The notes under the pieces were generated by a model. The model made no database searches, had not been told where the DNA came from, and worked only from the letters and a program-made list of their open reading frames with translations. DNA of 64,000 bases from Candidatus Ozemibacter sibiricus. Lineage in GTDB: Bacteria > Muiribacteriota > Ozemobacteria > Ozemobacterales > Ozemobacteraceae. Shown one piece after another: positions 1 to 64,000 of this stretch (the stretch's first letter is position 1; every line of letters begins with the position of its first letter). The stretch lies in NCBI GenBank assembly GCA_003327425.1, contig QOQW01000014.1, forward strand, positions 62,001 through 126,000, in the 5' to 3' direction. The translations under genes were made by a program, and so were the position numbers.

Positions 1-374
1 AGGACTTCGCCAAGAAGGTCAAGAAGGGCGACATCATCGTCGCCGGCAAATACTTCGGCTGTGGCAGCTCGCGCGAGCAGGCCGCCACCTGCCTGAAGGC
101 GGCCGGGGTCTCGGTGGTCATCGCCGAGAGCTTCGCCCGCATCTTCTATCGCAACGCCATCAACCTCGGTCTGCCGATCATGGTCTGTCCCGAGATCACC
201 AAGATCGTCGAAGCCGGGCATCAGCTCGAGGTCGAGCCGACGACCGGCGAGGTGAAGAACCTCACCACCGGCCAGACCGCCCGGGCCAAGGTGCTGCCGC
301 CGTTCATCCTCGAGATCCTGAGCGATGGCGGTCTCATCCCGCATCTTCAGAAGAAGTTGAAGAAGGCGTCCTGA
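1..374 (+). CDS. Aconitase/isopropylmalate dehydratase family small (swivel) subunit, 3' part
   Basis: The reading frame is open from base 3 to the TGA at 372-374, giving the last 123 residues; the start lies before the window. The segment GCGSSREQA near its beginning is the conserved small-subunit motif of 3-isopropylmalate dehydratase and homoaconitase/aconitase swivel domains, followed by the typical stretch [17 protein letters not shown]. The family hydrates and dehydrates a tricarboxylic or dicarboxylic acid together with a large Fe-S subunit, probably encoded just upstream outside the window. The next recognisable gene is an isocitrate/isopropylmalate dehydrogenase-family enzyme, so the pair may act in sequence. 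Whether the pathway is leucine synthesis (leuD), a homoaconitate step or the TCA cycle cannot be settled from this fragment. Confidence 0.88.
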
Positions 375-818
375 ATGGCCCGGCCGACGAAGATCGTGCG
401 GGCGCGGGTCGCCTGGGTGCGGCCCGGGTCGGCGCTGGCGGCGAGCCTGGCGCAGGTGATCCAGCGTTGGCGGGCGCGGCTGGCGGAGGCGCTCACCGCC
501 GCTGTTGGCGCGCCGGCGGTCGCCGATCGGCAGGCGTCGCTCGGGCTCTCGGCGGTCGGCGAGGGGCAGTCCCTTGCTGGCAGCCGGGGGGCGGGCGGGG
601 CCTCGTCGAGCGCGGCCGTCGTCGAGGGCGGCCCGGGGCGGGCCGTTCGGCCAGGCCAGGCCGGCCGCTTCCTGTTCGATGCCGGGCGGGCCTGTCTGGC
701 GGCCTGGGAGCGCTGGCACCAGCGCGCCCCCGCCCCCAGATGGGAGCCGACGTTCGTCTCGCACACGAGCGGCCCGGGGGGGCCCTCTCCCTCCCCGACC
801 CCGGTTTCGTCCTGTTGA
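375..818 (+). CDS. Possible hypothetical protein, weakly supported
   Basis: An ATG begins on the base after the stop of the swivel-domain gene, so translation could be coupled. The first 50 or so codons have a strong preference for G or C at the third position and give a believable basic helix-forming sequence (MARPTKIVRARVAWVRPG). After about residue 60 the product becomes Gly/Ala/Pro/Arg-rich low complexity and looks non-coding. No family is recognised. The rest of the interval to 970 shows no other convincing gene. It may be a real lineage-specific protein, a shorter protein, or only GC-rich spacer. Confidence 0.22.
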   Translation: MARPTKIVRARVAWVRPGSALAASLAQVIQRWRARLAEALTAAVGAPAVADRQASLGLSAVGEGQSLAGSRGAGGASSSAAVVEGGPGRAVRPGQAGRFLFDAGRACLAAWERWHQRAPAPRWEPTFVSHTSGPGGPSPSPTPVSSC

Positions 819-981
819 ACCCGACCTCGATGGCTGCCGACGGCTCCGCCCCTCGTTTGGATGCTGGATCCCGTAGGATGGGGGTCGAACCGCGACGAGC
901 AGGTGGGCGGCGGGCGAGCTGAGAGGTTTTGATCTGGCCAACTCATCAGAATCATCATCAGAAGAAGAGAAGGAGCGAACC

Positions 982-2112
982 ATGACGAAGAAGTATCGGA
1001 TTGCGTGGCTGCCGGGGGACGGCGTGGGCGTCGACGTGATGAACGCGGCGCGGCGGGTGCTCGATGCCATCGATTTCCCGGCCGAGTATGTGCATGGCGA
1101 CATCGGCTGGGAGTTCTGGTGCAAAGAGGGCAACCCCCTGCCCGACCGCACCATCAAGGTGCTGAAAGAGACCGATGTCGCCCTGTTCGGCGCCATCACC
1201 AGCAAGAACAAGGTCGATGCCGCCAAGGAGCTGGCCCCCGAACTGCAGGGCAAAGGGCTGGTCTACAAGTCGCCCATCGTCGGCATGCGGCAGATGTTCG
1301 ACCTGTACTCCTGCGTGCGGCCCTGCAAAGCGTTCCCCAAGAATCCGCTCAACTACAAGGAGAACATCGACATCACGGTGTTCCGTGAGAACACCGAAGG
1401 GCTCTATGCCGGCGTCGAGTTCTGTCCGATCCCTGACGAAGTGCGCCAGACGCTCGAGAAGCACAACAAAGCGATGGCCCGCTTCAATAAGCTGCCGCCG
1501 GGCGATGTCGCCATGTCGACCCGCATCATGACCCGCCAGGGCTGCGAGCGGATCATCCGCAAGGCGTTCGAGTTCGCCAAGGCGAACAAGAAGCCCAGCG
1601 TGACCCTGGTCGAGAAGCCCAACGTGCTGCGCGAGACCGGCGGGTTGATGCTCGACTGCATGAAGAAGGTGGCGGCCGAGTATCCGAACATCGAGTGGAG
1701 CGAAGGGAACATCGATGCCATGTGCATGTGGTTGCTGAAGAATCCCGAGCGCTACCACGTGCTGGTGGCCGAGAACATGTTCGGCGACATCGTCTCCGAC
1801 CTGTGCGCCCAGCTCGTCGGCGGGCTCGGGTTCGCCTACAGCGGCAACATCGGCGACAAGTACGCCGTGTTCGAGCCCACGCATGGCTCTGCCCCGAAAT
1901 ATGCCGGCCAGAACAAGGTCAACCCGCTGGCCACCATCCTGGCCGCCATGATGATGATCGAGTGGCTGGGCGAGAAGGACAAGGCTGCTGCGATCTACAA
2001 CGGGGTGGCGAAGGTCATCGCCGAGGGCAAGGCCCGCACCTACGACATGGGTGGCACCACGACCACGTCGGGCATGGCCGACGCGGTCATCGCCGCCATC
2101 AAGTCGCTGTAA
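982..2112 (+). CDS. Isocitrate/isopropylmalate dehydrogenase family enzyme, probably NADP-dependent
   Basis: This is a 376-residue beta-decarboxylating dehydrogenase that oxidises a 2-hydroxy acid carrying a 3-carboxylate and releases CO2. Visible family landmarks are the N-terminal GDGVG loop, the substrate-arginine segment ending SCVRPCK, FRENTEGLYAG with the catalytic Tyr, VEKPNVLRETGG with the catalytic Lys, and the metal-binding NMFGDIVSD. The cofactor loop reads HGSAPKYAGQNKVNP. The Lys-Tyr and Val positions match those that give E. coli isocitrate dehydrogenase its NADP preference, whereas NAD enzymes usually have Asp there. AGGAG at 971-975 supports the ATG. With the aconitase-type subunit upstream, isocitrate or homoisocitrate dehydrogenase is more likely than LeuB. 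The exact substrate is inference. Confidence 0.85.
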   Translation: MTKKYRIAWLPGDGVGVDVMNAARRVLDAIDFPAEYVHGDIGWEFWCKEGNPLPDRTIKVLKETDVALFGAITSKNKVDAAKELAPELQGKGLVYKSPIVGMRQMFDLYSCVRPCKAFPKNPLNYKENIDITVFRENTEGLYAGVEFCPIPDEVRQTLEKHNKAMARFNKLPPGDVAMSTRIMTRQGCERIIRKAFEFAKANKKPSVTLVEKPNVLRETGGLMLDCMKKVAAEYPNIEWSEGNIDAMCMWLLKNPERYHVLVAENMFGDIVSDLCAQLVGGLGFAYSGNIGDKYAVFEPTHGSAPKYAGQNKVNPLATILAAMMMIEWLGEKDKAAAIYNGVAKVIAEGKARTYDMGGTTTTSGMADAVIAAIKSL

Positions 2113-2143
2113 GAGGGCCTCGCCCGCCGGCTGGCCCGTCGGA

Positions 2144-2175
2144 CGCCGCACCGCCGCTGGACCGGCGGCGCGGCG
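2144..2175 (+). terminator. GC-rich hairpin after the dehydrogenase gene
   Basis: Arms 2144-2156 and 2163-2175 pair over 13 bases with one A-C mismatch around a six-base loop, 32 bases after the stop codon. No T tract follows, so intrinsic termination is only possible. The interval 2176-2500 holds one further hairpin and no convincing gene. Confidence 0.4.
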
Positions 2176-2351
2176 GTCAGCCAACCGGCCGAGGGTCGGG
2201 GCGTCGCCAGCGGGCGGCGGCGGACCACGGTCGGGAGCCGCCGGACCAGGTGGGCGGCGAGGTCGGCGGCGAGCTTGATGCCCGGGACGGGATGTGACGG
2301 TGGCGACGAGGCGGAGGGGCTGGCTCTGTCGCCGGCGGTTCCGGTATCATG

Positions 2352-2381
2352 GAGAGGGGCAAGGGGCGCCTTGCCCCTCTC
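2352..2381. repeat. Perfect 13-bp inverted repeat in an intergenic region
   Basis: GAGAGGGGCAAGG (2352-2364) is followed by a four-base loop and its exact reverse complement (2369-2381). There is no T run on either side. It lies between the dehydrogenase and the glycosyltransferase gene. It could be a processing or termination hairpin or the footprint of a small repeat. Confidence 0.5.
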
Positions 2382-2506
2382 GTGTTCCCTCGCGAGAAAG
2401 CGCGGGAACAGGCCACTGACGGTCGTCTCGGTCCGCCCCTCGCCGGACGGACGCCCTCGCCTGGCGATGGCTGGCAGGGACGGCCAGCGCTGGCCGGCGA
2501 TCGCTT

Positions 2507-4408
2507 GTGACCGCCGGCGGGCGTCGGGTCGGGGCGGCTGCATCGGCCTCTGAGGCTGGCGATGGTCGGCGCTTTCGCCGCAAGAAAGGGAAGCCAAGGG
2601 TGCTCGATATCTGGGTGATCGGGTCGGTGATCGCGCTGTCCACGCTAGGCACGATCATCGGCCTGCTGGCGCCGCGCGCCCTGGGGCTGGCCACGCCGCC
2701 GGAATACGGGAAGGGCCGGTATGTCGGCGGGCTGCCCGTGGTGCTGGCCACCCTCTGTCCGCTGCTGCATCCCGGCGTGCCGCTGACGACGGCCGACCTG
2801 GCCATCCCGGTCGGCGTCTGCCTGGCGGCCGGGCTCGGCCTGGCGCGCGACCTGCGTCGGCTGCGCCGGACCACCGGTTTGATCATCCTGACGCTGTGCT
2901 CCTTGGGGTGGGCCACCTGGAATCACGGCTTCGCCACCAGTTGGATGTGGTTCATCGAGGGGTTCTGGCCGCCGGTCGTCGTCCTGTCGCTGCTGGCCGC
3001 GTCGCTCGTCTACGAGATGCCGTTGCTGCTGACCGCGGTATCGGGCCTGACCTTCCTGCTGTTCTTCCCGACCCAGATGGCGACTCCGCCGTGGGCGGTG
3101 CTGTTCACGCTGCCCCTGCTGCTGGTGCCATCAGCCATGCTGGTGATGTGGTTCGGCTTCGGGCGGATGCGGCAGCTGGGGCATTCGGGACTGTTCGCCC
3201 TGAGCGCGTTGCTGGCCGGCGTTTCGCTGCTGGGGCGGTCGAAGACGCTTCTGCTCTTCGGGCTGCTGGTGCCGGCCATGGCGACGCTGTTCCCGGTGGC
3301 GGCGGTCTGCGCCCTGATTATCGCGTCGTTTCTGGGGAATGAACTCTACCAGGAGGGGGCGGCGGGAGGCGGCAGCCGGGCGGCTGGCAGCCGGACGCGG
3401 GTCTGGACGCTGCAGCGCGAGAGCGTGGTGCTCTACACCACGCTGGTCTTCCTGGCGGGGAATTTCGTCGTCCTGCTCGGGGTGGTCGATGCGCCGTGGT
3501 GGGCCTGGCTCTTCCTGGCGGTGTTGCTGGCTGGCACGGTGGCCGGTTTCTGGCGGACTTTCGCCCGGCGCGCGCCGCGCTCGGCGAACGGGGCCGTCGG
3601 CGGGCGGGTGCGCATCCTCGGGGTGGCCATCGATCCGGTCACACCAGACGAGGTGCTGGACCGCCTGGCTGGCTGGCTGGCCGGGCCGCCGGGCTTCTAC
3701 CATCTGGTGACCGCCGATTCCCTGGCGGTGCGGCGGGCCCGCGAAGATCCGGCGTTCGCGCGACTGCTCGAACAGGCCGCTCTGACGGTGCCGGACGGTG
3801 CGGGTCTGGTCTGGGCCGCCGATTTCCTGGGCACGCCGGTGCCCGGTCGGGTACCGGGGGTGGCGATGGTGCAGGAGATCTGCCAGCGGGCGGCCCGGCA
3901 GGGGTGGCCGGTGTACTTCCTGGGCGCGCGGCCGGGGGTGGCCCAGGCCGCCGCTGCCGCGCTGGCGGCGCGCTTCCCTGGCCTGACGGTGGCGGGCGTG
4001 CAGCATGGCTTCTTCCCGGCCGGGGGGCCGGAGGAAGAAGCGGTGCTGGCGGCGGTGCGGGCGGCCCGCCCGGCCATCGTCTTCGTGGCGATGGGAGTGC
4101 CGCGGCAGGAGGAGTTCATCGATCGGTTGCGGGCCCGGCCCGGGCTCGATCATCCGCTGGTGGCGATCGGGGTGGGAGGCAGCTTCGATGTGCTGTCGGG
4201 CCAGATTCCCCGGGCGCCGGTGCTGATGCAGCGGTTCGCCCTCGAGTGGCTGTTCCGGCTCTGGCAGGAACCGGCCCGCCTCGATCGGATCGCCCGCATT
4301 CCGGGCTTCGTCGTGCAGGTGCTGCGGGCCAAGTGGCGCTCCGATCAGCGGCTGCCCTCGTCGCGACGCGCCGCGGCGGCTCGTTCCGCCGACTCTCGCC
4401 CCGCGTGA
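2507..4408 (+). CDS. Polytopic membrane domain fused to WecG/TagA/CpsF-family glycosyltransferase
   Basis: Residues from about 367 to 603 are a WecG/TagA/CpsF (GT26) domain, with VTADSLAVRRAREDP, TVPDGAGLV, MGVPRQEEFIDR and GVGGSFDVLSGQIPRAP. GT26 enzymes add a sugar to a polyprenyl-linked acceptor, for example ManNAcA or ManNAc to Und-PP-GlcNAc, at the inner membrane. The first ~330 residues form about nine hydrophobic helices. They contain GRYVGGLPVVLA and GLGLARDLRRLR, which resemble the GG and DD regions of MraY/WecA phosphoglycosyltransferases, except that the catalytic DD reads RD. The likely role is cell-surface polysaccharide or glycolipid synthesis. The start used is a GTG; the in-frame GTG at 2600, with a purine-rich AAGGGAAG upstream, would drop 31 low-complexity residues and may be the real start. 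GT26 proteins are usually about 250 residues, so this is a fusion. Confidence 0.82.
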   Translation: MTAGGRRVGAAASASEAGDGRRFRRKKGKPRVLDIWVIGSVIALSTLGTIIGLLAPRALGLATPPEYGKGRYVGGLPVVLATLCPLLHPGVPLTTADLAIPVGVCLAAGLGLARDLRRLRRTTGLIILTLCSLGWATWNHGFATSWMWFIEGFWPPVVVLSLLAASLVYEMPLLLTAVSGLTFLLFFPTQMATPPWAVLFTLPLLLVPSAMLVMWFGFGRMRQLGHSGLFALSALLAGVSLLGRSKTLLLFGLLVPAMATLFPVAAVCALIIASFLGNELYQEGAAGGGSRAAGSRTRVWTLQRESVVLYTTLVFLAGNFVVLLGVVDAPWWAWLFLAVLLAGTVAGFWRTFARRAPRSANGAVGGRVRILGVAIDPVTPDEVLDRLAGWLAGPPGFYHLVTADSLAVRRAREDPAFARLLEQAALTVPDGAGLVWAADFLGTPVPGRVPGVAMVQEICQRAARQGWPVYFLGARPGVAQAAAAALAARFPGLTVAGVQHGFFPAGGPEEEAVLAAVRAARPAIVFVAMGVPRQEEFIDRLRARPGLDHPLVAIGVGGSFDVLSGQIPRAPVLMQRFALEWLFRLWQEPARLDRIARIPGFVVQVLRAKWRSDQRLPSSRRAAAARSADSRPA

Positions 4409-4610
4409 AGCAAGGCGGGGCCGCGCGCTGGTGGTGGCACAGCGAAGCGGCCGCTGGTTGTTCCTGACACCCTCCTTTTCACCGGCTCAGCGTGAGCAAA
4501 GGCCCTGCTTGCTGAGCGAGAGGGTGGGAGCGGTCACCGTCTCGTTCCTGATCAGAGGCTGGTGCCGCCGCGTCACGGCTGGCGGCTGCGGGGGCGGTCG
4601 TGGCGACAGG

Positions 4611-4649
4611 AAAACGGCCCCGCCTGCCGCGAGCCGCAGGCGGGGCCGT
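4611..4649 (-). terminator. Intrinsic terminator for the secreted-protein gene
   Basis: ACGGCCCCGCCTGC at 4614-4627 pairs perfectly with 4636-4649 around an eight-base loop. On the minus strand the stem is followed by a short T run (4614-4611 read TTTT). It lies just downstream of the stop of the minus-strand gene. Confidence 0.75.
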
Positions 4650-4672
4650 CCGCGAGGACCGGAAAACGCGGA

Positions 4673-5650
4673 CTACTTCTTGGGAGCGGCAGGCGCGGTC
4701 TGGGCCTGGACCTTCTTGATCATGTCCTCGAAGGCGGCCTTGTCCATGGCCAGGGTCAGTTTGGCCGTGGTCTCGCCGCCTTCGATCTTGGCGGCCTTGA
4801 AGGCCTGGGAGATGGCGGGCACGTCCTGCGACCAGGCGGCCATGGCGTCCATGACGTTCTTCAGGGCGTCTTTCACCTTGGCGGTGTCATCTTTCTTCTC
4901 GACTTCGCCGGCCAGTTCGAAGGCGAACTGCTTGTCGTAGGCGAGGCTGAACAGCACGGCCTTCACCGCGGCGAAATTGGCGCTGACCGGGTCGGTCTGG
5001 GCTTCCTTGACCCACTGCGGGGAGACCACGACTCCGCCCCAGAGGGCAGCCTCGGGGCTGGCTTGCTTGACGACCTTGGCGAAGGCGGCGTTGGTCATGA
5101 TGCCTTTGTCCTTGCCGGTCTTGATCTTGATGACGTGATCGACGATGGCGGGAGTGCCGAGCAGGATGGTGTTCTTGTCGAGGAAGACGCTGAGACCGGT
5201 CTCGACCGCCTTGCCTTTGAGGGCGTCGAACCCGCCGACCTTCTCGAGGCTGACCTGGGCCGCCATGTCAGGATCGGCCTTGACCAGCTCGATGATGCGG
5301 CCGGTGTCGAAGTCGCCATGGAACAGGAGGCCGGGCATGGGATGACCGGTCTCCTGGTCGGTGAGGGCGGTCAGGAAGACGACGACGGTCTTGAGGCTTT
5401 TCTTGGGATCGAGGCCGGTCTTCTGGACGAAGTCCTGCATGGCCTTCTGCGACTCCTCGGTATTGGCGCCGAACTGGTCGAAGAGCTTCTGGATGATGTC
5501 GAGACCGACGACCTTGGGCATGTTGATCTGCATGACGAACTGGGCTTCGATGGGCACCAGGTCGAGCAGGGCGCCGAAGGCGGAACCGGTGGACAGGGCC
5601 AGGCACAGCAGGCTGATGGCAAGCAGGGACCGGATGGCTGGGCGTTTCAT
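4673..5650 (-). CDS. Secreted DUF3352-like protein of unknown function
   Basis: This is a 325-residue protein with an N-terminal signal peptide (about residues 1-27, ending in SAFGA), so it is probably exported. The mature part has an alternating pattern of short strands and helices, with phrases such as GLDPKKSLKTVVVFL and LLFHGDFDTGRIIELV. These resemble DUF3352-type proteins, which lack a biochemical function. GAGGAGGAAG stands nine bases before the ATG, and a sigma-70-like promoter lies about 100 bases upstream. A protein of similar length, signal peptide and layout is encoded at 20035-21159 and may be a distant paralogue. It ends in a lysine- and alanine-rich tail. Confidence 0.75.
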   Translation of the reverse strand: MKRPAIRSLLAISLLCLALSTGSAFGALLDLVPIEAQFVMQINMPKVVGLDIIQKLFDQFGANTEESQKAMQDFVQKTGLDPKKSLKTVVVFLTALTDQETGHPMPGLLFHGDFDTGRIIELVKADPDMAAQVSLEKVGGFDALKGKAVETGLSVFLDKNTILLGTPAIVDHVIKIKTGKDKGIMTNAAFAKVVKQASPEAALWGGVVVSPQWVKEAQTDPVSANFAAVKAVLFSLAYDKQFAFELAGEVEKKDDTAKVKDALKNVMDAMAAWSQDVPAISQAFKAAKIEGGETTAKLTLAMDKAAFEDMIKKVQAQTAPAAPKK

Positions 5651-5751
5651 GGGTTGGGTGCTTCCTCCTCTGAGTGAGTTGATCTGAGCAGGCCGCGGGG
5701 CCGGCCGGACGTCCCGATAAACGGGGCCGCCCCGAGGCGGATTGCGATTCC

Positions 5752-5781
5752 ATCATAGGATCGCCGGCCCGACAAAGTCAA
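5752..5781 (-). promoter_or_regulatory. Sigma-70-type promoter
   Basis: On the minus strand, TTGACT (5781-5776) and TATGAT (5757-5752) are 18 bases apart. Transcription would start near 5745 and give a leader of about 95 bases before the ATG at 5650. Both boxes are close to consensus. Confidence 0.7.
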
Positions 5782-6058
5782 CGATTTCGAAAGCGAAGCA
5801 GAAAGGCCTTCTGGCATAACTGTGCCGACTGCCCAAGTGATTGAGGTTCTTGTTTCGGAAGGTCTAAGCTCTGACATCCCGAGAGCTCTTGCTCCATCCG
5901 CCTACGTTTTGGGCGCTGGAAGGCCGAAAGGAGACTTGCCGTTATCTTGTCTTGCCGAAGTGAAGCGCTAAAGCATCAAAAGAGGTTGAAGGAGCATCAG
6001 CCAAGAAACTATTCGGTTCATCCGACAAGAGCGAACTTCGTCACATGAATTGCCATGA

Positions 6059-6361
6059 TCTTCCGCTGGAAGAATGGGATACTGCAAAACTCGCAAGCCA
6101 TGCGCTTCATCGTCGTGGTTCTGGTGCATTCAAGTTAACGGCCAGGCGAGGGTTGGCGACATCGCCTTGACAGCGAACGAGTTCAAGATGATCGAATGCC
6201 TCAAGCAAGAAAATTGGCTCTCCGTCGTGTATAATGGTGCGAGCTGTTCAGAGATCCATCGGTTGCAGAATCCTGTGGCGATGCCGTGGGGATCCGTCGT
6301 CCGGATCGAACCCTACCACCTCGAGGTCGATATGATCAAACCTCGGAGCGAGAAATGCTGA
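6059..6361 (+). pseudogene. Remnant of a DUF3883-like (Mrr-fold) C-terminal domain
   Basis: The frame opens at 6059 and ends at TGA 6359-6361. The conceptual product contains IQVNGQARVGDIALTANEF followed by WLSVVYNGASCSEIHRLQNP. This matches the pattern of DUF3883 C-terminal domains (IEVKG..., LT.NE, WLYVVYN, I.NP) seen in restriction and helicase proteins. The core IEVKG reads IQVNG, so the nuclease-like Glu and Lys are replaced, and no N-terminal part is found in any frame. The stop overlaps the ATG of the ATPase gene (ATGCTGA), which suggests a once intact, translationally coupled gene. GC content drops here, as in the ATPase-TOPRIM pair. The preceding stretch 5782-6058 holds no recognisable gene. 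Confidence 0.5.
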
Positions 6362-7680
6362 AGCGAGTGAAAATAACCAACTTCAAGTCTCTGAGGGATT
6401 TCGAGATCGAGTTTGGCCCGCTGGGAGTCATTGTGGGGCCCAACGCCGCCGGGAAGAGCAATCTCTTCGATGCGCTGCAGCTGTTGTCCCGCCTGGTGAC
6501 GTGCAAGACCCTGAAGGAAGCGTTCTCGCCACCGTATCGCGGCCTTCCCCTCGAATCGTTTTCGTTCGGCAAGGAAGGTATCGAGGGTTTGCTCAAAGAA
6601 GCGAGCGCGGCGTTCACCATCGAAGCAGATGTCGAGTTGTCGCCTTCAACCATCGATCGTGTCAACCGGCACATTCGGGAGATGAAACGGCCCAACAAGC
6701 ATGGGGAACACCCCACCACCGACGCCAGAAACGAGGCGGCGCTGGCCTTCGTGCGAGAACGGAACCTCCGATACCGGATCGAGGTCGAGATTCTGCCCCA
6801 GTCGGGCATCCTGCGAGTGGCCGATGAGTTCCTCTGCCCGCTCAATCGGGAGGGAAGAGAGACCAAGCGGCGGCGCCCCTTCTTGGAACGAATGGGAGAC
6901 CGCATTCATCTGCGTATGGAGGGGCAAGCCCATCCCACCTATTTCGAGCGGTATCTCGATCACAGTATTCTGTCCTTACCCTTGTATCCTCCGCACTATC
7001 CGCACCTTACCGCTTTTCGGCAGGAATTGGCCAACTGGCTGTTCTTCTACTTCGAGCCGCGCGAGCGGATGCGGGTGGCCAACCCCATCAAAGAAGTGCG
7101 CCATATTGGCATGATGGGCGAAGAGTTGGCAGCGTTCCTGAATACCCTCAAAGCGACCGAGCCGGCCCAGTTTGAGGCCATCGAAAAAGCGCTGCGAATC
7201 ATCATTCCCTCGGCCAGAGGATTGGATATCAAGCCAAATTCCCTGGGCGAAGTGGAATTGCGCCTCTTGGAGGGCGACACCCCCATTCCGGCCAGAGTGC
7301 TTTCGGAAGGCACGCTGCGGATCATCGGCCTGCTGGCTCTGATGAGTTCTCAGGATCCTCCCGCTCTGATCGGTTTCGAGGAGCCTGAGAACGGGATCCA
7401 TCCACGGCGGATCCAGTTGGTTGCCGAACTTCTCAAAAGCCGGCTGGCGGAAGGGAATACGCAAGTTCTGGCCACGACCCATTCGGCGATCCTGTGCGAC
7501 TACATTCCCCCTGACTGCCTGCTTGTCTGTCGGAATGACCAAGGTCGATCGGTGATCACCCCGTTCACCGGCGAGGGCCTGTTCCGCAAGCCGGCCATCG
7601 ATGACGCGCTGGCCGAGCCCCCGATGTTCGAGGAAACCCCCACTTCGGTCCGCATCCTCAGGGGGGACCTTGATGCCTGA
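6355..7680 (+). CDS. SMC/OLD-like AAA ATPase of a probable defence pair
   Basis: This is a 441-residue ATPase. The N-terminal strand VKITNFKSLRDFEIEFG is typical of the AAA_15/AAA_21 RecF-like group. Walker A is GPNAAGKSN (about 28-36), the ABC-type signature LSEGTLRI begins at about 316, Walker B LIGFEEPENG lies at 338-347, and the switch His is in ATTHS (373-377). The ATG at 6355 has GGAG at 6345-6348. The gene overlaps the next one by eight bases (ATGCCTGA), so both proteins are made together. Such ATPases sense invasion and control a nuclease partner in OLD, PARIS, AbiL and RloAB systems. Antiphage function is inferred from this pairing. The lower GC content suggests acquisition. Confidence 0.85.
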   Translation: MLKRVKITNFKSLRDFEIEFGPLGVIVGPNAAGKSNLFDALQLLSRLVTCKTLKEAFSPPYRGLPLESFSFGKEGIEGLLKEASAAFTIEADVELSPSTIDRVNRHIREMKRPNKHGEHPTTDARNEAALAFVRERNLRYRIEVEILPQSGILRVADEFLCPLNREGRETKRRRPFLERMGDRIHLRMEGQAHPTYFERYLDHSILSLPLYPPHYPHLTAFRQELANWLFFYFEPRERMRVANPIKEVRHIGMMGEELAAFLNTLKATEPAQFEAIEKALRIIIPSARGLDIKPNSLGEVELRLLEGDTPIPARVLSEGTLRIIGLLALMSSQDPPALIGFEEPENGIHPRRIQLVAELLKSRLAEGNTQVLATTHSAILCDYIPPDCLLVCRNDQGRSVITPFTGEGLFRKPAIDDALAEPPMFEETPTSVRILRGDLDA

Positions 7681-8263
7681 TCTGCTGCTGTTCGTGGAAG
7701 ATACGGCCCATGAAACGTTTTTGACCGCTTTGTGTCGCCGGGTGGTGGCCGAAGCAGGCCTTTCTCTCGCCATCCATTCGCGGCATGCCCAGGGCGGGGC
7801 CGGTCGGATGACCCGCGCGCTGCAGGAGTTTTTCGTCGATCTTCAGCGCGCGGCCACGGCGCGGCCTGCGGCGGTGATCGTCGCCCGGGATGCCAATTGC
7901 CTCGGTTGGACCGAGCGGCGGAAGGAATTGTTGAAAGTCCTGCGGCGCAGGGAGGCCTTTCCGGTCATTCTCGCTATTCCGGATCCCCACATCGAACGAT
8001 GGTTCCTGATCGATTCCCAGGCGTTCAAGGCCGTGTTCCGTCGTGGTTGTGCGGCGCCCGATCAGAAATGCGCCCGGGATCGGTACAAGAATCTGTTCCA
8101 GCAGGCCATCCGCGAAGCCGGCCGAATCCCCCTTTTCGGGGGATACGAACACGTTCCTGATCTCGTCCGCCACCTTGACCTGGAGTTCCTGGCGAGGCAG
8201 GATCGTTCTTTTGCCCTGTTCATGCAGGATTTAACCAATGCTCTGAATGAGCTGAAAAGATAG
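7673..8263 (+). CDS. TOPRIM-like partner of the ATPase (DUF4276/RloB-like)
   Basis: This is a 196-residue protein that begins LLLFVEDTAHETFL. The acidic residue after strand one, the Asp in ARDANC (about 73) and the segment DPHIERWFLID (about 104-114) resemble the pattern of RloB/DUF4276 TOPRIM-fold proteins, where the last motif is usually NP.FE.W.L. These proteins are thought to be metal-dependent nucleases released or activated by the neighbouring ATPase. The ATG overlaps the ATPase stop. No other subunit follows; the next gene, an exported hydrolase, is 37 bases away. Family assignment rests on motif pattern and context rather than strong similarity. Confidence 0.65.
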   Translation: MPDLLLFVEDTAHETFLTALCRRVVAEAGLSLAIHSRHAQGGAGRMTRALQEFFVDLQRAATARPAAVIVARDANCLGWTERRKELLKVLRRREAFPVILAIPDPHIERWFLIDSQAFKAVFRRGCAAPDQKCARDRYKNLFQQAIREAGRIPLFGGYEHVPDLVRHLDLEFLARQDRSFALFMQDLTNALNELKR

Positions 8264-8300
8264 GATTGCGAGAACGCACACCCACGAGTAGGGCTGTCAG

Positions 8301-9200
8301 ATGGGAGGGATTGTGTCCAAGGGAGCGAAAATCACTGTGATCGTTCTGGGGTTGTTCTTGACCTGGAGCCTGCCGGGCGGGGCGGCGGGGCCTGGGGAGT
8401 GGGGGGCCTGGGAGCAGCATCCGTTGCTGCGTCAGGCGATCAGGCAGGCGGCGGAACGGGTCGCCTACGCGCGCCAGGCCGGGGCTCGTCTGGTACCGGT
8501 GGAGAATGGGCGGACCTTCTGCCTGGTCTGGTACCCGCAAGGAGCGGCGACCGGTGCCCGGCCTCCGGTCATCGCCACGCTCAGCGGACATGGCAGCTGG
8601 GCCTTCGACGAGTTCTTCCTGTGGCATCGCGAAGCGGCGGCGCGCGGCTATGGGATTCTCGCCCTGCAATGGTGGCTGGGAACGGGCGAGCGGCGCCAGG
8701 ATTACCTTTCCCCACCTGAAGTCTATCGAAGCTTCGAACAGATCATGCGGGCCGAAGGTATTCCTCCCGGACGGAACCTCCTGCACGGGTTCAGTCGGGG
8801 ATCGGCCAACATCTACGGGGTGACGGCCCTCGATCAGCGAACCGGCCATCGGTTCTTCTGTCTGACCGTGGCCAATGCGGGCAAAGCGAGCCCGGATTTT
8901 CCCATCAATCGCGACCTCACGGCGGGGCGGTTCGGGCCGCGGCCGTTCGACCAGACGCATTGGGTCTTGTATGCCGGGGCCCACGATCCTCACCCTGAGC
9001 GAGACGGCATTCCCGGCATGCGGGAGACTGCCGCCTGGCTGACGAGCCTGGGCGGGACGGTCGATCTGTTCATCGAAGATCAAGAGGGCGACCACGGCGG
9101 ATTCCATCGCCGTCCGGCCAATCTGCGGGCGGCCCTCGACGTCTTCCAGCGTCTCCTGGAGGAAGCAGAGGCGCCAGCCCCGCTCCGTCGTTCCAACTGA
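8301..9200 (+). CDS. Secreted alpha/beta hydrolase
   Basis: This is a 299-residue protein with a signal peptide or anchor at residues 8-30. The nucleophile elbow is GFSRG with Ser at about 165. The probable acid Asp lies in the segment AGAHDPHPERD and the catalytic His in GDHGG. This is the Ser-Asp-His layout of the alpha/beta hydrolase fold, close to the dienelactone hydrolase/esterase or PHB-depolymerase-like group. The substrate is unknown. An in-frame GTG at 8313 stands two bases after GGGAGGGA and could be the true start. The downstream inverted repeat at 9247-9300 separates it from a convergent gene. Confidence 0.7.
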   Translation: MGGIVSKGAKITVIVLGLFLTWSLPGGAAGPGEWGAWEQHPLLRQAIRQAAERVAYARQAGARLVPVENGRTFCLVWYPQGAATGARPPVIATLSGHGSWAFDEFFLWHREAAARGYGILALQWWLGTGERRQDYLSPPEVYRSFEQIMRAEGIPPGRNLLHGFSRGSANIYGVTALDQRTGHRFFCLTVANAGKASPDFPINRDLTAGRFGPRPFDQTHWVLYAGAHDPHPERDGIPGMRETAAWLTSLGGTVDLFIEDQEGDHGGFHRRPANLRAALDVFQRLLEEAEAPAPLRRSN

Positions 9201-9246
9201 GGCGCGAGTCGCCGGCCTTTCCGAAAACGGAACATTGCGGGGACAG

Positions 9247-9300
9247 GAGGCCGGGGACCGGCGACGAAGTCCTGGCCTGGTGTCGCCGGTCCCCGGCCTC
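9247..9300. terminator. Perfect 19-bp inverted repeat between convergent genes
   Basis: Arms 9247-9265 and 9282-9300 are exact reverse complements with a 16-base loop. It lies 46 bases after the hydrolase stop and just before the stop of the convergent macroglobulin-like gene. No T tract is present on either strand, so it would act as a bidirectional, T-poor hairpin. Confidence 0.6.
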
Positions 9301-9309
9301 GGGGATCGA

Positions 9310-12300
9310 TCACCGACAGGTGATGGCGGGAATCTCAAGGGTCTGGATGATGGCCGGATTGCCCTGGTGGCGGACCATGACGAAGCCATGGCTGCGGCCG
9401 GGCAGAGCGCCCTCGATGACGAGCGACAGGGTATGTCGCCCACGGAACGGCACGGTCAGGAACTGGATGCGTTCTCCGCCGCTGGCTTTCTGCCCGTAGA
9501 GGAGCTGGCCACGGTAGTCGGCCAGGATGTCCTCGGTCTGGCGGAGCGTGACCACCGACGGCAGGGCGATGACGGCGTAGTACTCGATCGGATCGCGACT
9601 CTGATCGAGATCGATGGTGAGCGTGCGCGCTTCGCCGACGCTGAGCGTCGTCGCGTCGGTGCGCACCCGGAAGAAGCCGGCGGTCGTCAGGTATTCGCTC
9701 ATCAGCAACGGTTGCGACCGTTCGATCAGGGCGATGGCGTGCGACGGCATGGTGAGACGGGCGCTGGTCTGCTCGGTCGTGAACCGGATGGGCGTGGCGC
9801 CAAGGGAATGGGTCGCCCTGGGCTGGCCCTCGATGTCGACCACCACCTGACCGGCGGGTTGGCCGGCTTTCTCACGGGCCATGGTGATCAGCAGGTCGAG
9901 GAACTTGACCACCGTCTGGGGGGCGCCGTAGACGCCGCCCAGCATGGCCGGCCCCTGGACCAGCCCCGGTTCGCCGGTCAGGATCATGCCGCGGGCGATG
10001 GTGCGGAAGAGGCGGTCGAACGACGGATCCTTCTGCAGGTAGAGCGCCTTGGCATTGAGGAGCAGGTAGTAGAGCGGGCCGGTGCGTTCGAACGCGCGCA
10101 GGAAGCGGAATTTGTCGTAGTTCTTGACGAACCGCTCGTTGAGATCGCGCAGGTCGGAGGAGCCGCCGAGGTCGAGCGCAGGGGCCATCTCCTTGACGAA
10201 CCAGTTGACCACGGCGGCATCGGTCACCGCTCGATGCACGACCTTGCCGTCGACCACGACGGGAATCAGGTCGCCGTCGGTCGCGCCGGGGGTGAAGAGC
10301 CCGACCTCTTCGGTCGAGATCTTGCGACGGCCCAGTTCGGTCGTCAGTTCTTCGGCCAGCCGTCCGGCCCGGTCGAGGAGGGTGGCGAACTCGGCCTTGA
10401 GGGCGGCATGGCCAGACAGGGTGTTGGTCACCTGCAGCAGATTCTTCAGCACCCAGACCGACCAGAGGGGGGTGCCGTCGAGGCCCGGATAGGGGCGCAT
10501 CAGTCTGGTCTGGCGGTCGTAGAACGTTTCATCGAGATCCTTGATGGCCTTGTCGAGATCGGCCTTGATGGTGGAGCGCAGGCCATCATCTTCGAGCAGA
10601 CCTTCGGCGAAGCTGCGCAGCAGCATGGCGTCGATGGCGGCCATGGCGCTCAGGGCTTCGCTATGGCCGAACCAAGATTTCATCGTGGTCACGATGGTCA
10701 TGGTCATGCCGCGCAGCAACTGGCCGGGGTGCGCGAAGACGCTGACGGCATGCTTCGCCGGCACGGTGATCGGCTTACCCTCGGAGACGATCAGCTCGCT
10801 GAAGGTGACGGGGAATTCGCTGGCATCGCGGAGGGGGATGGCCCGGCGGTCGATCAGGGTGCCATCGGCCTTGGTCAACTCGGCCAGCAGCTCCCCCGAG
10901 CCGCCCGTTCCGACGAGGGGAACCTGGAACTCCTGGCCGCCGGCCGGGACGGCGAAGGTCAGCGGCCTGGCCAGCCCGGCGCCGGACACCTTCAGTTGGC
11001 CGGCGCCGCCTTCGCAGGTGGCGAAGGCCCGCAAGCTGACCTGGGCGCCCTTGAGCAGCAGCGCCGGGGCGCTCAGTTCGACGGTGCCGCCGCGGCGGCC
11101 GACATCGACGTCGTTGATCGCCTCGAGCCAGTCGAAGCCGGACAGGGCGACGAACCGGGCCTTGCACCGGCCGCTCTGCGGCGGCAGTTTGACAGTGACC
11201 CGGGCCCGCCCCGCCGCGTCGGTCTTCACGAGCTGGCAGCAGACGACCTTCTTCTCGCCGACTCGGATGACTTCGGGGTTTTCCGCAGCAGGGGGGGCTT
11301 CTTCGGCCGCCCCTCCAGGAGCGCCGGCCATGGCGGCCGCCCCCCCCAAGCTGCGAGCCATGGCGGGGGCCGGGGCCGATTTCTCCATTTCAATATCCAG
11401 GGCAGTTGCCTGGCCCGAGAACGCTTCGTCGCTCATCATCATGGATGGGGAAGGAGCCGCCTGCACCCCGGGCTGTGGCAGCGACAGCCTCTTTCCTTTC
11501 CTGATCTGATGCCGGTAGCCGGTCTGGTCCTCCCATTGGGAGAGGCCGGCGGCCGCGTCGCGGAAGGAATCGCCGGTGGCCGAGATCAGCGGGTCTTTGG
11601 GGCTGCGGTTGGCGACGCGGTTGTCGAATACCTCCAGCATGCCCCAGACCGAGCGGGGCTTGCCGCTGGCGCGGTCGAAGGTGTCGATGGTCACCGTGAT
11701 CTCGCGTTCCGGGGCGGCTTGTTTGGGCGTCTCCAGCTTGACGCGCAGGGCGCTCGGTGTGAACAGCATCGCCCAGGCCTGGTGCAAGATCTTTTCAGGC
11801 TTTTTCTCTTCACCTATCCTGGTTTCCCAGCCGCCGATCGCCACGAAGGAATAGGGGCCGGCCACCGCAAAGGTCACTTCGTCCCCTTTCTTGAGGCGGC
11901 CCGACATCGAGAGCGGCTCGACGGCGAACCGGCCGTCGGCCTTCGGCACCAGCCGCCAGGCCTTCACCCCTTCGAGATCGACCCGGGCGGTGATCCGGCC
12001 GGCGCCATCATCCCCTGTCAGGGCGGAGTCGAGGGCGAAGGGGGCGTCGGCCTGGCCTTCTTCCTTGAGCAGGTAGATGTCACGCCCCGGGACGGCGACC
12101 GTATTCTCATAGGGAGCGACGGTGGCTTTGAACCGGTTGGTGAATCCCGACGAAATCAGGCTGACCTGCCGTTCGACGTGGCCGGAGCGGCCGAACAGAT
12201 GCCGGACGTTGCCTTTCTCGGTGATCACTTCCAGCTCGAACGGTCCGGAATGACCCCCGACCTGGAGGACGGCGGCCAGTTCCCCTTTCTTCATCGTCAG

Positions 12301-13002
12301 TTGCTGGGAAGGGCCCGCCTCGCAGCCATCGCAGCCGGGCAGCAGGCAACGGGTCTTGAGGGTGACCGGGCCGTTGAATGGCTGGTTGAAGACTCGTAGT
12401 TCGTTCTTCACGTTGAGGCCGTTGCCCCAGCGGGCGCCCACGCCGGCCGCATTGCCGAGGAACCAGCCGGCGCGTGCTTCTTCCAGCGCCTGGGGCGAGG
12501 TGAGCTGCTGGAACTCGTAGGCGAACGAGACCGCGCCCAGGGAGCCCTCGATGACCGCGAAGGTGGCGTCGCCCTTGAACGCGCCATCGGCGGTCTTGAC
12601 CTCGACCCGATATTCGCCGACCTCGAGGGGCTTTTTCGCCCCGCTCATGATCGTCTCGAGCAGCAGACCGCCGTCGTTGAGCCGGAACTCGCCCAGATCG
12701 CGGGGGGCGGCATTTTTACGGGCGAGGGTGACTTTGATCTTGTCCATCGGCCGGGCGGGCATGGCCACTTTCAGGTGGACATCCTCGTTGGGCCAGAACG
12801 TCGGCTGATCGACGGTGACCGAGACGAACTGCAGGCGGAAGCGATCAGCCAGGCCGGGCGCCAGGTCGAGAATCTCCGATTTCTCGGGGTCGACCTGGAA
12901 GATGCCCTGGGTTTCGCCGCCGGTCTGCCCCGGAGCAGCCCAGAGGGGGAAGAACCATGCCGCAACCGCCACGATCATCAGACAACCCATGAACCGTTTC
13001 AT
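9310..13002 (-). CDS. Large exported alpha-2-macroglobulin-like protein
   Basis: This is a 1230-residue protein with a signal peptide (1-23). GAGGAGG upstream fixes the ATG at 13002, even though the frame stays open further upstream. The N-terminal half has beta-rich macroglobulin-like domains. A Met/Ala/Pro-rich, bait-like linker follows at about 510-590. Then come TDAAGRARVTVKLPPQSG, matching the conserved macroglobulin 'TD..G.a....lPd' region, and a helical C-terminal half. At the place where the thioester GCxEQ would stand there is FGHSEAL (His about 780), so the Cys and Gln are absent. Bacterial macroglobulins trap proteases in the periplasm; without a thioester this one could not link covalently. 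Family call is by pattern, moderately sure. Confidence 0.62.
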   Translation of the reverse strand: MKRFMGCLMIVAVAAWFFPLWAAPGQTGGETQGIFQVDPEKSEILDLAPGLADRFRLQFVSVTVDQPTFWPNEDVHLKVAMPARPMDKIKVTLARKNAAPRDLGEFRLNDGGLLLETIMSGAKKPLEVGEYRVEVKTADGAFKGDATFAVIEGSLGAVSFAYEFQQLTSPQALEEARAGWFLGNAAGVGARWGNGLNVKNELRVFNQPFNGPVTLKTRCLLPGCDGCEAGPSQQLTMKKGELAAVLQVGGHSGPFELEVITEKGNVRHLFGRSGHVERQVSLISSGFTNRFKATVAPYENTVAVPGRDIYLLKEEGQADAPFALDSALTGDDGAGRITARVDLEGVKAWRLVPKADGRFAVEPLSMSGRLKKGDEVTFAVAGPYSFVAIGGWETRIGEEKKPEKILHQAWAMLFTPSALRVKLETPKQAAPEREITVTIDTFDRASGKPRSVWGMLEVFDNRVANRSPKDPLISATGDSFRDAAAGLSQWEDQTGYRHQIRKGKRLSLPQPGVQAAPSPSMMMSDEAFSGQATALDIEMEKSAPAPAMARSLGGAAAMAGAPGGAAEEAPPAAENPEVIRVGEKKVVCCQLVKTDAAGRARVTVKLPPQSGRCKARFVALSGFDWLEAINDVDVGRRGGTVELSAPALLLKGAQVSLRAFATCEGGAGQLKVSGAGLARPLTFAVPAGGQEFQVPLVGTGGSGELLAELTKADGTLIDRRAIPLRDASEFPVTFSELIVSEGKPITVPAKHAVSVFAHPGQLLRGMTMTIVTTMKSWFGHSEALSAMAAIDAMLLRSFAEGLLEDDGLRSTIKADLDKAIKDLDETFYDRQTRLMRPYPGLDGTPLWSVWVLKNLLQVTNTLSGHAALKAEFATLLDRAGRLAEELTTELGRRKISTEEVGLFTPGATDGDLIPVVVDGKVVHRAVTDAAVVNWFVKEMAPALDLGGSSDLRDLNERFVKNYDKFRFLRAFERTGPLYYLLLNAKALYLQKDPSFDRLFRTIARGMILTGEPGLVQGPAMLGGVYGAPQTVVKFLDLLITMAREKAGQPAGQVVVDIEGQPRATHSLGATPIRFTTEQTSARLTMPSHAIALIERSQPLLMSEYLTTAGFFRVRTDATTLSVGEARTLTIDLDQSRDPIEYYAVIALPSVVTLRQTEDILADYRGQLLYGQKASGGERIQFLTVPFRGRHTLSLVIEGALPGRSHGFVMVRHQGNPAIIQTLEIPAITCR

Positions 13003-13232
13003 CCGAACCTCCTCTTCTGGTGGGGCGGGCATCGGTCTCTCTGCTGCCCGTCGATCGGACCCATTTTCCCGCAGATCCCATCCGGAAAGCAAGACGAAAC
13101 ACCGGCCGGGCGGATTGCCCGGAAATTCGCTCGAGGATGGCTGGCTCTGGTCAGGGGACCCCCGCGACCGTCGCGTGCGACGTCGCACCGAGGGCGGCGC
13201 GGCCGGTTCGCGGGCCCGTGAAGGAAATATTC

Positions 13233-13267
13233 TCCGAACTCACCGAAGGCGGGAACTTTTCCGAACT
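13233..13267. promoter_or_regulatory. Direct repeats in a divergent promoter region
   Basis: TCCGAACT occurs at 13233-13240 and again at 13260-13267, exactly 27 bases apart, within longer similar segments (TTCTCCGAACTC and TTTTCCGAACTT). The repeats lie between the divergent macroglobulin-like and rhomboid genes. They could bind a shared regulator. No clear -35/-10 pair was found. Confidence 0.35.
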
Positions 13268-13333
13268 TAGTCTCGTCTAAATTTGCGAAACCTGGCATGG
13301 AACATGCTTTACCAGGAGGCGAGGAGGTTTGCC

Positions 13334-14098
13334 ATGCTGCCGATCAGAGACGACCTGCGGCCCCGTTCGCCGGCCTACGTGACGTGGGCCCTGCTGGGGC
13401 TGAACGCTGCGGTGTTCCTGTTCCAGCTCGGGTTGCCGGAATGGGCGCTCGAGCGGCTCTACCTCCTGTGGGGCATCGTGCCGGCCCGCCTGACCGACCC
13501 GGAATGGGCCTGGTGGCACGGCTTCCCCGGCAACGGCATGCTGACGTTGCTGACCAGCATGTTCCTGCATGGCGGGTGGTTCCACTTCCTGGCCAACGCC
13601 TGGACGCTCTGGCTGTTCGGCGATGACGTCGAGGACCGGCTGGGGCATCTGCCCTTCCTGGCCTTGTATCTGGGCACCGGGGTGGCGGCCGGGCTGACCC
13701 ATGTCTGGCTCTTCCCCGATTCGACGCTGCCGACCATCGGGGCGTCGGGGGCGATCTCCGGGGTGATGGGGGCGTTCCTGGTGCTGTTCCCGGCGGCCCG
13801 CCTGCATGTGCTGGTGCCGATCTTCGTCTTCGTCGATCTGTGGACAATCCCGGCCGCTCTCTACCTGCCGGTCTGGTTCATCGGCCAGCTGTTCTCCGGG
13901 ACGCTGGCGCTGGCGGCGCCGGGGTTCGGCGGAGTAGCGTTCTGGGCCCACATCGGCGGGTTCGTGGCCGGTCTGAGCTGGGCTCACTGGTGGCTGACCG
14001 CGGCTGAGACAGGTCCGCGCGAAGCGGAGTACATTCCGCCGCGCCCGGCGCCGGCGGTCGTGCGCCGCCCGCGCTACGTCATCTTGAACCGGTGGTGA
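13334..14098 (+). CDS. Rhomboid-family intramembrane serine protease
   Basis: This is a 254-residue protein with about six membrane helices. The catalytic Ser lies in GASGAISG (about 138) and the His in AHIGGF (about 206). HGGWFHFLAN provides the conserved His-rich entry to helix 2. These are the landmarks of rhomboid proteases, which cleave membrane proteins within the bilayer. The start is the ATG preceded by GAGGAGG (13321-13327); the frame stays open upstream but without a ribosome site. The basic C-terminal tail after about residue 225 (RPAPAVVRRPRY) is cytoplasmic. It is transcribed away from the macroglobulin-like gene. Confidence 0.88.
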   Translation: MLPIRDDLRPRSPAYVTWALLGLNAAVFLFQLGLPEWALERLYLLWGIVPARLTDPEWAWWHGFPGNGMLTLLTSMFLHGGWFHFLANAWTLWLFGDDVEDRLGHLPFLALYLGTGVAAGLTHVWLFPDSTLPTIGASGAISGVMGAFLVLFPAARLHVLVPIFVFVDLWTIPAALYLPVWFIGQLFSGTLALAAPGFGGVAFWAHIGGFVAGLSWAHWWLTAAETGPREAEYIPPRPAPAVVRRPRYVILNRW

Positions 14099-14129
14099 GG
14101 CTGGTCGGAACGCCCCTCTGGCCGGGAGC

Positions 14130-14157
14130 TTGACCTCTCGCCCGGTCGTGGTACTAT
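14130..14157 (+). promoter_or_regulatory. Sigma-70-type promoter
   Basis: TTGACC (14130-14135) and TACTAT (14152-14157) are 16 bases apart. The start point near 14164 gives a leader of about 29 bases that contains AGGAGG before the ATG at 14193. Confidence 0.7.
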
Positions 14158-14192
14158 GAACCATCACGCTTTCTGTCCAGGAGGGATTTCTG

Positions 14193-15146
14193 ATGGTTCG
14201 GGTCGGCCTGCTGCTGGTTCTGGTCCTCACGCTGTTCGTCGCCACCGGGTGTGGCAATGGTGATGACAAGCCCATCACGCCCGTTCCCACGACGGTGACT
14301 CGCGATGTGGTGTCGTTCACGCAGAGCTTCGTGATGCCGCTGTCGAGCGTTTCGACGCCGGCCACCAGTCTGCGCGGGCAGACCTGGTGGCAGGAGTTCG
14401 CCCTGCGCATCAACGGCACCGATTATCCCCCCTCGACGTTTACGGTCGATGCCAGCGCCAATCCGCCGATGGTGACCCTGACCTTCACCCTGACCCTCAG
14501 CAAGACCACGCTGGGAACGGTCTGGAACGAATCGACCAAGACCCTGTCGAGCATCCAGCTGGTCGAAGGCGGTCAGGTGATTGCCACCATCAATGCCACC
14601 AAAGCGAATGATCAAGCTGCCAATGTGACGGCGATCCCGGTTCCCGTCGTCGCTAAATATTCGGTGTCGGCCGACCGGGTGACCGTTTCTCTCATTTCCG
14701 GCACCGGAACGCCGGTTTCATCGATCCCGACGGCCAGTGACACGCTCTTCCTGGAAAAGGTCACCTACCTGAAGAACAACGTGGAATATCCCCTGGCTTC
14801 GGGGGTGGCCGACGTGCCGTCGGTCGGCACCACCTTCAAACTGTATTTCAACACGGCCGTCATCAATACCACCAACTGGACGGCCACCGTGGTCAACACC
14901 GACAGCAATATCTCCTTCCAGCTCAATAGCGGAACGCCGGCCGATGCCGCTCTCTTCACGGTCACGCCCATCGTGGTCGGTGGCAAATCGGTGATCACGG
15001 TGGTGGTCAACGGGGATGCCACGCGGAAATTGAAGGCCAACGCGAACTACCGGGTGACCTTGACCAGCTCGACGATCGCGCGGGCCGACAAACCCTTGGT
15101 CGCCTTCCCGTCGAACCTCACCCGCACCTTCCGAACCGCTCCCTGA
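14193..15146 (+). CDS. Lipoprotein with a SbsA-type Ig-like domain
   Basis: This is a 317-residue protein. Its signal peptide ends in the lipobox-like FVATGC (Cys 20), so it is probably lipid-anchored. The mature part is rich in Thr, Val and Asn and predicted all-beta. Its C-terminal ~100 residues (TTFKLYFNTAVI..., TVTPIVVGG..., NANYRVTLTSSTIA) follow the pattern of bacterial Ig-like Big_5/SbsA domains of surface proteins. The start has AGGAGG upstream and a near-consensus promoter. The function is unknown, perhaps a cell-surface or matrix structural role. It is monocistronic by layout. Confidence 0.7.
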   Translation: MVRVGLLLVLVLTLFVATGCGNGDDKPITPVPTTVTRDVVSFTQSFVMPLSSVSTPATSLRGQTWWQEFALRINGTDYPPSTFTVDASANPPMVTLTFTLTLSKTTLGTVWNESTKTLSSIQLVEGGQVIATINATKANDQAANVTAIPVPVVAKYSVSADRVTVSLISGTGTPVSSIPTASDTLFLEKVTYLKNNVEYPLASGVADVPSVGTTFKLYFNTAVINTTNWTATVVNTDSNISFQLNSGTPADAALFTVTPIVVGGKSVITVVVNGDATRKLKANANYRVTLTSSTIARADKPLVAFPSNLTRTFRTAP

Positions 15147-15465
15147 GCGCGCGAGGCCCGGCTTCCGCGGAACCGTCTTCCTCAGTCGGCTGAGTCGAGC
15201 CCTGCCTGGGTGCGCTGCGCCGGCCAAGCCTCGCGAGACGAGGCCGTGGGGCGCGGGAAAGGGCTGCGGTCTGGACGCACGGCCACCAGGTCGCGAGCAG
15301 ATGGCGGTCGACCGTTCTCGGGCGAGGGCGGTCGGTGGGGCCTGGGCTCGCCGGCGTGCGTCATCACGGCGGGATGACGGGCGAGCTCGCGCCGGCTGAC
15401 CCGGGCCTGGCTGGGCTTCTCCAGACCGGGTCGCTGCCGAGGGGGCACCTCTGACCCGCCCGGCA

Positions 15466-15495
15466 TTGCCCTGGCGGGCGGGGCCTGCCTATAAT
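15466..15495 (+). promoter_or_regulatory. Promoter with perfect -10 box, predicting a leaderless mRNA
   Basis: TTGCCC (15466-15471) and a perfect TATAAT (15490-15495) are separated by 18 bases. The ATG of the phosphatase gene begins only nine bases after the last base of the -10 box, and no Shine-Dalgarno motif fits between them. Transcription would therefore begin at or within two bases of the start codon. The rest of the 15147-15465 interval holds no recognisable gene. Confidence 0.6.
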
Positions 15496-15503
15496 GGGCC
15501 GGC

Positions 15504-18503
15504 ATGACCACGACACCTCTTGCTACCGCCGGGGAACGACGTCCGGGTGCGCTGCGCACCTGGCTGCTGTTGACCCTGGTCGGCGGGGTGCCTCTGCTGC
15601 TGGCGGATTTCGGGCTGGGCGCTCTGCTCGAGGCGCGCCGGGAGACGGCTCGCCACCTGACCTGGGCCGCCCTGGACGACCTGCTGGTCGAGCTGCAGCC
15701 GCTGGCCGATCCGGGCGAGGCGGTGCGGCGGTCCTGGCGGGCGATGATCCGGCAGGCGCTGCGGCAGCCGCAGCCGCTGCCGTTCCTGCGGGCTCGTCTC
15801 CGGGCCCAGGCGCGACGCTTTCCGGGGTTGGCGACCTTCCTGCTGTTCGGGGCCGATGATCGGCTGGTGATGCAGGTCGGGGGCAGGGAACCCGCCGGCC
15901 CGGCCGAGGCCCTGATGGCCGCCTTGCGCCGCGATCGGGGGCGGGTGGCCGGGCGCCTCGCGGCCCACGCCGAGGCGGTGACGGCCCTGCTGGGCGGCGA
16001 GCCCGCGGCGCTGGCCGCCCTCGAGACGGCGCCGGGCTGGCTGGCCTTCCCCGAGCGGACCCGCAAGGCGGGTGTCTTTTTCCATGTCGCGCCGTCGTGG
16101 GGCCTGTTGGCGTTTTTCCATCGGTCGGCCGAGGGAGCGCCCTCGACGAGCGGAACGACGGAGGGAGATGGGGCCGGGCCGGCGCCGGCGCTCGAGCCGG
16201 GGCCGCTGCTCGGTCTGCGGCGAGCGGTGTTGACCCGTTCCACGCCTGACCGGTCGGTGTTCCTGTATGATCGGCAGGCGCGGCGGCTGGTGGCGGGCCC
16301 ACTGGGCGGGCCGCGGCACGCCCTCGACGCCATCGGGGCTCGTTCGGTGCATGAGCCTGGCACCCGGCTCCGGCAGGGTGGCTACCTGTGGGCGGTGCTG
16401 GGAGTGGATGCCCGCTACCTGCTGGTGGCGGCTGCTCCCGACGACGGCGGGGCGGCTGACCACGAGCTGCGGGAGGCTTTCCGGTGGGGGGCGGCGGCCC
16501 TGCTGGTGGGGTTGGGGGCGGTGCTGTTCTTCCTGACCGTCTCGTCCCAGCGGCCGTTCGTGTCGATCCGCTGGAAGATCCTGGGTTTGTTCGGATTGAC
16601 GGCGCTCATTCCCTCCACCATCTTGGGATTCCTGGCCTGGGAACACCTGCATCAGCGGCGGCAGATCCTACGGCAGGAGGGGTGGCGCCGCCTGGCCGAC
16701 CTCCTGCACGATTTCGACGACAAGCTCCGGTTGGGCCAGAGCGAGGCGGCCGCGCATCTGCGCGGTCTGGTGCGGCGGGCCTGCGGGGATGCCGGCCCGC
16801 GCTTCCCGGTCGACCTGGCGCGCCTGGCCCGGACCGTGGAGCACCAGCTTCCCCCCTTGCGCGCGCGCGGCGGCTTCCTGTGGCGGCCGGGCGAATCGCT
16901 CCTGGTCATCGGAAGAACCACCCACGGCCATCCGGTTTTGGGAATGCTGGCCGCCTCGCTGCTCGGGGCGGGAAGCGTCGGCTCTGTGGCCGGGCCGGCG
17001 GCCGCGGGAGCGGCGCCGGGCGGGGCAGGGGCCTTGCTGCCGGCGCGGGCCGCGGTGGCCGGGCCGGAGGCATGGCCGGCCATCGCTCCGATGGCCTGGC
17101 CGATGGGGACCGTCGCTCCGTTCGGATGGGGTCGGGAGCAGGGCTTCCTGTTCGTCGACCGGATCGACCCTGCCGGGGCGAACCCGGCCTGGATCGTGCT
17201 GTACTGGCGCTATGAAGATCTGGTCGACTTCACCCTGCGCCGGTTCCTGCCCGGCCGCCCGCTGGAGGACGGCACCCGGCTGGTCGCGGTGCGGGAGACG
17301 CCGGTCTACCGGGTGACCGGGGCAGGGCGGACGCCGGAGCGGCCCGTCACCGTGCAGGCGGTCTTTCCCCTGCGCCCGCACCTGCGCGCCAATCGACTCC
17401 TGCGAACATTCTTCCACACCTTGCGGCGGCGCGGGCAGCTGACCATCGGCGTGATCTCGTGCGAGGGACAGCCCCGCCTGATCGCCGGCCGCCCGGGCCA
17501 GCAGCTGCGAGGGCGGTGGTTGCTGGCGTTCACGCCGGCCGCTCCCGTCGAAGCGGCCGTGGACGCTCTGCGTCGACGCCTGTGGTGGTCGGTCGTCGGG
17601 GTGGTGGCCTTCACCGCCTTGCTGGCCCACCTGCTGGCGGGAGCGGTTCTCGGCCCGGTGACCGCGCTGGGCGAGGGGGTGCGCGATCTGGCGGCCCGGC
17701 GGTATGACCGCCGGCTGCCTCCCGGCGATCGGGACGAGCTGGGCGAGCTGGCCGCCGCCTTCAACCGCCTGCTGGAGCGGTCGGAGGAGCTGGACCTCGG
17801 TCGCGCCGTGCAGGAGCGCCTGTGGCCGCCATCCGTCCTGGTCGCGGGGGAATGGGCCGTGGCCGGCTATTCCCTGCCGGCCACCGAGCTGGGCGGCGAC
17901 TATTTCGACTACGTGGCCGAGGCGGATGGCAGCCTGACCGTGCTGCTCGGCGATGTCTCCGGCCATGGGGTGCCCGCCTCGCTGATCATGGCGATGGCGA
18001 AAGCGACCGTCCTGGCGGCGCGCCGGCAGCGGGTCCCGACCGCCGAATTGCTGGCGACGCTCAATGAGGTCATTCATTCCACGATGGATAAACGGGTCTT
18101 CCTGCCCATGACCTTGATCCGCACCGGCGCTGGCGCGGGCGAGCTCGAAATCTTCAACTGCGGCCACACCTATCCGTATCTGCGCACCGTCGATGGCCGC
18201 CTGCGCGATCTGGCCGCGCGCGGCTTCCCCATCGGGATCCGGCCGAACGTCAAGGTCGAGCCGCGCCGGCTGGTGCTGCAGCCCGGCGAGCGGCTGCTCT
18301 GCTACACCGACGGACTGGCCGAATCGTTGTCGCGGGCCAAGGGCCGTTCAGGGTTCGATGAACTCCTCCCGCACCTCATCCGGTGGAGCGGGGAGCCGCT
18401 CGAGCAGGCCGCCCGTCGGCTGGTCGAAGGCCACCCCTGCGTCCAGGCGGGGCACCCCCGCCCCGATGATTTCACGGTGATCGTCCTCGAGCGACGGGGC
18501 TGA
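15504..18503 (+). CDS. Membrane-bound SpoIIE/RsbU-type PP2C phosphatase 1 (double sensor, HAMP)
   Basis: This 999-residue protein has a helix at about 17-37, an extracytoplasmic segment of about 290 residues, and paired helices at about 327-345 and 357-377. A second segment of about 310 residues follows, then a fourth helix at about 694-714, HAMP (714-765) and a SpoIIE domain (770-997). Metal-binding motifs are intact: GGDYFDY (Asp about 799), LGDVSGHG (Asp about 817), YTDGLAES and DDFTVIVLE. Such phosphatases dephosphorylate STAS anti-anti-sigma proteins and so release a sigma factor or another target. A STAS protein is encoded at 33974-34336. The signal sensed is unknown. The transcript appears leaderless. 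Three complete paralogues and one truncated relative lie in the window. Confidence 0.88.
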   Translation: MTTTPLATAGERRPGALRTWLLLTLVGGVPLLLADFGLGALLEARRETARHLTWAALDDLLVELQPLADPGEAVRRSWRAMIRQALRQPQPLPFLRARLRAQARRFPGLATFLLFGADDRLVMQVGGREPAGPAEALMAALRRDRGRVAGRLAAHAEAVTALLGGEPAALAALETAPGWLAFPERTRKAGVFFHVAPSWGLLAFFHRSAEGAPSTSGTTEGDGAGPAPALEPGPLLGLRRAVLTRSTPDRSVFLYDRQARRLVAGPLGGPRHALDAIGARSVHEPGTRLRQGGYLWAVLGVDARYLLVAAAPDDGGAADHELREAFRWGAAALLVGLGAVLFFLTVSSQRPFVSIRWKILGLFGLTALIPSTILGFLAWEHLHQRRQILRQEGWRRLADLLHDFDDKLRLGQSEAAAHLRGLVRRACGDAGPRFPVDLARLARTVEHQLPPLRARGGFLWRPGESLLVIGRTTHGHPVLGMLAASLLGAGSVGSVAGPAAAGAAPGGAGALLPARAAVAGPEAWPAIAPMAWPMGTVAPFGWGREQGFLFVDRIDPAGANPAWIVLYWRYEDLVDFTLRRFLPGRPLEDGTRLVAVRETPVYRVTGAGRTPERPVTVQAVFPLRPHLRANRLLRTFFHTLRRRGQLTIGVISCEGQPRLIAGRPGQQLRGRWLLAFTPAAPVEAAVDALRRRLWWSVVGVVAFTALLAHLLAGAVLGPVTALGEGVRDLAARRYDRRLPPGDRDELGELAAAFNRLLERSEELDLGRAVQERLWPPSVLVAGEWAVAGYSLPATELGGDYFDYVAEADGSLTVLLGDVSGHGVPASLIMAMAKATVLAARRQRVPTAELLATLNEVIHSTMDKRVFLPMTLIRTGAGAGELEIFNCGHTYPYLRTVDGRLRDLAARGFPIGIRPNVKVEPRRLVLQPGERLLCYTDGLAESLSRAKGRSGFDELLPHLIRWSGEPLEQAARRLVEGHPCVQAGHPRPDDFTVIVLERRG

Positions 18504-18583
18504 AACGACGGGGCTGAGCGGCTGGTGGGGTCTGGCCGCGGGCCGCCCGGCGATCAGCGGCCCGGCGGGCGGTCGGGGGGCGG

Positions 18584-19936
18584 TCAAGCCGGGCCGAAGG
18601 TGGGAGAGCCTTCCCGCTTCATGAATTCGTTCGTGTATTTCGCCAGGTGGCTGGCGTAGGTGTGGTAGCCGAGGTTGGCGGGCAGCGAGACCGGCAGCAG
18701 GCAGCGCGAGCCGGCCACCCGTTTGAAGATGGAACGCAGCGTGTAGCTTTTGCGCCAGGCGTAGATCAGCCCTTCCTGCAGTTCGTCGGGCGTCATGTGC
18801 CGGGGGCGGAAGACGACGTGCTCGGCGTCGTAGAGCGACCAGTCGCGTTCGATGATGCGGCCTTCGGCTTCGAGCTGGCGCCAGGTCTCGGTTCCGGGGA
18901 AGGGGGTCAGCACCGAATACTGCGGAATGTCGATCTCGCACTCGTTGGCGAACTCGGCGGTGCGCCGGAAGACGTCGCGCCGGTCGGTGTCGAGCCCGAA
19001 GACGAAGCAGGCCTGGACGCCGATGCCCAGGTCGTGGAAGCGGCGGACGGCCTCGCGGTAGTCGGCGACTTGGTTGAAGGGCTTGCGCACCTGCCGAATG
19101 CCCTCCTGGGCGACGGTCTCGAACCCGATCAGCAAACCGCGACAGCCCGAGTCGGCCATGGCCTGCAGCAGTTCGCGGTCGAACGCGGTGTCGATGGTCG
19201 CGCAGCCGACCCACCATCTGCCCAGCGGTTTCAGAGCCCGGAACAGGGCCAGGGCGAACTCGCGGTCGCAGGTCAGGCTGGGGTCGAGGAAGCACAGTTC
19301 GGGGCCTTCGAGCTGGCGGGCTTCTTCGATGATCTCGGCCACCGGTCGGGTGAAGTAGCGGTTGTCCCAGGCGCGGGCGATGGCGCAGAAGGAGCACTTG
19401 TGGAAGCAGCCGCGCGTGGCTTCGATCGAGTTGACGGTGATGTACTTGCGGCGATCGAAGATCGAGCGGTCGGGAGGCGGCACGCGGACGGAACGCAGAT
19501 CGAAGTCGGGCCGCATGCGGTAGAAGGGCTGCAGGCGGCCGGCGGCGAAATCGCGCAGGGCCTGCGGCCAGCTCTCTTCGGCCAGGCCGGTGACGACACA
19601 GTCGGCGTGCGCCTTGGCCTCGGTCGGCCGCAGCGTGGGGTGGACCCCGCCCATGATGACGGGTTTGCCATGGCGGCGGAAGAAATCGGCCATGGCGTAG
19701 GCCCGGCCGGCGGTGCCGGTCATGCAACTGATGGCGACCAGATCGACATCGAGGTGGTCGGCCGGATCCCAGACGTCGACTCCCTCGTCGATGGCCCGCA
19801 CTTCGATGCCGAGGTCGCGGGGGATGAGGGCGACCAGCGCCGCCAGGGTGAGCGGGGCGTAGCGGAGGGCGCGGGCGTACGAGCCGGCCCGGGCCCGATG
19901 GATCGGGCCGTGGGGCAGGACGAGCAGCAGTCTCAT
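18584..19936 (-). CDS. B12-binding-domain radical SAM protein (BchE/MiaB-like group)
   Basis: This is a 450-residue protein. Residues 1-150 form a Rossmann-like cobalamin-binding-type domain (LLLVLPHGP, VAISCMTGTAG, VIMGGVHPTL, VVTGLAEE), without an obvious DxHxxG His. The radical SAM core begins with CFHKCSFC, the CxxxCxxC cluster motif (Cys 177, 181, 184). It continues with GCRGLLIGFET, a typical core strand. This class performs radical methylations, cyclisations and lipid or cofactor modifications; the substrate cannot be read from the sequence. It is transcribed divergently from the secreted DUF3352-like gene. The ribosome site before the ATG is weak. Its C-terminal ~100 residues are basic and may hold a substrate or partner domain. 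Confidence 0.85.
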   Translation of the reverse strand: MRLLLVLPHGPIHRARAGSYARALRYAPLTLAALVALIPRDLGIEVRAIDEGVDVWDPADHLDVDLVAISCMTGTAGRAYAMADFFRRHGKPVIMGGVHPTLRPTEAKAHADCVVTGLAEESWPQALRDFAAGRLQPFYRMRPDFDLRSVRVPPPDRSIFDRRKYITVNSIEATRGCFHKCSFCAIARAWDNRYFTRPVAEIIEEARQLEGPELCFLDPSLTCDREFALALFRALKPLGRWWVGCATIDTAFDRELLQAMADSGCRGLLIGFETVAQEGIRQVRKPFNQVADYREAVRRFHDLGIGVQACFVFGLDTDRRDVFRRTAEFANECEIDIPQYSVLTPFPGTETWRQLEAEGRIIERDWSLYDAEHVVFRPRHMTPDELQEGLIYAWRKSYTLRSIFKRVAGSRCLLPVSLPANLGYHTYASHLAKYTNEFMKREGSPTFGPA

Positions 19937-19959
19937 GGCGTCCCGGTGGATCCTTCAGG

Positions 19960-19989
19960 TTGTCTTCTACGACGCTGACAGGGTAGAAT
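19960..19989 (+). promoter_or_regulatory. Sigma-70-type promoter
   Basis: TTGTCT (19960-19965) and TAGAAT (19984-19989) are 18 bases apart. A start near 19996 gives a leader of about 39 bases with GGAGGA before the ATG at 20035. Confidence 0.65.
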
Positions 19990-20034
19990 TTTTCCCGATT
20001 GCTTTCAAGCAAGACTGCAATGTGGAGGACGACC

Positions 20035-21159
20035 ATGAAGAGAGTGCTCCTGCCCCTGGTGGTGTGTTTTCTGTTGGGTGGACTGGCAGGCGTCTGGGCT
20101 GATCCCTGCGCCATCGTCAATGATCCGACCCATTTGCGGTTCGTCGAACTGGGCGGCCTCTCGAAGTTCCTCGAGGATGAGCTGCACGCCCAGAAGGGCT
20201 TGACCGAGATCATCGGGCGTGAGGTCATCGATCGGCGGTTCCGCAAGGCCGGCATTCCCGATCCGGCCAAAGACGGTCTGGCCTATGCCATCGTGGCGCG
20301 GGAAATGCCGGTCGACGAGTTGAACGTCTGTTTCATCCTGAAGGGCAGGGTCGATCTGCCCAAATTCCAGGCGTTCGCCGATGAGCGCTACCAGAAGTAT
20401 TTCGCCACGCTCGCCAAACAGCGGATCGCCACGCGCCCGAAGACCCCGCGGAACGCCAAGGTGGCTGGCAAGGCCGCTCGTATCTATCCCTATGCGCTGC
20501 GGCCCAGCGAAGCGGTGCTCCTGCAGGTCGGCCAGTATACCATCATCGCCACCGTGCCGGCCGGCGACTACCACCTGATCGAGCGGACGGTGGCGGTGCT
20601 CGAGGGGCAGCTGCCCATGGCCAAAGACCAGCCTGAGAAGGTCACCTACATGGCTTCGTTCGTCCCGTTGGCGGAGGAGCGCGAAGAGATCCGCACCTTC
20701 GAGAACAAATACGAGGGGTTCGTCGGCAAGACCCGGTCGACCTTCAAGAAGGCCTTCCGGCCCGCCGCCTACATGAGCGACCAGGAAGCGGCCAGGCTCG
20801 AGCAGAACCTCAAAGACAGCCTGTCGCGTCTGCAGAAGTTCTCGTATGAGATCGGCGCGGTGCGCGATGGGAATGGCGGCTACGCCTACGACATCAATCT
20901 GATCTTCCGGTGCAAGGACGCCGCGGCGGCGACCGCTTTGCAGGAGCAGCTGCTGGCCTGGCTGGCGGCCAATGCCGGCAAGAACCTGTCGGAACAGGAT
21001 CTCGTCGCGATGCAGGCCAACAAAGTCACCGCCAATGGCGACACCTGCATGTACAACATCAAGCTGGGCTCCTCGCAGGAGGAACAGTGGCAGTTCTCGT
21101 CGCTGCTGATGACCCTCATGCTGCAGGATCGCCGCTTCAACAACCTCTTCAAGAGCTGA
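20035..21159 (+). CDS. Secreted DUF3352-like protein, second copy type
   Basis: This is a 374-residue protein with a signal peptide (1-21, ending in GVWA), so it is exported. The ATG is fixed by GGAGGA at 20024-20029; an upstream in-frame start lacks a ribosome site. The N-terminal part (ELGGLSKFLEDEL, then GIPDPAKDGLAYAIVA and FILKGRVDLPKF) has the same order of elements as the protein at 4673-5650: a test of an amphipathic helix, a 'G.DP' turn, and an 'F..G..D' strand. The central region is basic and the C-terminus is Gln- and Leu-rich. No enzymatic motif is visible. It is probably a stand-alone transcript ending at the hairpin at 21205-21243. Confidence 0.7.
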   Translation: MKRVLLPLVVCFLLGGLAGVWADPCAIVNDPTHLRFVELGGLSKFLEDELHAQKGLTEIIGREVIDRRFRKAGIPDPAKDGLAYAIVAREMPVDELNVCFILKGRVDLPKFQAFADERYQKYFATLAKQRIATRPKTPRNAKVAGKAARIYPYALRPSEAVLLQVGQYTIIATVPAGDYHLIERTVAVLEGQLPMAKDQPEKVTYMASFVPLAEEREEIRTFENKYEGFVGKTRSTFKKAFRPAAYMSDQEAARLEQNLKDSLSRLQKFSYEIGAVRDGNGGYAYDINLIFRCKDAAAATALQEQLLAWLAANAGKNLSEQDLVAMQANKVTANGDTCMYNIKLGSSQEEQWQFSSLLMTLMLQDRRFNNLFKS

Positions 21160-21204
21160 TGGCCCGCCAGGGCTGATCGCGTCCGCCTTCGGCGGTCCTC
21201 TCGC

Positions 21205-21243
21205 GCGACCGGCCGGACCCGCTTGCGGGGTCTGGCCGGTCGC
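21205..21243 (+). terminator. Long GC hairpin downstream of the secreted protein
   Basis: Arms 21205-21220 and 21228-21243 pair over 16 bases with one G-T wobble. The run after the stem is CTTGTT, which is only modestly T-rich. It lies about 45 bases after the stop and also faces the end of the convergent M20 peptidase gene. Confidence 0.55.
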
Positions 21244-21364
21244 CTTGTTCGCGGGCCGCGGCAAAGCGCAGGCCGGGTCGGATGGCGACCCGGAAGGCGG
21301 CTGTGGCGCAGGGGGGCGGGGCCGGCGGCGGGCAATCCAGGCCGCGAGAAAGCGTGAGGCCGGG

Positions 21365-22666
21365 TCAGGCGGTGGCCAGGAAGGCGGCGAGGAGGGCGAC
21401 ACGGTCGAGCGAGGCGGCGAGGCGGATGTACTCGTGACGGGCGTGACAGCCGCCGCCGACGGCGCCGAGGCCGTCGAGCGTCGGCACGCCCAGGGCGGCG
21501 GTGAAATTGCCGTCGGAGCCGCCGCCGACCACGGCGGCCTCGAGGGCGAGGCCGAGCGCGTGGCCCAGGGTGCGGCAGCGCTCGAACAGCGGCTGGTGCC
21601 GGGGGCCTGGCTCGAACGGCGGGCGGTTGAGGCCGCCGTCGATGGTCAAGCTCACGCGATCGTCGTGGGGGCGGTAGGCGCGCAGGGCGCGGTCGACCCG
21701 CTCGGCTTCGACCATGGCCAGGACGCGCACGTCGAGTGCGGCCACCGCCTCCTCGGCGATGACGTTGGTCGCCGAGCCGCCGCGGGCCACGGTCAGGTTG
21801 ACGGTGGTGCCGCGGTCAGGGGCGCTCAGCGTTTCGGCGGCGAACAGGAAATGGGCCAGTTCGCGCAGGGCCGAGGCCCCGCGTTCGGGTTCGGTGCCGG
21901 CATGGGCGCTGCGGCCGCGGAAGGTGACCGTGTAATTCCCCACCCCTTTGCGGCCGACCTTCAGGGCGCCGTCTTCGCGGGCCGGCTCGAGGACGAGCAC
22001 CCGGTCGTGCTGGCGGGCCAGCTCTTCGATGAGGGGGCGGGAATGCGTGCTGCCGGTCTCTTCATCGGAGGTGACCAGGAAGGTGACCGGCCCGGCGGGC
22101 GCGCGGCCCAGGTGGGTGAGGGCGGCCACGGCCAGGGCGCCCGCGACGATGCCGGCCTTCATGTCGGCCACGCCCGGCCCCCGAATGACATCGCCGTCGT
22201 GGGTGAAGGGCATCTGGGTCAGGGTGCCTACCGGCCAGACGGTATCGTAGTGGGCCAGCAGCAGCGTGCGCGGCCCTGCCAGCGGGCTGTCTCCCTGGCC
22301 GGTCGTCGAGCCAACGGTCGGAGTGACAGTCGGGCTCGCCGCCGCATCGATAGTGGGGCCAGACATCGTGGCGGCGGTCGAGTCGGCCGTGGGGCTCGTC
22401 GTCGAGTCGGCCGCCGAGATGGCGGTCGCCTCGCCACGCTCGGCCGATCGCGGGGCGAACCGCCCGATGAGCACGTCGCCGATTGTGGCCATGGGGCGGC
22501 GTTCCACGGCGAATCCGCCATGGGTCAGCAGGTGGGCGATCTCGTCGGCGCAGCGGTCGGCGGCCGCCTTGTCGTTCGAGGGCGACTCGGTGGCGACCAG
22601 CTTCCGCAACGCTTCGAGATAAGTAGCCTGTTGGCCCGACAGAAAATCCCGCAGGCGATGGATCAT
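21365..22666 (-). CDS. M20-family metallopeptidase (carboxypeptidase G2/ArgE-DapE type)
   Basis: This is a 433-residue protein. Zinc-site motifs are LLLAHYDTVWPVG, GVADMKAG, TSDEETGS (the general-base Glu) and the C-terminal GCHARHEYI; SDGNF is also typical of the carboxypeptidase G2/glutamate carboxypeptidase group. The enzyme would remove a C-terminal residue or deacylate an amino acid. Residues about 78-130 are an unusual insert of Ser, Thr, Ala and Pro repeats placed just before the first zinc-ligand strand. There is no signal peptide, so it is probably cytoplasmic. GGAGGAAG precedes the ATG. Substrate unknown. Confidence 0.85.
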   Translation of the reverse strand: MIHRLRDFLSGQQATYLEALRKLVATESPSNDKAAADRCADEIAHLLTHGGFAVERRPMATIGDVLIGRFAPRSAERGEATAISAADSTTSPTADSTAATMSGPTIDAAASPTVTPTVGSTTGQGDSPLAGPRTLLLAHYDTVWPVGTLTQMPFTHDGDVIRGPGVADMKAGIVAGALAVAALTHLGRAPAGPVTFLVTSDEETGSTHSRPLIEELARQHDRVLVLEPAREDGALKVGRKGVGNYTVTFRGRSAHAGTEPERGASALRELAHFLFAAETLSAPDRGTTVNLTVARGGSATNVIAEEAVAALDVRVLAMVEAERVDRALRAYRPHDDRVSLTIDGGLNRPPFEPGPRHQPLFERCRTLGHALGLALEAAVVGGGSDGNFTAALGVPTLDGLGAVGGGCHARHEYIRLAASLDRVALLAAFLATA

Positions 22667-22728
22667 ACGGCTTCCTCCGGCCTTTTCGCCATTTCTACCC
22701 TACCGGCATCCGATCGGCAAGAACACGT

Positions 22729-22766
22729 CGACCCGGCCAGGGCCGAAGCGGCCGCCGGCCGGGTCG
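22729..22766 (-). terminator. Hairpin downstream of the small secreted protein
   Basis: CGACCCGGCC (22729-22738) and GGCCGGGTCG (22757-22766) pair perfectly. The 18-base loop itself can form a small stem (GGCCG-AAG-CGGCC). On the minus strand TTCTT follows a few bases later. Confidence 0.5.
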
Positions 22767-22797
22767 GGAGGGAGAAGGGGCGAGGCGATGGGGGTGT

Positions 22798-23361
22798 TCA
22801 GCGGATCGGGGCGCCGACGGGCAGGTACCGGGAGTGGTAGGCGCCACCGGTGATCGAGACCGAGATCGCGTCGATGCCCAGGCCGACTCCGATACCGGCG
22901 TTGGTGGTGGTCTTGAGGTAGGGAGTGCGGGGATCGCGGCAGATGGACTGGCCGACCGCGCCGAAGGGGCCTGCCCCGCCCTTGAGGGAAACGCCGGCGC
23001 AGACGGTGCCGTTATTGGAGATGGAGGCCTTGCCGCCCAACGCCGAAAACCCGATCGAGACGCCGGCGGGGTCGCGGCCGTTTCCCGACACGGTCACCGA
23101 GAAGGGACCGACATTGGCGCTGACATACCCGCCGTTCGAGGGGGGCGGCACCGGCGGGGCCGGTTGGCGGGGCGGAGCCGGCGGGCGTTGGCGGCTGGGG
23201 CTGACAGCCGGGGAGTCATGGGTGTCGCCGGCGCTGAGGCGCACGATCTGATCGTCGAAGGGGCCGGCCTGCAGGGGGGTGGTCAGGGCCAGGGTCGCCA
23301 GGGTTGCCAGGATCGCCAGGAGGATCGAGAAGCGGGGGAAGCTCACGTGCTGACTGGTCAT
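22798..23361 (-). CDS. Small secreted Pro- and Gly-rich protein
   Basis: This is a 187-residue protein with a signal peptide (about 1-32, ending in LQA). A proline-rich spacer (about 58-75) leads into a Gly/Ser/Val-rich domain with repeated short beta-like phrases (VGPFSVTVSG, SIGFSALGG, GVGLGIDAISVSITGG). Two Cys residues (about 121 and 140) may form a disulphide. AGGAAGGAG precedes the ATG. No family is recognised. The composition suggests an extracellular or envelope structural protein. Confidence 0.65.
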   Translation of the reverse strand: MTSQHVSFPRFSILLAILATLATLALTTPLQAGPFDDQIVRLSAGDTHDSPAVSPSRQRPPAPPRQPAPPVPPPSNGGYVSANVGPFSVTVSGNGRDPAGVSIGFSALGGKASISNNGTVCAGVSLKGGAGPFGAVGQSICRDPRTPYLKTTTNAGIGVGLGIDAISVSITGGAYHSRYLPVGAPIR

Positions 23362-24054
23362 CGTTCATTCTCCTTCCTCGTTGGTGGTTCGTGCGTGGGG
23401 CCGATTCCACCCTGAAGACGAACATCCCCTGGCTGGCATTACACAACTATTTCCGCTCGCCGGAACATTCCTGCCGATCAGCCTGGGACGCGAGAAACAA
23501 CCAGCTCGGACGGCGGCGTTGGCTTGGTCGGCCTGGGGTTCGAAGGGGGCAGCTGCTGGAAGAACATGAGGGGGTGCTTTCGATTTCGCTCGGGTCCTGA
23601 TTTGGGCACTATGATTCTCTCTACTGTCTCCCGGGGCAACAGAGACTGATGTCAACCCCGAAAGGGCGGCGAATTGGGGCGGCCGCACCTTCTTTCTTTT
23701 CTCGAACCACCAAATAGGCGCATCACAAGGGCCTGTTCGCCAAAGGTTGGTCGCCCGCGGGTCGAGAGCCCTCCCCTGTGGTTCATGGCGGCAGACGGTC
23801 GGCGCGCGACAGGCTCTCGCCTGATTCGATGAAAAAGAAAAAAGAAATTCGGTGTAATGAACCGGCCCGGTCGATCGTCTCAGGGGGTGAAGGGTCAGCG
23901 ATGAGGCCGATGAGATGATCGGGCCCCGTCGTGCGAAAGGTGGAAAATCAGGTGGCAACCATGGTATCAATCGAACACCGGTGGTTGGTGCCCCGCCCCT
24001 GGCGGAAGACCAGCCGGTCGTTTTGTTTCCACCCTCTGAGCCACCAGGAGAGCC
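23362..24054. other. Intergenic region before the ECF sigma gene, no gene seen
   Basis: This stretch of about 690 bases has lower GC content and AT-rich patches (for example near 23825-23860). Frames here have poor codon bias and no recognisable product. It should contain the promoters of the divergent small secreted protein and of the sigma gene, but no convincing -35/-10 pair was found. The sigma gene may therefore use its own ECF promoter class. Confidence 0.5.
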
Positions 24055-24609
24055 ATGACCCTCGGTTCGCACCTGCCCGATGCCGAACTGGTCGTTCGTG
24101 TGCAGAACGGCGAGCGGCAGTGGTTCGACACGCTGGTCGACCGCCACTTCCCGCTGCTGGTCGGGTTGCTGCGGGTGCGGGGCGCGCCGCCGGCGGTGGC
24201 CGAGGATGTGGCGCAGGAAGCCTTCCTGAAGGCGTTTCTCAACATCCGGCAGTTCGATCCCAAGAACAAGTTTTTCAACTTCGTGGCGACCATCGCCAAA
24301 AATGCCCTGATCGATCACGTGCGGCGCCGGCGGATCGAAGAGCGCGTGCTGCTGGCCATTCCGCCCGCCGAACTGCCCGACCCCGAATCCGAAGCGGTCA
24401 AACGGGTGGCCATGCAGGATTTCCTGGCTACCCTGAACGAGGAGACGAGGTTCCTCATCGAGGCCCGCGTGTTCAAGGGGTTGTCGTTCGCCGAGCTGGC
24501 CGAACTGACCGGCCAGACCGAGAACGCGCTGCGGGTCAAGCTCCATCGGGCCCTGGCGAAGCTGAAAGGGCCTGCGGCCAAGGAGGCGGATCATGAGCCA
24601 GTCGGGTGA
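24055..24609 (+). CDS. ECF-family RNA polymerase sigma factor
   Basis: This is a 184-residue protein. Region 2 runs from about 9 to 85, with DVAQEAFLKAFLNI and FVATIAKNALIDHVRRRR (the -10 recognition helix). Region 4 runs from about 120 to 172, with LNEETRFLIEARVFKGLSF and TENALRVKLHRALAKL as the helix-turn-helix. No region 3 is present, as in ECF (group IV) factors. AGGAG lies at 24046-24050. The stop overlaps the downstream anti-sigma gene by 17 bases, the classic sigma/anti-sigma arrangement. Two large phosphatase genes follow in the same direction, which suggests a joint regulon or operon. Confidence 0.92.
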   Translation: MTLGSHLPDAELVVRVQNGERQWFDTLVDRHFPLLVGLLRVRGAPPAVAEDVAQEAFLKAFLNIRQFDPKNKFFNFVATIAKNALIDHVRRRRIEERVLLAIPPAELPDPESEAVKRVAMQDFLATLNEETRFLIEARVFKGLSFAELAELTGQTENALRVKLHRALAKLKGPAAKEADHEPVG

Positions 24610-25204
24610 GTGCGAGCGCATCCAGGACGCCTTGATCGACGGGCAGGGCGCCGGGCCGGCGGTCCGGCAGCACCTGGCCGGCTGCTCGGTCTGCCGAGAG
24701 TTCCAGCGCCGGCTGGGCGATCTGCAGGGGCTGGGTTCCCTCTACCGGCCCGAGGCGTTCGCGGCCGGGGCCGCGCGAATCAAGAACCTGATCCATCAGA
24801 CCCCCTTCCCGGGGGAAGGGAGCTCGGGAGCCAGTCCCAGTGCGGGGTCGGCCGCATCCGGTGCCAGCGCCGGCTCGGCCGCCGCGGCGGGGGCAGGGGC
24901 TGCCGGCGGCCTGGGGTGGCTGGGCAGCCTGAGCGGCACCGCCGTGGCGGTGATGGTCGCGGCCGCCCTGGCCATCGGCGGCTGGTGGGCGAGCCGGCCG
25001 CGAGAGCGCCCAGGCTCCGAGCCTTGGCCGGCGGTCAGTTCTCCGGTCGGTGCCACAGGAAGCGGGGCCAATTCCGCTCTGACCGCCTCTCCCACGATGC
25101 TTGCCTCGCCGTCGGGGGCGATCGCCTCCTTCCTCGTTCCCGCGCCGGCATCGGTAAAGGTGGAAGCGCCCGGCCCGGGCGCCGACGTCGACGCCGATCG
25201 TTGA
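24593..25204 (+). CDS. Zinc-finger (zf-HC2) transmembrane anti-sigma factor
   Basis: This is a 203-residue protein. The N-terminal CERIQDALIDG...HLAGCSVC is the H-x3-C-x2-C anti-sigma zinc-finger (zf-HC2) pattern, which binds and inhibits ECF sigma factors. A Gly/Ala/Ser-rich linker (80-110) leads to one membrane helix (about 115-133, GTAVAVMVAAALAIGGWW), followed by a ~70-residue low-complexity periplasmic tail. The start codon overlaps the sigma gene. The short extracytoplasmic part has no recognisable sensor. After the stop, 391 bases precede the next gene and contain one copy of a dispersed repeat. Confidence 0.85.
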   Translation: MSQSGECERIQDALIDGQGAGPAVRQHLAGCSVCREFQRRLGDLQGLGSLYRPEAFAAGAARIKNLIHQTPFPGEGSSGASPSAGSAASGASAGSAAAAGAGAAGGLGWLGSLSGTAVAVMVAAALAIGGWWASRPRERPGSEPWPAVSSPVGATGSGANSALTASPTMLASPSGAIASFLVPAPASVKVEAPGPGADVDADR

Positions 25205-25317
25205 TCGCCGATCGCGGTGGGCTGATCGGCGACTGGCCGGTCGAGGGGCACGGCGAATCCCGCTTTTGGAACGGGTAGTTCGCCTGCGAGGAAGGACCCC
25301 CCATCTTTGACCGCACC

Positions 25318-25406
25318 GCCAGGGGCCATCGGCCCCTGGACCCCTTCTCCCTGCTGGTCGACCGCGGGACATGCCACAGGTGGTGCGACCGCTTCGCCGA
25401 TGGCCA
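25318..25406 (-). repeat. Dispersed intergenic repeat, copy C
   Basis: On the minus strand a 21-base block starting TGGCCATCGGCGAAGCGG (25406-25386) is identical to one in copy B at 56256-56276. About 41 divergent bases follow. Then comes a palindrome block, GGGGTCCAGGGGCC, a 3-base loop and GGCCCCTGG, at 25344-25318. Copy A is at 46244-46303. Confidence 0.6.
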
Positions 25407-25595
25407 TGGTTGCTGCTGAGCATGACCCACGAAGATCGGTACCTGGTTGCGTGGTGGCCACGGGTGGTGTACGGTCGATGGAGACATGGTTCGGAAATGG
25501 GCGTCACCGCTCGGGGCACGCGGTTCCCGACAGACCTGCCACCGGGATGAATCAGAGATGGCCCCTGGGTCGAGCCGTTCGCCGGGAAGGGCGAC

Positions 25596-28487
25596 GTGAT
25601 CCAGGATTGCCCGGCCCTGCCTGCTGTACCGCCGCCGTTGCCACCTGTCGGAACCGGCCCGGCCGGGTTTTCCCCGCTTGAGCGGAGGATCCTGGCCTTT
25701 CTGCTGGCCATGCCGTTCCTCCTGGTGGCCCTCGGCCTGCATTTCCTGGAACGGGAGCGGGCCGCAGCCCAGCTGGTCGAGGACGCCCGCCGGCTCGAAT
25801 ACCTGCTGGCCGAGGCCGAGCCGGGGAGCGACCCGACCATCGAGGTCACCCGGTTCCTGCAGGCAGTGGAGCAGCGGGTGTTCGCCGCCTCGGCGCCAGT
25901 CGAGGTCTGGGCCCAGGTCAGCGGTGAGATCCAGGAGCGGTTTCCCGGTCGAGTCACGTGGCTGCTGCTGGATGGTCGCGGCGAGGTGGCGACGGGGGAA
26001 GGCCCGGACGGGCGGCCGGTGCCGCGCGCCTTGCTGCGGCGGTTTTTCGCCGCCGGTCGGGCGGTGGTGGCCGGCGGGGAGTTCGCCGCCGGGGAGCGCT
26101 CGTTCATCCGCAGCTTCCTGGGGCCGTTCGCCCGGACCGATCGACGGGTCTTCCGGCAGGTGCAGCTGGCGCAGCCCGCTCCCCGGGAGCGGTATGTCTA
26201 CCTGTCGCAGCCCACGGCCCGAGGGATGTTCTTCGTGTTCATCGATACTCCCGATTCCCTGCAGGAAGCATGCGTGCAGGACCGGATCGCGAGGTTGCAC
26301 CGACGGTATCCCGGCGTGCGGCTCGTTCTCCTGCGGGCGGATCGCGCCACCATTCAGGGGATGGGCCGGCTGGGATTCTCTCCCAAGGCCAGCCGGCGAG
26401 TGTGGGCGGCCCTGACGGCGGCACCCACCGAGGTGCTCCGGCTGCCGCGCAGTCTGGTGGCCCGGCGGGCCATCGGCCCCGAACTATGGGTGGTCGGCCG
26501 TCAACGACGGCCTGGCGTGGCCGATCCGCCGCTGCCCTGGCTGATCGGGTTGGCGGGCCTGCTGGCCGGGATGCTTCCCCTCGGGTGGTCGTCGCGGTTC
26601 GCCCTCCTGGAAAGGTCGGTGCGGACCAGCCTGGTAGCCGCTTTCCTCTATGCGGTGGCGGTGCCTTCGCTCATTCTGGCGCTGGCAGTGCGGGTCTTCC
26701 TGGCCGAACAGCGGGCGGCGCTCGAAGATCGCGTCCATCGAGAAGCGGAAAAGGCGCTCGTGACCTGGGACCAGCAGATGCTGGCCGACCATCATCGCCT
26801 GCGGCGGAGGCTCGAACGACTGGCGATCCGGTTGGGGTTCGCCAGGCATCCGCCGCTGGAGGCCTTTCGGCGCGAGTGGCCGTCGCTACGCCGGCTGGGC
26901 ATGGATTCCTGCCTGGTGTTCGATCGGGCCGGTCGAGTGGTGTTCGAGGAGGAGGGCCGCGGCGGGCAGCGCAACCGCCTCAGCGGCGGCCGCGGGGCCG
27001 ACCGGCTGGCCCGCGCCTATCTGCGGTTCTACGGGTCGCGCTCGACGGCGGCCAGCGGGGCCGATGACAGCGAGCCGCTCGGCGAGGTCGAAGCCCTGTC
27101 GAGCGGGCTTTTGGACAAACCGGTGGCGCTGGGGTTCCTCGAAGCCGATGACCAGCGGAGCGTCATCGCCCTGCTGCCGTTGCTCGACGCCGCCTGGCAG
27201 GCTTGGTATGTCGCCTTCATCCGCTGGTCGCGGGACCGCTTCGAGGAATTGTACCTGCGACAGGAGCTGCGGCCGCGGCGGCGCGGGTCGACCGCGCTGC
27301 GGGTGCAGGCCTTCCATGTGCTGGACCCGACTCGCCGTCTGCCGGCGTCGGCGGTGGTGCCGGGGGCCTCGGCGGTGCTGGCCAGGCTGGCCGAGGGGCA
27401 GAGTCTGGTGCGTTCGCGGGTCGTGCGCGGCGGGGAAGGCTTCCTGCTGACCGGGCTGCGAGGCGTCAACATCACCTGCTTCTCGCTGGTCGCCGCGACC
27501 TCGGATCGGTCGATCCGGGCCGTCCTGGATGAACTGAGAGCGCGCTTCCTGGGGGCGGTGCTGGTGCTGGTGCTGATCAGTCTGGCCACCAGCCTGTCGT
27601 TGGCCAGGTCGTTCCTCCGTCCGGTCGGGCGGTTGACCGAGGGGCTGCAGGCCATCCGGGAGCGTCGATTCGAGCACCGGATCGGCATCGCCGCGGCCGA
27701 TGAGTTCGGCGGTCTGGCCCGCCTTTTCGATTCGATGATGGAAAGCCTGGCCGACCTCGAGGTCGCGCGGACGATCCAGGAGCAGTTCTTCCCACCGGCG
27801 CCGCTGCGCTGCGGAAGGTGGGAGATCGCCGGCGTCTGCCGCACCGCCAGCCGAGTCGGCGGCGATGTCTTCGATCACTTCGCTCTAGCCGATGACCGGG
27901 CGTTCCTGTTCATCGGCGATGTGACGGGGCACGGCATCGGAGCCGCCCTGGTCACCGCCCTGGCCAAGGCGACGGTGCGGCATCCGGCGACGATGGGGCG
28001 GCCCGAAGCGGTGATCGCCGCCCTGCGCGAGGTGATGCGGGCGACCGCCAGGGTTCGGCAGTTGATGACGTGCCAGGCCGCCGTGTTGGATGCGACGACG
28101 GCCACCCTGGCTATCGCGGGGGCGGGGCATCCCTGGCCGATGCTGTGGCGGCGGGGGCAGGCGCCTCGACTGCTGGAGGTGCACGGCAAGATCGTCGGGG
28201 CGCGGTTCGCGGCGGTCGAACCCGCGACTCGACTGGCCCTGGAGGCGGGGGATGTCGTGGTGTTCTATTCTGATGGGGTCATCGAGGCGATCGAAGCGAA
28301 GACGGGTCGGCCGCTCGGGGTGGCGGGCCTGCAGCGGCACCTGCCCGATCTGGCCGGGCCGACGGCCGGCGCGACGGCGGCCCGCCTCGTCGATTGGGTA
28401 CGAGTCTGCAGCGGTCGGGACATTCCCGAGGATGATCTGACGGTTCTGGTCATCCAGGGCGTGGCGAGCCCGGAGGAGCTGCGATGA
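25596..28487 (+). CDS. Membrane-bound SpoIIE/RsbU-type PP2C phosphatase 2
   Basis: This 963-residue protein has the same plan as phosphatase 1: a helix at about 28-48, a first extracytoplasmic segment, and central helices at about 315-338 and 345-370. A second segment follows, then a helix at about 651-672, HAMP (about 672-722) and SpoIIE (about 730-958). Metal motifs: GGDVFDH (Asp about 757), GDVTGHG (Asp about 775), YSDGVIEA and DDLTVLVIQ. GGDVFDH differs slightly from the usual GGDYFDY. The GTG start has GGGAAGGG four bases upstream. The stop overlaps the next phosphatase start by ATGA, so the two are translated together. It lies 391 bases after the ECF sigma/anti-sigma pair. Confidence 0.86.
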   Translation: MIQDCPALPAVPPPLPPVGTGPAGFSPLERRILAFLLAMPFLLVALGLHFLERERAAAQLVEDARRLEYLLAEAEPGSDPTIEVTRFLQAVEQRVFAASAPVEVWAQVSGEIQERFPGRVTWLLLDGRGEVATGEGPDGRPVPRALLRRFFAAGRAVVAGGEFAAGERSFIRSFLGPFARTDRRVFRQVQLAQPAPRERYVYLSQPTARGMFFVFIDTPDSLQEACVQDRIARLHRRYPGVRLVLLRADRATIQGMGRLGFSPKASRRVWAALTAAPTEVLRLPRSLVARRAIGPELWVVGRQRRPGVADPPLPWLIGLAGLLAGMLPLGWSSRFALLERSVRTSLVAAFLYAVAVPSLILALAVRVFLAEQRAALEDRVHREAEKALVTWDQQMLADHHRLRRRLERLAIRLGFARHPPLEAFRREWPSLRRLGMDSCLVFDRAGRVVFEEEGRGGQRNRLSGGRGADRLARAYLRFYGSRSTAASGADDSEPLGEVEALSSGLLDKPVALGFLEADDQRSVIALLPLLDAAWQAWYVAFIRWSRDRFEELYLRQELRPRRRGSTALRVQAFHVLDPTRRLPASAVVPGASAVLARLAEGQSLVRSRVVRGGEGFLLTGLRGVNITCFSLVAATSDRSIRAVLDELRARFLGAVLVLVLISLATSLSLARSFLRPVGRLTEGLQAIRERRFEHRIGIAAADEFGGLARLFDSMMESLADLEVARTIQEQFFPPAPLRCGRWEIAGVCRTASRVGGDVFDHFALADDRAFLFIGDVTGHGIGAALVTALAKATVRHPATMGRPEAVIAALREVMRATARVRQLMTCQAAVLDATTATLAIAGAGHPWPMLWRRGQAPRLLEVHGKIVGARFAAVEPATRLALEAGDVVVFYSDGVIEAIEAKTGRPLGVAGLQRHLPDLAGPTAGATAARLVDWVRVCSGRDIPEDDLTVLVIQGVASPEELR

Positions 28488-31400
28488 ACGGCCGGTCGCC
28501 GCGCCTTGCCGCCCCTGCCCTGCCCCTCGACCTGCTGCGCTGGCTCGGGGTCGTCGCCGTCTTCGTGGCGCTGCCGCTGGTTCTGTTGGTGACGGGGTTG
28601 GAGCGGGCGATCGAGGAGGAGTTCCGGCCGGTGCTGGCGCGCCGGACCGCCGATCTGGAAGGGTGGCTGGACCAGTTCCGGCATACGCCCTATCCCGAAA
28701 TGGGTTTGGAGCACTGGCTGGGAGCCCTGGAAAACCGGGTGGACACGGTGGCCGGGCCCTGGCTGCCGATGCTGCGGCAAGCGCTGGGTATGGGTCTGCC
28801 GGGCCTGCCGGGCTCGACGCTGTTCGATCTGCTCGAACCCGACCTCGTGTGTGAACCGCTCTTCCTCGCGTTGTGCGAGGTGTGGCTGCCCGATCTGCAG
28901 CGCACCTACCCGGGCGCCTTCGAGTTCGTGGTGTTCGACCATCGCCGTCGGCTGGTCGAGCGCCTCTCGACCCCCGAGTTGATCGCCGGCCGGCAGGCCG
29001 ACTGGGAAGCCTTCTGGCAACGGCGCTTCCTCTGGCGAGAACGGAAGGCAGGGGCGCTGGCCGACGAGATCGAGCGGTGGCGAGCCCTGCTCGGCCCGCT
29101 GGTCAGCGACCATCCCGACCAGTTGTTCCGGCTGGCCACCGGTGGCCGGTTCCAGGTCGGATTCCACCCCCGGCGACAACTGCTGGTGCTGCCGTATCCC
29201 CGGGCGCGGCGGCCGCTGGTCGGAGCGTTCCTGTCAGTGACGCCCGACTGGGCGGCGATCGGCCCGTGCCTGGGAGTTCTGGCCGGGTTCACCCACCTGG
29301 AGGGAGGAGATTGGGGCCTGATCGATCTGCGGTGGCCAGAGCACGAGTGGGAAAAAGGGTTCGGTCGGCCTCCGCCCGGCCTGGCTACGGCGGTCATCGC
29401 CCTGGGCCGTGCCGAGCGGCAGGCGCTGCTGGTGGAAGACCGGTGGTGGGCCCAGCGGATCCTGACCCCCCACCATCGCCTGCTGGTCACCATTCCTGAT
29501 CCGGTCGCGGCGTGGCGGCGGCAAGAGCGCTATCGACTCCGATGGATCGCGGTCGGACTGGGTCTGCTGATGGCAGGCGGGTGTTTCCCCTTCTTGGTGG
29601 GCAGGCCGCCGCGCGCGCTGTCGCTGCGGTGGAAGCTCGTCCTGCTGTTCCTCTATGCGGCAGGCGTGCCGCTGGCGCTGCTCGCTTCCGCCACCGGCAG
29701 CCTGTTGCAGGAGCAACGGGCCGTGCGGATCCGCGACCGGCACGATCGGCAGGAACGGCGACTGGCCGCTCTGGATCGTCATTTCCTCGAGTTCTTCGCG
29801 GCCAGATCGCGCGGTCTGCGGCGGGGGTTGGCGGGGCCCGTGCCGGCCGACTGGTCGATCGACCATCCTGGTCTGCGTCAGCATCTGCTCGAGTTGCACC
29901 AGCAGTTCCGGCCCGACCTGTGCCTGGTCTTCGACGAGCAGGGGCGCGTTCGTGCGGTGGCCCAGCCGGGGTGGGAATCGGTCAATCAAAGCATGGTGGA
30001 TGGCATGAGGGCGGCCATGGCGCCCCTGATGGCTCGGGCCATCGCCGACGAGAACGGGCAGGAGACCGACGTCGCCGGCACGGTCAAGGATCAACTGGTC
30101 AAGAGTTCGGCCGAGAGCCTCGGGATCGATATGGAACGGGTGGTGGCCGTGATGCGGCGGCGGCTGGACCGCTTGAGCGAGCAGACGTTGCTCAGTCCGG
30201 CCATGGGGGGATGTTTCCGGTGGCGGGCGGCCGATGGGCGGGTGCGGTTCCTGGTGATGATGGCCTGGATGCAAGCCGGCCAGGAGCCGTTCTACCTGCG
30301 GGAAGCCATTCCGGCGTGCCAGCGGCGGTTCCCTGACACCGTTTTCCAGATCTCGCCCGGAACCGCCGACCAGGCCCGGCTGGACGATCGGTTCCGCTGG
30401 CGGACCGATCCGCTGTCGACGGGGCTGCTGACCCAGGCCGCCCCCCTGCGCCTGGAGTTCGAGGAAGGAGGGCGGGTCTGGCTGTTGACCGGGATCAAAG
30501 GCCAGTTTCTGCGGCAGACCGCCCTGTTCGCCATTTCTTCCGATCAAGAGATCGTGGCGGCGGGCCGGGCCCTGATCTGGCGGGTGGGCATCTCAGGGGG
30601 CATCATTCTCGGGCTGGTGCTGACGCTCGGGTTCTTGGTCGCACGTCGGCTGCTGCTGCCCCTGGGCGACCTCGGGCGAGGCCTGGCGGCGGTGCAGGCC
30701 CGGAAATTCAGAACCTATCTGCCGGTGCGCTCGCGCGACGAGCTGGGCCGGATGATCGAAACCTTCAATGGCATGCTGGAAAGCCTCGAGGGGCTCGAGG
30801 TGGGCCGGGCGATCCAGGAGGCGCTGTTCCCGGCGCGACCGCTGGTGGCCGAGGGGTGGAGCCTGTTCGGCGCGACCGTCCCGGCCAGCCGGGTCGGTGG
30901 GGATTATTTCGACTATTTCCCGCTGCCCGATGGGCGCTGGTTCCTGACCATCGGCGATGTGTCGGGGCACGGCGTATCGGCGGCCCTGGTGGTCGGCCTG
31001 GCCAAGGGCGTGGTGGCCCATCCTGACACCCCGCGGGCCGAGCCCGAACAGGTGCTGGATCTGCTCAACCAGGTCATCCAGGGCACCCTGGCCCGCCGCA
31101 AGACGATGACCTGCCAGGTCGGGGTGTTCGATCCCCGGACCGGCCGGCTGGTGCTCAGCAATGCCGGGCATTGCCGGCCTTTCCTGGTGGGGGAAAGCGG
31201 GGTCGAAGAGCTGGTCATGGGGGGACGAGTGATCGGGTTCAAAACGGGGAAGGGGCAGATGTTCCCTGTCTATGAACGTTCGCTGACGGCGGGCGAGATG
31301 GTCGTCTTCTACTCAGACGGGCTGGTCGAGGCGCCGGTGGCGGGCAGCGCCGAGGCGGTGGGCCGGGACGACGCGGGCCAGGCAGAATCGGTGACGGACC

Positions 31401-31630
31401 AGGCTGGCTCCACTGGGGAGGCCACGAGGGAAGTCGTGGTCGGGTATTCTCGGCTCGTGACCGCTCTGTCCGCGCTGCGGCAGGCCGAGGCAGCAGCGAC
31501 GGCCGGGGCGATCCGGGCGTGGTTGACCGAGCTGACCGGCGGCGCCGAGCTGCCCGATGACGTGACGATCATGGTCTTGCAGGGCCCCGCGGCAGGGCGG
31601 GCAGCCCAGGCTTCGGGCGCGGCCGGGTGA
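28484..31630 (+). CDS. Membrane-bound SpoIIE/RsbU-type PP2C phosphatase 3
   Basis: This 1048-residue paralogue of phosphatase 2 is coupled to it by an ATGA overlap. Helices lie at about 18-38, 352-370, 382-405 and 700-722, with extracytoplasmic segments between them. HAMP lies at about 722-772 and SpoIIE at about 780-1040. Motifs GGDYFDY (Asp about 807), GDVSGHG (Asp about 825), YSDGLVEAP and PDDVTIMVLQ are complete. A 40-residue low-complexity insert sits in the C-terminal lobe after YSDGLVEA. Two phosphatases in tandem may integrate two signals on one target. The gene ends 22 bases before the convergent HicB gene. Confidence 0.87.
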   Translation: MNGRSPRLAAPALPLDLLRWLGVVAVFVALPLVLLVTGLERAIEEEFRPVLARRTADLEGWLDQFRHTPYPEMGLEHWLGALENRVDTVAGPWLPMLRQALGMGLPGLPGSTLFDLLEPDLVCEPLFLALCEVWLPDLQRTYPGAFEFVVFDHRRRLVERLSTPELIAGRQADWEAFWQRRFLWRERKAGALADEIERWRALLGPLVSDHPDQLFRLATGGRFQVGFHPRRQLLVLPYPRARRPLVGAFLSVTPDWAAIGPCLGVLAGFTHLEGGDWGLIDLRWPEHEWEKGFGRPPPGLATAVIALGRAERQALLVEDRWWAQRILTPHHRLLVTIPDPVAAWRRQERYRLRWIAVGLGLLMAGGCFPFLVGRPPRALSLRWKLVLLFLYAAGVPLALLASATGSLLQEQRAVRIRDRHDRQERRLAALDRHFLEFFAARSRGLRRGLAGPVPADWSIDHPGLRQHLLELHQQFRPDLCLVFDEQGRVRAVAQPGWESVNQSMVDGMRAAMAPLMARAIADENGQETDVAGTVKDQLVKSSAESLGIDMERVVAVMRRRLDRLSEQTLLSPAMGGCFRWRAADGRVRFLVMMAWMQAGQEPFYLREAIPACQRRFPDTVFQISPGTADQARLDDRFRWRTDPLSTGLLTQAAPLRLEFEEGGRVWLLTGIKGQFLRQTALFAISSDQEIVAAGRALIWRVGISGGIILGLVLTLGFLVARRLLLPLGDLGRGLAAVQARKFRTYLPVRSRDELGRMIETFNGMLESLEGLEVGRAIQEALFPARPLVAEGWSLFGATVPASRVGGDYFDYFPLPDGRWFLTIGDVSGHGVSAALVVGLAKGVVAHPDTPRAEPEQVLDLLNQVIQGTLARRKTMTCQVGVFDPRTGRLVLSNAGHCRPFLVGESGVEELVMGGRVIGFKTGKGQMFPVYERSLTAGEMVVFYSDGLVEAPVAGSAEAVGRDDAGQAESVTDQAGSTGEATREVVVGYSRLVTALSALRQAEAAATAGAIRAWLTELTGGAELPDDVTIMVLQGPAAGRAAQASGAAG

Positions 31631-31652
31631 CGGCCAGCCCCGTTGCCGTCCC

Positions 31653-32051
31653 CTATTTCTGCGCCAGCCCCGCCGCCACGAAGGATAGCAGCAAGCTGTT
31701 GATGCTGACGGATTCTTGTCTGGCTCGCTCGATGAGCCGGGCGTGAAGCGATTTGGGGAGGCGGGCCAGGAGTCGGCCTGAGGCTTCAGGGGTGATGAAA
31801 TCTTCAGGGCGGGTGCGCGGGGCCGGAATCGTCTTGCCTTGGTCAGTGCGAGCCGCCACCCATGCCAGGAAGGCATCTTTGCCGTTGGTCAGCGCTTCTT
31901 GCTCGGTGTCGCCGTCGGCCATGCAACCAGGAAGATCGGGGAACGTGACGAGGAATCCTCCTCCTTCTTCGGGAGGGAGCGGGCTGATGATCCGGGTGTA
32001 GGCTTCGAAGGGGTGGGGCGGTTGAGCCGGGGAAATTTTCTTGATGGTCAC
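31653..32051 (-). CDS. hicB: HicB-family antitoxin
   Basis: This is a 132-residue protein. The N-terminal partial RNase H-like fold shows GGFLVTFPDLPGCMADGDT and EALTNGKDAFLAW, the HicB signature. The C-terminus (GRLLARLPKSLHARLIERA...SVSINSLLLSFVAAGL) is a ribbon-helix-helix DNA-binding segment. It neutralises the HicA RNase and represses the operon. Its ATG overlaps the HicA stop by four bases, with toxin first as in many HicAB loci. The operator at 32304-32333 is the probable binding site of this domain. Confidence 0.9.
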   Translation of the reverse strand: MTIKKISPAQPPHPFEAYTRIISPLPPEEGGGFLVTFPDLPGCMADGDTEQEALTNGKDAFLAWVAARTDQGKTIPAPRTRPEDFITPEASGRLLARLPKSLHARLIERARQESVSINSLLLSFVAAGLAQK

Positions 32052-32302
32052 GGTTTCTTCTCCTTCTTGCGCACGGCATCAACCAGGGCGACGAATTTCT
32101 TGATGTAGATCGGCTTGATGGGCCGGCGGAAAGGGACGGTGACGTCTTCTTCCAGGCCAGGGAAAGAGAAAACGAAATGGCTGCCACCATGATGGCGAAC
32201 CTCGATGGCGGCACGCCTCGCGATGGTCAGAAGATTGTCCATGGTCCAGTTGTCGTGAGGATTCGCCCGCATGCGGCGGAGGAGCTTTTCTGCGGAACCC
32301 AT
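32048..32302 (-). CDS. hicA: HicA-family toxin (mRNA interferase)
   Basis: This is an 84-residue double-stranded-RNA-binding-fold toxin. The motif GGSHFVF carries the catalytic His (about 42), and VPFRRPIKPIYIKKFV matches the C-terminal family segment. HicA cleaves mRNA and stalls growth. The length and N-terminus (MGSAEKLLRRMRANP) fit the family, so the ATG at 32302 is right. Even so, no Shine-Dalgarno site precedes it and the -10 box ends only five bases upstream, which points to a leaderless transcript. Confidence 0.9.
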   Translation of the reverse strand: MGSAEKLLRRMRANPHDNWTMDNLLTIARRAAIEVRHHGGSHFVFSFPGLEEDVTVPFRRPIKPIYIKKFVALVDAVRKKEKKP

Positions 32303-32303
32303 A

Positions 32304-32336
32304 ACGTATGATATCGTATACGATATTATTCGTCAA
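32304..32336 (-). promoter_or_regulatory. hicAB promoter with embedded palindromic operator
   Basis: On the minus strand TTGACG (32336-32331) and TATCAT (32313-32308) are 17 bases apart. The perfect 16-base palindrome ATATCGTATACGATAT (32311-32326) fills most of the spacer and overlaps the -10 box. Symmetric outer bases extend it to a 30-base dyad (32304-32333) with two mismatched pairs. Repressor binding would block polymerase directly. The ATG follows at 32302. Confidence 0.75.
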
Positions 32337-32468
32337 GGTTGCGATCGATGAAACACAGGGGCGAAAAAACGTGTAATGGTTGGGCAGGGTTGTTCGTCTG
32401 TCGGGTGAACAACGGTTGGTTTCCCCCGAACGAAGACGTGAAGCGCGCTGGAAATGGAGGAACAACCC

Positions 32469-33833
32469 ATGACGAGCCCGAAGACCTGCCATGAGTTCGC
32501 CCTCGGCCTGCTGATCCTGGGAATCGTCCTGTTGATGGCCACTCCTTCGCTGCCTGCTTCCCCTCTGGACGACGGGCCGGTGCAGCTGGCCAGGGCGCGG
32601 GTGGAAGCCCCGCCCCAGGTGAGCACGGCGGACGATCCCGCCACGGTGACGGCACCGCCGCCGCCGGTCGCTGACCCGACCGAGACCGCGTTCCTGGAAG
32701 CGGACGATGACGAGGCGAATCGCGACGAGGCCGAAGCGCTGACGGAAGCGACCGAAGGAAGTCATGCGACGGAGCGCTTCGTGGTGTCCGAGCTGCGGGA
32801 CGATGTGAACGATTGGCTGGCTCAGCTCGAGCGGTTACGCGGCATGGTGGCCCGCCGGGAGCTGGTGGGGGCCACCGACCTGTATCTGGCTTTGCGCGGG
32901 CGGATCGCCGCCTACCCTGCGTTGTCGACGCGTCTGCGGCCGCCGCTCGATGAGCTCAAGGGAGGTTTGGAGCTGGCGCTGGCCAATGAGATCGATTACG
33001 GCTGCCAGCAGATTCTGCAGCGCCGTGCCAACCGGAGCCACCCAGCGCAGATCATCGCCTCGATGTGGTGGACCAAATCCTGGATCGATGCTCTGGCCCG
33101 GCTGACCAGCGACCAGCCCTCGCCCTGGGTCGGCTACGGTCGCCGCACCATCGGGGCGGTGCTCACCAACGAGATCCGGTATGGCATGAACCGGCTGCGG
33201 GCGAAGGCGCGGGAAGGCGCCCCCGCCGCCTCGCGGCAGGTCTCGGCAGCCTGGACCCGGCAGTGGCTGAAAGCGTCGCGACGCCTGGGGCTTGGCCCGA
33301 CGGCCGCCGCCCTGGACAAGATGGAAAAAGAACTGGCGGCGATCGTGGCGGCCGCTCCGGTCCCGCCCGCCGCCCCGCCGACGGGATCGACCAGCCGGCC
33401 CCCTGCTTCCACCGCCTCGTCGAATCGCGGCCGGGGCCTCTGGCAGAATCCCTGTCCGGCCGGGCGTCCGTCGCCCTATGCCGGCGATGACGGCTGCGAT
33501 TTCCACGCCCCGCGCGGCACGCCCGTCTATTGCGCTCGGGATGGGGTCATCGTCTACAACGACCCCCGCGGCCACTCCCGGCAGGAAACGCCGAATGACG
33601 ATACCGGCGCCATCCGGATCGTGCATGCCGACGGCAAGCACAGTTGGTATGCCCATCTGTCGGCCCGGAACACCGCGCTGAAGCCAGGCATGCCGGTGAA
33701 GGCCGGCACCATGATCGGCCGGGTCGGCCGGGCCAACGGGGTCGACCATCTGCACTTCAGCATCTTCTTTACCGCTGGCGGCGATGCCGGTGGCTTCATG
33801 GATCCCTTCGCCATCGCCGCGATGTTCCGCTGA
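32469..33833 (+). CDS. Exported M23/LytM-domain protein, possibly non-catalytic
   Basis: This is a 454-residue protein. The N-terminus has a signal peptide or anchor (about 10-35). An acidic/Pro-rich stretch follows, then a helical middle domain (100-300), a Pro/Ser/Thr linker and a C-terminal LytM domain (about 320-450). Visible LytM motifs are DFHAPRGTPVYCARDG, WYAHLS and DHLHFSIFF (His about 427 and 429). The usual HxGxD first motif reads DDGCD (340-344), so the first zinc-ligand His is replaced by Asp. Some LytM proteins without ligands act as amidase activators (EnvC, NlpD). Peptidoglycan binding or remodelling is likely; hydrolase activity is doubtful. TGGAGGAA precedes the ATG at 32469; the upstream in-frame ATG at 32454 is not preferred. 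Confidence 0.75.
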   Translation: MTSPKTCHEFALGLLILGIVLLMATPSLPASPLDDGPVQLARARVEAPPQVSTADDPATVTAPPPPVADPTETAFLEADDDEANRDEAEALTEATEGSHATERFVVSELRDDVNDWLAQLERLRGMVARRELVGATDLYLALRGRIAAYPALSTRLRPPLDELKGGLELALANEIDYGCQQILQRRANRSHPAQIIASMWWTKSWIDALARLTSDQPSPWVGYGRRTIGAVLTNEIRYGMNRLRAKAREGAPAASRQVSAAWTRQWLKASRRLGLGPTAAALDKMEKELAAIVAAAPVPPAAPPTGSTSRPPASTASSNRGRGLWQNPCPAGRPSPYAGDDGCDFHAPRGTPVYCARDGVIVYNDPRGHSRQETPNDDTGAIRIVHADGKHSWYAHLSARNTALKPGMPVKAGTMIGRVGRANGVDHLHFSIFFTAGGDAGGFMDPFAIAAMFR

Positions 33834-33862
33834 GACGGAGAACCGCGATGTCTGCGAGCGCG

Positions 33863-33885
33863 GCCGCCGGCGATCGGCCGGCGGC
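33863..33885. terminator. Short hairpin between convergent genes
   Basis: GCCGCCGG (33863-33870) and CCGGCGGC (33878-33885) pair around a seven-base loop between the M23-like and STAS genes. No T tract follows, so the call is weak. Confidence 0.35.
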
Positions 33886-33973
33886 TGGCGGCATCAGGGC
33901 GAGCGCGGTGGGATCAGGCAGCGAGGGGCGACGATGGGGAACGCGATCGGCAGTCGGCCGGCGACGCGGGGGC

Positions 33974-34336
33974 TCAGCTGCGGAGCAGGTCGAGGGCGGC
34001 GGCTTCGCTGGGCGCGTGCGGCACCTGGGTCAGGATCTCCATGAAGGTCAGCAGCTCGATCTGGCTCTTGTCGAGGCCGAAGAACACCAGACCGCCGGCG
34101 AAATCGCCGGTCACCCGTTCCATGAGTTCGATCAGCCAGGCCACCCCCGGGCTGGCGATGGCCGGGCAGCGGCTGATGCCCACCGCCAGCCGGATGTGCC
34201 CGCCGCGCAGGAGCGGTTCGGCGACGCGCATCAGTTCTTCCCCGGCTTCCTGGCCCAGGTAGCCCTGGAACCGGATCACGGCGGTATCGGGGGCGACGAT
34301 CGCGGTTTCGATCGAGTGGCGGTTGGCGGACCCCAT
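33974..34336 (-). CDS. STAS-domain protein, probable anti-anti-sigma factor
   Basis: This is a 120-residue single-domain protein with the SpoIIAA/RsbV pattern: a strand TAVIRFQGYL, helix GEELMRVAEPLLRGG, strand RLAVGISRCP, then AIASPGVAWLIELME. The Ser in ASPG (about 62) is where SpoIIAA is phosphorylated (DSSG). The end LTFMEILTQVPHAPSEAAAL is typical of the family. Such proteins are phosphorylated by an anti-sigma kinase and reactivated by SpoIIE/RsbU phosphatases, of which the window has four. No matching HATPase kinase is seen. The ATG has no ribosome site; a TG-C-TACCAT extended -10 lies 10 bases upstream. Confidence 0.78.
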   Translation of the reverse strand: MGSANRHSIETAIVAPDTAVIRFQGYLGQEAGEELMRVAEPLLRGGHIRLAVGISRCPAIASPGVAWLIELMERVTGDFAGGLVFFGLDKSQIELLTFMEILTQVPHAPSEAAALDLLRS

Positions 34337-34598
34337 GGCATCTTCATGGTAGCACAGGTCGGCCCGGCCCTTCGACGGTGTCGAGCGCTGACCTGGCGGC
34401 TGGGCGAAGCAACCGAGGCACCCTCCACGGATCGAGATGGGGCCCGATCGTGGCAGGAGCAGCGCCCCTGAACGAGAGAGGAGAAACTGGTAAGATAGAG
34501 CTGCAGGGGCCAGGCCGGCGTTCTCGGCCCGCGGAATAGGTCAAGCGGGGTGCGCAGAACGCATCGCCCGCCCAACATCGGGACAAGGAGCGCGGAGC

Positions 34599-37163
34599 GT
34601 GCCAGCCAGCGGGGAACAGTTTCTGCAACGAGACCTGGAGGCCCCTTTCCGCTCGTTCCGCTTGATGGCGATCGAGGAGATCATCCGACGCGGCGAGCCC
34701 GAGCCCTGGCTGGCCATCCTCGAAGCTCGGCTGGCGCGCGAAGACGACGAAGAATGCCGGATCGCCCTGGAGCATGCCCTCGGCATTCTCCGCGATCGCC
34801 GCGCGGCCGCCGAGGGCGTGGCGGGTGCGGCGGCCGTCGCGGCGTTCCTCCAATCCTTTCGGGGGGCCGAGGCGGCGCGGCAGGCCAGCCTGCTGGCGTC
34901 AGCGCCACCTTCTCTGCAGCGAGCGCTGGTGCCGCATCTGGCCGAGCTGGTCGCCGCCGCGGCCCATCCGTTGGTGCAGGCCCGGGTGCTGCGCACCTGG
35001 ACGGGCGACTGGCCGGCCGCCGAACTGCCGCTGGCGGTGTCGCTGCTGCGCGCCGACAGCCTCGCCGTGCGGCTGGCGGCCCTGGAACTGCTGGCCCGGC
35101 ACGCCCCCGACCGGTTGTGGCAGAGTCTGCCGCGACTGCTGGTGCATCCCGAGCCGCGGCTGCGGGGACTGGCCATTCGCGGCCTGCTGCGGCTCGATCC
35201 GGCCGAGGCCTTCGACCATCTGGCCGCCCTGTTCCGCAGTGCCGATCCGCAGCATCGACGAGCCGCCCTGCTGGCCAGCGTCCATTTTCCCTTCGACCAG
35301 GTCAAACCGCTGTTCCTCGAGCTGCTGGCCCGCGAGACCGATTCCGACCTGCTCGAGCGCGTTCTGCTGATCGTCCGCAACAACCCCGATCCCGACCTGC
35401 CGTTCCAGATCCTCGAACTGGCCGATGAAGATGAATCCCGGCGGATCCGGTACCTGCAGCCGCTGGTGCTCGATCTCACCCAGGCGCTCGCCGCCTCCGG
35501 GCTGCTGCCGGGCGACGAAGCCGATTTCCGTCGCCGCTTGCAGGAGCATGCCGAGGATCGAGCGGCGCGGCGCTGGGTGCATCGCTTCCTGACCACCCTC
35601 GACGATCGCGAGCCCGAAGAGAACGAGGTGCTGATCGAGGCCGCCGCCCGCTCGCCAGTGGTGGCTCGCCACCTCGCCGCCGCCCCCGCCTGGGACCTGC
35701 CGCCCGCGGCCCGCACCTGGCTCGCGCATTGGCTGAACCCAGACCGGCCGGGAAGCCCCGCCCCCGGCGGCCAGGCAACGCCTACCACCGCCCCGCCCTT
35801 GACCGGTGAGCCGCCCGTGACCGCTGCCGCGACGACCGTCGCCGTTTCGCCACTGGCCGCTCCGCTGCCGGTCGATCGTCCTGCATCGGAGCCTGCCGCA
35901 TCGGCCGCTTCGCCAGAAACGGCGGCCGGCCTTCGCTCGGCCGGGGCCGCGCCTGGAGCGAGGCCCGCGACCGACCCTGCGATCTCGGGCCTGATCCGCT
36001 GGCTGGCCGCCCTCGATGCCGACGGGGTCGCGGCTCGCGTCGACGATCTGCGCCGTCGTCTGCAGGCGGCCGACACCCCGCCCGCCGTGCTGGCGGTCGC
36101 CTTGCGCACCCTGCGGCGGACCGGCTCGACCGGTTTCCTGGCCGAAGCCGAGGCCCTGCTGGGGCATGCCGACCCCCGGGTGGTGGGGGCGGCGCTCGAA
36201 TACCTCGGGGCCTTCAGCCCTGAGCGGCTGGCCCTGTCGCTGGGCCGCTTCCTCAAAGCGAAGCGGCCCGCCGTGCGCCGGGCGGCGCTCAAGGCCCTGC
36301 GTGCCCTCGACCAGACGCAGGCGCTGTCGGCGCTGCGGATGATGATCGAAGGGACGGCCGCCCAGCAGAAGATGGGTCTGGAGTGCCTGATCCATTTCGA
36401 GTTCGCGGTGGTGCGCGACCTTGTCGGCACGTTGATCCGACGCGGAGCCACCGACGAGATCCGGCGTGGGGCCTGGCTGCTGCTCGCCAACAACCCCGGT
36501 CCCGAGAACTTCCCGCTGCTGTTCGCCCTGCGACAGGAATTCTCAGCCGGAGGGGCCGATCTCACGCAGGCCGCCCAGGCCGAGCGGCTGCTGGCTGAGA
36601 CGTTCGCCTATCTCGACCGGGCGGGGCGCCGGCCGGCGCCCAGCTTCGAGGCACTGCTGGCCCGCCTGCAGCAGGAATGGGAAGCGGCGGAGGCCCGCCG
36701 GCGGGCCGCTCCCAAGCCGTACAGCGCCGCCCGTCTGCACGGGCCGGGCGGCCGCCGCTGGTGGGAACCCTGGCTCGACCTGCTGCGCGGCGATCTCGAT
36801 CCCGAGACCCGACAGCAGCTCGGCCAGAGCTGGCGGCGGCCGGCCCTGGTCGGGCTGGTCATGCTCGGCCTGGCGTGGTTCGGTCTGCTGTCATCGGTGG
36901 AACGCCCGGCCGGCCTGCCTCCCCAAGGCGGCCCGCTGCCGGCGGTGCCGACCCGCCTGCAAGGCGTGGTCGTCGAATCGGCCGCCGACTGGCTGCGGAT
37001 CGCCACTCCCGCCGGGGAAGAGCATCTGGTCATGGCGCCGCCCGGGACCTGGTTTTCCCCGCAACTCCAACAGCGGTCGGTCGCTCTGACCATCTTGCCG
37101 TTCCGCCGCGAGGGGGAACGCGTGGTGCGTAGCACCTTCGTCCGATGGGAGGCTCCCCCATGA
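34599..37163 (+). CDS. HEAT-repeat membrane protein heading a pseudopilin operon
   Basis: This is an 854-residue protein. Residues 1-380 and 470-690 are repeated paired helices with many Leu, Ala and Arg residues (for example ALLASVHFPFDQVKPL and RRAALKALRALDQTQAL), typical of HEAT/PBS-lyase-like repeats. A Pro/Thr/Ala linker (385-470) separates the two blocks. A membrane helix lies at about 748-766, followed by a ~85-residue domain outside the membrane. The GTG start has AAGGAG eight bases upstream. The stop overlaps the first pseudopilin gene by ATGA, and all four genes are coupled this way. A scaffold role for a pilus-like or type II secretion-like assembly is inferred from position only. 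Confidence 0.7.
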   Translation: MPASGEQFLQRDLEAPFRSFRLMAIEEIIRRGEPEPWLAILEARLAREDDEECRIALEHALGILRDRRAAAEGVAGAAAVAAFLQSFRGAEAARQASLLASAPPSLQRALVPHLAELVAAAAHPLVQARVLRTWTGDWPAAELPLAVSLLRADSLAVRLAALELLARHAPDRLWQSLPRLLVHPEPRLRGLAIRGLLRLDPAEAFDHLAALFRSADPQHRRAALLASVHFPFDQVKPLFLELLARETDSDLLERVLLIVRNNPDPDLPFQILELADEDESRRIRYLQPLVLDLTQALAASGLLPGDEADFRRRLQEHAEDRAARRWVHRFLTTLDDREPEENEVLIEAAARSPVVARHLAAAPAWDLPPAARTWLAHWLNPDRPGSPAPGGQATPTTAPPLTGEPPVTAAATTVAVSPLAAPLPVDRPASEPAASAASPETAAGLRSAGAAPGARPATDPAISGLIRWLAALDADGVAARVDDLRRRLQAADTPPAVLAVALRTLRRTGSTGFLAEAEALLGHADPRVVGAALEYLGAFSPERLALSLGRFLKAKRPAVRRAALKALRALDQTQALSALRMMIEGTAAQQKMGLECLIHFEFAVVRDLVGTLIRRGATDEIRRGAWLLLANNPGPENFPLLFALRQEFSAGGADLTQAAQAERLLAETFAYLDRAGRRPAPSFEALLARLQQEWEAAEARRRAAPKPYSAARLHGPGGRRWWEPWLDLLRGDLDPETRQQLGQSWRRPALVGLVMLGLAWFGLLSSVERPAGLPPQGGPLPAVPTRLQGVVVESAADWLRIATPAGEEHLVMAPPGTWFSPQLQQRSVALTILPFRREGERVVRSTFVRWEAPP

Positions 37164-38545
37164 GGTCCCGGCGTCGGGGGTTCGCCCTGCTCATCCTGCT
37201 GGCGCTGGCCGTTCTGGCGGTGGGCTTCGCCTTGATCTACCACCAATGGTCGCGGCATGGCCAGCAGGTGTCCTTCCGGATCGAGCAGGCCGAGACGATG
37301 CGTCTGCTGGCCGAATCGGCCATGGAAGAGGCCTTCGCCTGGTTGCATCGCGAGTGTTCCGACTACCGCAGCGCGACGGCCGCCTGGGTGCGGGAACCCT
37401 CGGCGCCGCCGCTCGCGATTCCCCTGCCGGGGGTCGGGCGCTGGCTGGCGACGAGCCTGCGGGGCGGGCCAACGGTCGAACTGACGGCCGAAGCCCGCCA
37501 CGTCGATCGCCGTACCGAAGACCACGACGGGGCACCGTTCTTCCGCCCCGACGATGGGTCGCCGGGCGAAGCCGTGGGCACGATCGAATGCCGGGTGACG
37601 GCCACCCTCTGGCAGCGCGACCTGCTCACGCGCACGCGGCTCGCCACCGGCCGGCTGCTCCGGCACCATGACGTCTGGGTGGTCAGCATGGTCACGCCGC
37701 GCCTGCCGGATCGCCCGCGCGCCGCCTATGCCCACAATTTCGTGCTCGATTACGTGCTGCTGGTGCGTGACGGGCTCGCCGAGTTCCGCGAGAGCGAGGG
37801 CCGGTCGCTGAACCCGGCCGCCCTCCCCTTCACGATCGATCAAGATGATCTGCCGAGCGAGCGGCGGGGCAGGATCTCCTTCGGTGGCACCGACAGTACG
37901 AAGCCGCCGATCGCGCTGGGCGACCAGGATCCGTTGCCGCGCTTCTTCAACCGGGCCGGGCTGGTCATCGACGGAGCGACGACTGGACCGGCCGGGTTCC
38001 GGCCCTGGGGCCATTTCAGCCTGTGGCATCGCCGGCAGGTCCCTCCCGATGCAGCGATGCTCGAGGGCATCGGCCTGCTCGACCGCCGGCGTCGAGTGCT
38101 GCGGCTGAACGGGATCGTCCATCTGGCGGGCGAACTGGTCGTGGGCGATCCCGAGGCCCCCTGGACGATCGAAGGGCAGGGGGTGCTGATCGCGCCGGCC
38201 ATCACCGTGCGCGGCAGCCTGATCAAAGCCCGGCCCGATGACCTGTGCGTGCTGTTCGCCCGCCGTGGGCCGATCACGGTCGAGACCGAGCGCCGGGTCG
38301 AAGCTGCCCTCGTCGCCGTCAACGACGCCAAGACCGGTTGCGTGCTGGCCCGCCGCGCCCTCGATCTGCGAGGAGCGCTCATCGTCGACCGGTTGGCCAC
38401 CGAGCGTTGGGCCAGCGGGGTGGCTCACCGGCTGGCGTATGATCCGGCCCTGACCTCGCCCGACCGGGCCAGCTATGTCGTCAACCTGTCGCGCTGGATC
38501 AGCTTCCAACGATGGGTGCTGGATGCCCCCGAGGCGGCTCCATGA
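37160..38545 (+). CDS. GspK/PilX-like minor pseudopilin
   Basis: This is a 461-residue protein that begins MRSRRRGFALLILLALAVLAVGF. That is a short basic leader and a Gly-Phe cleavage site, then a hydrophobic helix without the Glu at position +5. The missing Glu5, the AESAMEEAFAWLH segment after the helix and the large C-terminal domain are features of the tip pseudopilin GspK and of PilX-type proteins. The prepilin peptidase would cleave after Gly 7. The ATG overlaps the HEAT gene stop. It probably caps a short pseudopilus with the two following products. Confidence 0.72.
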   Translation: MRSRRRGFALLILLALAVLAVGFALIYHQWSRHGQQVSFRIEQAETMRLLAESAMEEAFAWLHRECSDYRSATAAWVREPSAPPLAIPLPGVGRWLATSLRGGPTVELTAEARHVDRRTEDHDGAPFFRPDDGSPGEAVGTIECRVTATLWQRDLLTRTRLATGRLLRHHDVWVVSMVTPRLPDRPRAAYAHNFVLDYVLLVRDGLAEFRESEGRSLNPAALPFTIDQDDLPSERRGRISFGGTDSTKPPIALGDQDPLPRFFNRAGLVIDGATTGPAGFRPWGHFSLWHRRQVPPDAAMLEGIGLLDRRRRVLRLNGIVHLAGELVVGDPEAPWTIEGQGVLIAPAITVRGSLIKARPDDLCVLFARRGPITVETERRVEAALVAVNDAKTGCVLARRALDLRGALIVDRLATERWASGVAHRLAYDPALTSPDRASYVVNLSRWISFQRWVLDAPEAAP

Positions 38546-39225
38546 GGAAGGAGTCTCTGGCCACCGCCCTGCCCCCCATGCGCCTGGGTGGTCGGCCCTG
38601 CCGCGCTTGCGCTGACCAGGAATGGCAAGGCGTGCGCCGGGTCGGGGCAGAAGGCCAGACAGCGTCGGGCGCGGGCCATGGCCGAGCATCGGCATTCGTC
38701 GGGAAGGTGGGTCTCGCCTGGCGGCTCTGGCCGGCTGGCCGCGCGCGGGGTGGCAAGCGGGGGGGCGCGCCCGGGCACGCCCGCCGCGGCGGGTTCACCC
38801 TGGTCGAAGTGCTGATCTCGATGATGATCCTGTCGCTGGTGCTGCTGGGGGCGCTCGTGATGGTGAGCCGTTCGCGCGTGGGGGCCATGGATGCCTGGTT
38901 CGAGTTCCTCGCCGTCCAATTGGCCCTCGAGCCCATCGAGGTCTTCCGGGGCTTCGGGGCGACCTGGGTCAAAGACTATCGCGCCCATCCGCTGCCTGAA
39001 TTTCCTCTGGGCGTCACCGCCATCGAGCCGAGGCGCGGCGCCCTCCATTGGCCGGCCGATGCCACGCTCTTCGAGCGCGAGATCACCCTGACGCCCGTCG
39101 AGGAGCCGGTGCCCGGAGTGCTGGTCGAAGTGCGGGTGCGCCCGCGCGGGGCCACGCGGGCCCAGGTCTGGCTGCGACGCGAGGAGGTGGTGATGAGCGC
39201 CCTGCTGGTGGAGCAACCGCGATGA
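38542..39225 (+). CDS. GspI/PilV-like minor pseudopilin with a very long leader
   Basis: This is a 227-residue protein if read from the coupled ATG. The type IV prepilin segment GGFTLVEVLISMMILSLVLL, with Glu at +5, stands at about 83-102. Prepilin leaders are normally 5-30 residues; here about 84 precede the cleavage site and are rich in Arg, Gly and Cys. A downstream in-frame GTG could be the actual start. The C-terminal part is small, as in GspI. Its coupling to GspK-like and GspJ-like genes matches the K-I-J tip complex of type II secretion, though gene order differs from the usual H-I-J-K. Confidence 0.68.
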   Translation: MRKESLATALPPMRLGGRPCRACADQEWQGVRRVGAEGQTASGAGHGRASAFVGKVGLAWRLWPAGRARGGKRGGAPGHARRGGFTLVEVLISMMILSLVLLGALVMVSRSRVGAMDAWFEFLAVQLALEPIEVFRGFGATWVKDYRAHPLPEFPLGVTAIEPRRGALHWPADATLFEREITLTPVEEPVPGVLVEVRVRPRGATRAQVWLRREEVVMSALLVEQPR

Positions 39226-40031
39226 GACGCGACCCCGCCGTGGCCTCGTCCATCCCTCGCTGGGCCTCCCGGTCGCGCCGGGGACGCCCGACCGACGGGT
39301 ATTCCCTCGTCGAGGTCCTGATCGCCGTGACCCTGGCCACCCTGCTGCTGGCGGTGGCGTGGCGGGTGCTGCGGGCCAGCCTCGACCATTCGCTGCTTGG
39401 CATTCAGCAGGTCGATCTGACCCTCGAGGCACGGCGGGTCATCCAGCAGATCCACCAGGATCTGAAAATGTCCTGCTTCGAGCGGGGGCCGGCGGGGTTC
39501 GCCCAGGAGTTCGCCCGTCTGGTGCAGGTGCGTCCAGGCTCCGGTCCCAACCCGCTCGAGGGCATGACCTGGTCGTTCCTGCGGTTTCCGCACGAGGGGG
39601 ACGTGGCCGACGTCTGCTCGACCGGCACGCGCGCCGGCTCGGCCCCGCGGTTCGCCGTGCGGGTCACCTATCGGCTGCAGGCCGATGCCGCGCGGCGCAG
39701 CCCCTTCTGGCAACTGGTCCGCGTCGAAGAACCGCCCGCGGGCTTGCCGGGGAGGCGGACCCGCACGCAGATACTCTCTTCCCAGGTGAATTTCCTGGCC
39801 ATCCGGCCAGTCGAGCTGGGAACCGAGGCCACCGGCCAACTGGCCTGCTTCCACGTCACGCTGCAGGTGGGGAAACCGGTGGCTGGCGCCGGCTCAGGGG
39901 CAGACGCCGGCCGCGGTTCCCAGATCGTCGACGTCTTCGACGTGGTCTATTCCGAATACTTCAACGCGATCCGGAACCATCCCGGCATGAACTTCGGCTG
40001 GTACGCCCCCATCGTCGGCCCTGCCAACTAG
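39222..40031 (+). CDS. GspJ/PilW-like minor pseudopilin
   Basis: This is a 269-residue protein. A leader of 26 basic residues ends in Gly, then YSLVEVLIAVTLATLLLAVAW carries the Glu at +5. The position +1 residue is Tyr instead of the usual Phe. ARRVIQQIHQDLKM after the helix is typical of GspJ/PilW proteins. The ATG overlaps the stop of the previous gene (ATGA). It is the last gene of the four-gene operon. No secretin, ATPase or major pseudopilin is visible nearby, so the apparatus must be encoded elsewhere. Confidence 0.75.
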   Translation: MRRDPAVASSIPRWASRSRRGRPTDGYSLVEVLIAVTLATLLLAVAWRVLRASLDHSLLGIQQVDLTLEARRVIQQIHQDLKMSCFERGPAGFAQEFARLVQVRPGSGPNPLEGMTWSFLRFPHEGDVADVCSTGTRAGSAPRFAVRVTYRLQADAARRSPFWQLVRVEEPPAGLPGRRTRTQILSSQVNFLAIRPVELGTEATGQLACFHVTLQVGKPVAGAGSGADAGRGSQIVDVFDVVYSEYFNAIRNHPGMNFGWYAPIVGPAN

Positions 40032-40157
40032 CCGAGCCGGCAGCTCACCAGCCTCGGCGCATCGCGCTCCCCGCACGAAGCCGCTGGGCCCTCCGGTGGC
40101 CATCAGGATCTCCGGGGATGTCCAACATCATGGATTGCCAAGGTTTCGGTGTCGCCA

Positions 40158-40225
40158 TTGCCACAAAGTGGCAACAACCATAACCACTTTGCCCACTTGG
40201 TGGAAAAAGATATTTCCACTTTGCC
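40158..40225. repeat. Cluster of CCACTTTG-type motifs and a small palindrome
   Basis: TTGCCACAAAGTGGCAA (40158-40174) is a perfect palindrome with 7-base arms. The 10-mer CCACTTTGCC occurs at 40184-40193 and 40216-40225 in the same direction, 32 bases apart, and the palindrome holds its core inverted (CAAAGTGG, 40164-40171). The cluster lies in a lower-GC intergenic region upstream of the DUF433/DUF5615 pair. It looks like a protein-binding array or the end of a small mobile element. The rest of 40032-40449 has no recognisable gene. Confidence 0.4.
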
Positions 40226-40449
40226 GAGCATGCTCAAGCCGCTGTCGACATCGGACCGAGCGAGCCGGCTGGCCGTCGAGGGCGATCAGCGGCGGAACAT
40301 GATGAGCCGCGGCGTGTCGTTGGTGGAAGAAGCCTTTGGAGGGCTTCGCCGAGCCAAAGCTTGCCGGGCCCTTTCGGGGCCTGCGGGATACCCTATGACA
40401 GGGCGAGTCTTGACAAGGCTGGGGTGGAACCTTGTCTGAGGGATCGATC

Positions 40450-40743
<294 letters not shown>

Positions 40744-40744
<1 letters not shown>

Positions 40745-41100
40745 TGCTCCGGTTCAAAACCGACGAAAACCTTCCCCGCGAAGCCGCCGATCTCCTCCGC
40801 CGGTATGGGCATGAGGTCCAGACCGTTCACGAAGAAGGGTTGGCTGGAGCTTCTGACCGGGTGATAATGGCCGCCAGTTTGCGGGAAAAGCGGATTCTCC
40901 TGACTCTCGATACCGATGTTGCCGATTTGCGCCGGTATCGTCCCCAAGATGCCTGTGGCATTCTCGTCTTCCGACTGAAGAGACATGACAAGCCTGCGTT
41001 GTTGCTGGTTCTGGGAAAACTCATCGAGGTTCTGGCGCGGGAAGATCCGACCGGAAAGCTGTGGATCATCGATGAGCGAAAAATCCGCATCCGCGATTGA
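40744..41100 (+). CDS. DUF5615 (PIN-like) toxin
   Basis: This is a 118-residue protein with FKTDENLPREAADLLRRYGH at its start. The acidic pair D7/E8, the central D in ASDRVIMAASLREKR, and LLTLDTDVADL are the metal-site acidic positions of the DUF5615 PIN-like nuclease family. It is a predicted RNA-cleaving toxin neutralised by the upstream DUF433 protein. The length is usual for the family. No other gene is linked to the pair. Confidence 0.85.
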
Positions 41101-41502
41101 TAGATTCCTCTCCAGCACGATCGAGGCAGTCTTTCGCTGAAACTCCCCAATCGAAAACAGTTCCTTCTCGCCGGTTGGGGCATGGTTGATGGTGGAGTGG
41201 GAGGGACTGCCCGAAAACCGGCCGGTGACCGATGGAATTGTGGCAGGGCAAGCTCGGGGCTGAACGGCGAGGCCCATGAAATGCGAACCCCGCAGGTGGC
41301 ACGATTCCTGCCACGGGTTGGCATCCCTCGCTACCCCATCCCAACTCGATCAGATCATCAAAAACAGAGGAGGCGAATGAACGCCTCGCCTGGCGGTCAG
41401 CACCCTTCCTGGGCACAGCTTTCCGGCCTCGAGTCCGATCTTCCCGGTGGCTCCGGCCTGGGCTGGCTCGAGCTGGGCGAGGAGCCGCGCGCCCGGCAGC
41501 GA
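41101..41502. other. Intergenic region, no gene seen
   Basis: About 400 bases separate the toxin stop from the end of the convergent phosphatase gene. A good GGAGG-type site followed by an ATG exists at 41377, but the frame it opens runs antisense into the phosphatase and gives low-complexity sequence. No strong hairpin with a T run was found. Confidence 0.5.
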
Positions 41503-44445
41503 TCAGCGGCGGACGAGGATGAGCAGGGTCATGTCGTCGTTGGGGGGAATCCCCTGGCGCACCTCGTCGTGCCAGGCCATCAGAGCCTCCCAGGCGGCGC
41601 GCGGGTCGGGCCCGACCAGGCGGGCGGCCGCGGCCTGGAAGGGGGCGAAGCCCAGCACCCCGCCGGGAATGCGGGCTTCGACCAGCCCGTCGGTGAACAG
41701 CAGCCAGCGATGACCGGGGGCGAACGCGGCGATCAGCTCCTTCCCCTGCCATGAAGAGCTGATCCCCAGAGGCCTGGAAGGCAACGACACTTCCTCCCAG
41801 GCGCCCGGCCCGGTGATCCGCACCGCCGGGCACTGGCCGGCATTGGCGAAGCTGAGCCGATGGGTCCGCATGTCGAGGATCCCCACCGCGCAGGTCATCA
41901 TGGTACCCCGCCGCAAGGTGGCCCGCAGCACCTGATGGAGGATGGCCAGGAAGCCGGCCGCCGTCGTCTCGCGGGCGATCTCCCGCTCGACCAGCGCCTT
42001 GGCCATCGCCATGACCAGCGCCGCGCCCACGCCGTGCCCGGATACATCGCCGATCAGGAAGAACAGCCGGTCGTCGGGCAGCACCTTCAGATCGAAATAA
42101 TCGCCTGAGAGAGCGGTCAGGAACCGGCTGCCGCCGAAGACCCGATAATCGCCCCAGACGATCTCCTCGCGCGGCATCAGATTCTCCTGCACGAAGCGGC
42201 CGACCTCGAGGTCGGCCAGCCCCTCCATGACCTGATTGAAGGTGGCGGCCAGGCGCCCCAGCTCGTCGGGCGGGCCGACGGGCACCCGATGCCGGAAATC
42301 GCGCCGCTGGATGGCCTCCACCCCGCGCGAAACCTCGGCCACCGGCACCAGGACCCGCTCGGACAAATGGACGCCGAGGCCCAGGGCCAGCAGGGCGATG
42401 CCGGCCAGGAACACCCCCAATCCCAGCCTGAACTGGGACAGATCGCGCAGAATGTCGTCAGCGGCGCGCGCCCCCCACAGAATCAGCCCGTTCATCTCGC
42501 GGCCGGGGAATCCGACCAGCCAGTGCGAGGCCCCGCCGGCGCGCACCCGGAAGGAGGTGCTCTGGCGGGCGATCAGCAACGGGGCGAGCCGGTAGAGCAG
42601 GCGCTCGCTACGGGCCGCCTGGGGAGAGGACGCCGCGAGGAGCCGTCCCGTCGCGGTGGTCACCCACAACCGTGCGCCCAGCATCAGCCGTTGCTGCTCG
42701 AGCAGCCGCTTGCGCACGAACTGGGTATGCAGGCGCAACCGCTTCCAGCTCACGACGATCAGGCGGCGAGCGATGCCCTGCTGGTCTTTGATGGCGTGCA
42801 GGAACAGGTAGTTCTGATCGCCCGAGAGGTCGAAATAGACGATCTTGCCCAGATCGCGCAGGATCCCCTTCCAGCTCTCCTCATCGCCTCCGATGGCCGA
42901 CCAGACGATATCGGTCGTCTGGCCGGCGGCGGTCGGCGGTTCCTGATTGATGTCGCGCAGGGCCTTGGCCGAGAGGCTTCCCAGGTATCGGCGCTCGCTT
43001 TCGGTCGCTTCATCCCCCGGTGGAGGATGGGAATAGACGACCTGGCCCGCCTGATCGAACACGTAGACCTTGTCGGCCTCGAATTGCCGTCGGAACCGGC
43101 GGCCAGCGCGCTGGAGCGCGGGCGCCCGCTGTCGTCGCCAGCCGAACGCCCGGGCGATGCCCTCGCGCAGCCGGCCGTTCAGCAGGTGCAGGTCGCGCAG
43201 GAACTGCTGGTCGAACCCGCGCAGGGCCTCCTGCATCTCGGTTTCGGCGCGGGCCAGCAGGGCGCTTTCCTGGCGGGCCAGATAGTCGAGTCCCAGCAGC
43301 CAGACGGCCAGCAGGGGCAGACCGGCCATGAACAGGAACAGCAGGATCAGACGATGCCGGATCGACAGCGTGAACGGCCAGCCACGGCTGTATACCCTGA
43401 AACTGGCCACCATGAACAGGAACCCGAGCAGCACGCCGCCGAGCACGAGCCACCAGCGGGCGTGCTGGATGGCGGCCTGGCCGGGGGCCGGCCGCTGCAG
43501 CCACAGCAGCAGACCAGGCTGGATGCGGCGGAAGAGGACCAGACTGGCGACGCCGCAATACCGGGCCTGCCCGCTGCGTTCGAAGGCCAGCCGCGCGGCC
43601 TCCACCTCGGGGGGCAGGGGGCCGGTTTCGCCGGGGTCGAGGGTGCCGGCGCGCCAGCCGGTTGCCCCGTGTCGCCGGTTCCAACGATTTATCAGAACGT
43701 CGAGAGGGCGGCGGTCCCAGTCGGGACGCTGGTTGAGGTGGGCGAACAACGCCCCGTGGTCGGTCAGATGCACGAAGAAGAAGGTCTTTTCCTCGCCGAA
43801 CCGGACCTCGTCCATGAGGCTCGGTTGCGTTCGGCTCAGCGGAGCGAAGAACTCCTTGCGGGCCTGGGGACCGATGAACGGCCAGACCAGGGGCCGCCAG
43901 CGCTCCCGCAGGGGGAGGCGCAGCGGGTCGTGGCGCCACTCGGCGACGGCCACCTGATGCAGGGCCCGGATGATCCGCCGCGGCGCTTGCGGCGAGGAAC
44001 ACTCGGGAATCACGTCGCCATTCCGGTCGGTGACGTACCAGTGGATGAACCCAGGAAACGCTCGGTCGAGGAAGCGGCGCCAGCGTCGCAGCACGGCGAG
44101 GCGGCGCGTCGGTGACGCCGCGGCCTCGGCATGCGCCCGCTGCAGGACCCCATGGAAGAAACCGCGAGCATTGCCCCGGACCGCCAGGTCGGCGATCTGG
44201 ATCTCGAGTTGATTCATGGCGCGCTCGCGGGCCAGGGTCTCGCGGCGTGTCCATACGGTGCCTGCCCCGAAACAGAGCAGCAGGAACGGGAGGATGAAGA
44301 AAATGGCATTGGTGGCCAGCCACTTCCCCCACGGAAATTGGAAGAAACCGGCCGGGGGCGGAGCGCCGTCCTGGGTGTCGGGAAGCCATGGCCCGGCCTG
44401 CGGGAGGGAGTGGCGGTGTGCAGCGTCGATGGACGGGTGGTTCAT
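41503..44445 (-). CDS. Membrane-bound SpoIIE/RsbU-type PP2C phosphatase 4
   Basis: This 980-residue protein has the same architecture as the three others: a helix at about 42-64, central helices at about 330-380, a fourth near 680-702, HAMP, then SpoIIE from about 755 to the end. Motifs are SGDYFDL (Asp about 782, Gly replaced by Ser at the first position), IGDVSGHG, FTDGLVEAR and NDDMTLLILVRR. The start chosen is the ATG at 44445 with AAGG a few bases upstream; the ATG at 44457 and an earlier frame extension are alternatives. It is a single-gene unit, divergent from the 30-residue membrane peptide at 44640. Confidence 0.86.
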   Translation of the reverse strand: MNHPSIDAAHRHSLPQAGPWLPDTQDGAPPPAGFFQFPWGKWLATNAIFFILPFLLLCFGAGTVWTRRETLARERAMNQLEIQIADLAVRGNARGFFHGVLQRAHAEAAASPTRRLAVLRRWRRFLDRAFPGFIHWYVTDRNGDVIPECSSPQAPRRIIRALHQVAVAEWRHDPLRLPLRERWRPLVWPFIGPQARKEFFAPLSRTQPSLMDEVRFGEEKTFFFVHLTDHGALFAHLNQRPDWDRRPLDVLINRWNRRHGATGWRAGTLDPGETGPLPPEVEAARLAFERSGQARYCGVASLVLFRRIQPGLLLWLQRPAPGQAAIQHARWWLVLGGVLLGFLFMVASFRVYSRGWPFTLSIRHRLILLFLFMAGLPLLAVWLLGLDYLARQESALLARAETEMQEALRGFDQQFLRDLHLLNGRLREGIARAFGWRRQRAPALQRAGRRFRRQFEADKVYVFDQAGQVVYSHPPPGDEATESERRYLGSLSAKALRDINQEPPTAAGQTTDIVWSAIGGDEESWKGILRDLGKIVYFDLSGDQNYLFLHAIKDQQGIARRLIVVSWKRLRLHTQFVRKRLLEQQRLMLGARLWVTTATGRLLAASSPQAARSERLLYRLAPLLIARQSTSFRVRAGGASHWLVGFPGREMNGLILWGARAADDILRDLSQFRLGLGVFLAGIALLALGLGVHLSERVLVPVAEVSRGVEAIQRRDFRHRVPVGPPDELGRLAATFNQVMEGLADLEVGRFVQENLMPREEIVWGDYRVFGGSRFLTALSGDYFDLKVLPDDRLFFLIGDVSGHGVGAALVMAMAKALVEREIARETTAAGFLAILHQVLRATLRRGTMMTCAVGILDMRTHRLSFANAGQCPAVRITGPGAWEEVSLPSRPLGISSSWQGKELIAAFAPGHRWLLFTDGLVEARIPGGVLGFAPFQAAAARLVGPDPRAAWEALMAWHDEVRQGIPPNDDMTLLILVRR

Positions 44446-44639
44446 GATCCTTGCCATGGTAACATCAAGCGAGCGGCCGGCGGGATGGGCTCGAACCTGG
44501 CTGGTCGGCCGGTTGTTGTGGCCAACGGGCCGGTCATGCCGCGGGTTGCTTGGGTCATGTCGCACATCATTGTAACGTTTCCCTGGTGTCGTTCGTCTTC
44601 CTTATGACGGTGAAACATGACGGACCCAGGAGGTTGGAC

Positions 44640-44732
44640 ATGACCAGGCTCGAACTGCATGCCTTCTTGTGCGGCCTTCTCGGCATGTGTGGCCTCTGGA
44701 TCGGCCTCTTGTGCGGGGCCATCCTGGCCTGA
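44640..44732 (+). CDS. Predicted 30-residue membrane peptide
   Basis: This is a short frame, MTRLELHAFL... to ...GLLCGAILA, with one hydrophobic helix of about 22 residues and three Cys. AGGAGG (44628-44633) stands six bases before the ATG, an excellent ribosome site. It lies upstream of, and divergent from, phosphatase 4. Small membrane peptides often modulate a membrane partner; any link to the phosphatase is conjecture. No homologue is recognised by eye. Confidence 0.45.
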   Translation: MTRLELHAFLCGLLGMCGLWIGLLCGAILA

Positions 44733-45424
44733 AACCGGTCGGCCCGGCGTATGAATGAGGGGCGTCGCCTTTAAGCAGCGCATTCACCCAGCACCGATGC
44801 CCGGCGGTTCGACCCGAGCGAGCGGCTCGACCCGCGCGATATGAGGGGCCGGGTGCCGATTCTGGGGAAGCCGGCCGACGTCGGCCGCCTGCCCTGTATC
44901 GTCGGGCTGAGCGGGTTTTTTCTCGATCGTCCGGCGTGTCGGCGGGAGGAGCGCGGCGTTCATGGCCGGCCAGCGCTGGCTGCCTGGCCAGAACGGTAGC
45001 GGCGAGGCGGGCCTTGAGGGGGTCGGTTGCCTGGCTGCTCCATTCTTCCGGTGATTCCAGATGTTCCAGGAACTGGGTCGCGAGCCGGCAGCATCTCTCC
45101 CACCGGGTGCCGGTGTCATCGACCTGCTCCGGAAGATGCCGATCGCATCGCCATTGCCGATGCGGCTGTCCATGCAGAGTGGGAGCTGCCGCACAAGATT
45201 CTCGTCGGAAAAGATCAGGCGGCAATGAGTCTCTTGCAGGTCGCGCCCGGCTCCCCCCCTCTTGCTGGCCATGTTCGAGCGATCCGGGAACCTCCATGTG
45301 GATGGCCACGCGCCCGTCGGCCTTGTCGACGCCCATGCCGACCGACGACGGCCGGCTCGTGCGAGGAGGAGGTGAACCGACGTGGGTGGCCGATGACGTC
45401 GCCGCCCGCTCGTGGCCGGTGGGC
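44733..45424. other. Intergenic region, no gene seen
   Basis: These ~690 bases have frames in several directions but none with a ribosome site, a signal peptide or a recognisable domain. GC content is near average. It could hold an unrecognised RNA or decayed gene, but nothing can be supported. Confidence 0.45.
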
Positions 45425-45472
45425 TTGACGCCTGGCGGTCGCCGAGGTAGTATGTAAGTAAACGTTTACTTA
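45425..45472 (+). promoter_or_regulatory. Promoter and perfect 18-bp operator of the efflux operon
   Basis: TTGACG (45425-45430) and TAGTAT (45448-45453) are 17 bases apart. The perfect palindrome TAAGTAAACGTTTACTTA (45455-45472) covers the start point. TetR-family repressors often bind such dyads in their own promoters, and the TetR gene starts at 45486. Confidence 0.8.
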
Positions 45473-45485
45473 TTTAGGGGGAGCT

Positions 45486-46199
45486 ATGGGACGTGCGATC
45501 TCCGAGCGGAAGAGCGAGCTGCTCGATGCCGCGCGCGATCTGATCTTCAGCGAAGGCGCCGGGCGGTTCACCATGCGGCGGTTGGCCCAGCGGGTCGGAA
45601 TCACCGAAGGGGCCGTCTACCGTCATTTCGCCAGCAAGGAAGAGCTGCTGCTCGCTCTGCTCGCTCGGCTGTTCGATCGCATGCGTCGCGGGTTCGCCGC
45701 CCTGGCGCGCCATGCTGCTCCCGCCCCGGTGCGTCTCCGCACCCTCGGCCGGCTGCATCTGGCGCTGCTCCTGGAATCACGCATCAATCCCGCCCTGCTG
45801 CTCTCCGATGCCATCGACCCCGAGCAGGCGAGCTTGCGTCAGGTGCTGGCCCGCCAGCTCGAGTTCTTCCGTCGCCTCATCGGGGGCATCATTCGGCAGG
45901 GGATGCGCGAAGGGAGCCTGTCGGCCACGCTCGACGCCGAAGCGGCCGTCCGGTGCGTGCTGGGGCTGCTGCAGGGCGCCGTCATCCGCTGGACCATCGC
46001 CGGCGGCGCCGTCGGACTGCGCGCCCAGGTCGATCGCAGTTTGTGCCTGCTGCTGGCCGGATTCGGCGCGAAGCCGCCTTTCGGTCAGCCCCTGCCCCTG
46101 TCATCATTCGGCCCCAGTGCCACCGAACGTGCCGCCGGGGGCTCGATGGTGGCACGCCTCCCGCCATCGCGGGGCCGACGTCGAGGGAAAAAGCCGTGA
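45486..46199 (+). CDS. TetR/AcrR-family transcriptional repressor
   Basis: This is a 237-residue protein. Residues 5-50 are the TetR helix-turn-helix: ERKSELLDAARDLIFSEG, then FTMRRLAQRVGITEGAVYRHFASKEEL. The C-terminal helical ligand domain ends with a basic tail (SRGRRRGKKP). AGGGGGAG lies two bases before the ATG, a slightly short spacing. The perfect operator at its promoter and the RND genes downstream indicate autoregulation and control of drug or solvent efflux. The ligand is unknown. Confidence 0.9.
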   Translation: MGRAISERKSELLDAARDLIFSEGAGRFTMRRLAQRVGITEGAVYRHFASKEELLLALLARLFDRMRRGFAALARHAAPAPVRLRTLGRLHLALLLESRINPALLLSDAIDPEQASLRQVLARQLEFFRRLIGGIIRQGMREGSLSATLDAEAAVRCVLGLLQGAVIRWTIAGGAVGLRAQVDRSLCLLLAGFGAKPPFGQPLPLSSFGPSATERAAGGSMVARLPPSRGRRRGKKP

Positions 46200-46243
46200 G
46201 TCACGCCATCGCTGGCACCGATCCGAACCTTCAGCCGGCTGCC

Positions 46244-46303
46244 CGGCCAACGCGAAGCGCTGGCCGCGGCAGCCACCGGGTCCAGGGCCTGCGGCCCTGG
46301 TGG
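46244..46303 (+). repeat. Dispersed intergenic repeat, copy A (shorter, diverged)
   Basis: A block CGGCCAACGCGAAGCG (46244-46259) and a palindrome GGGTCCAGGGCC-TGC-GGCCCTGG (46278-46300) repeat the two conserved blocks of copies B and C, with a shorter gap between them. It lies between the repressor and adaptor genes. Confidence 0.45.
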
Positions 46304-46392
46304 GGGGGAGGGGCGAAGCCCAGCCAGCCCTCCAGACCCTCTGACGGAACGACCCGGTTGCGCTGTCGCCCGTCCAATGTGGAGGTCTGTGC

Positions 46393-47718
46393 ATGACAAG
46401 AGAACCCAGTCGTGGTCCGACAGATGAACCGCCGACCGGCTCGCCCCTGCCCTCGTGGCGCTGGCGAATCGGCGTCTGGAGCGGCCTGGTCCTGGTGCTC
46501 ACCCTCCTGATCGGCCTGGGGGCCCGGCAGGTCGCCTGGCTGCGCGCCCGGCTGGCGGCCGCTCCGGTCGAGGGCGAGCGGCCCCGGCTGGTCAGGGTCG
46601 GTCGCCCGGTAGTGGGCGAGGCATGGCGCACGGTGCCGGCTATCGCCACCGTCAAGAGCGCCGCCTCCATCCGACTGCCCGCCGAGATGGCGGGCCGGCT
46701 GATCGCCCTTCCCTATCGCGAAGGCGATCGTGTCATGGCGGGGGCCGTGCTCGCCACCATCGATCCGAGCGAGGCGCGCACCCAGGTGCAGGCCGCCACC
46801 GCTCAGACCCGCTCGGTGGCCGAGCAGGCCGCCGCCCTCGCTGCCAATCTGAAGGCCCTCCAGGCCCAGCGCGCGGCCGCCGTCACCAACGAAGCCTTCT
46901 GGCAGAGCGAGGCGCGCCGCTATGGCCACCTCTTCCAGCGAGGTGCCATCGCGCGCAGCCAGTTCGACGAGATGAACAACCGCCTGGCCGAGGCGCAGAG
47001 CAAACGCCAGGCCCTCGACGCCCAGATCGAGGCCCTGCGGGCCCAGCAGGCCGCCATTGCCGCGCAGCAGGAGGCGACCGCTCGCACCGCCGCCCTCTGG
47101 AAGGTGCGGGAAGGCTATTCCACCCTGCTGGCGCCGGTGGCCGGCGTGATCGCCGCCCGCTTGCAGGAGGAAGGCCAGTTCGTCGCTCCCGGCACGCCGG
47201 TCTACCTGCTCGAGGACGAGAGCCGGCCCCGCCTGCTCATGCAGGTGCCCCAGGAGCGCGCCGCCGAGGTGCAGCCGGGCCAGGACGTGCTGGTCGAGCC
47301 GCTGCGAGGGGGCCCCGCGTCCTGCCCGGCCTTCCGAGTCGCTCGGATCCACCCGTCCTTCAATGAGTGGCGGCAGGTGACGGTGGAAGCGACGACCGAG
47401 GGGCCGGTCCCCGGCCTCGTCTACGACCGGCAAGGCGCCGCCCGGATCATCACCGCCCGGCAGCGTGGCCTGAAGCTGAGTCCCGACCTCGTCTTCCCGC
47501 TCGAAGCGGCGGCGTCAGCCGGGGCGCCGACCCTCGCCGTCTTCGAGGTCCAGGATGGCCAGGCCCGCCGCCGGCTGATCGAACCGCTGCTGATCGGCGA
47601 CACGGGCGAGGTGGTGGTGGCCCTCGGCAGCCTGGCCACCGACGCCCGCCTGGTGTCCGGCGAGTTCCTCGGCATGGTGCGGTGGCCGGCCAGTTTTCCG
47701 GTGGAGGTCCTGCCATGA
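46393..47718 (+). CDS. RND efflux periplasmic adaptor (HlyD/AcrA family)
   Basis: This is a 441-residue protein. A membrane anchor lies at about 32-55 (WSGLVLVLTLLIGLGA). Then comes the split biotinyl-lipoyl domain (IRLPAEMAGRLIALPYREGDRV ... STLLAPVAGVIAARLQEEGQFV) flanking a coiled-coil hairpin rich in Ala, Gln and Glu (about 125-235), and a beta-barrel region. The family links an inner-membrane pump to an outer-membrane channel. GGAGG (46381-46385) precedes the ATG. The stop overlaps the pump start by ATGA. No TolC-like gene is found here. Confidence 0.88.
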   Translation: MTREPSRGPTDEPPTGSPLPSWRWRIGVWSGLVLVLTLLIGLGARQVAWLRARLAAAPVEGERPRLVRVGRPVVGEAWRTVPAIATVKSAASIRLPAEMAGRLIALPYREGDRVMAGAVLATIDPSEARTQVQAATAQTRSVAEQAAALAANLKALQAQRAAAVTNEAFWQSEARRYGHLFQRGAIARSQFDEMNNRLAEAQSKRQALDAQIEALRAQQAAIAAQQEATARTAALWKVREGYSTLLAPVAGVIAARLQEEGQFVAPGTPVYLLEDESRPRLLMQVPQERAAEVQPGQDVLVEPLRGGPASCPAFRVARIHPSFNEWRQVTVEATTEGPVPGLVYDRQGAARIITARQRGLKLSPDLVFPLEAAASAGAPTLAVFEVQDGQARRRLIEPLLIGDTGEVVVALGSLATDARLVSGEFLGMVRWPASFPVEVLP

Positions 47719-50700
47719 GCGTGGTGGGTGGCCTGCTGCGCCGGCCGACGGCGATCCTGGCCGGCTGGCTGATCGTCGGCGTGCTGGGGGTGCGCGCCTT
47801 CCTGACCATGCCTATCGATCTGTTCCCCGACACCGTGCCGCCCCAGATCGTGGTGATGACCGTGGTGCGCGGCGCCTCGGCCGAGGAGGTCAACCGGCTG
47901 GTCTCCTCCCTGATCGACCGCGAGATCAAGGGCATCACCGGCCTGACCCGCGTCACCGCCACCTCGCGCGACGAGATCTCCTCGGTCAATGCCCAGTTCG
48001 ACTACGATCGCGACATCGGCCTGGCCATGAACGATGTCATCAACGCGGTCAATCGCATCAAGGGGCAGTTCCCGGCCGGGGCCCAGGAACCGCAGTTCTT
48101 CCGCGTCACCGACGCCAGCCGCCCGGTGCTGACGCTGGCGGTGATGCCGCGGCCGGGCTCGGGGCTCGATCTGCCGGCCGTGCGGCTGCTGGCCGACAAC
48201 GATCTGCGCGAGGAGCTGCTGGCCCTGCCCGGGGTCGGCCGCGTCGACGTCTTCGGGGCCCATCAGCCCGAAGTGCTGGTGCGGCTCGATCACGAGCGGT
48301 TGCGGCGCTATGACCTGACCCCCGAAGCGGTGTTGGCGGCCATCGGGGCCAACAATCTTTCGCTGCCTGGCGGCTACTGGGTGAACCAGGGGCGGGAATC
48401 CCTGGTCAAGACGGTGCAGGAAGCCCGCCAGCCGGCCGATCTGGCCGCCCTGCCGCTGCGTATCCGCCAGGGCGGCATCGTCACCGTCGGCGATGTCGCC
48501 TCCATCAGTCTGCGACCCGCCGAGCCGCGCAGCTTCTATCACGGCAACGGTTCGCCCGCCATCGCGCTGAACGTGCTCAAGCCCGAGGGCGGCTATGCGA
48601 TGGCCGCCCTGCAAGCGGTGAAGGAGGCGCTGCCCCGCCTCGAACGGCGCTTCCCGGGGCTGGCCTTCGCGGTGACCACCGATCAGCAGCCGATCATCGA
48701 CCGCAATGTGGCCGGCATGAAAGGGGCCCTGGTCTCGGCGGTCTGGCTGACCATGCTGGTGGTCTTCGTCCTCCTGCTCGAAGCGCGGACCTCGCTCGTC
48801 ATCGGTCTGTCGATTCCGTTGTCGTTCCTGTCGGCCTTCGCCTTCCTGTGGTTCACGCCCTTCACGCTCAACATGGCGACTCTGTCCGGGCTCATCATCG
48901 CCGTCGGCATGGTGGTTGACGCCTCGATCGTCGTCGCCGAGAACGTCTTCCGCCACCTGCAGACCGACGGCTCGACCCCGGAGCTGGTGCGCCGCGGCAC
49001 CGAAGAAGTGGTCTTTTCGATCCTGGGCGGCATGCTGACCACCGTGGTGGTGATGATTCCCATCATGTTCGTGGGCGGCTACGCCCAGCAGATCCTGCGC
49101 CCGCTGACCATGACCATCGCGGCGACCCTCATCGGCTCGTTCGTTGCCGCCCTGACCATCGTGCCTCTCGCCCTGGACTGGTTCTTCGGCGGCGAACGGC
49201 GCCCGGCGCCGTCGGCGTCTGGCGCGTCTGGCGCGACCGGCGGCTGGCTGGCCGCGGCGGCGCGAGGCATGGACCGCCTGCTCGGCGGGGTGGCCGACAT
49301 CTACCTGACGCTGCTGGAGGGCGCCCTGCGGGTGCGGCTGCTGCTGCTGGTGGCCGGGTTCATCGCCCTGGCGGCCACCGTGCGGACGGTCATTCCGGTG
49401 GTGGGGCGGGAACTGATGCCCCGCATGGATACCGGCCTGCTGACCGTCAAGCTCGATCTGCCGCCGGCCATGCCGCTGCCAGCCGTCGAGGCCACCGTCT
49501 CCCGGTTCGAGGAAGTCATGCGCCGCCATCCCGAACTGATCTCGCTGTCGACCGTGGTCGGGGCCGAGCCTGGCCAGGTCAGCTTCGGCGCGGGCGGCCA
49601 ACTGCTGCAGCAGGCCGAGATCCAGGTCCGATTGACCACCCGTGATCAACGCACCGCCACGATCTGGGAGATCATGGACGAATGGCGCCGGGCCTTCGCC
49701 GCCATCCCCGGCCCCACGGCCGTATCGGTGACGGAATACGGGGCCACCCCCATGTCCACCACCCGGGCGCCGATCGATGTGCAGATCAGCGGTCGCGATC
49801 CGGCCGTCCTGGCGGCGCTCGCCGAGCGCACGTTGGCCGCCTTGCGAGGCATTCCCGGTCTGGGCGATCTGCGCCCCGCCTGGACGCTGACCAAGCCCGA
49901 GACCCACCTGCGGCCGGTCGCCGACCTCGTGGCCCGCTATGGCCTGACCCCGCGCGGGCTCGGCGATTTCCTCGGGGTGACGCTGACGGGGCGGGTGCCT
50001 GCCCGCCTGAAGATGCCGGGGTTCCTCGACCTGCCGATCCGGGTCGACATCGGACACGACGGTCGCCGCTGGGCCGGCGACCTGCTCGAGCTGGTGCTGC
50101 CCCATGGCACGGGCGATCTCTTCCTGTCGGCCGTCGCCGGGACGCACCCCACTCTGGCACCGACCGCGCTGACCCGCGAAGATCTGCGGCAGACCAGCGA
50201 CCTCCTCGGCATCAACCTCGGGCGGCCGCTCTCCCTGGTGGCCGCCGATGTGCAGCAGGTGCTCGACGGGCTGGCCGTTCCCGAGGGCTACGAGATCCGG
50301 CTGACCGGCAGCATGAGCGACATCGCCGACACGGGGCGCCGGCTGGGCGGAGCGCTGGTCATCGGGATCGTCTTCCTCTACATCGTGCTATGGGTGTTGT
50401 TCGAGAACTGGTGGCGGCCATGGCTGGTCATGGCGTCGATCCCGCTGTCGCTGATCGGTGCCCTGTGGGGGCTGGTCTTCTTCGACAAGCCGATGTGCCA
50501 GCCCGCCATGATGGGCTTGATCCTGCTCGGCGGCACCATCGTCAACAACGCCATCATCCTGATCGATTTCATCGATCAGGCCCGTCGGGAAGGAATGCCT
50601 CGCCGGGCCGCCCTGTTCCAGGCGGTGCGCATCCGGCTGCGACCGATCCTGATCACCACCGCTTCGACCGTGCTGGGCCTGCTGCCGCTCGTCTTCGAGC

Positions 50701-50891
50701 AGGCGGTCGGCCTCGAGCGGATGTCGCCCCTCGGCATCGTCGCCTGCTTCGGCCTCGCCTTCGGGACGGTGCTGACGCTGGTGCTGATTCCGGCCTGGTA
50801 TGATCTGGCCATCGAGACGGGCGAGAAGATCCGTCGCCTGTGGGGCCATCCCGACCAGTCGCTCTCCCAGGCCGGCGAGGGCTTGCCGTGA
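47715..50891 (+). CDS. RND-family efflux pump permease
   Basis: This 1058-residue protein has twelve expected membrane helices and two large periplasmic loops. The first helix is followed by PIDLFPDTVPPQIVVMTVVRG, a standard RND start. Helix 4 reads GMVVDASIVVAENVFRH, with one of the two relay Asp residues of AcrB. Helix 10 reads GTIVNNAIILIDFIDQ, where AcrB has Lys. This single-Asp and NN pattern is common in RND pumps outside the AcrB group. It would export drugs or lipophilic compounds using the proton gradient, together with the adaptor. It is the third gene of the TetR-controlled operon. Confidence 0.92.
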   Translation: MSVVGGLLRRPTAILAGWLIVGVLGVRAFLTMPIDLFPDTVPPQIVVMTVVRGASAEEVNRLVSSLIDREIKGITGLTRVTATSRDEISSVNAQFDYDRDIGLAMNDVINAVNRIKGQFPAGAQEPQFFRVTDASRPVLTLAVMPRPGSGLDLPAVRLLADNDLREELLALPGVGRVDVFGAHQPEVLVRLDHERLRRYDLTPEAVLAAIGANNLSLPGGYWVNQGRESLVKTVQEARQPADLAALPLRIRQGGIVTVGDVASISLRPAEPRSFYHGNGSPAIALNVLKPEGGYAMAALQAVKEALPRLERRFPGLAFAVTTDQQPIIDRNVAGMKGALVSAVWLTMLVVFVLLLEARTSLVIGLSIPLSFLSAFAFLWFTPFTLNMATLSGLIIAVGMVVDASIVVAENVFRHLQTDGSTPELVRRGTEEVVFSILGGMLTTVVVMIPIMFVGGYAQQILRPLTMTIAATLIGSFVAALTIVPLALDWFFGGERRPAPSASGASGATGGWLAAAARGMDRLLGGVADIYLTLLEGALRVRLLLLVAGFIALAATVRTVIPVVGRELMPRMDTGLLTVKLDLPPAMPLPAVEATVSRFEEVMRRHPELISLSTVVGAEPGQVSFGAGGQLLQQAEIQVRLTTRDQRTATIWEIMDEWRRAFAAIPGPTAVSVTEYGATPMSTTRAPIDVQISGRDPAVLAALAERTLAALRGIPGLGDLRPAWTLTKPETHLRPVADLVARYGLTPRGLGDFLGVTLTGRVPARLKMPGFLDLPIRVDIGHDGRRWAGDLLELVLPHGTGDLFLSAVAGTHPTLAPTALTREDLRQTSDLLGINLGRPLSLVAADVQQVLDGLAVPEGYEIRLTGSMSDIADTGRRLGGALVIGIVFLYIVLWVLFENWWRPWLVMASIPLSLIGALWGLVFFDKPMCQPAMMGLILLGGTIVNNAIILIDFIDQARREGMPRRAALFQAVRIRLRPILITTASTVLGLLPLVFEQAVGLERMSPLGIVACFGLAFGTVLTLVLIPAWYDLAIETGEKIRRLWGHPDQSLSQAGEGLP

Positions 50892-51044
50892 GCGGCCGGT
50901 CGCGTGCTTCCGCCCGTCGGTCGTGGCGCCGACCACCGCTGCCCGCCGACGGCCTCGGGGCAGGCCGATCAGCGCCTCGGGAAAGAGCGAAGCCGGCGCT
51001 GCGGTGCGACCACAACACCACATTCCCTCCAAGGAGGTTTCCTT

Positions 51045-51680
51045 GTGTCCAATCGCCAGTTGATGGAAGAGACTCGGCATGCTCTCGAACGGAACGGGTT
51101 CGAGGTGCATGTCCATGCGACGCCTGAGCAGGCGGTGCCCGAGATTCTGGCTCGCCTGCCGGCCGGGGCGACCATCGGCCGCTGCGGTTCGGTGACGGTC
51201 GAGCGGCTGGGCCTGTGGCCGGCCCTGGCCGACCGCGGCCACCCGATCCTCGATCCGTATGTGGCTGGGTTCACGACCGAGCAGAAGGACGCGGTGCGAC
51301 GGCAGACCCAGCACGCCGACGTGCTGCTGACCGGCACCAACGCCATCACCACCGATGGCCATCTGGTCAATATCGATGGGGTGGGCAACCGGGTTTCGGC
51401 GCAGATCTTCGGGCCGCGCCAGGTCGTCATCGTAGCCGGCTGGAACAAGCTCGTCGCCGGCGGGGTGCCTGCTGCCCTGGCGCGCATCAAGCAGGTGGCC
51501 TGCCCGCAGAATGCCCGCCGGCTCAACCTCGACACGCCCTGCGCCCGCGACCTGCCCTGCCCGCCGCCCGACGGCTGCCGCTCGCCCGGGCGCATGTGCA
51601 ACGCCGTCGTCATCCTGGAGCGCCGCCCCCGCCTCACCCCCATTCGCATCCATCTCGTGGCGGCCGCTCTGGGTTTCTGA
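51045..51680 (+). CDS. LUD-domain (LutC/DUF162-like) protein
   Basis: This is a 211-residue protein. The segment TGTNAITTDGHLVNIDGVGNRVS and the VVIVAGWNK phrase are the signature of the LUD/DUF162 family. Members include LutB/LutC lactate-utilisation proteins and stand-alone relatives. AAGGAGG (51031-51037) stands seven bases before the GTG at 51045. The C-terminal half carries six Cys residues (in ACPQN, DTPCARDLPCPPPDGC and RMCN), some of which could bind a metal or cluster. No lutA or lutB partner is adjacent. Its last 47 bases overlap the 3' end of the convergent exporter. Confidence 0.82.
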   Translation: MSNRQLMEETRHALERNGFEVHVHATPEQAVPEILARLPAGATIGRCGSVTVERLGLWPALADRGHPILDPYVAGFTTEQKDAVRRQTQHADVLLTGTNAITTDGHLVNIDGVGNRVSAQIFGPRQVVIVAGWNKLVAGGVPAALARIKQVACPQNARRLNLDTPCARDLPCPPPDGCRSPGRMCNAVVILERRPRLTPIRIHLVAAALGF

Positions 51681-53985
51681 CCGCGCCCGGCGGCGCCGAG
51701 CGGCCGTCGCCGAACGCCAGGAAGAGCGCCGGCAGGGCGACGAGGTCGCCGACGATCCCGAGCAGGACGATGACGGCCCCGATGCCGCCGAAGTAGCGGA
51801 ACGGCTTGAAATCGCTGAACAGGAAGATGGCGTTGGCCACGCCCATCAGCAGGGCCGAAGCCAGCACCGGGTGGAACAACTGGTCGAGCACGTACCAGGT
51901 GCGGCGCACCGGGTGGCGACCGGTGGCGCCGGCCCGCTCGCGGAAGCAGGTCAGCATGTGCAGGGTGTCGTCGACGACGAGGCCGCTCATGACGCAGCCG
52001 ACCACCCCCGTCGAGGGATTGAGCGGCAGTCCCGCCAGATGGGCCAGGGCGTAGGCGCCCAGAATGGGCAGGAAGTTGACGAGCAGGGCGTAGAGGGCCA
52101 ACCGCAGACTGCGGAACACCGCCAGGAACACCGCCGCGATCATGGCCAGGGCCGAGCCGAACGCCCACCAGACGTTGGTCAGGATCAATTGCTGCATGCG
52201 GGCGTTGAGGTAGATCTCGCCGGTGGGCTCGGCCCGTAGCCCGGTCCCGGCCAGTCCGGCGTCGGCGGCGCGCTGCACGGCCGCCGCCACGTCGAGGATC
52301 TCGCGATCATCCGAACCGGTCACGCCGATCTTGATGGTCAGCCGCGCATAGTCCGGGCTGACGAAGAAGCCGGCCAGCCCGCGCGAAGCGTAGAGCGTGA
52401 CGATCGATCGCAGGAACTCGGGCGAGGCCGGAATCGACGCGGCGCCGGCGAACCGCTCGGTGAAATCGCGCACCAGATCGACGACCGAGAAGACGGCGTT
52501 GACGCCCGGCAGGCGGCCGACCCGGGCCTGCACCTCGGCCACGGCTTCGAGCGCGGGCCGGGTCAGCACGTCGTCGCCCGAGATCATCAGATCGAAGGTG
52601 TAGGGCCCGCCGAACCGGGTGCCGATGAAGCGGAAGGCGGCGAGCAGCGGGTCGTCGGCCGGGAAGATGTCTTCCAGCGCATGGCGGCTGACCAGGGTGG
52701 TGGCGACCGCCAGACAGGCCAGGCTGCCGAGCAGCAACACCGCCAGCACCGCCCGGGCGTGGCGCAGCACGAAGCGCATCAGCCACCGTTTGAGACCGCG
52801 CAGCCGGACCGTCCCGGTGTCGACCACCGCGAAGTTCGGTTTGTACACCTTCAGGAAGGCGAACGCGAACCCGAACATCACGCCATACGAGAGAAAGCAC
52901 GCCAGCGAGGTATAGACCGAGAACAATTGGATGTTTTGCGAGGGGTTCGACGACAACGCGAAGAATCCGATCAGCGTCGTCACCATGTTGACGAAACAGG
53001 GCCAGGCCAGCCGCCGGAACGTCTGCTCGTGCAGCGTGTCGTAGTCGCGCCAGGCCGTCTCGCCGGCCACGAAATGGCTGATGATGAAGATCAGCTCATT
53101 GAACGAGACGACCAGGGCGAAGGGAATGATCGGCGCGGTGAACAGGTTGATGCCGTGGCCGTTCAGGAAATAGATGGCGAAGGTCAGCACCGCCGGGATC
53201 GCCACGGTGAGCACGATCATGACGAGCACGCCGAGGTCGGGGAAGAAGATCCAGGCCAGGATGGCGCATGCCACCGCGCTCAGCGACAGGAACACCCGGT
53301 TGTTGCGGGCGACCGCTCCCATGAAGCGATCTTTGAACCACGGGAAGCCGAAGACATGATGCGGCCGCTCGCCGAACAGTCGGGGCCGCAGCTCGTCGAT
53401 CGCCGCGCACAGCTGCTGCTGCCAGTCGGGCCAGCGGGTGTCGGGCACGATCATCACCGCGATCGCCCCGCCATCGTGCGAGATCACCCGCCCGCGCAGG
53501 ACGCGATCGGTGGCCACCGCCTCCTGCAGGCGGCGCAGGCGGTGGTCGGTCAACGATGCGGCGAACTGCTCGCGATCGCCTGAAGCCCGCAGCAGATCGA
53601 GCAGCGAGAAGACCTGCTGCACCTGCGGCAGGCGGTGCAGGGCGTCGACCACCTCTTTGAGATGGATGAGCGTCGCCCGCCCGAGGTCGGGAACCTCCCA
53701 GGCGATCAGGATGCTCCGCTCTTCATCGAACGACCGCCGGAACGTCTGCCAGGTGGCGAGGGCGGCCGGATCGGTCAGGGTGGACTCGATCTCATCGGCC
53801 ATCTGAACATGGGTGAACGCGCCCAGGCTCAGCAGCGTCACGCCGAGGAACGTCGCCATCACGGCGCCGGGGTGGCCGGCGACGAGCCGATAGATCCAGC
53901 TCACCAGCCGGAAGTTCGGAGGCGCCTGGGCCGCAGGGGCGTCGGGCCCGTCCACCGTGTTCGCTTGGGGCGCGCCGAATGGCAC
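51634..53985 (-). CDS. MMPL/SSD-type RND superfamily exporter
   Basis: This 783-residue protein has two repeats of the RND fold, each with one helix, a periplasmic domain of about 180 residues, and five helices. Typical segments are HALEDIFPADDPLLAAF in the periplasmic loop and STGVVGCVMSGLVVDDTLHML in the helix with the Asp pair. At about half the length of each periplasmic domain of AcrB-type pumps, it belongs to the MMPL/hopanoid-lipid exporter (HpnN-like) group. Substrate is probably a lipid or hydrophobic compound. The GTG start lies four bases after the stop of the ferritin-like gene, suggesting coupling. It is not linked to an adaptor. Confidence 0.84.
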   Translation of the reverse strand: MPFGAPQANTVDGPDAPAAQAPPNFRLVSWIYRLVAGHPGAVMATFLGVTLLSLGAFTHVQMADEIESTLTDPAALATWQTFRRSFDEERSILIAWEVPDLGRATLIHLKEVVDALHRLPQVQQVFSLLDLLRASGDREQFAASLTDHRLRRLQEAVATDRVLRGRVISHDGGAIAVMIVPDTRWPDWQQQLCAAIDELRPRLFGERPHHVFGFPWFKDRFMGAVARNNRVFLSLSAVACAILAWIFFPDLGVLVMIVLTVAIPAVLTFAIYFLNGHGINLFTAPIIPFALVVSFNELIFIISHFVAGETAWRDYDTLHEQTFRRLAWPCFVNMVTTLIGFFALSSNPSQNIQLFSVYTSLACFLSYGVMFGFAFAFLKVYKPNFAVVDTGTVRLRGLKRWLMRFVLRHARAVLAVLLLGSLACLAVATTLVSRHALEDIFPADDPLLAAFRFIGTRFGGPYTFDLMISGDDVLTRPALEAVAEVQARVGRLPGVNAVFSVVDLVRDFTERFAGAASIPASPEFLRSIVTLYASRGLAGFFVSPDYARLTIKIGVTGSDDREILDVAAAVQRAADAGLAGTGLRAEPTGEIYLNARMQQLILTNVWWAFGSALAMIAAVFLAVFRSLRLALYALLVNFLPILGAYALAHLAGLPLNPSTGVVGCVMSGLVVDDTLHMLTCFRERAGATGRHPVRRTWYVLDQLFHPVLASALLMGVANAIFLFSDFKPFRYFGGIGAVIVLLGIVGDLVALPALFLAFGDGRSAPPGAVRNPERPPRDGCEWG

Positions 53986-53989
53986 CCGG

Positions 53990-54472
53990 TCAGAAGAGCG
54001 AAGGCTGGGTCGGCGGGAAGAGGCGGGCCTCGAGCTGCTGCAGCCGCTTGAAATGGTCGACGAAGCCCTGGGCGATATGGCGCAGCGCGTCGGCCAGGCG
54101 GGGCTCGTCAGTGACGAGCAGCCGGTCGCAGCTTCGCTCGGCCAGGCCTTGTTCGAGACTGGCCAGCGAGGTCAGCAGGTAGCGCGGCGCCGCCTTCCCC
54201 TGCCGCACTTCGTCGAGCAGGTGGTCGATGCGGGCCTGCAGCTGTTCGAGCGTGTCGGGCGTCACCCGCCCGGGCCCGGCCCGCCAGCGCTCAGGATGGG
54301 CCGCCAGATCGTCCTGGATGTTGGCGAACAGGGTGGCGTGTCCTTCTTCTTCCTGCGCCAGCTTCAAGAAAACCTCGGCTTCGGTCGGGAACAGGCGCGC
54401 TCCCTCGCGATAGAGGGCGGCCAGCGCTTCTTCGTTCTTCTTCAGCAGGGCGATCAGGCGGGCCAGATCCAT
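53990..54472 (-). CDS. Ferritin-like/rubrerythrin-type di-iron domain protein
   Basis: This is a 160-residue helical protein. Helix one has LLKKNEEALAALYREGARLFP, and helix two EVFLKLAQEEEGHATLF, with the Glu and the EExxH-type residues that bind iron in ferritin-like and rubrerythrin domains. A basic patch with an AERSCDRLL segment lies in the third helix. The family deals with oxidative stress or iron. The start is the ATG at 54472, preceded by GGGGGGAA; a longer frame upstream has no ribosome site. It precedes the exporter by four bases. Confidence 0.7.
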   Translation of the reverse strand: MDLARLIALLKKNEEALAALYREGARLFPTEAEVFLKLAQEEEGHATLFANIQDDLAAHPERWRAGPGRVTPDTLEQLQARIDHLLDEVRQGKAAPRYLLTSLASLEQGLAERSCDRLLVTDEPRLADALRHIAQGFVDHFKRLQQLEARLFPPTQPSLF

Positions 54473-54614
54473 GGATTCCCCCCGGGCGTGAAATGAAGCT
54501 TGCCCGTCCATTCTAGAAGGGCGGGCAAGCCGATGCAACTCGATGAGCGTTCGCCGCTTGGCGTTGCCTTCCCTTGGGGGCGAACGGCCAGCAGGCAGAT
54601 AGAGCCGCTGTCTC

Positions 54615-56105
54615 TCAGCGGGGCGCGAGGTCGCGCAGGCCGCGGCGCACCATCTCGACGATCAGGTCGACCTCGCTCGTCGTGATGTCGAACGACGGGG
54701 TGAACCGCAGGCCGTACTCGCCGCCATGGATCATCTCGATGCCATGCAGGCGCAGCCATTCCTCGAACCCGCTCTTGCCGGTGACCTTGTACTTCTGCGG
54801 GTTGAGCATGACGCTGACCATCAGGCCGGTGCCCACTACCTGATCGACGGCCCCAGGGAACTCGCCGGCCAGGGCCTGGAATTTCCTCACGAACTCGGCC
54901 CCTCGCTCGCGGATGTTCTGCCGCAGCGCGGGCGTGATGCTGTCGAGCACCTCGCAGGCCACCTCGAGGGCGCGGGGGTTGGTGGTCATGGTGTTGCCGT
55001 ACAGGCCCTGCACGTAGATGTCGGCGACCTCCTGGCGCAGGGCGATGACCGACAGCGGATACTGGCCGGCGTTGAGCGCCTTGGAGTAGGTCTCGATGTC
55101 GGGCGGATCGCAGTCTTCGAATCCGGGGTAGTCGACCAGGCTGAGGCACCCCTGGGCGCGCAACGCGGCCTGGATGGAATCGACGACGAGCAGGCTGCCC
55201 ATCTCGCGGCTGAGGCGGCGGGCCTCGTCGTAGAAGGCGCGGGTGATGGCCAGGCCGGGAATCCCTTCGCCCATGACGGGTTCGAGGAAGACGGCTTCGT
55301 AGAAGATGCTGTCGCGCTCGGCCTGGGCGAAGGCATGACGCAGGGCCTCGAGGTCGTTGATCGGGATGTAGTTGATGCGGTCGGGGTTCCGGAACGAGGC
55401 CAGATGCTTCAGGTACATGCTGCGCGTGCTGTGCGACAGCCGGGCGGGGCCTTCGGTGCGGCCATGGAACCCTTCGATGGCCGCCAGTTTGGCCGGCGTG
55501 CGGCCGGCGTGGCGCGCGCCGGGGTCGGTCATCCGCTTGGCATGGATGTCGGTGACCCGGCAGGCGAAGGTGACCGATTCCGACCCGCTGTTCAGGCAGA
55601 CGAACTTGCCGTAGGGGCAGCCGGTGCGCCGGGTGTGGCCGATCTCGCGGCGCAGGCGGTCAGTCAGCCGCTTCTGGCTGAAGGACGGCGTCATGACGTT
55701 GGCCATGACGTAGGGCCGGGCCATCGCTTCGAGCACCTTGGTTGGGGCATGGCCGAGGCCGAGCATGCCGTAGCCGCCCGTGTCATGCAGCACGGCGCCG
55801 TGGGTGGTGATGATCCAGGGGCCGACCGCCGCCAGTGGCACGTAGGGGTTGATGCCATGGGTGGGGTAGAAGTTCAGCAGGTGCTCCTGCACGAGGGCGC
55901 ACAGGGCGCTCTCTTCCATCTTGAACCAGTCGGCATGGTCCCGGTCCATCTCCTCGCGTTGCCGGGCGGCGGCCTCGATGGCCTGGCCCAACTGGGGATG
56001 GGTGCCGAGGAACCGCTGGATGATCTCGTCGTCGAGACCCTTGGTGCGGGCCGGGCCCGCGGCGGCACGGATGCGGCACAATCGATCGAACATGGGATGA
56101 CTCAT
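54615..56105 (-). CDS. Class III PLP-dependent aminotransferase
   Basis: This is a 496-residue fold-type I aminotransferase. GYGMLGLGHAP (about 118-128) and CLNSGSESVTFACR (about 174) are class III segments. The Schiff-base Lys lies in ETYSKALNAGQYPLS (about 342). EAVFLEPVMGEGIPG and LVVDSIQAALRAQG complete the PLP site; the usual D-E-V-Q reads D-S-I-Q. It transfers an amino group from a diamine, omega-amino acid or lysine-type donor to an oxoacid, but the substrate is not clear. AGGAGG precedes the ATG at 56105 (frame continues upstream without a ribosome site). It is followed by the ferritin-like gene after 142 bases. Confidence 0.85.
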   Translation of the reverse strand: MSHPMFDRLCRIRAAAGPARTKGLDDEIIQRFLGTHPQLGQAIEAAARQREEMDRDHADWFKMEESALCALVQEHLLNFYPTHGINPYVPLAAVGPWIITTHGAVLHDTGGYGMLGLGHAPTKVLEAMARPYVMANVMTPSFSQKRLTDRLRREIGHTRRTGCPYGKFVCLNSGSESVTFACRVTDIHAKRMTDPGARHAGRTPAKLAAIEGFHGRTEGPARLSHSTRSMYLKHLASFRNPDRINYIPINDLEALRHAFAQAERDSIFYEAVFLEPVMGEGIPGLAITRAFYDEARRLSREMGSLLVVDSIQAALRAQGCLSLVDYPGFEDCDPPDIETYSKALNAGQYPLSVIALRQEVADIYVQGLYGNTMTTNPRALEVACEVLDSITPALRQNIRERGAEFVRKFQALAGEFPGAVDQVVGTGLMVSVMLNPQKYKVTGKSGFEEWLRLHGIEMIHGGEYGLRFTPSFDITTSEVDLIVEMVRRGLRDLAPR

Positions 56106-56255
56106 CCTTTCCTCCTGGGCGGGACTATCTGGACCCGCCTCCATGGCAGGAAATGTAGCGCACTTCTCCCCGGTTTGCCAAGAGGGAATCGCCGCCTCGG
56201 GCGAACGCCCATCCGCCCCTGCTTTGGTTCGTCGAAACGCCTCGGTCTGGCCCCC

Positions 56256-56343
56256 TGGCCATCGGCGAAGCGGTCGTCTCGCCGGCCGACCGCCATTCTT
56301 CGGCCGGCGGCGACATGGGGTCCAGGGGCCGGTGGCCCCTGGC
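56256..56343 (+). repeat. Dispersed intergenic repeat, copy B
   Basis: Block 1 (56256-56276), starting TGGCCATCGGCGAAGCGG, is identical to 21 bases of copy C. After 40 variable bases comes the palindrome block GGGGTCCAGGGGCC-GGT-GGCCCCTGG (56317-56342), which differs from copy C at one base of its loop. A run of eight A residues follows at 56353-56360. Confidence 0.6.
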
Positions 56344-56389
56344 AGGTCCTGCAAAAAAAAGACTCTGTCCTTGTTCTGGTTGCCCGCGG

Positions 56390-56426
56390 AAAACACACCG
56401 GCCCGTCCTGTGCGGACGGGCCGGTG
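56390..56426 (-). terminator. Intrinsic terminator of the cold-shock gene
   Basis: CACCGGCCCGTCC (56396-56408) pairs perfectly with 56414-56426 around a five-base loop. On the minus strand the stem is followed by TGTTTTCC. It lies 66 bases after the cold-shock stop codon. Confidence 0.7.
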
Positions 56427-56491
56427 AACAGAACCGCTTCAGCCAGGCGACCTACCCGTTCGACCGGGCGTGGTCGCCGCCGCTGGTTCGC

Positions 56492-56695
56492 TCAGATCTT
56501 GCGAACGTTGATGGCCTGGGGGCCCTTGGGGCCTTCTTCGACGTCGAACTCGACGGCCTGACCCTCTTCGAGGGTCTTGAAGCCGGTGCCGAGGATCGAG
56601 CGATGGTGCACGAAGGTGTCTTTCCCGCCGTTGTCGCGCACGATGAAGCCGTAGCCCTTGGACTCGTTGAACCATTTGACCTTACCGCGTTCCAT
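56492..56695 (-). CDS. Cold-shock (CspA-family) nucleic-acid-binding protein
   Basis: This is a 67-residue single cold-shock domain. RNP1 is KGYGFI (about 13-18) and RNP2 is DTFVHHRS (about 25-32; the usual is VFVH). [11 protein letters not shown] is the family start. It binds single-stranded RNA and DNA and acts as an RNA chaperone. The ATG at 56695 is the correct start; 14 further in-frame codons lie in the leader. AGGAG stands 11 bases upstream, a long spacing. The leader of about 150 bases resembles that of cold-shock mRNAs. Confidence 0.94.
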
Positions 56696-56851
56696 GTAAC
56701 AAACACACTCCTGAAAAATATTCTCCGATATCACCAACCACCTGGAATCCTACCGTCTCGCAATGTCACTGGAGGCACAACACGCCGAACCGCGGACACT
56801 CAAACGCTTCAACGCAGAACACCCAAAGGGCGGCACACTCGAAGTGCATTC

Positions 56852-56860
56852 AGTATAGCA
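56852..56860 (-). promoter_or_regulatory. Extended -10 promoter of the cold-shock gene
   Basis: On the minus strand TG-C-TATACT (56860-56852) is an extended -10. CGTACA, 18 bases upstream, is a weak -35. The start point near 56845 gives a leader of about 150 bases before the ATG at 56695. Confidence 0.6.
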
Positions 56861-56869
56861 CAAAATGAC

Positions 56870-57182
56870 GGGGGTTGTACGAAATTTCTTCGCCGAGGCC
56901 CGCCGCGCCCGACGAAAATCTGACGACAACCCTTTCCTGGAGCGGGTTTTGCGCCAGAAAAAAATATGCGCCAGAGAGTTCGCCGCTGCGAGGTGGCGGG
57001 GAAGAATGAAACCTAGGCCATCGCGTGGCGCTATTTCTATCGGAGCCGGCGAAAGCCATGTCTCTGACAGTCGGAAGACTTTCTGATCGCCGGCCGCGCT
57101 GCCCGACTCGCCCATGATGTTGTTCGCTCACTACCGGCGTCGAATGATGCTGTTCGTCCGCGGCGAGCGCCGGAAGAGCAGA
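56870..57182. other. Intergenic region, no gene seen
   Basis: About 310 bases upstream of the cold-shock promoter and downstream of the lipoprotein gene. Short frames here have no ribosome sites or known motifs. An AT-rich stretch lies near 56935-56975. Confidence 0.4.
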
Positions 57183-57210
57183 ACCGGGCCGGCCTGGCGG
57201 CCGACCCGGT
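57183..57210 (-). terminator. Hairpin downstream of the large lipoprotein
   Basis: Arms 57183-57194 and 57199-57210 pair over 12 bases with one mismatch around a four-base loop. Only scattered T residues follow on the minus strand. Confidence 0.45.
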
Positions 57211-57233
57211 CGAGACAAGCGATCAGAGGCCAG

Positions 57234-60008
57234 TTACTGCAGAACGATCGGACTTCCGGAGGTCGGGGTGAAGACCAGAGCCCCCTGGTCATTCACGCTC
57301 AATTGCCCAAGAACCGTGTTGCCTTGTTTGAGGAGGTTCTGGTTCTGGTTGGCGGGAGCTTTCAGACCATTGGCATCGAAGATGGCGTTGTCGAGGATGT
57401 AGGCGGTCTGATCGATGGAGAAGTTGGCCTGGAAGGTGCCATCGACATTGCGGCCTTGGGCGGTCACATCGGTGGCAGCCATGGTGATGTTGAGACTGAA
57501 GTTCCGCTGCACGCCGTTGATTGAACCGGTGAAATTGCCGCTACCGGTGAAGTAGAGGGGAGTTCCGCCTGCGACCAAAGTGATGGGCTGATTGGTTCCG
57601 CCCTGGGTCTCTAGATTGGCTGCCACCAAGCCGTTGGTCAGTTGTTTGCGCAGGAGCACCCGCATCCAGACCTTCGCTGGCACGGCCGACCATGGATTGG
57701 GCTTGCCAGGAGCCGGGTCATACCCGACCACCTGCATGGGGTCCCCATTGTCAAACAAGCGCACGATCGGATACAGGCCGTAGCTATCGTAAGTGCCCGA
57801 GGAATAAACGAAACAATCGGTCTCCTGTTCGAGCGGCTCTCGGTCCTCGCCGAAAATATACCGCCAGCCAGTCAAGGGCCATAGACCTTCCTGAGAGGGA
57901 ACATCGTTGATGACGGCTCGGATGGAGGAGGAAAGGGCAGAAGCGGGGGCTGGCAGGGCCGGAACGGTCTTCAATCCCTGGCCGATCGTTTTTACGCTGG
58001 CACCGATGGCTTTGAGAGTGTCGGCTTGCGCCGCTGGCAATGAAGCCGAGCCGCCTTCGCTGCTGCTCCCGCCGGGGACGCGAAGCTGCCGAGCCAGGCT
58101 GCTGTTGATGTTGTTCTTGCGTCGGCTCTGGACTTGGATGTTGACCAAGGCTCCCGGGGTGAGGGTGTAGCTCGACGATTGATAGGCGATGGAGGCCGAA
58201 GTGAGCGCTTTGTTGGCGGTTTCCTGGTAGAAAATGCGATTGTTCCCCGATTCGGCAATCGCATCGGCGAAAATTTCGTAGCCGTCGAAGTCGGCGAACT
58301 GGCTGGCCGGCCAGGTGACGTTGAAGCTGGTGGCTCCGGCCGCGATGGTCGCATTGAGCAGCGGCTTGTCGTTGCTCGTCAACCCAGACACGGGGAAGAT
58401 GAACGTTTGAACCGAATTATCGGTATAGGTGACTTTGAAGGTGTAGGTGTCGCCGTTCTGGTGCGTGACGCTGCCTTCGCCAGTGAGAGGCCACCCAGTG
58501 GCAGGATAGGCCGAAGGATGGCGCGTGGAGTCATTGCCCCATGAAGCCCAGTAATTCCAGGCGTTGGAATCGTTCTCCGCAGGATTTTTCTCGAGAGTGA
58601 GGGTGCCGGTCACTTTCCCGCCGCTGACTTCGACTTTGCGAACGGGGAAATTCTTCACATCCTCCACCTGGAACCACAAATGCGATTGATCGTTGTATTG
58701 ATCGGGCTGCGCGACATTCCAATATCCGCGCAAGAAGTTGAGATGGATGTCGACGCGATCGACCTTGCTGCCATTGCCCAGGAGCTTCCAGGACCCATCG
58801 GTGAACTTCTTGATCACCATGGGGAAGAAGTCGTCATTGGCGAGGGCATTGGCGCGATAGGTCTGGAAATTGCCATCGAAAGTGTATCCGTCACGGAAGC
58901 TTTCGATGATGTCGGTGCGCAGCGTCTGAGTAGTTTTGTTGCGGAAGGTGACCGTGCCGGAAAGGCCCACCAGATACGTGGTGGCATCGATTTTCCGGAA
59001 TACCGGGCGGCCCGTGAATCCGACGAAGTCTTCTTCCTCGTTGTCGTTCTCAGGATTGGCGAAGAACGACAGATAGTCATTCTTGTTTTTCCCGTTGTTG
59101 AGGAAGGTGTCGCCCAACAACGCGCTGACCTCATTGATTTCTGTGGCCGACAGAGCTGTGCCGGTCATGGCTTTCCCGAAGAAGTTCATGAACTGCTCGG
59201 TGACGAGCTTGACCTGGGTCTCATCGTCAACCGGCAGAACCACGGGCGGTTGCAGTTCACCTTCCGCAATGGGCTGGACAATCGTATCGTTCCACGTCAG
59301 CGTCGTGGTGGTCAGGGTTTTGATGCCCTTCTCGATTTGCTCGAGAATGGTCATTGTGGCTTCCCCTGCTTCGGGATTGGCTTCCGCGAGGGCCGCGGTG
59401 AACAGTTGGCGCTGCTGGGTGTAGGTGACGTTGGTTTCGTCGACCACTTCTTTGTACAGCGCGGTGAGATCGATGGTGATGGCGGTGACGTTCTTGATCA
59501 GATCTGCCACCGTGGCGAGTTGCAGGGTGCCTTCATTCTTGGCGAAGGCGAGCGCCACCTGGGCGAAGGTGGTGGTCAGATGGTCGGTGGTCAGATTGGC
59601 CAGATCGGTGTTCTGCAGGTCGGTGACGAGGTTCTGCACGACCAGGTCGCCTTTGTGCGCTTCGATGACGAACCCCTTGGCGTTCTGCAGATTGGTGACG
59701 GTCGCGGTGTATTTCCCGTTCCCGTTGTCGGTCATGGTATAGGTGGTGCCATCCGACAGGGTCAGGGTGACGCGCGCGCCAGTGACCACTTCGGTCGTCA
59801 CCGCGGCCAGCAGGGAGGCTTTCACATCGCGGAGGGCAGAACCGGCCACGACGGGGCGGGTGACGATGGTGGAGACGGTGGTGACCGAGGTCGGCGCCGC
59901 CACGACATCGGGGCCGCTGCTGTCGCCGCCATCGATCAGGCGACAACCGACCAGCCCGGGAAGCAACAGGCCGAACAACATACACATGGCAAGGAAACGG
60001 ATACGCAT
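57234..60008 (-). CDS. Large lipoprotein of unknown function
   Basis: This 924-residue protein's signal peptide ends in LLPGLVGC (Cys 22), a good lipobox. AAAGGAGT stands before the ATG at 60008; a longer upstream frame has no ribosome site. Residues about 60-140 (GARVTLTLSDGTTYTMTDNGNGKYTATV) look like a carboxypeptidase-regulatory-like beta domain. A helical region follows to about 300. The remainder is mixed beta, with an Fn3-like stretch near 640-720 (AGATSFNVTWPAS) and further strands to the end. No catalytic motif is visible. It is probably a cell-surface or outer-membrane-facing protein. It has no obvious operon partner. Confidence 0.72.
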   Translation of the reverse strand: MRIRFLAMCMLFGLLLPGLVGCRLIDGGDSSGPDVVAAPTSVTTVSTIVTRPVVAGSALRDVKASLLAAVTTEVVTGARVTLTLSDGTTYTMTDNGNGKYTATVTNLQNAKGFVIEAHKGDLVVQNLVTDLQNTDLANLTTDHLTTTFAQVALAFAKNEGTLQLATVADLIKNVTAITIDLTALYKEVVDETNVTYTQQRQLFTAALAEANPEAGEATMTILEQIEKGIKTLTTTTLTWNDTIVQPIAEGELQPPVVLPVDDETQVKLVTEQFMNFFGKAMTGTALSATEINEVSALLGDTFLNNGKNKNDYLSFFANPENDNEEEDFVGFTGRPVFRKIDATTYLVGLSGTVTFRNKTTQTLRTDIIESFRDGYTFDGNFQTYRANALANDDFFPMVIKKFTDGSWKLLGNGSKVDRVDIHLNFLRGYWNVAQPDQYNDQSHLWFQVEDVKNFPVRKVEVSGGKVTGTLTLEKNPAENDSNAWNYWASWGNDSTRHPSAYPATGWPLTGEGSVTHQNGDTYTFKVTYTDNSVQTFIFPVSGLTSNDKPLLNATIAAGATSFNVTWPASQFADFDGYEIFADAIAESGNNRIFYQETANKALTSASIAYQSSSYTLTPGALVNIQVQSRRKNNINSSLARQLRVPGGSSSEGGSASLPAAQADTLKAIGASVKTIGQGLKTVPALPAPASALSSSIRAVINDVPSQEGLWPLTGWRYIFGEDREPLEQETDCFVYSSGTYDSYGLYPIVRLFDNGDPMQVVGYDPAPGKPNPWSAVPAKVWMRVLLRKQLTNGLVAANLETQGGTNQPITLVAGGTPLYFTGSGNFTGSINGVQRNFSLNITMAATDVTAQGRNVDGTFQANFSIDQTAYILDNAIFDANGLKAPANQNQNLLKQGNTVLGQLSVNDQGALVFTPTSGSPIVLQ

Positions 60009-60295
60009 CAGTGACTCCTTTGGTGTGACTCGCCTGAATGGAAATCCTGCATCCAGGCCAGGTATGATTACCGGACACGGTCCGGAGTGTGCGGGCAGAA
60101 AAATACCCTCTGCCGGATCATCTGTCAAGGCTCTGAGGGCCGTTTTGTGCTGCCTGCTGGCGACGGTCCTGCCATGGCTTTCCTTCCCTCCCCCCTGAGA
60201 ACGTCGCTGGGGCACCGCGCTGATGACGGCGGGGGCACGCATGGTCAACGAACAGGCACTGATGACCGAAGGAAGGGAGAAAGGAGATCGTCGAA

Positions 60296-61495
60296 ATGAG
60301 GCAAATCCATCCGTCGCCCCAGCTTGGGGAAGAGCCAACCGCGGCGTCTGGCCGCCCGCTCTCGGCGAAGAGAACCCAATCTGGGGACTCTGACGCCATC
60401 AGAGTTGGTTGGCGGCCAGGCCAGGCGCCGAAGGAAAGCGTGGCGGCTCGTTCGGCGCCGCGCTCGCGGCATGGTCTTGTGGTGCCCCTTGTGGGTATTC
60501 TTCTGGCGGTTGCCCTCGGGGCGACGAGGGTGGGGGCCAGCGCGGGCGGGGTGGCCGGGCGGCAGGCCCGGTCGGCCATGTGCCTGCCCGAGCTCTGGCT
60601 GGTCGACGTGCATTCCCACGTCTGGCGCAGCGCCGACGACTTCGCCGAACTGCTGGCCATCATGGACCGGCACCGCATCCAGGCGATGGGAGTGTCGGCG
60701 CTCGTCTGGCACGATGCCGACCAGTTGGTGGCGGGGGCTGGGTTCGCCGAACCCGACCGGTTCTTCCCTTTTCTGCGCGGGTTCGACCTCGAGCGCAACA
60801 CCTCGATCGATTACGTGCGGAACCGGCTGGCCACCGGGCGGTTCAAAGGCATCGGCGAGCTGTTCATCAACGGCCATGGCCATCGCACGCCGGGCGACCA
60901 TCCCGTGTTGATGGAGATCTACCGCCTGGCCGGGGAATACCGGGTGCCGGTGCTGCTGCACTGGACGATCGGCTCGCGGGCGGAACGGGAAGCCGGCACG
61001 CGCGAGGGGTTTCAGGCGTTGAAGCGGGTGCTGGCGGCGCACCCCGCGACCACGTTCATCCTGGCCCACTTGGGGCGCGGCCCCGCCCCGCATCGCGAGA
61101 ACCACTTCGCGGTGCTCGAGCACCTGTTGCACCGCTACCGCAATCTGCGCCTCGATCTGGCCGGCCTGCATCGCGATCTCTACGACGGCGAGGGGCGGCT
61201 CACGCCGTTCGCCAGCGCGCTGCTCGACCTGATCAAACGCTTCCCGCGCCGTTTCCTGCTCGGCCTCGATCTCGGGGAACCGGGCAGCCTGGCGCGCGAG
61301 GCCGACGCGACCGTCGCGGCCTGGCGGCGGTTCCTGGTCTACCTTCCCTCTGAGGTGGCCGCCGCCGTCGGCCGTACCAATGCCCTCCAGATCTTCGGCG
61401 CTTGCCGCCATCCCGATCTCGAGCGGGTCCGCCCGCCCCTGCGCATCCGCGGCGAGAAGGGCTTCCTGCCCCTCGACTACCCCGTGCCCGATTGA
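60296..61495 (+). CDS. Exported amidohydrolase-fold metal-dependent hydrolase
   Basis: This is a 399-residue protein. LVDVHSHVW (His about 106 and 108) is the HxH metal motif of the amidohydrolase 2 (TIM-barrel) family; LLHWTIG and FILAHLGRG supply later ligand histidines, and FLLGLDLGE the C-terminal Asp. A hydrophobic helix at about 62-82 (LVVPLVGILLAVALGA) suggests a signal anchor placed after an unusual basic 60-residue N-terminus. GAAAGGAGAT precedes the ATG. The start may be downstream. Family members act on lactones, carboxylates or phenolic acids; the substrate is unknown. Confidence 0.78.
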   Translation: MRQIHPSPQLGEEPTAASGRPLSAKRTQSGDSDAIRVGWRPGQAPKESVAARSAPRSRHGLVVPLVGILLAVALGATRVGASAGGVAGRQARSAMCLPELWLVDVHSHVWRSADDFAELLAIMDRHRIQAMGVSALVWHDADQLVAGAGFAEPDRFFPFLRGFDLERNTSIDYVRNRLATGRFKGIGELFINGHGHRTPGDHPVLMEIYRLAGEYRVPVLLHWTIGSRAEREAGTREGFQALKRVLAAHPATTFILAHLGRGPAPHRENHFAVLEHLLHRYRNLRLDLAGLHRDLYDGEGRLTPFASALLDLIKRFPRRFLLGLDLGEPGSLAREADATVAAWRRFLVYLPSEVAAAVGRTNALQIFGACRHPDLERVRPPLRIRGEKGFLPLDYPVPD

Positions 61496-61784
61496 AGCAA
61501 ACGCCACGCCGGGGAAGCAGAAAACTGCTCCCCTCACTGGCTCGCGCCAAGCAAGCCTACCTTCTTTGGGTCGGCGCTCCAAACGGTCTTTTTGCCCGGG
61601 GTTTCTTCGTTTAGGGACCTTTCTGGTCAGGCTCCAGATATGACAAGTGGAAGCGGCGAGCATGGTCGAATCGTCATTGGACAGGCCGAGCCTGTGAGGC
61701 AAATCGGTTCTGGACGGCGAGACGATTCCCTACGGTTTCCCAACACAGAAGAGCCTGACCAAGAGAAGGAATTTCTTCCTTTGA

Positions 61785-61813
61785 TTGGTCAACCACGCTG
61801 ACCTCGGTATAAT
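61785..61813 (+). promoter_or_regulatory. Sigma-70 promoter with perfect TATAAT
   Basis: TTGGTC (61785-61790) and TATAAT (61808-61813) are 17 bases apart. The start near 61820 gives a leader of about 145 bases before the gene at 61966. Confidence 0.7.
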
Positions 61814-61965
61814 GAGCGATCATGCCCACCAGCTGATTCAAGCCAGACTGGAAGGAGTTGGGCGAAGCTTGGGGAAGAGGGCCTAGAGGAGTGGCAAAGC
61901 ATACGGAATGTGCTGACGATGCATCGCCGATGCCCCAGCGTGGCTCAACGGGAACGGCGAGTTCC

Positions 61966-64000
61966 ATGAACATGGTTCTGCCGCAGCGACGAACCGGGTG
62001 GGGGGCGGTGGGGCGGCCGTTGGTGGTGGCGCTGGCGGCGCTCATTCCGTTGGTCGCCCTCGAACTCGGCGATGCCTGGCGGCGGCAGCGGCGGCAGGAA
62101 TGGAATCTCAGGCAAGAAGAGGAGCGCGCCCGGCAGGCGCTCGAAACCCTGGCGCAGAGCTGGTCGTTCGCCGACCAGATGGGGCGTCTGGGCTACGAGT
62201 TCCGGGAAGGCGCGAGCCAGGGGGAAGACTGGGCGGCGCTGGCTGGCCGTATCTTCCGCCCTCCGTTCCCGCGCCATGAACTCTGGGTGTTCCGATGGCC
62301 GGCCGGCGATGGCGCGGGCGGTCGGGGGGCAGGCGGCAAGGCAGGTGGTGAGGCCGGCGGCGGGCCGGAGCTGGTGCAGGGCCCGGCCCGGTCGCGCAAC
62401 GGGCGGCGGTCGATGGCCCGGATCGTCGACTTCCTGGTCGGGCGGGCGCGCGGCCGGCCCCGCGTGCGGTCGCACGACGAGCTGGCCGGCAAGCTGCTGC
62501 GGCAGGTGGCGGGGCCTTGTCTCGACCCCGAGGTGATCGCCGCCTCGCAGCGCGGCCGGGCCACCCCGATCCTGCATCGCCACCGCCCTTTCTGGCTGCT
62601 CTGGGACTTCGTCGACTCGCCGAACGCCCGTGCCGAGACGGTCGCGTGGCTCGTGCTGGTGCCGGGGGGGCCGCGCACCGATCGCGCCGCCCTGGAACTG
62701 GCCTGCCGCGACCTGGAGGTTCGCCTGCCGGCGGTGCCGGGGTTCCTGCGTCTCTTCCCCAGCCCGGTCGGCGATGTCGGGCCCCTCTTCGCGGCCCGCC
62801 GGCGCCCCCCGGGCGCGCAGCCCGCGACGGTCGGGAATGGCGGCGTCTCGCCGCTCGGCGGTCGGGCCGCCGCGGCTCTGGGGCGCTGGCTGCGGCGTCT
62901 GCGGCAGTTGCGGCACCTCCGTCGCTGGGAGCGCGACGGCCTGCCCTGGATGGAGCCCGTCGGCGACTGGCGCTTCTACGCCATGCCGGCGGTCGGGGCG
63001 CGGCATCTGCCGTTCCTGCTGGTGAAGAACCGGCCGCCGCTCGGCCGACCGCTTTCCTTGCATCTGGCCCTGCTCGTCTGGCCCGCCGTGCTGCTGCTGA
63101 CGACGGCGCGCGGCCTGCTGCTGGGCCGCTGGCCCCAGGTGCCGCTGGCCGGACGGTTCTCGGCCCTGTTCCTGCTGGCGGTCATCCTACCCTGGCTGCT
63201 CTTCGCGATCGCCGGCATCTTCTATCTGCAAGAAAGCCGCGACACCGCCCGGCACCAGCTCGACCTCCAGCTCGCCGCCCACTTGCGCCAGCTCGACGCG
63301 GGGAAGGAACGCCTCGACGGCGAATACCTCGCCGCCTTCCGCTCCCTCCTCCGCGACCCCGAGCTGGCCGCCCGTCTGGCGTGCGCCCCGCGCCGGGCGG
63401 TGGCCGCCCCGGCCGACAGCGTTTCCCTCCGGGCTCTTGGCGAAGATACCTTCGGCGACTCCGCTCTGAAGGCGTTCATCCGGCAGCGGTTCCGCGGCTC
63501 GATCGGTCAACTGCCGCTGGCGGCGGTGGCGGTCCTCGATCCCGGCTACGGGCGCTGTCTCGAGGTGGCGCCCGACCTCGATCGTGACCAGATCCTGGGG
63601 GCGCTGCGGGTCTTCCTCGACGCGCTCACCCGCGATCTGCGCGAACAGGTGCGGCTCACCGATCCTCGCTTCCCTCTCGGTCCGGAGCGCGACGATCCGG
63701 TGGTGCGCATGGCCCAGCAAGGCTACGAGAGCGCCACCGGCAACAGCTTCGCCGCCGAGATGGCCAAGGAACGCTCCCATTCGTTCGTGTTCTCGATCGG
63801 CCGTCACCAGGCGGTCCTGCTGCAGGATTTCATCCTCGTCGACGGGCGGCCCCGGTATGCTCTGCTGGTCGCCTACCTCGATGCCGCGGTCGATCGTCTG
63901 GTGCTGGCCCAAGGCCGCGACCAACTCTGCGGGCGCCAGCCGGACCTCGGACTGACCGCCTTTTCCTGGGAAGGCGGCGTCCTGCGCGAGGCCCTGCCCT
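61966..64000 (+). CDS. Membrane sensor protein, 5' part, probable fifth phosphatase of the family
   Basis: The frame runs uninterrupted from the ATG at 61966 to the window edge, more than 678 codons. A first helix lies at about 16-32 (PLVVALAALIPLVALEL). A ~330-residue segment follows, then two helices at about 367-382 and 396-418 (FLLAVILPWLLFAIAGIFYLQE), and a second segment from about 420. The same pattern, down to the Gln- and Arg-rich linker after the third helix, opens phosphatases 1-4. HAMP and SpoIIE domains would be expected beyond the window. The start is uncertain: an in-frame GTG at 61891 and ATG at 61930 exist, and the ribosome site is weak. Confidence 0.7.
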   Translation, partial: MNMVLPQRRTGWGAVGRPLVVALAALIPLVALELGDAWRRQRRQEWNLRQEEERARQALETLAQSWSFADQMGRLGYEFREGASQGEDWAALAGRIFRPPFPRHELWVFRWPAGDGAGGRGAGGKAGGEAGGGPELVQGPARSRNGRRSMARIVDFLVGRARGRPRVRSHDELAGKLLRQVAGPCLDPEVIAASQRGRATPILHRHRPFWLLWDFVDSPNARAETVAWLVLVPGGPRTDRAALELACRDLEVRLPAVPGFLRLFPSPVGDVGPLFAARRRPPGAQPATVGNGGVSPLGGRAAAALGRWLRRLRQLRHLRRWERDGLPWMEPVGDWRFYAMPAVGARHLPFLLVKNRPPLGRPLSLHLALLVWPAVLLLTTARGLLLGRWPQVPLAGRFSALFLLAVILPWLLFAIAGIFYLQESRDTARHQLDLQLAAHLRQLDAGKERLDGEYLAAFRSLLRDPELAARLACAPRRAVAAPADSVSLRALGEDTFGDSALKAFIRQRFRGSIGQLPLAAVAVLDPGYGRCLEVAPDLDRDQILGALRVFLDALTRDLREQVRLTDPRFPLGPERDDPVVRMAQQGYESATGNSFAAEMAKERSHSFVFSIGRHQAVLLQDFILVDGRPRYALLVAYLDAAVDRLVLAQGRDQLCGRQPDLGLTAFSWEGGVLREALP

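Follow-up and report, generated by a model that had tools for sequence, protein, structure and literature searches.

A GT26 glycosyltransferase fused to a WecA-like membrane domain that has lost its catalytic motifs

How peripheral glycosyltransferases locate a scarce lipid-linked acceptor is a general question, to which membrane-triggered folding is the answer proposed for TagA. According to the TagA paper (PMC6493773), activity depends on a C-terminal appendage, whose folding is proposed to take place on the membrane, as part of a proposed membrane-driven switch from an inactive dimer to an active monomer. The same paper proposes Asp65 as the catalytic base and, in its published model, places Asn39 beside the acceptor GlcNAc. 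In MraY, a PNPT of solved structure, D117, D118, D265 and H324 were inferred to be catalytic with mutational support; D265 is a ligand of Mg2+, and the lipid carrier was proposed to bind in a groove that runs around TM9b to D117 (PMC4790310). The gene described here joins relatives of these two kinds of enzyme in one protein.

Gene, glycosyltransferase half and distribution

The window is the whole 64,000-nucleotide stretch of DNA that was analysed, part of a 5.68 Mb genome. An earlier note on it had described a membrane domain fused to a WecG-type glycosyltransferase, and the fusion is real: the open reading frame lies exactly at 2507–4408 of the plus strand, and its product is a membrane domain joined to a WecG/TagA (GT26) glycosyltransferase (Table 1). 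GTG 2600 is more likely the true start than GTG 2507, because similarity to two same-genus proteins begins only at residue 29–31 of the 633-aa reading. Residues ahead of this point differ in L006 and L007, and an A/G-rich AAAGGGAAG stretch lies directly upstream of GTG 2600, from which residues are numbered throughout.

Table 1. Coordinates of the fusion gene and of its features within the window
Feature	Position	Strand	Remarks
Open reading frame of the earlier note	2507–4408	+	633 aa from GTG 2507, without internal stop
Fusion CDS, 602 aa	2600..4408	+	start GTG 2600 favoured over GTG 2507
N-terminal membrane domain, residues 1–322	2600..3565	+	WecA-type PNPT fold, 11 predicted helices, catalytically degenerate
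Arg83-Asp84 at the catalytic Asp-Asp place (MraY D117-D118)	2846..2851	+	hhalign register
Glu139-Met140-Pro141, new EMP motif	3014..3022	+	at GxD of intact NxxNxxDGxDGL; E 17/17, M 16/17, P 17/17
Gly-His-Ser-Gly 194–197 at the GDxG place	3179..3190	+	His195 at the Mg2+-binding Asp (MraY D265)
Pro225 and Pro232, long helix 9	3272..3295	+	kept in 23/26 and 26/26 fusion proteins
Trp269-x-Leu-x-Arg-Glu, cytosolic loop before helix 10	3404..3421	+	W 26/26; region of HxHH in intact enzymes
Eleventh helix, residues 300–321	3497..3562	+	outside the matched PNPT core; predicted topology puts the GT26 half in the cytosol
GT26 (WecG/TagA) catalytic domain and C-terminal appendage, residues 336–580	3605..4339	+
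Thr371 (TagA Thr37)	3710..3712	+	26/26
Asp399 (TagA Asp65, proposed catalytic base)	3794..3796	+	26/26
Arg560 (TagA Arg221 of the appendage)	4277..4279	+	26/26

The GT26 domain is complete, as it had looked in the earlier note. It exceeded the cut-offs of both PF03808 (200.3 bits; cut-off 27.4) and TIGR00696 (150.3 bits; cut-off 69), and the key residues of TagA are kept: T371, D399, R417, Q503, E504, R553, R560 and R563 align with TagA T37, D65, R83, Q167, E168, R214, R221 and R224. Conservation was counted over 26 fusion rows (17 of family f1 and 9 of families f2–f8) and, for the membrane half, also over 23 rows of intact PNPTs. Q503, E504, R538 and R553, like the three residues in Table 1, are conserved in all 26 fusion rows, and R417 and R563 in 25. 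TagA Asn39 is not kept, the residue being Asp373 here and Asp in 23/26 rows. Scores for the TarA equivalog (ManNAc transferase, NF041710; 157.8 bits) and the WecG equivalog (ManNAcA transferase, NF002980; 110.9 bits) fell below the respective cut-offs of 350 and 323.

When the fusion was sought in related genomes, a check that the earlier note had proposed, both halves were found in one open frame in 33 of the 39 genomes of the phylum that were compared, with two of the 33 (G013 and G028) truncated at contig ends. G004 shows the N-half alone, at a contig end, and a GT26 match was absent in G010 (67% complete) and G016 (84% complete). Three genomes, those of family f5, encode a 269–272 aa GT26 protein without the membrane domain; in two of them its gene lies between ribulose-phosphate-epimerase-like and Mfd-like genes, as named by eye. 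Purifying selection acts on both halves: compared with its two congeners, the window gives computed dN/dS values of 0.20 and 0.25 for the N-half and 0.14 and 0.20 for the GT part. Values well below 1 in these two pairs, together with the single open frame in 33/39 genomes, rule out a pseudogene or an assembly accident.

A GT26 tree built from 48 rows unites the 21 f1 fusions in a single clade (support 95/100). A single origin of all 31 PNPT-GT26 fusions is compatible with the tree (p-AU 0.499), in which branches are long and deep support is weak. Scanning contigs with two family-specific peptide patterns returned 20 loci, of which 14 carried the names Riflebacteria, Rifleibacterium or Ozemobacteraceae, three were unclassified and three had other names; one scan of viral contigs gave no close relatives of the fusion protein.

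No polysaccharide operon was seen around the window's fusion gene, which is flanked by an isocitrate/isopropylmalate dehydrogenase gene upstream and by a convergent gene for an exported-looking protein downstream. Among the loci of 20 relatives no neighbour was common to all; the best, this exported-looking protein, occurred at 10/20, and one of 18 neighbours read by eye, in L102, resembles a glycosyltransferase. When G022 is added to these loci, it alone has neighbours that belong to the pathway, the fusion gene forming a row with a Polysacc_synt_2 gene and an intact WecA-type gene.

Fold and active-site residues of the membrane half

The membrane half of the window protein has no Pfam match even at E 10; PF00953 (curated cut-off 27 bits) likewise gave no match to the protein at E ≤ 10, and matched the fusion N-half of one relative, in G026, at E 2.7e-4, under the curated cut-off. 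The link to PNPTs therefore needed profiles and structure. A profile of 17 fusion N-domains aligned with a profile of the 23 intact PNPTs of the same phylum at E 2.7e-11 (hhalign; probability 97.3%, 316 columns). Twelve controls (2 reversed, 10 block-shuffled) gave E 6e-4 to 0.086 over 25–49 columns, which rules out that two hydrophobic profiles are alike by chance. Searched against all PDB sequences at E ≤ 10, the fusion profile retrieved two chains only, both MraY (4.2e-4 and 0.028). Six groups of f2–f8 each match intact PNPTs at E 9e-5 to 5e-10, with reversed controls at 0.015 or worse; the pooled f2–f8 alignment gave E 2e-16 and 1.2e-16, the reversed control covering single groups only. 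The N-half appears WecA-like rather than MraY-like, at E 4.6e-11 against 18 WecA-type rows and E 0.029 against a small set of five MraY rows.

Structure comparison gave the same family. An AlphaFold model of the isolated half (331 aa, pLDDT 72.3, pTM 0.70) had DPAGT1 or MraY as its 29 top Foldseek matches, and unrelated chains start at E 0.13. VIA-align, which re-aligns only entries on Foldseek's list, placed this predicted model at Z 16.8–21.2 to 18 PNPT entries with 252–273 residues aligned, the next entry being at Z 6.8. A flippase or polymerase fold, which the earlier note had named as the finding that would count against its reading, is excluded: the listed Foldseek matches under E 0.03 are all PNPTs, and VIA concurs. 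The MraY/WecA-like character that the note had ascribed to this half is thus borne out by profiles and structures alike; computation makes the N-half a homologue of the polyprenyl-phosphate sugar-1-phosphate transferases of WecA type, whose fold it is predicted to keep. In a full-length model (pLDDT 72.4, pTM 0.56) one half matches TagA and the other PNPTs; linker pLDDT is about 42 and the domain orientation is unreliable. Predicted topology places 16 Lys and Arg residues in cytosolic loops vs 1 in periplasmic loops and, provided that the eleven modelled helices are correct, the fused GT26 would lie on the cytosolic side.

Alignment with the intact enzymes located losses at four motifs. The catalytic DD that the earlier note had seen as RD is the Arg83-Asp84 pair. 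Position 83 is Arg in 13, Lys in 3 and Glu in 1 of the 17 f1 rows, vs Asp in 22/23 intact rows; Asp84 is invariant (17/17). In the nine f2–f8 rows the first Asp column holds V, E, A, I, L or R, and the second Asp is lost too. NxxNxxDGxDGL is altered throughout f1, with both Asn lost, Gly replaced by Glu and the second Asp by Pro in 17/17 rows and the first Asp kept in 2/17; at the positions of NxxNxxDGxD the window has L132/S135/Y138/E139/P141. The metal-Asp position is Asn in 6, Ser in 6, His in 3 and Asp in 2 of the 17 f1 rows, and Asp is also kept in L008 and L033. HxHH of the fifth cytosolic loop, the last two His of which are present in 23/23 and 22/23 intact rows, has no counterpart in the window, where residues 250–274 include no His. 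The earlier note had called the first enzyme partly inactivated. Inactivation stands as judged by sequence, and 'partly' understated a thorough loss; lacking the residues that MraY needs for metal binding and catalysis, the N-half would be a dead enzyme.

Other features of the PNPT family were retained. The MraY/WecA-like GG that had been reported holds for Gly43, present in 16/17 family rows, and less well for Gly44, which is often Ala. The columns of the TM9 prolines read 18 P/5 gaps and 18 P/5 F in intact rows, and these prolines may shape the polyprenyl groove. The positions at which a charged or polar residue is conserved in 75% or more of the 17 rows (83, 84, 132, 139, 190, 247, 273, 274 and 288) all lie at cytosolic ends or in cytosolic loops of the model, except 288; the window's own genus has Leu instead of K132 and Met instead of R190. 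Mean conservation was 0.55 for cytosolic, 0.43 for periplasmic and 0.52 for helix-core columns (cytosolic vs periplasmic, p 0.002). A basic residue in place of an acidic one, beside a retained Asp, suggests a metal-free diphosphate site in family f1. Arg/Lys83 and the EMP motif are limited to f1, and therefore a phosphate-holding role cannot be general.

What the membrane half may contribute

Separate initiating enzymes were found in most of the genomes. The window's own genome encodes MraY (L003) and two WecA-type enzymes; the separate WecA that the earlier note had recommended looking for is present as L002, intact in sequence and with DD, alongside the divergent L004 (ED, DGLNG, without HxHH). 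Two UDP-GlcNAc 2-epimerase family (PF02350) proteins above cut-off are a possible supply of UDP-ManNAc. PNPTs were found in 35 of 36 genomes, and monotopic PGTs also in 35; a WecA-type PNPT with HxHH was read in 29 of the 36, including G022, G024 and G034, a count that leaves out G017, G028, G031 and G035 (unread or not settled). G006 (93% complete) and G009 (91%) carry the fusion with MraY as their only PNPT, and G013 (70%) carries it with no PNPT found; each of the three has a monotopic PGT. A separate WecA is thus usual, not universal, across the fusion-bearing phylum, and in these three genomes, where no WecA-type PNPT was found, the acceptor would come from elsewhere. These genomes, and the f5 GT26 proteins without the domain, argue against the idea that a separate WecA simply passes its product on.

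A second fusion bears on the role of the first. In G003, G007 and G014, GT26 is fused to an N-terminal monotopic PGT (PF02397), and its GT26 belongs to another clade (support 100/99). In seven stand-alone PGTs of the phylum, a small share of those found, the sequence is DE[LF]PQ throughout; the three fusions, aligned to them, read VHLPR, DKSAL and NRIPV and are missing the K[FL]R[ST]M stretch. Of the DE pair, which we take to be the catalytic dyad of monotopic PGTs, Glu is gone in 3/3 and Asp in 2/3. GT26 proteins with a dead initiator attached seem to have evolved twice within one phylum, and catalytic loss in two unrelated GT26-linked initiators would argue against mere decay. More tentatively, and with somewhat less than even confidence, we suggest that two unrelated PGT superfamilies fused to GT26 lost catalysis and were retained as pseudoenzymes, binding their former product Und-PP-sugar and passing it to the next enzyme.

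Based on these comparisons we favour, with a probability of about 0.5, a working GT26 carried by a dead WecA, the dead half being a membrane platform that holds the Und-PP-sugar acceptor; binding of the acceptor lipid by this half is plausible, with indirect support from the retained TM9 prolines and from charged residues conserved where the active site used to be. The fusion would at first have linked an initiator to the enzyme that follows it in the same path, and the initiator half would then have lost catalysis because, we propose, another enzyme makes Und-PP-sugar. The polyprenyl groove with its retained TM9 prolines would hold the acceptor and, in family f1, the basic Arg/Lys83 and Arg273 would hold the diphosphate in place of Mg2+ and Asp. 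The GT26 half, kept at the cytosolic face by the extra helix, would add a second sugar (ManNAc or a relative) to the held acceptor and, being tethered, would have no need of the switch by which the membrane turns TagA from an inactive dimer into an active monomer.

Several other roles can be weighed against this platform. The dead WecA domain might bind no acceptor and serve as an anchor that, by fixing the GT26 appendage at the membrane, keeps it folded and active and so replaces the membrane-induced activation of TagA. This is a serious but doubtful alternative. It agrees with the requirement for the TagA appendage and its proposed folding on the membrane (PMC6493773), with the fusion of an unrelated monotopic PGT module to GT26 in three genomes, as if any anchor would serve, and with the f2–f8 proteins being just 22–28% identical to the window protein over their full length. 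Eleven helices are a costly anchor, however, for an enzyme that retains its own membrane appendage; conserved polar residues are concentrated at the former active site rather than spread evenly, and it is unlikely by chance that both anchors once made the acceptor.

It is less probable still that the dead half dimerises with a separate active WecA, which would hand Und-PP-sugar directly to the attached GT26. MraY is a dimer in crystals and by crosslinking (PMC4790310), an intact WecA-type enzyme occurs in 29/36 genomes, and in G022 its gene adjoins the fusion gene; against such docking, G006, G009 and G013 carry the fusion with no WecA-type PNPT found, and the window's fusion gene (contig C2) lies on a different contig from the WecA-type genes of its genome (C27 and C24). 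We regard as very improbable a protein that is still bifunctional, its N-half an unusual active phosphotransferase making its own acceptor. Asp84 is invariant in 17/17 f1 rows, and in three genomes with the fusion no other WecA-type PNPT was seen, but NxxNxxDGxDG and HxHH are lost along with the first Asp and the metal Asp, which in the window is His195, nine f2–f8 rows are without even the second Asp, and the residues inferred to be catalytic in MraY include D117, D118, D265, which binds Mg2+, and H324 (PMC4790310).

Relation to described systems

Enzyme-pseudoenzyme pairs and GT26 enzymes are known. Among the matches listed in a full-text literature search (title and start of abstract; subscription journals thinly covered), no paper on such a fusion was found, and no description of the PNPT-GT26 arrangement. 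If the platform reading is true, dead initiators in Riflebacteria would form a class of pseudoenzymes that present an acceptor to the attached next enzyme; where the shell of the upstream enzyme remains without its chemistry, a natural chimaera would separate acceptor presentation from catalysis. For annotation, the membrane half gets no Pfam name, and calling it WecA by its fold would be wrong.

Of the described systems, TagA/TarA (T. italicus; 5wb4, 5wfg, 7mpk and 7n41) shares the GT26 fold (Foldseek E 2e-12, TM-score 0.92 over the target), with active-site residues T37, D65, R83, Q167 and E168 and appendage residues R214, R221 and R224 matched in the fusion; TagA is, however, peripheral and has no membrane domain, and its Asn39 is replaced in the fusion. 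WecA, described as having 11 helices (PMC6133551), shares the fold and the 11-helix layout and is nearest by profile, whereas the fusion is without the catalytic motifs, is joined to GT26 and has a membrane half without a Pfam match. MraY and DPAGT1, the solved PNPTs, are the best structural matches; unlike MraY, described with 10 helices and both termini periplasmic (PMC4790310), the fusion has an eleventh helix that leads to a predicted-cytosolic enzyme. The monotopic PGT-GT26 proteins of G003, G007 and G014 likewise carry an N-terminal initiator on GT26 with the catalytic pair not intact, but this initiator is of another superfamily, an unrelated membrane family, and their GT26 domains form a separate clade. 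Neisseria PglB resembles the fusion in that a monotopic PGT is joined to a second enzyme domain; in contrast to the fusion, it is termed bifunctional, with the PGT half taken as active (PMC6133551).

Fusions of GT26 to a membrane half

Relatives of the WecA-type fusion are also encoded in sequence records titled Erysipelotrichia, Methylomirabilis and Proteobacteria (L106, L107, L115), at least the title of L107 probably being a misnomer. At one locus of the phylum (G022, L149 1005-5311), three genes, for an intact WecA-type PNPT, for a Polysacc_synt_2 protein and for the dead-WecA-GT26 fusion, lie side by side on one strand. A second type of fusion joins GT26 to a monotopic PGT (PF02397). Compared with separate PGTs, the Asp-Glu pair is not intact in the PF02397 part of these proteins, and none of the three has a K[FL]R[ST]M stretch. 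By sequence, they seem to represent a dead-initiator fusion that arose independently of the WecA-type one.

Features located in the window and in compared loci
Feature	Location	Strand	Remarks
Monotopic PGT (PF02397)-GT26 fusions	L123; L097 4217-5599; L124	- (L097)	Genomes G003, G007, G014
Protein with signal-like N-terminus (by eye)	Window 4673-5650	-	Convergent with fusion gene
AAA_21 ATPase and DUF4276 genes	Window 6286-7680 and 7601-8263	+	Overlapping; PADLOC models

GT26 genes lacking a fused membrane half

The GT26 proteins of family f5 in G025 and G030 (L093, L094) are 269 aa long and carry no membrane half; their gene is flanked by ribulose-phosphate-epimerase-like and Mfd-like genes, with kinase-like and PASTA-like proteins encoded nearby (all names by eye). 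In G027:C25 (L129), a stand-alone GT26 gene adjoins, on the same strand, a separate monotopic PGT gene whose product reads DELPQ.

Neighbours of the fusion gene in the window

The convergent protein matched no Pfam family at E<=0.001; in 10 of 20 loci, the fusion has a homologue of this protein close by. The AAA_21 and DUF4276 genes are a candidate anti-phage defence pair, their best PADLOC models being HEC-01A (E 7e-55) and HEC-01B (E 1e-5).

Follow-up and report, generated by a model that had tools for sequence, protein, structure and literature searches.

A HEAT-repeat membrane protein recurrently encoded with a K-I-J minor-pilin trio and STAS/SpoIIE switch proteins in Ozemobacteraceae: a possible signal-controlled tip cassette

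For the Kil (Tad) pilus of Myxococcus xanthus, there are several gene clusters, each specifying a minor-pilin complex of its own that is proposed to act as an exchangeable tip on one filament, the tip proteins carrying variable domains (PMC12075869). In Nostoc punctiforme, an Rsb-like switch, Hmp (HmpU/V/W), operates in type IV pilus motility and delivers its output through the STAS protein HmpV, whose downstream target is an undefined effector (PMC6495340). The question addressed here is how a tip is chosen in a bacterium with dozens of minor-pilin sets. Searches of a literature library retrieved no work joining HEAT repeat and pseudopilin, nothing relevant by title and abstract for HEAT repeat and type IV pili, and no prior description of the present module for Riflebacteria pili and Ozemobacter.

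The window, i.e., the whole analysed stretch of 64,000 nucleotides, derives from a Candidatus Riflebacteria/Ozemobacteraceae MAG and contains a gene for a HEAT-repeat membrane protein followed by three minor-pilin genes, with signalling genes on either side (Table 1).

Table 1. Position and supporting evidence of the features discussed, numbered within the window.
Feature	Position	Strand	Evidence
ECF sigma factor	24055..24609	+	Sigma70 regions 2 and 4 clear; sister gene 93% identical
Probable anti-sigma factor, overlapping the sigma gene	24593..25204	+	HLAGCSVC zinc-finger-like motif
Two further SpoIIE/HAMP phosphatases, ends overlapping	25596..31630	+	Block missing at this place in the sister species
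STAS protein (anti-anti-sigma/SpoIIAA-like), 120 aa, divergent from HEAT	33974..34336	-	Profile match 1.5e-23
HEAT-repeat membrane protein, 854 aa	34599..37163	+	PF13646; AlphaFold2 model
C-terminal beta-domain of the HEAT protein	36951..37148	+	AlphaFold2 model; predicted periplasmic
K-like (GspK/PilX-type) large minor pilin, 466 aa	37145..38545	+	Order, size, N-terminus RRGFALLILLALAVLA
I-like minor pilin, motif RRGGFTLVEVLISMMILSL	38542..39225	+	N_methyl 2.5e-8
J-like minor pilin, motif TDGYSLVEVLIAVTLATLLLA	39222..40031	+	N_methyl 3e-4, just under Pfam cut-off
SpoIIE/HAMP membrane phosphatase, convergent to J	41503..44565	-	Position kept in the sister species, 75% identity

The HEAT gene has a GTG start with an AAGGAG ribosome site, and its product matched PF13646 (HEAT_2) at 2.5e-18 (66.6 bits against a cut-off of 27.7). 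The original prediction of a large HEAT-repeat protein with one membrane helix was borne out, the sole helix being C-terminal. AlphaFold2 modelling (mean pLDDT 70, mostly 75-90 across the solenoids and <50 in the linkers and around the helix) predicted one solenoid at residues 5-379 and a second at 474-703, an Ala/Pro-rich disordered linker at 384-479, the membrane helix at 749-764 and a beta-domain at 785-850, whose strand pattern, judged by eye only, is OB-like. The helix and a tail of about 84-108 aa were present in all K-linked HEAT paralogues (39/39). The predicted combination of two solenoids, a membrane helix and a C-terminal beta-domain fits an adaptor.

The names K, I and J were assigned from gene order, size and N-terminal motif, and at this level the trio does look like GspK, GspI and GspJ, as originally proposed; however, none of the three family models was reached at its cut-off by any of the proteins. 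The I-like pilin scored 0.003 with the GspI model (18.1 bits, cut-off 44.35) and 3e-6 with the PilV model, likewise under cut-off, and the K- and J-like proteins had no Gsp match at all. A prepilin motif and hydrophobic helix are found in I and J, and the N-terminus of K is a pilin-like helix without Glu5. The I-like pilin may instead start at a later GTG, at 38707. The J-like pilin scores just under the Pfam cut-off, and relatives possess the prepilin motif. Searches of Pfam, NCBIfam and PDB sequences gave no match for the K-like protein. Its sister-species ortholog comprises 694 aa, of which about 228 aa from the middle are missing in the K protein of the window; an AlphaFold2 model of the sister K, built from two sequences, had a mean pLDDT of 38, too low to search with or to recognise a GspK-type fold with an inserted alpha domain.

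The four genes are joined by three overlaps, of 19 bp (HEAT/K), 4 bp (K/I, ATGA) and 4 bp (I/J, ATGA), one junction fewer than the four originally counted, and the ortholog operon of the sister species has the identical three. By themselves the overlaps carry little weight, since 49 of the 162 co-oriented neighbour pairs in this genome overlap, and a fixed ratio of the products, as originally proposed, is conjectural. Within the family, overlaps are usual at K/I (33/40) and I/J (30/34). HEAT lies directly upstream of K at just 8 of 77 loci and overlaps it at four; the operon described here and its sister ortholog are two of these four. HEAT-K-I-J coupling was seen in the window, the sister species and two further loci, L011 and L106; at L011 it is kept though the pilins there lack a prepilin motif.

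In the source genome, pilin clusters number about 65, SpoIIE domains about 60 and HEAT relatives about 16, a wealth of paralogues in which neighbours could be linked by accident or hitch-hiking. Linkage was evaluated from search coordinates with a simple analytic expectation. Chance was rejected as an explanation of the HEAT-K linkage, with five of six K-family genes lying within 5 kb of a HEAT gene versus 0.2 expected (P about 5e-7); among the other pilin clusters, the count near HEAT was 1/60 versus 2.1 expected. The partner specificity of HEAT is thus for one K family and not for pilin clusters in general. STAS proximity was also enriched (6/16 versus 0.7 expected, P 4e-5). HEAT genes were no closer to SpoIIE genes than chance, because of the many SpoIIE domains in the genome, a point in favour of accidental linkage. 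Since the K-HEAT and STAS-HEAT proximities lie, in probability, orders of magnitude beyond chance, and gene order is kept across genera with co-divergence of the genes, we regard accidental linkage as very improbable.

A search for HEAT genes beside gspK-like genes in related genomes, as had been suggested, revealed HEAT next to the K-I-J trio in most genera of Ozemobacteraceae, with HEAT and K recurring together and co-diverging across 24 family members. HEAT and K distances were correlated (Mantel r 0.67, reached by 0 of 5000 within-genome shuffles), and 23 of 35 HEAT/K pairs shared their nearest relative; co-inheritance of linked genes alone could produce this co-divergence. Among 77 HEAT loci sampled, STAS was found within 4 kb in 34, where it usually adjoins HEAT directly; SpoIIE lay within 6 kb in 31 and sigma within 5 kb in 28. 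The original prediction had named HEAT genes without pseudopilin genes as a finding that would speak against it, and such genes were found in part: K was within 9 kb in 39 loci and absent from that range in 38, where many HEAT genes are instead accompanied by genes for STAS, SpoIIE or sigma. Conversely, some K-family trios have no HEAT neighbour. A second, independent form, HEAT2-K2-pilin-pilin, has a single gene order in at least nine loci, with neither STAS nor sigma in the operon. In most of the Ozemobacteraceae genomes searched, a PilT-type ATPase carries fused HEAT repeats, and a HEAT protein is also encoded in a pilB-pilM-pilN-pilO operon; no fusions were found among the module families searched. 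Across Ozemobacteraceae, the genes that keep recurring as a module are those for HEAT, K, I, J, STAS, SpoIIE/HAMP phosphatase and ECF sigma.

The coupling at the four HEAT-K-I-J loci, the conserved HEAT2-K2 operon and the HEAT-PilT fusion would all suit a HEAT protein that takes no part in signalling and serves a type II secretion-like pseudopilus as structural subunit or substrate adaptor. We consider such a role unlikely, given that 34 of 77 HEAT loci have STAS adjoining or nearby, that HEAT genes occur without pilins, that no GspK, GspI or GspJ model was matched at cut-off and that the cassettes examined contained no recognisable T2SS core genes. The original prediction of an assembly scaffold or adapter is supported in part, by the K-I-J linkage, the co-divergence, the HEAT2-K2 order and the predicted architecture; what it missed is the signalling link to STAS, SpoIIE and sigma.

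The STAS match in Table 1 was obtained with a leave-one-out profile from six relatives; relatives also match PF01740. Comparison of the family profile with SpoIIAA structures gave 1.5e-12, aligning Ser62 of the window protein (IASPG) with SpoIIAA Ser58, and the phospho-serine position is invariant in the STAS family. The probable anti-sigma protein in the window has an H..C..C-like motif and no Pfam match; its equivalent at locus L010 matched zf-HC2 at 0.002, under cut-off. In the sister species the order is sigma, anti-sigma, STAS, HEAT, K, I, J, SpoIIE, so that sigma and anti-sigma stand directly beside STAS-HEAT-K-I-J, and no gene in the region is as highly conserved as sigma (93%). The link of the SpoIIE/HAMP pair at 25596..31630 to the HEAT-pilin module is uncertain. 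No RsbW/SpoIIAB-type kinase gene was found at HEAT modules, and seven strong HATPase_c_2 matches lie elsewhere in the genome.

These neighbours also allow the whole to be read as transcriptional control, with HEAT, STAS, SpoIIE and ECF sigma/anti-sigma forming a sensory unit and K-I-J being only its regulon, never touched by HEAT. At 17 loci sigma directly adjoins HEAT, seven of them with an ATGA overlap available, and its conservation in the sister region, the usual direct adjacency of STAS to HEAT where STAS is present and the half or so of HEAT loci without nearby K point the same way. Nevertheless, sigma is absent between or beside the genes of several HEAT-K pairs and of nearly all the HEAT2-K2 operons seen, a sensor would not need translational overlap with pilins, and HEAT is tied to a single K family. 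Transcriptional control is possible, though we find it doubtful.

The reading we tentatively prefer is that of a multi-copy, family-specific cassette for a dedicated minor-pilin tip complex, regulated via its own signalling unit, in which HEAT links the SpoIIE/STAS switch to K-I-J. K, I and J would serve to prime or cap the type IV-type filament that the cell's shared pilus machine builds, and different cassettes would give different tips. HEAT would sit in the inner membrane as the adaptor, with cytoplasmic solenoids that bind the STAS protein, and perhaps the assembly motor too, and a periplasmic beta-domain touching the tip pilins. The state of STAS may be set by a SpoIIE phosphatase sensing something outside, and the switch would decide when a particular tip is made or assembled. 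In favour of the cassette model are the K-HEAT and STAS-HEAT proximities, the co-divergence of HEAT and K, the conserved HEAT2-K2 order, the helix and tail shared by every K-linked HEAT protein, the HEAT proteins of the PilT fusion and of the pilB operon, the gene order of the sister species and the invariant phospho-serine position of the STAS family. Against the cassette model stand the HEAT paralogues without nearby K, about half of those sampled, and some K trios without HEAT; the chance-level HEAT-SpoIIE distance in this genome and the lack of an RsbW-type kinase beside the module; and the rarity of direct HEAT-K overlap and the L011 pilins without prepilin motif. Less probable again is the broader proposal that HEAT solenoid membrane proteins, with HEAT repeats also in the PilT-type motor, are a new class of type IV-filament factor, each selecting, docking or licensing its cognate minor-pilin tip on a shared machine under a SpoIIE/STAS phospho-switch.

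The repeated position of HEAT beside one K-I-J set and phospho-switch proteins suggests an unrecognised, signal-controlled choice or assembly of the filament tip. Each cassette appears to come with a candidate selector of its own (HEAT) and with its own switch (STAS, SpoIIE, ECF sigma), and the question of tip choice is therefore directly testable. If true, the cassette model would provide a function for a large bacterial HEAT protein family and a possible STAS target other than an anti-sigma kinase.

Compared with Kil, the likeness lies in several gene clusters, each for a minor-pilin complex; by contrast, Kil tips are of the TadE/F/G type, and the part of the Kil account drawn on here notes no HEAT, STAS or SpoIIE partner (PMC12075869). 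Tip exchange in Ozemobacteraceae is our own inference. Hmp likewise has a STAS switch in a pilus context, but consists of the three genes hmpU-W, whereas in Ozemobacteraceae the partners of STAS are a HEAT membrane protein and pilin genes, and no kinase gene is adjacent. The K-I-J set resembles the GspK-GspI-GspJ tip of the T2SS, and PilX/PilV-type minor pilins, in combining a large pilin without Glu5 with two smaller prepilin-motif proteins, and differs in that sequence comparison links its K proteins to no solved structure and no GspK/I/J model is reached at cut-off. Foldseek with the HEAT model retrieved generic solenoids only, the best matches being the alpha-solenoids of the PP2A A subunit, karyopherins and condensin subunits (TM about 0.1-0.3); to our knowledge, none of these has a membrane helix and a beta-domain tail. 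The STAS protein is like SpoIIAA/RsbV in its significant profile match to SpoIIAA structures and its aligned phospho-serine; its genomic partner, however, is the HEAT protein, where SpoIIAA and RsbV have a SpoIIAB/RsbW kinase operon.

All four genes of the original prediction, namely a HEAT-repeat membrane protein (HEAT) followed by K-like, I-like and J-like minor pilins (K, I, J), were found at the described place. Four genes give three junctions, not the four initially counted, with overlaps of 19, 4 and 4 bases. Overlapping gene ends are commonplace here, being seen in 49 of 162 neighbouring gene pairs of the same orientation. The names K, I and J reflect position. Prepilin motifs are present in I and J, but no GspK/I/J model of NCBIfam matched the window pilins at cut-off; for the I-like protein the closest models were PilV and GspI, which matched its N-terminal part only. 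The operon has an ortholog of 76-81% identity in a Candidatus Ozemobacteraceae MAG (sister species), and a further relative is named Candidatus Riflebacteria. The ATGA junction before the I-like gene is also kept in the sister species, with a leader from this start of ~43 aa as compared to 84 aa in the window. The window K protein cleanly lacks a 228-aa middle segment that the sister ortholog carries, as do paralogues for the most part; this is either a real deletion or an assembly effect. The DUF433/DUF5615 pair just 3' of the J gene is probably a toxin-antitoxin system.

Features of the window operon and of related loci
Feature	Location	Strand	Remarks
HEAT	window 34599-37163	+	GTG start, AAGGAG site upstream; Pfam HEAT_2 2.5e-18
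K-like pilin gene	window 37145-38545	+	no Pfam match
I-like pilin gene	window 38542-39225	+	prepilin N-methyl motif (Pfam)
J-like pilin gene	window 39222-40031	+	prepilin N-methyl motif (Pfam)
HicB antitoxin	window 31653-32302	-	HicA-like partner below cut-off
STAS (SpoIIAA-like) protein	window 33974-34336		120 aa
DUF433/DUF5615 pair	window 40469-41100	+	PIN-like
HEAT-K-I-J cassette	L011 12096-15273	+	ATGA junctions
HEAT2-K2 operon	L022, C2:6403-13722	+	same contig, outside window
HEAT-PilT-type ATPase fusion	L135 4466-7198	-	
HEAT-PilT-type ATPase fusion	L140 8558-11449	+	
439-aa HEAT protein	L024 9386-10705	-	within pilB-pilM-pilN-pilO operon of the window's genome
K-family trio	L126 (C29), 4904 onward		directly 3' of clpS-clpA
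HEXXH metallopeptidase-like proteins	L013 10780-12159	+	lipoprotein-like or secreted
	L133 11974-13215	-	

The window (C2:62001-126000) belongs to a genome of 5.68 Mb in 58 contigs, which contains ~16 HEAT relatives, ~65 prepilin-motif gene clusters, ~21 STAS matches and ~60 SpoIIE domains, a very large expansion of both pilin clusters and SpoIIE. Five of its six window K-family genes have a HEAT gene at a distance of 5 kb or less (expected 0.2, P ~5e-7), as compared to one of 60 pilin clusters without such a gene (expected 2.1), and STAS is near 6 of 16 HEAT genes (expected 0.7); the expected values are analytic, from genome coverage, rather than a full permutation. Proximity of SpoIIE to HEAT was not above chance here, because SpoIIE genes are so numerous. 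We conclude that HEAT-K pairing is recurrent and specific to the window K family.

The HEAT and K families were found in nearly all Ozemobacteraceae genomes searched; other families of the phylum gave no matches at comparable scores, save for weak ones to the C-terminal region of K. The named genomes are MAGs, most of them fragmented, with genes from a simple codon-usage caller. The HEAT loci compared, 77 distinct ones in 23 genomes, were picked by similarity to the window HEAT and are thus not an unbiased census: 39 had K within 9 kb, 34 had STAS within 4 kb, 31 had SpoIIE within 6 kb and 28 had sigma within 5 kb. In the 48 loci with 5 kb or more on both flanks, the counts were 27, 29, 26 and 12, with none of these partners in 8. 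About half of the 77 loci therefore have K near HEAT; the rest are without K at that distance, and some K trios have no HEAT neighbour, partly on short contigs and partly in other settings, such as the trio behind clpS-clpA seen in two genomes of the genus (L126, L132 on G001:C6). In some cassettes, a protein with a HEXXH metallopeptidase-like region is encoded next to K or sigma.

The K and I genes can overlap in 33 of 40 cases and the I and J genes in 30 of 34, mostly as ATGA. HEAT lies directly upstream of K at 8 loci, with an overlap at 4 (window, sister species, L011 and L106), so that tight coupling is the rule for the trio and occasional for HEAT. In the L011 cassette the prepilin motif is lost from I and J, and this is perhaps a repurposed or decaying copy.

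Comparison of the distance matrices of 35 HEAT-K pairs revealed a correlation of r 0.67, with within-genome partner shuffles (5000 trials) giving a mean of 0.36 and a maximum of 0.60; HEAT and K had the same nearest relative in 23 pairs. Taken genome by genome, the correlation was strong for the 6 pairs of G007 and weak in G014; the window's genome (G000) showed none. HEAT-K modules are inherited as units; co-divergence alone is no proof of contact. Independent support for coupling of HEAT to a K-type trio comes from a second form of the operon, where a divergent 968-aa HEAT protein (HEAT2) precedes a 907-aa K2 and two pilins. This order was found in nine genomes (G000, G001, G002, G004, G007, G009, G010, G012 and G017; one of the two pilins called in G007), HEAT2 and K2 being separated by 404 bp in G001 and by -4 to 113 bp in the other eight. 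The L022 HEAT2 shows weak TPR-like matches after its membrane helix.

The STAS protein upstream of the window HEAT had no Pfam match of its own but matched, at 1.5e-23, a profile of six relatives built without it, most of which match PF01740, one weakly. The family profile matched SpoIIAA structures at 1.5e-12, its invariant serine falling on Ser58, the phosphorylated serine of SpoIIAA. No RsbW-type kinase gene was found adjacent to the module. The sister species has the order ECF sigma, anti-sigma, STAS (divergent), HEAT, K, I, J and SpoIIE (convergent); in the window, the sigma pair is parted from STAS by a block that is an insertion relative to the sister species. This block carries HicAB, an M23 peptidase and two further SpoIIE genes. 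HEAT and sigma genes are joined by ATGA in 7 of 17 cases. In the main rival explanation, HEAT and the ECF sigma factor would belong together in a unit for sensing or transcription, the pilins being merely its targets.

An AlphaFold2 model of HEAT from four sequences (mean pLDDT 70) predicted two helical solenoids (aa 5-379 and 474-703) with a disordered Ala/Pro-rich linker between them, followed by a helix (749-764) and a C-terminal beta-domain (785-850). A membrane helix with ~84-108 further residues is found in 39 of 39 K-linked HEAT paralogues and most others. The C-terminus is probably outside, because HEAT and its STAS partners are cytosolic in character; the charge pattern gave no decision. 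Other HEAT-pilus links include HEAT-PilT fusions, with full-length or near-full-length matches in most Ozemobacteraceae genomes, the window's own included (C39), and partial-length relatives in family f7; in G011 the fusion divergently adjoins a K-I-J trio.

That a conserved multi-copy module exists is firm as a descriptive claim. HEAT may serve as a membrane adaptor linking a SpoIIE/STAS switch to a dedicated K-I-J tip complex, the reading that would account for all associations; what is shown of it goes as far as gene order, protein architecture and conservation of the serine. In the literature searched, with subscription journals sparsely covered, no paper combined 'HEAT repeat' with 'pseudopilin'. 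The Kil pilus has been described as having exchangeable tips (PMC12075869), and in Hmp of Nostoc a STAS output acts in a pilus-motility process via an undefined effector (PMC6495340); unlike the Ozemobacteraceae module, neither system includes a HEAT component in the portions of these descriptions consulted.
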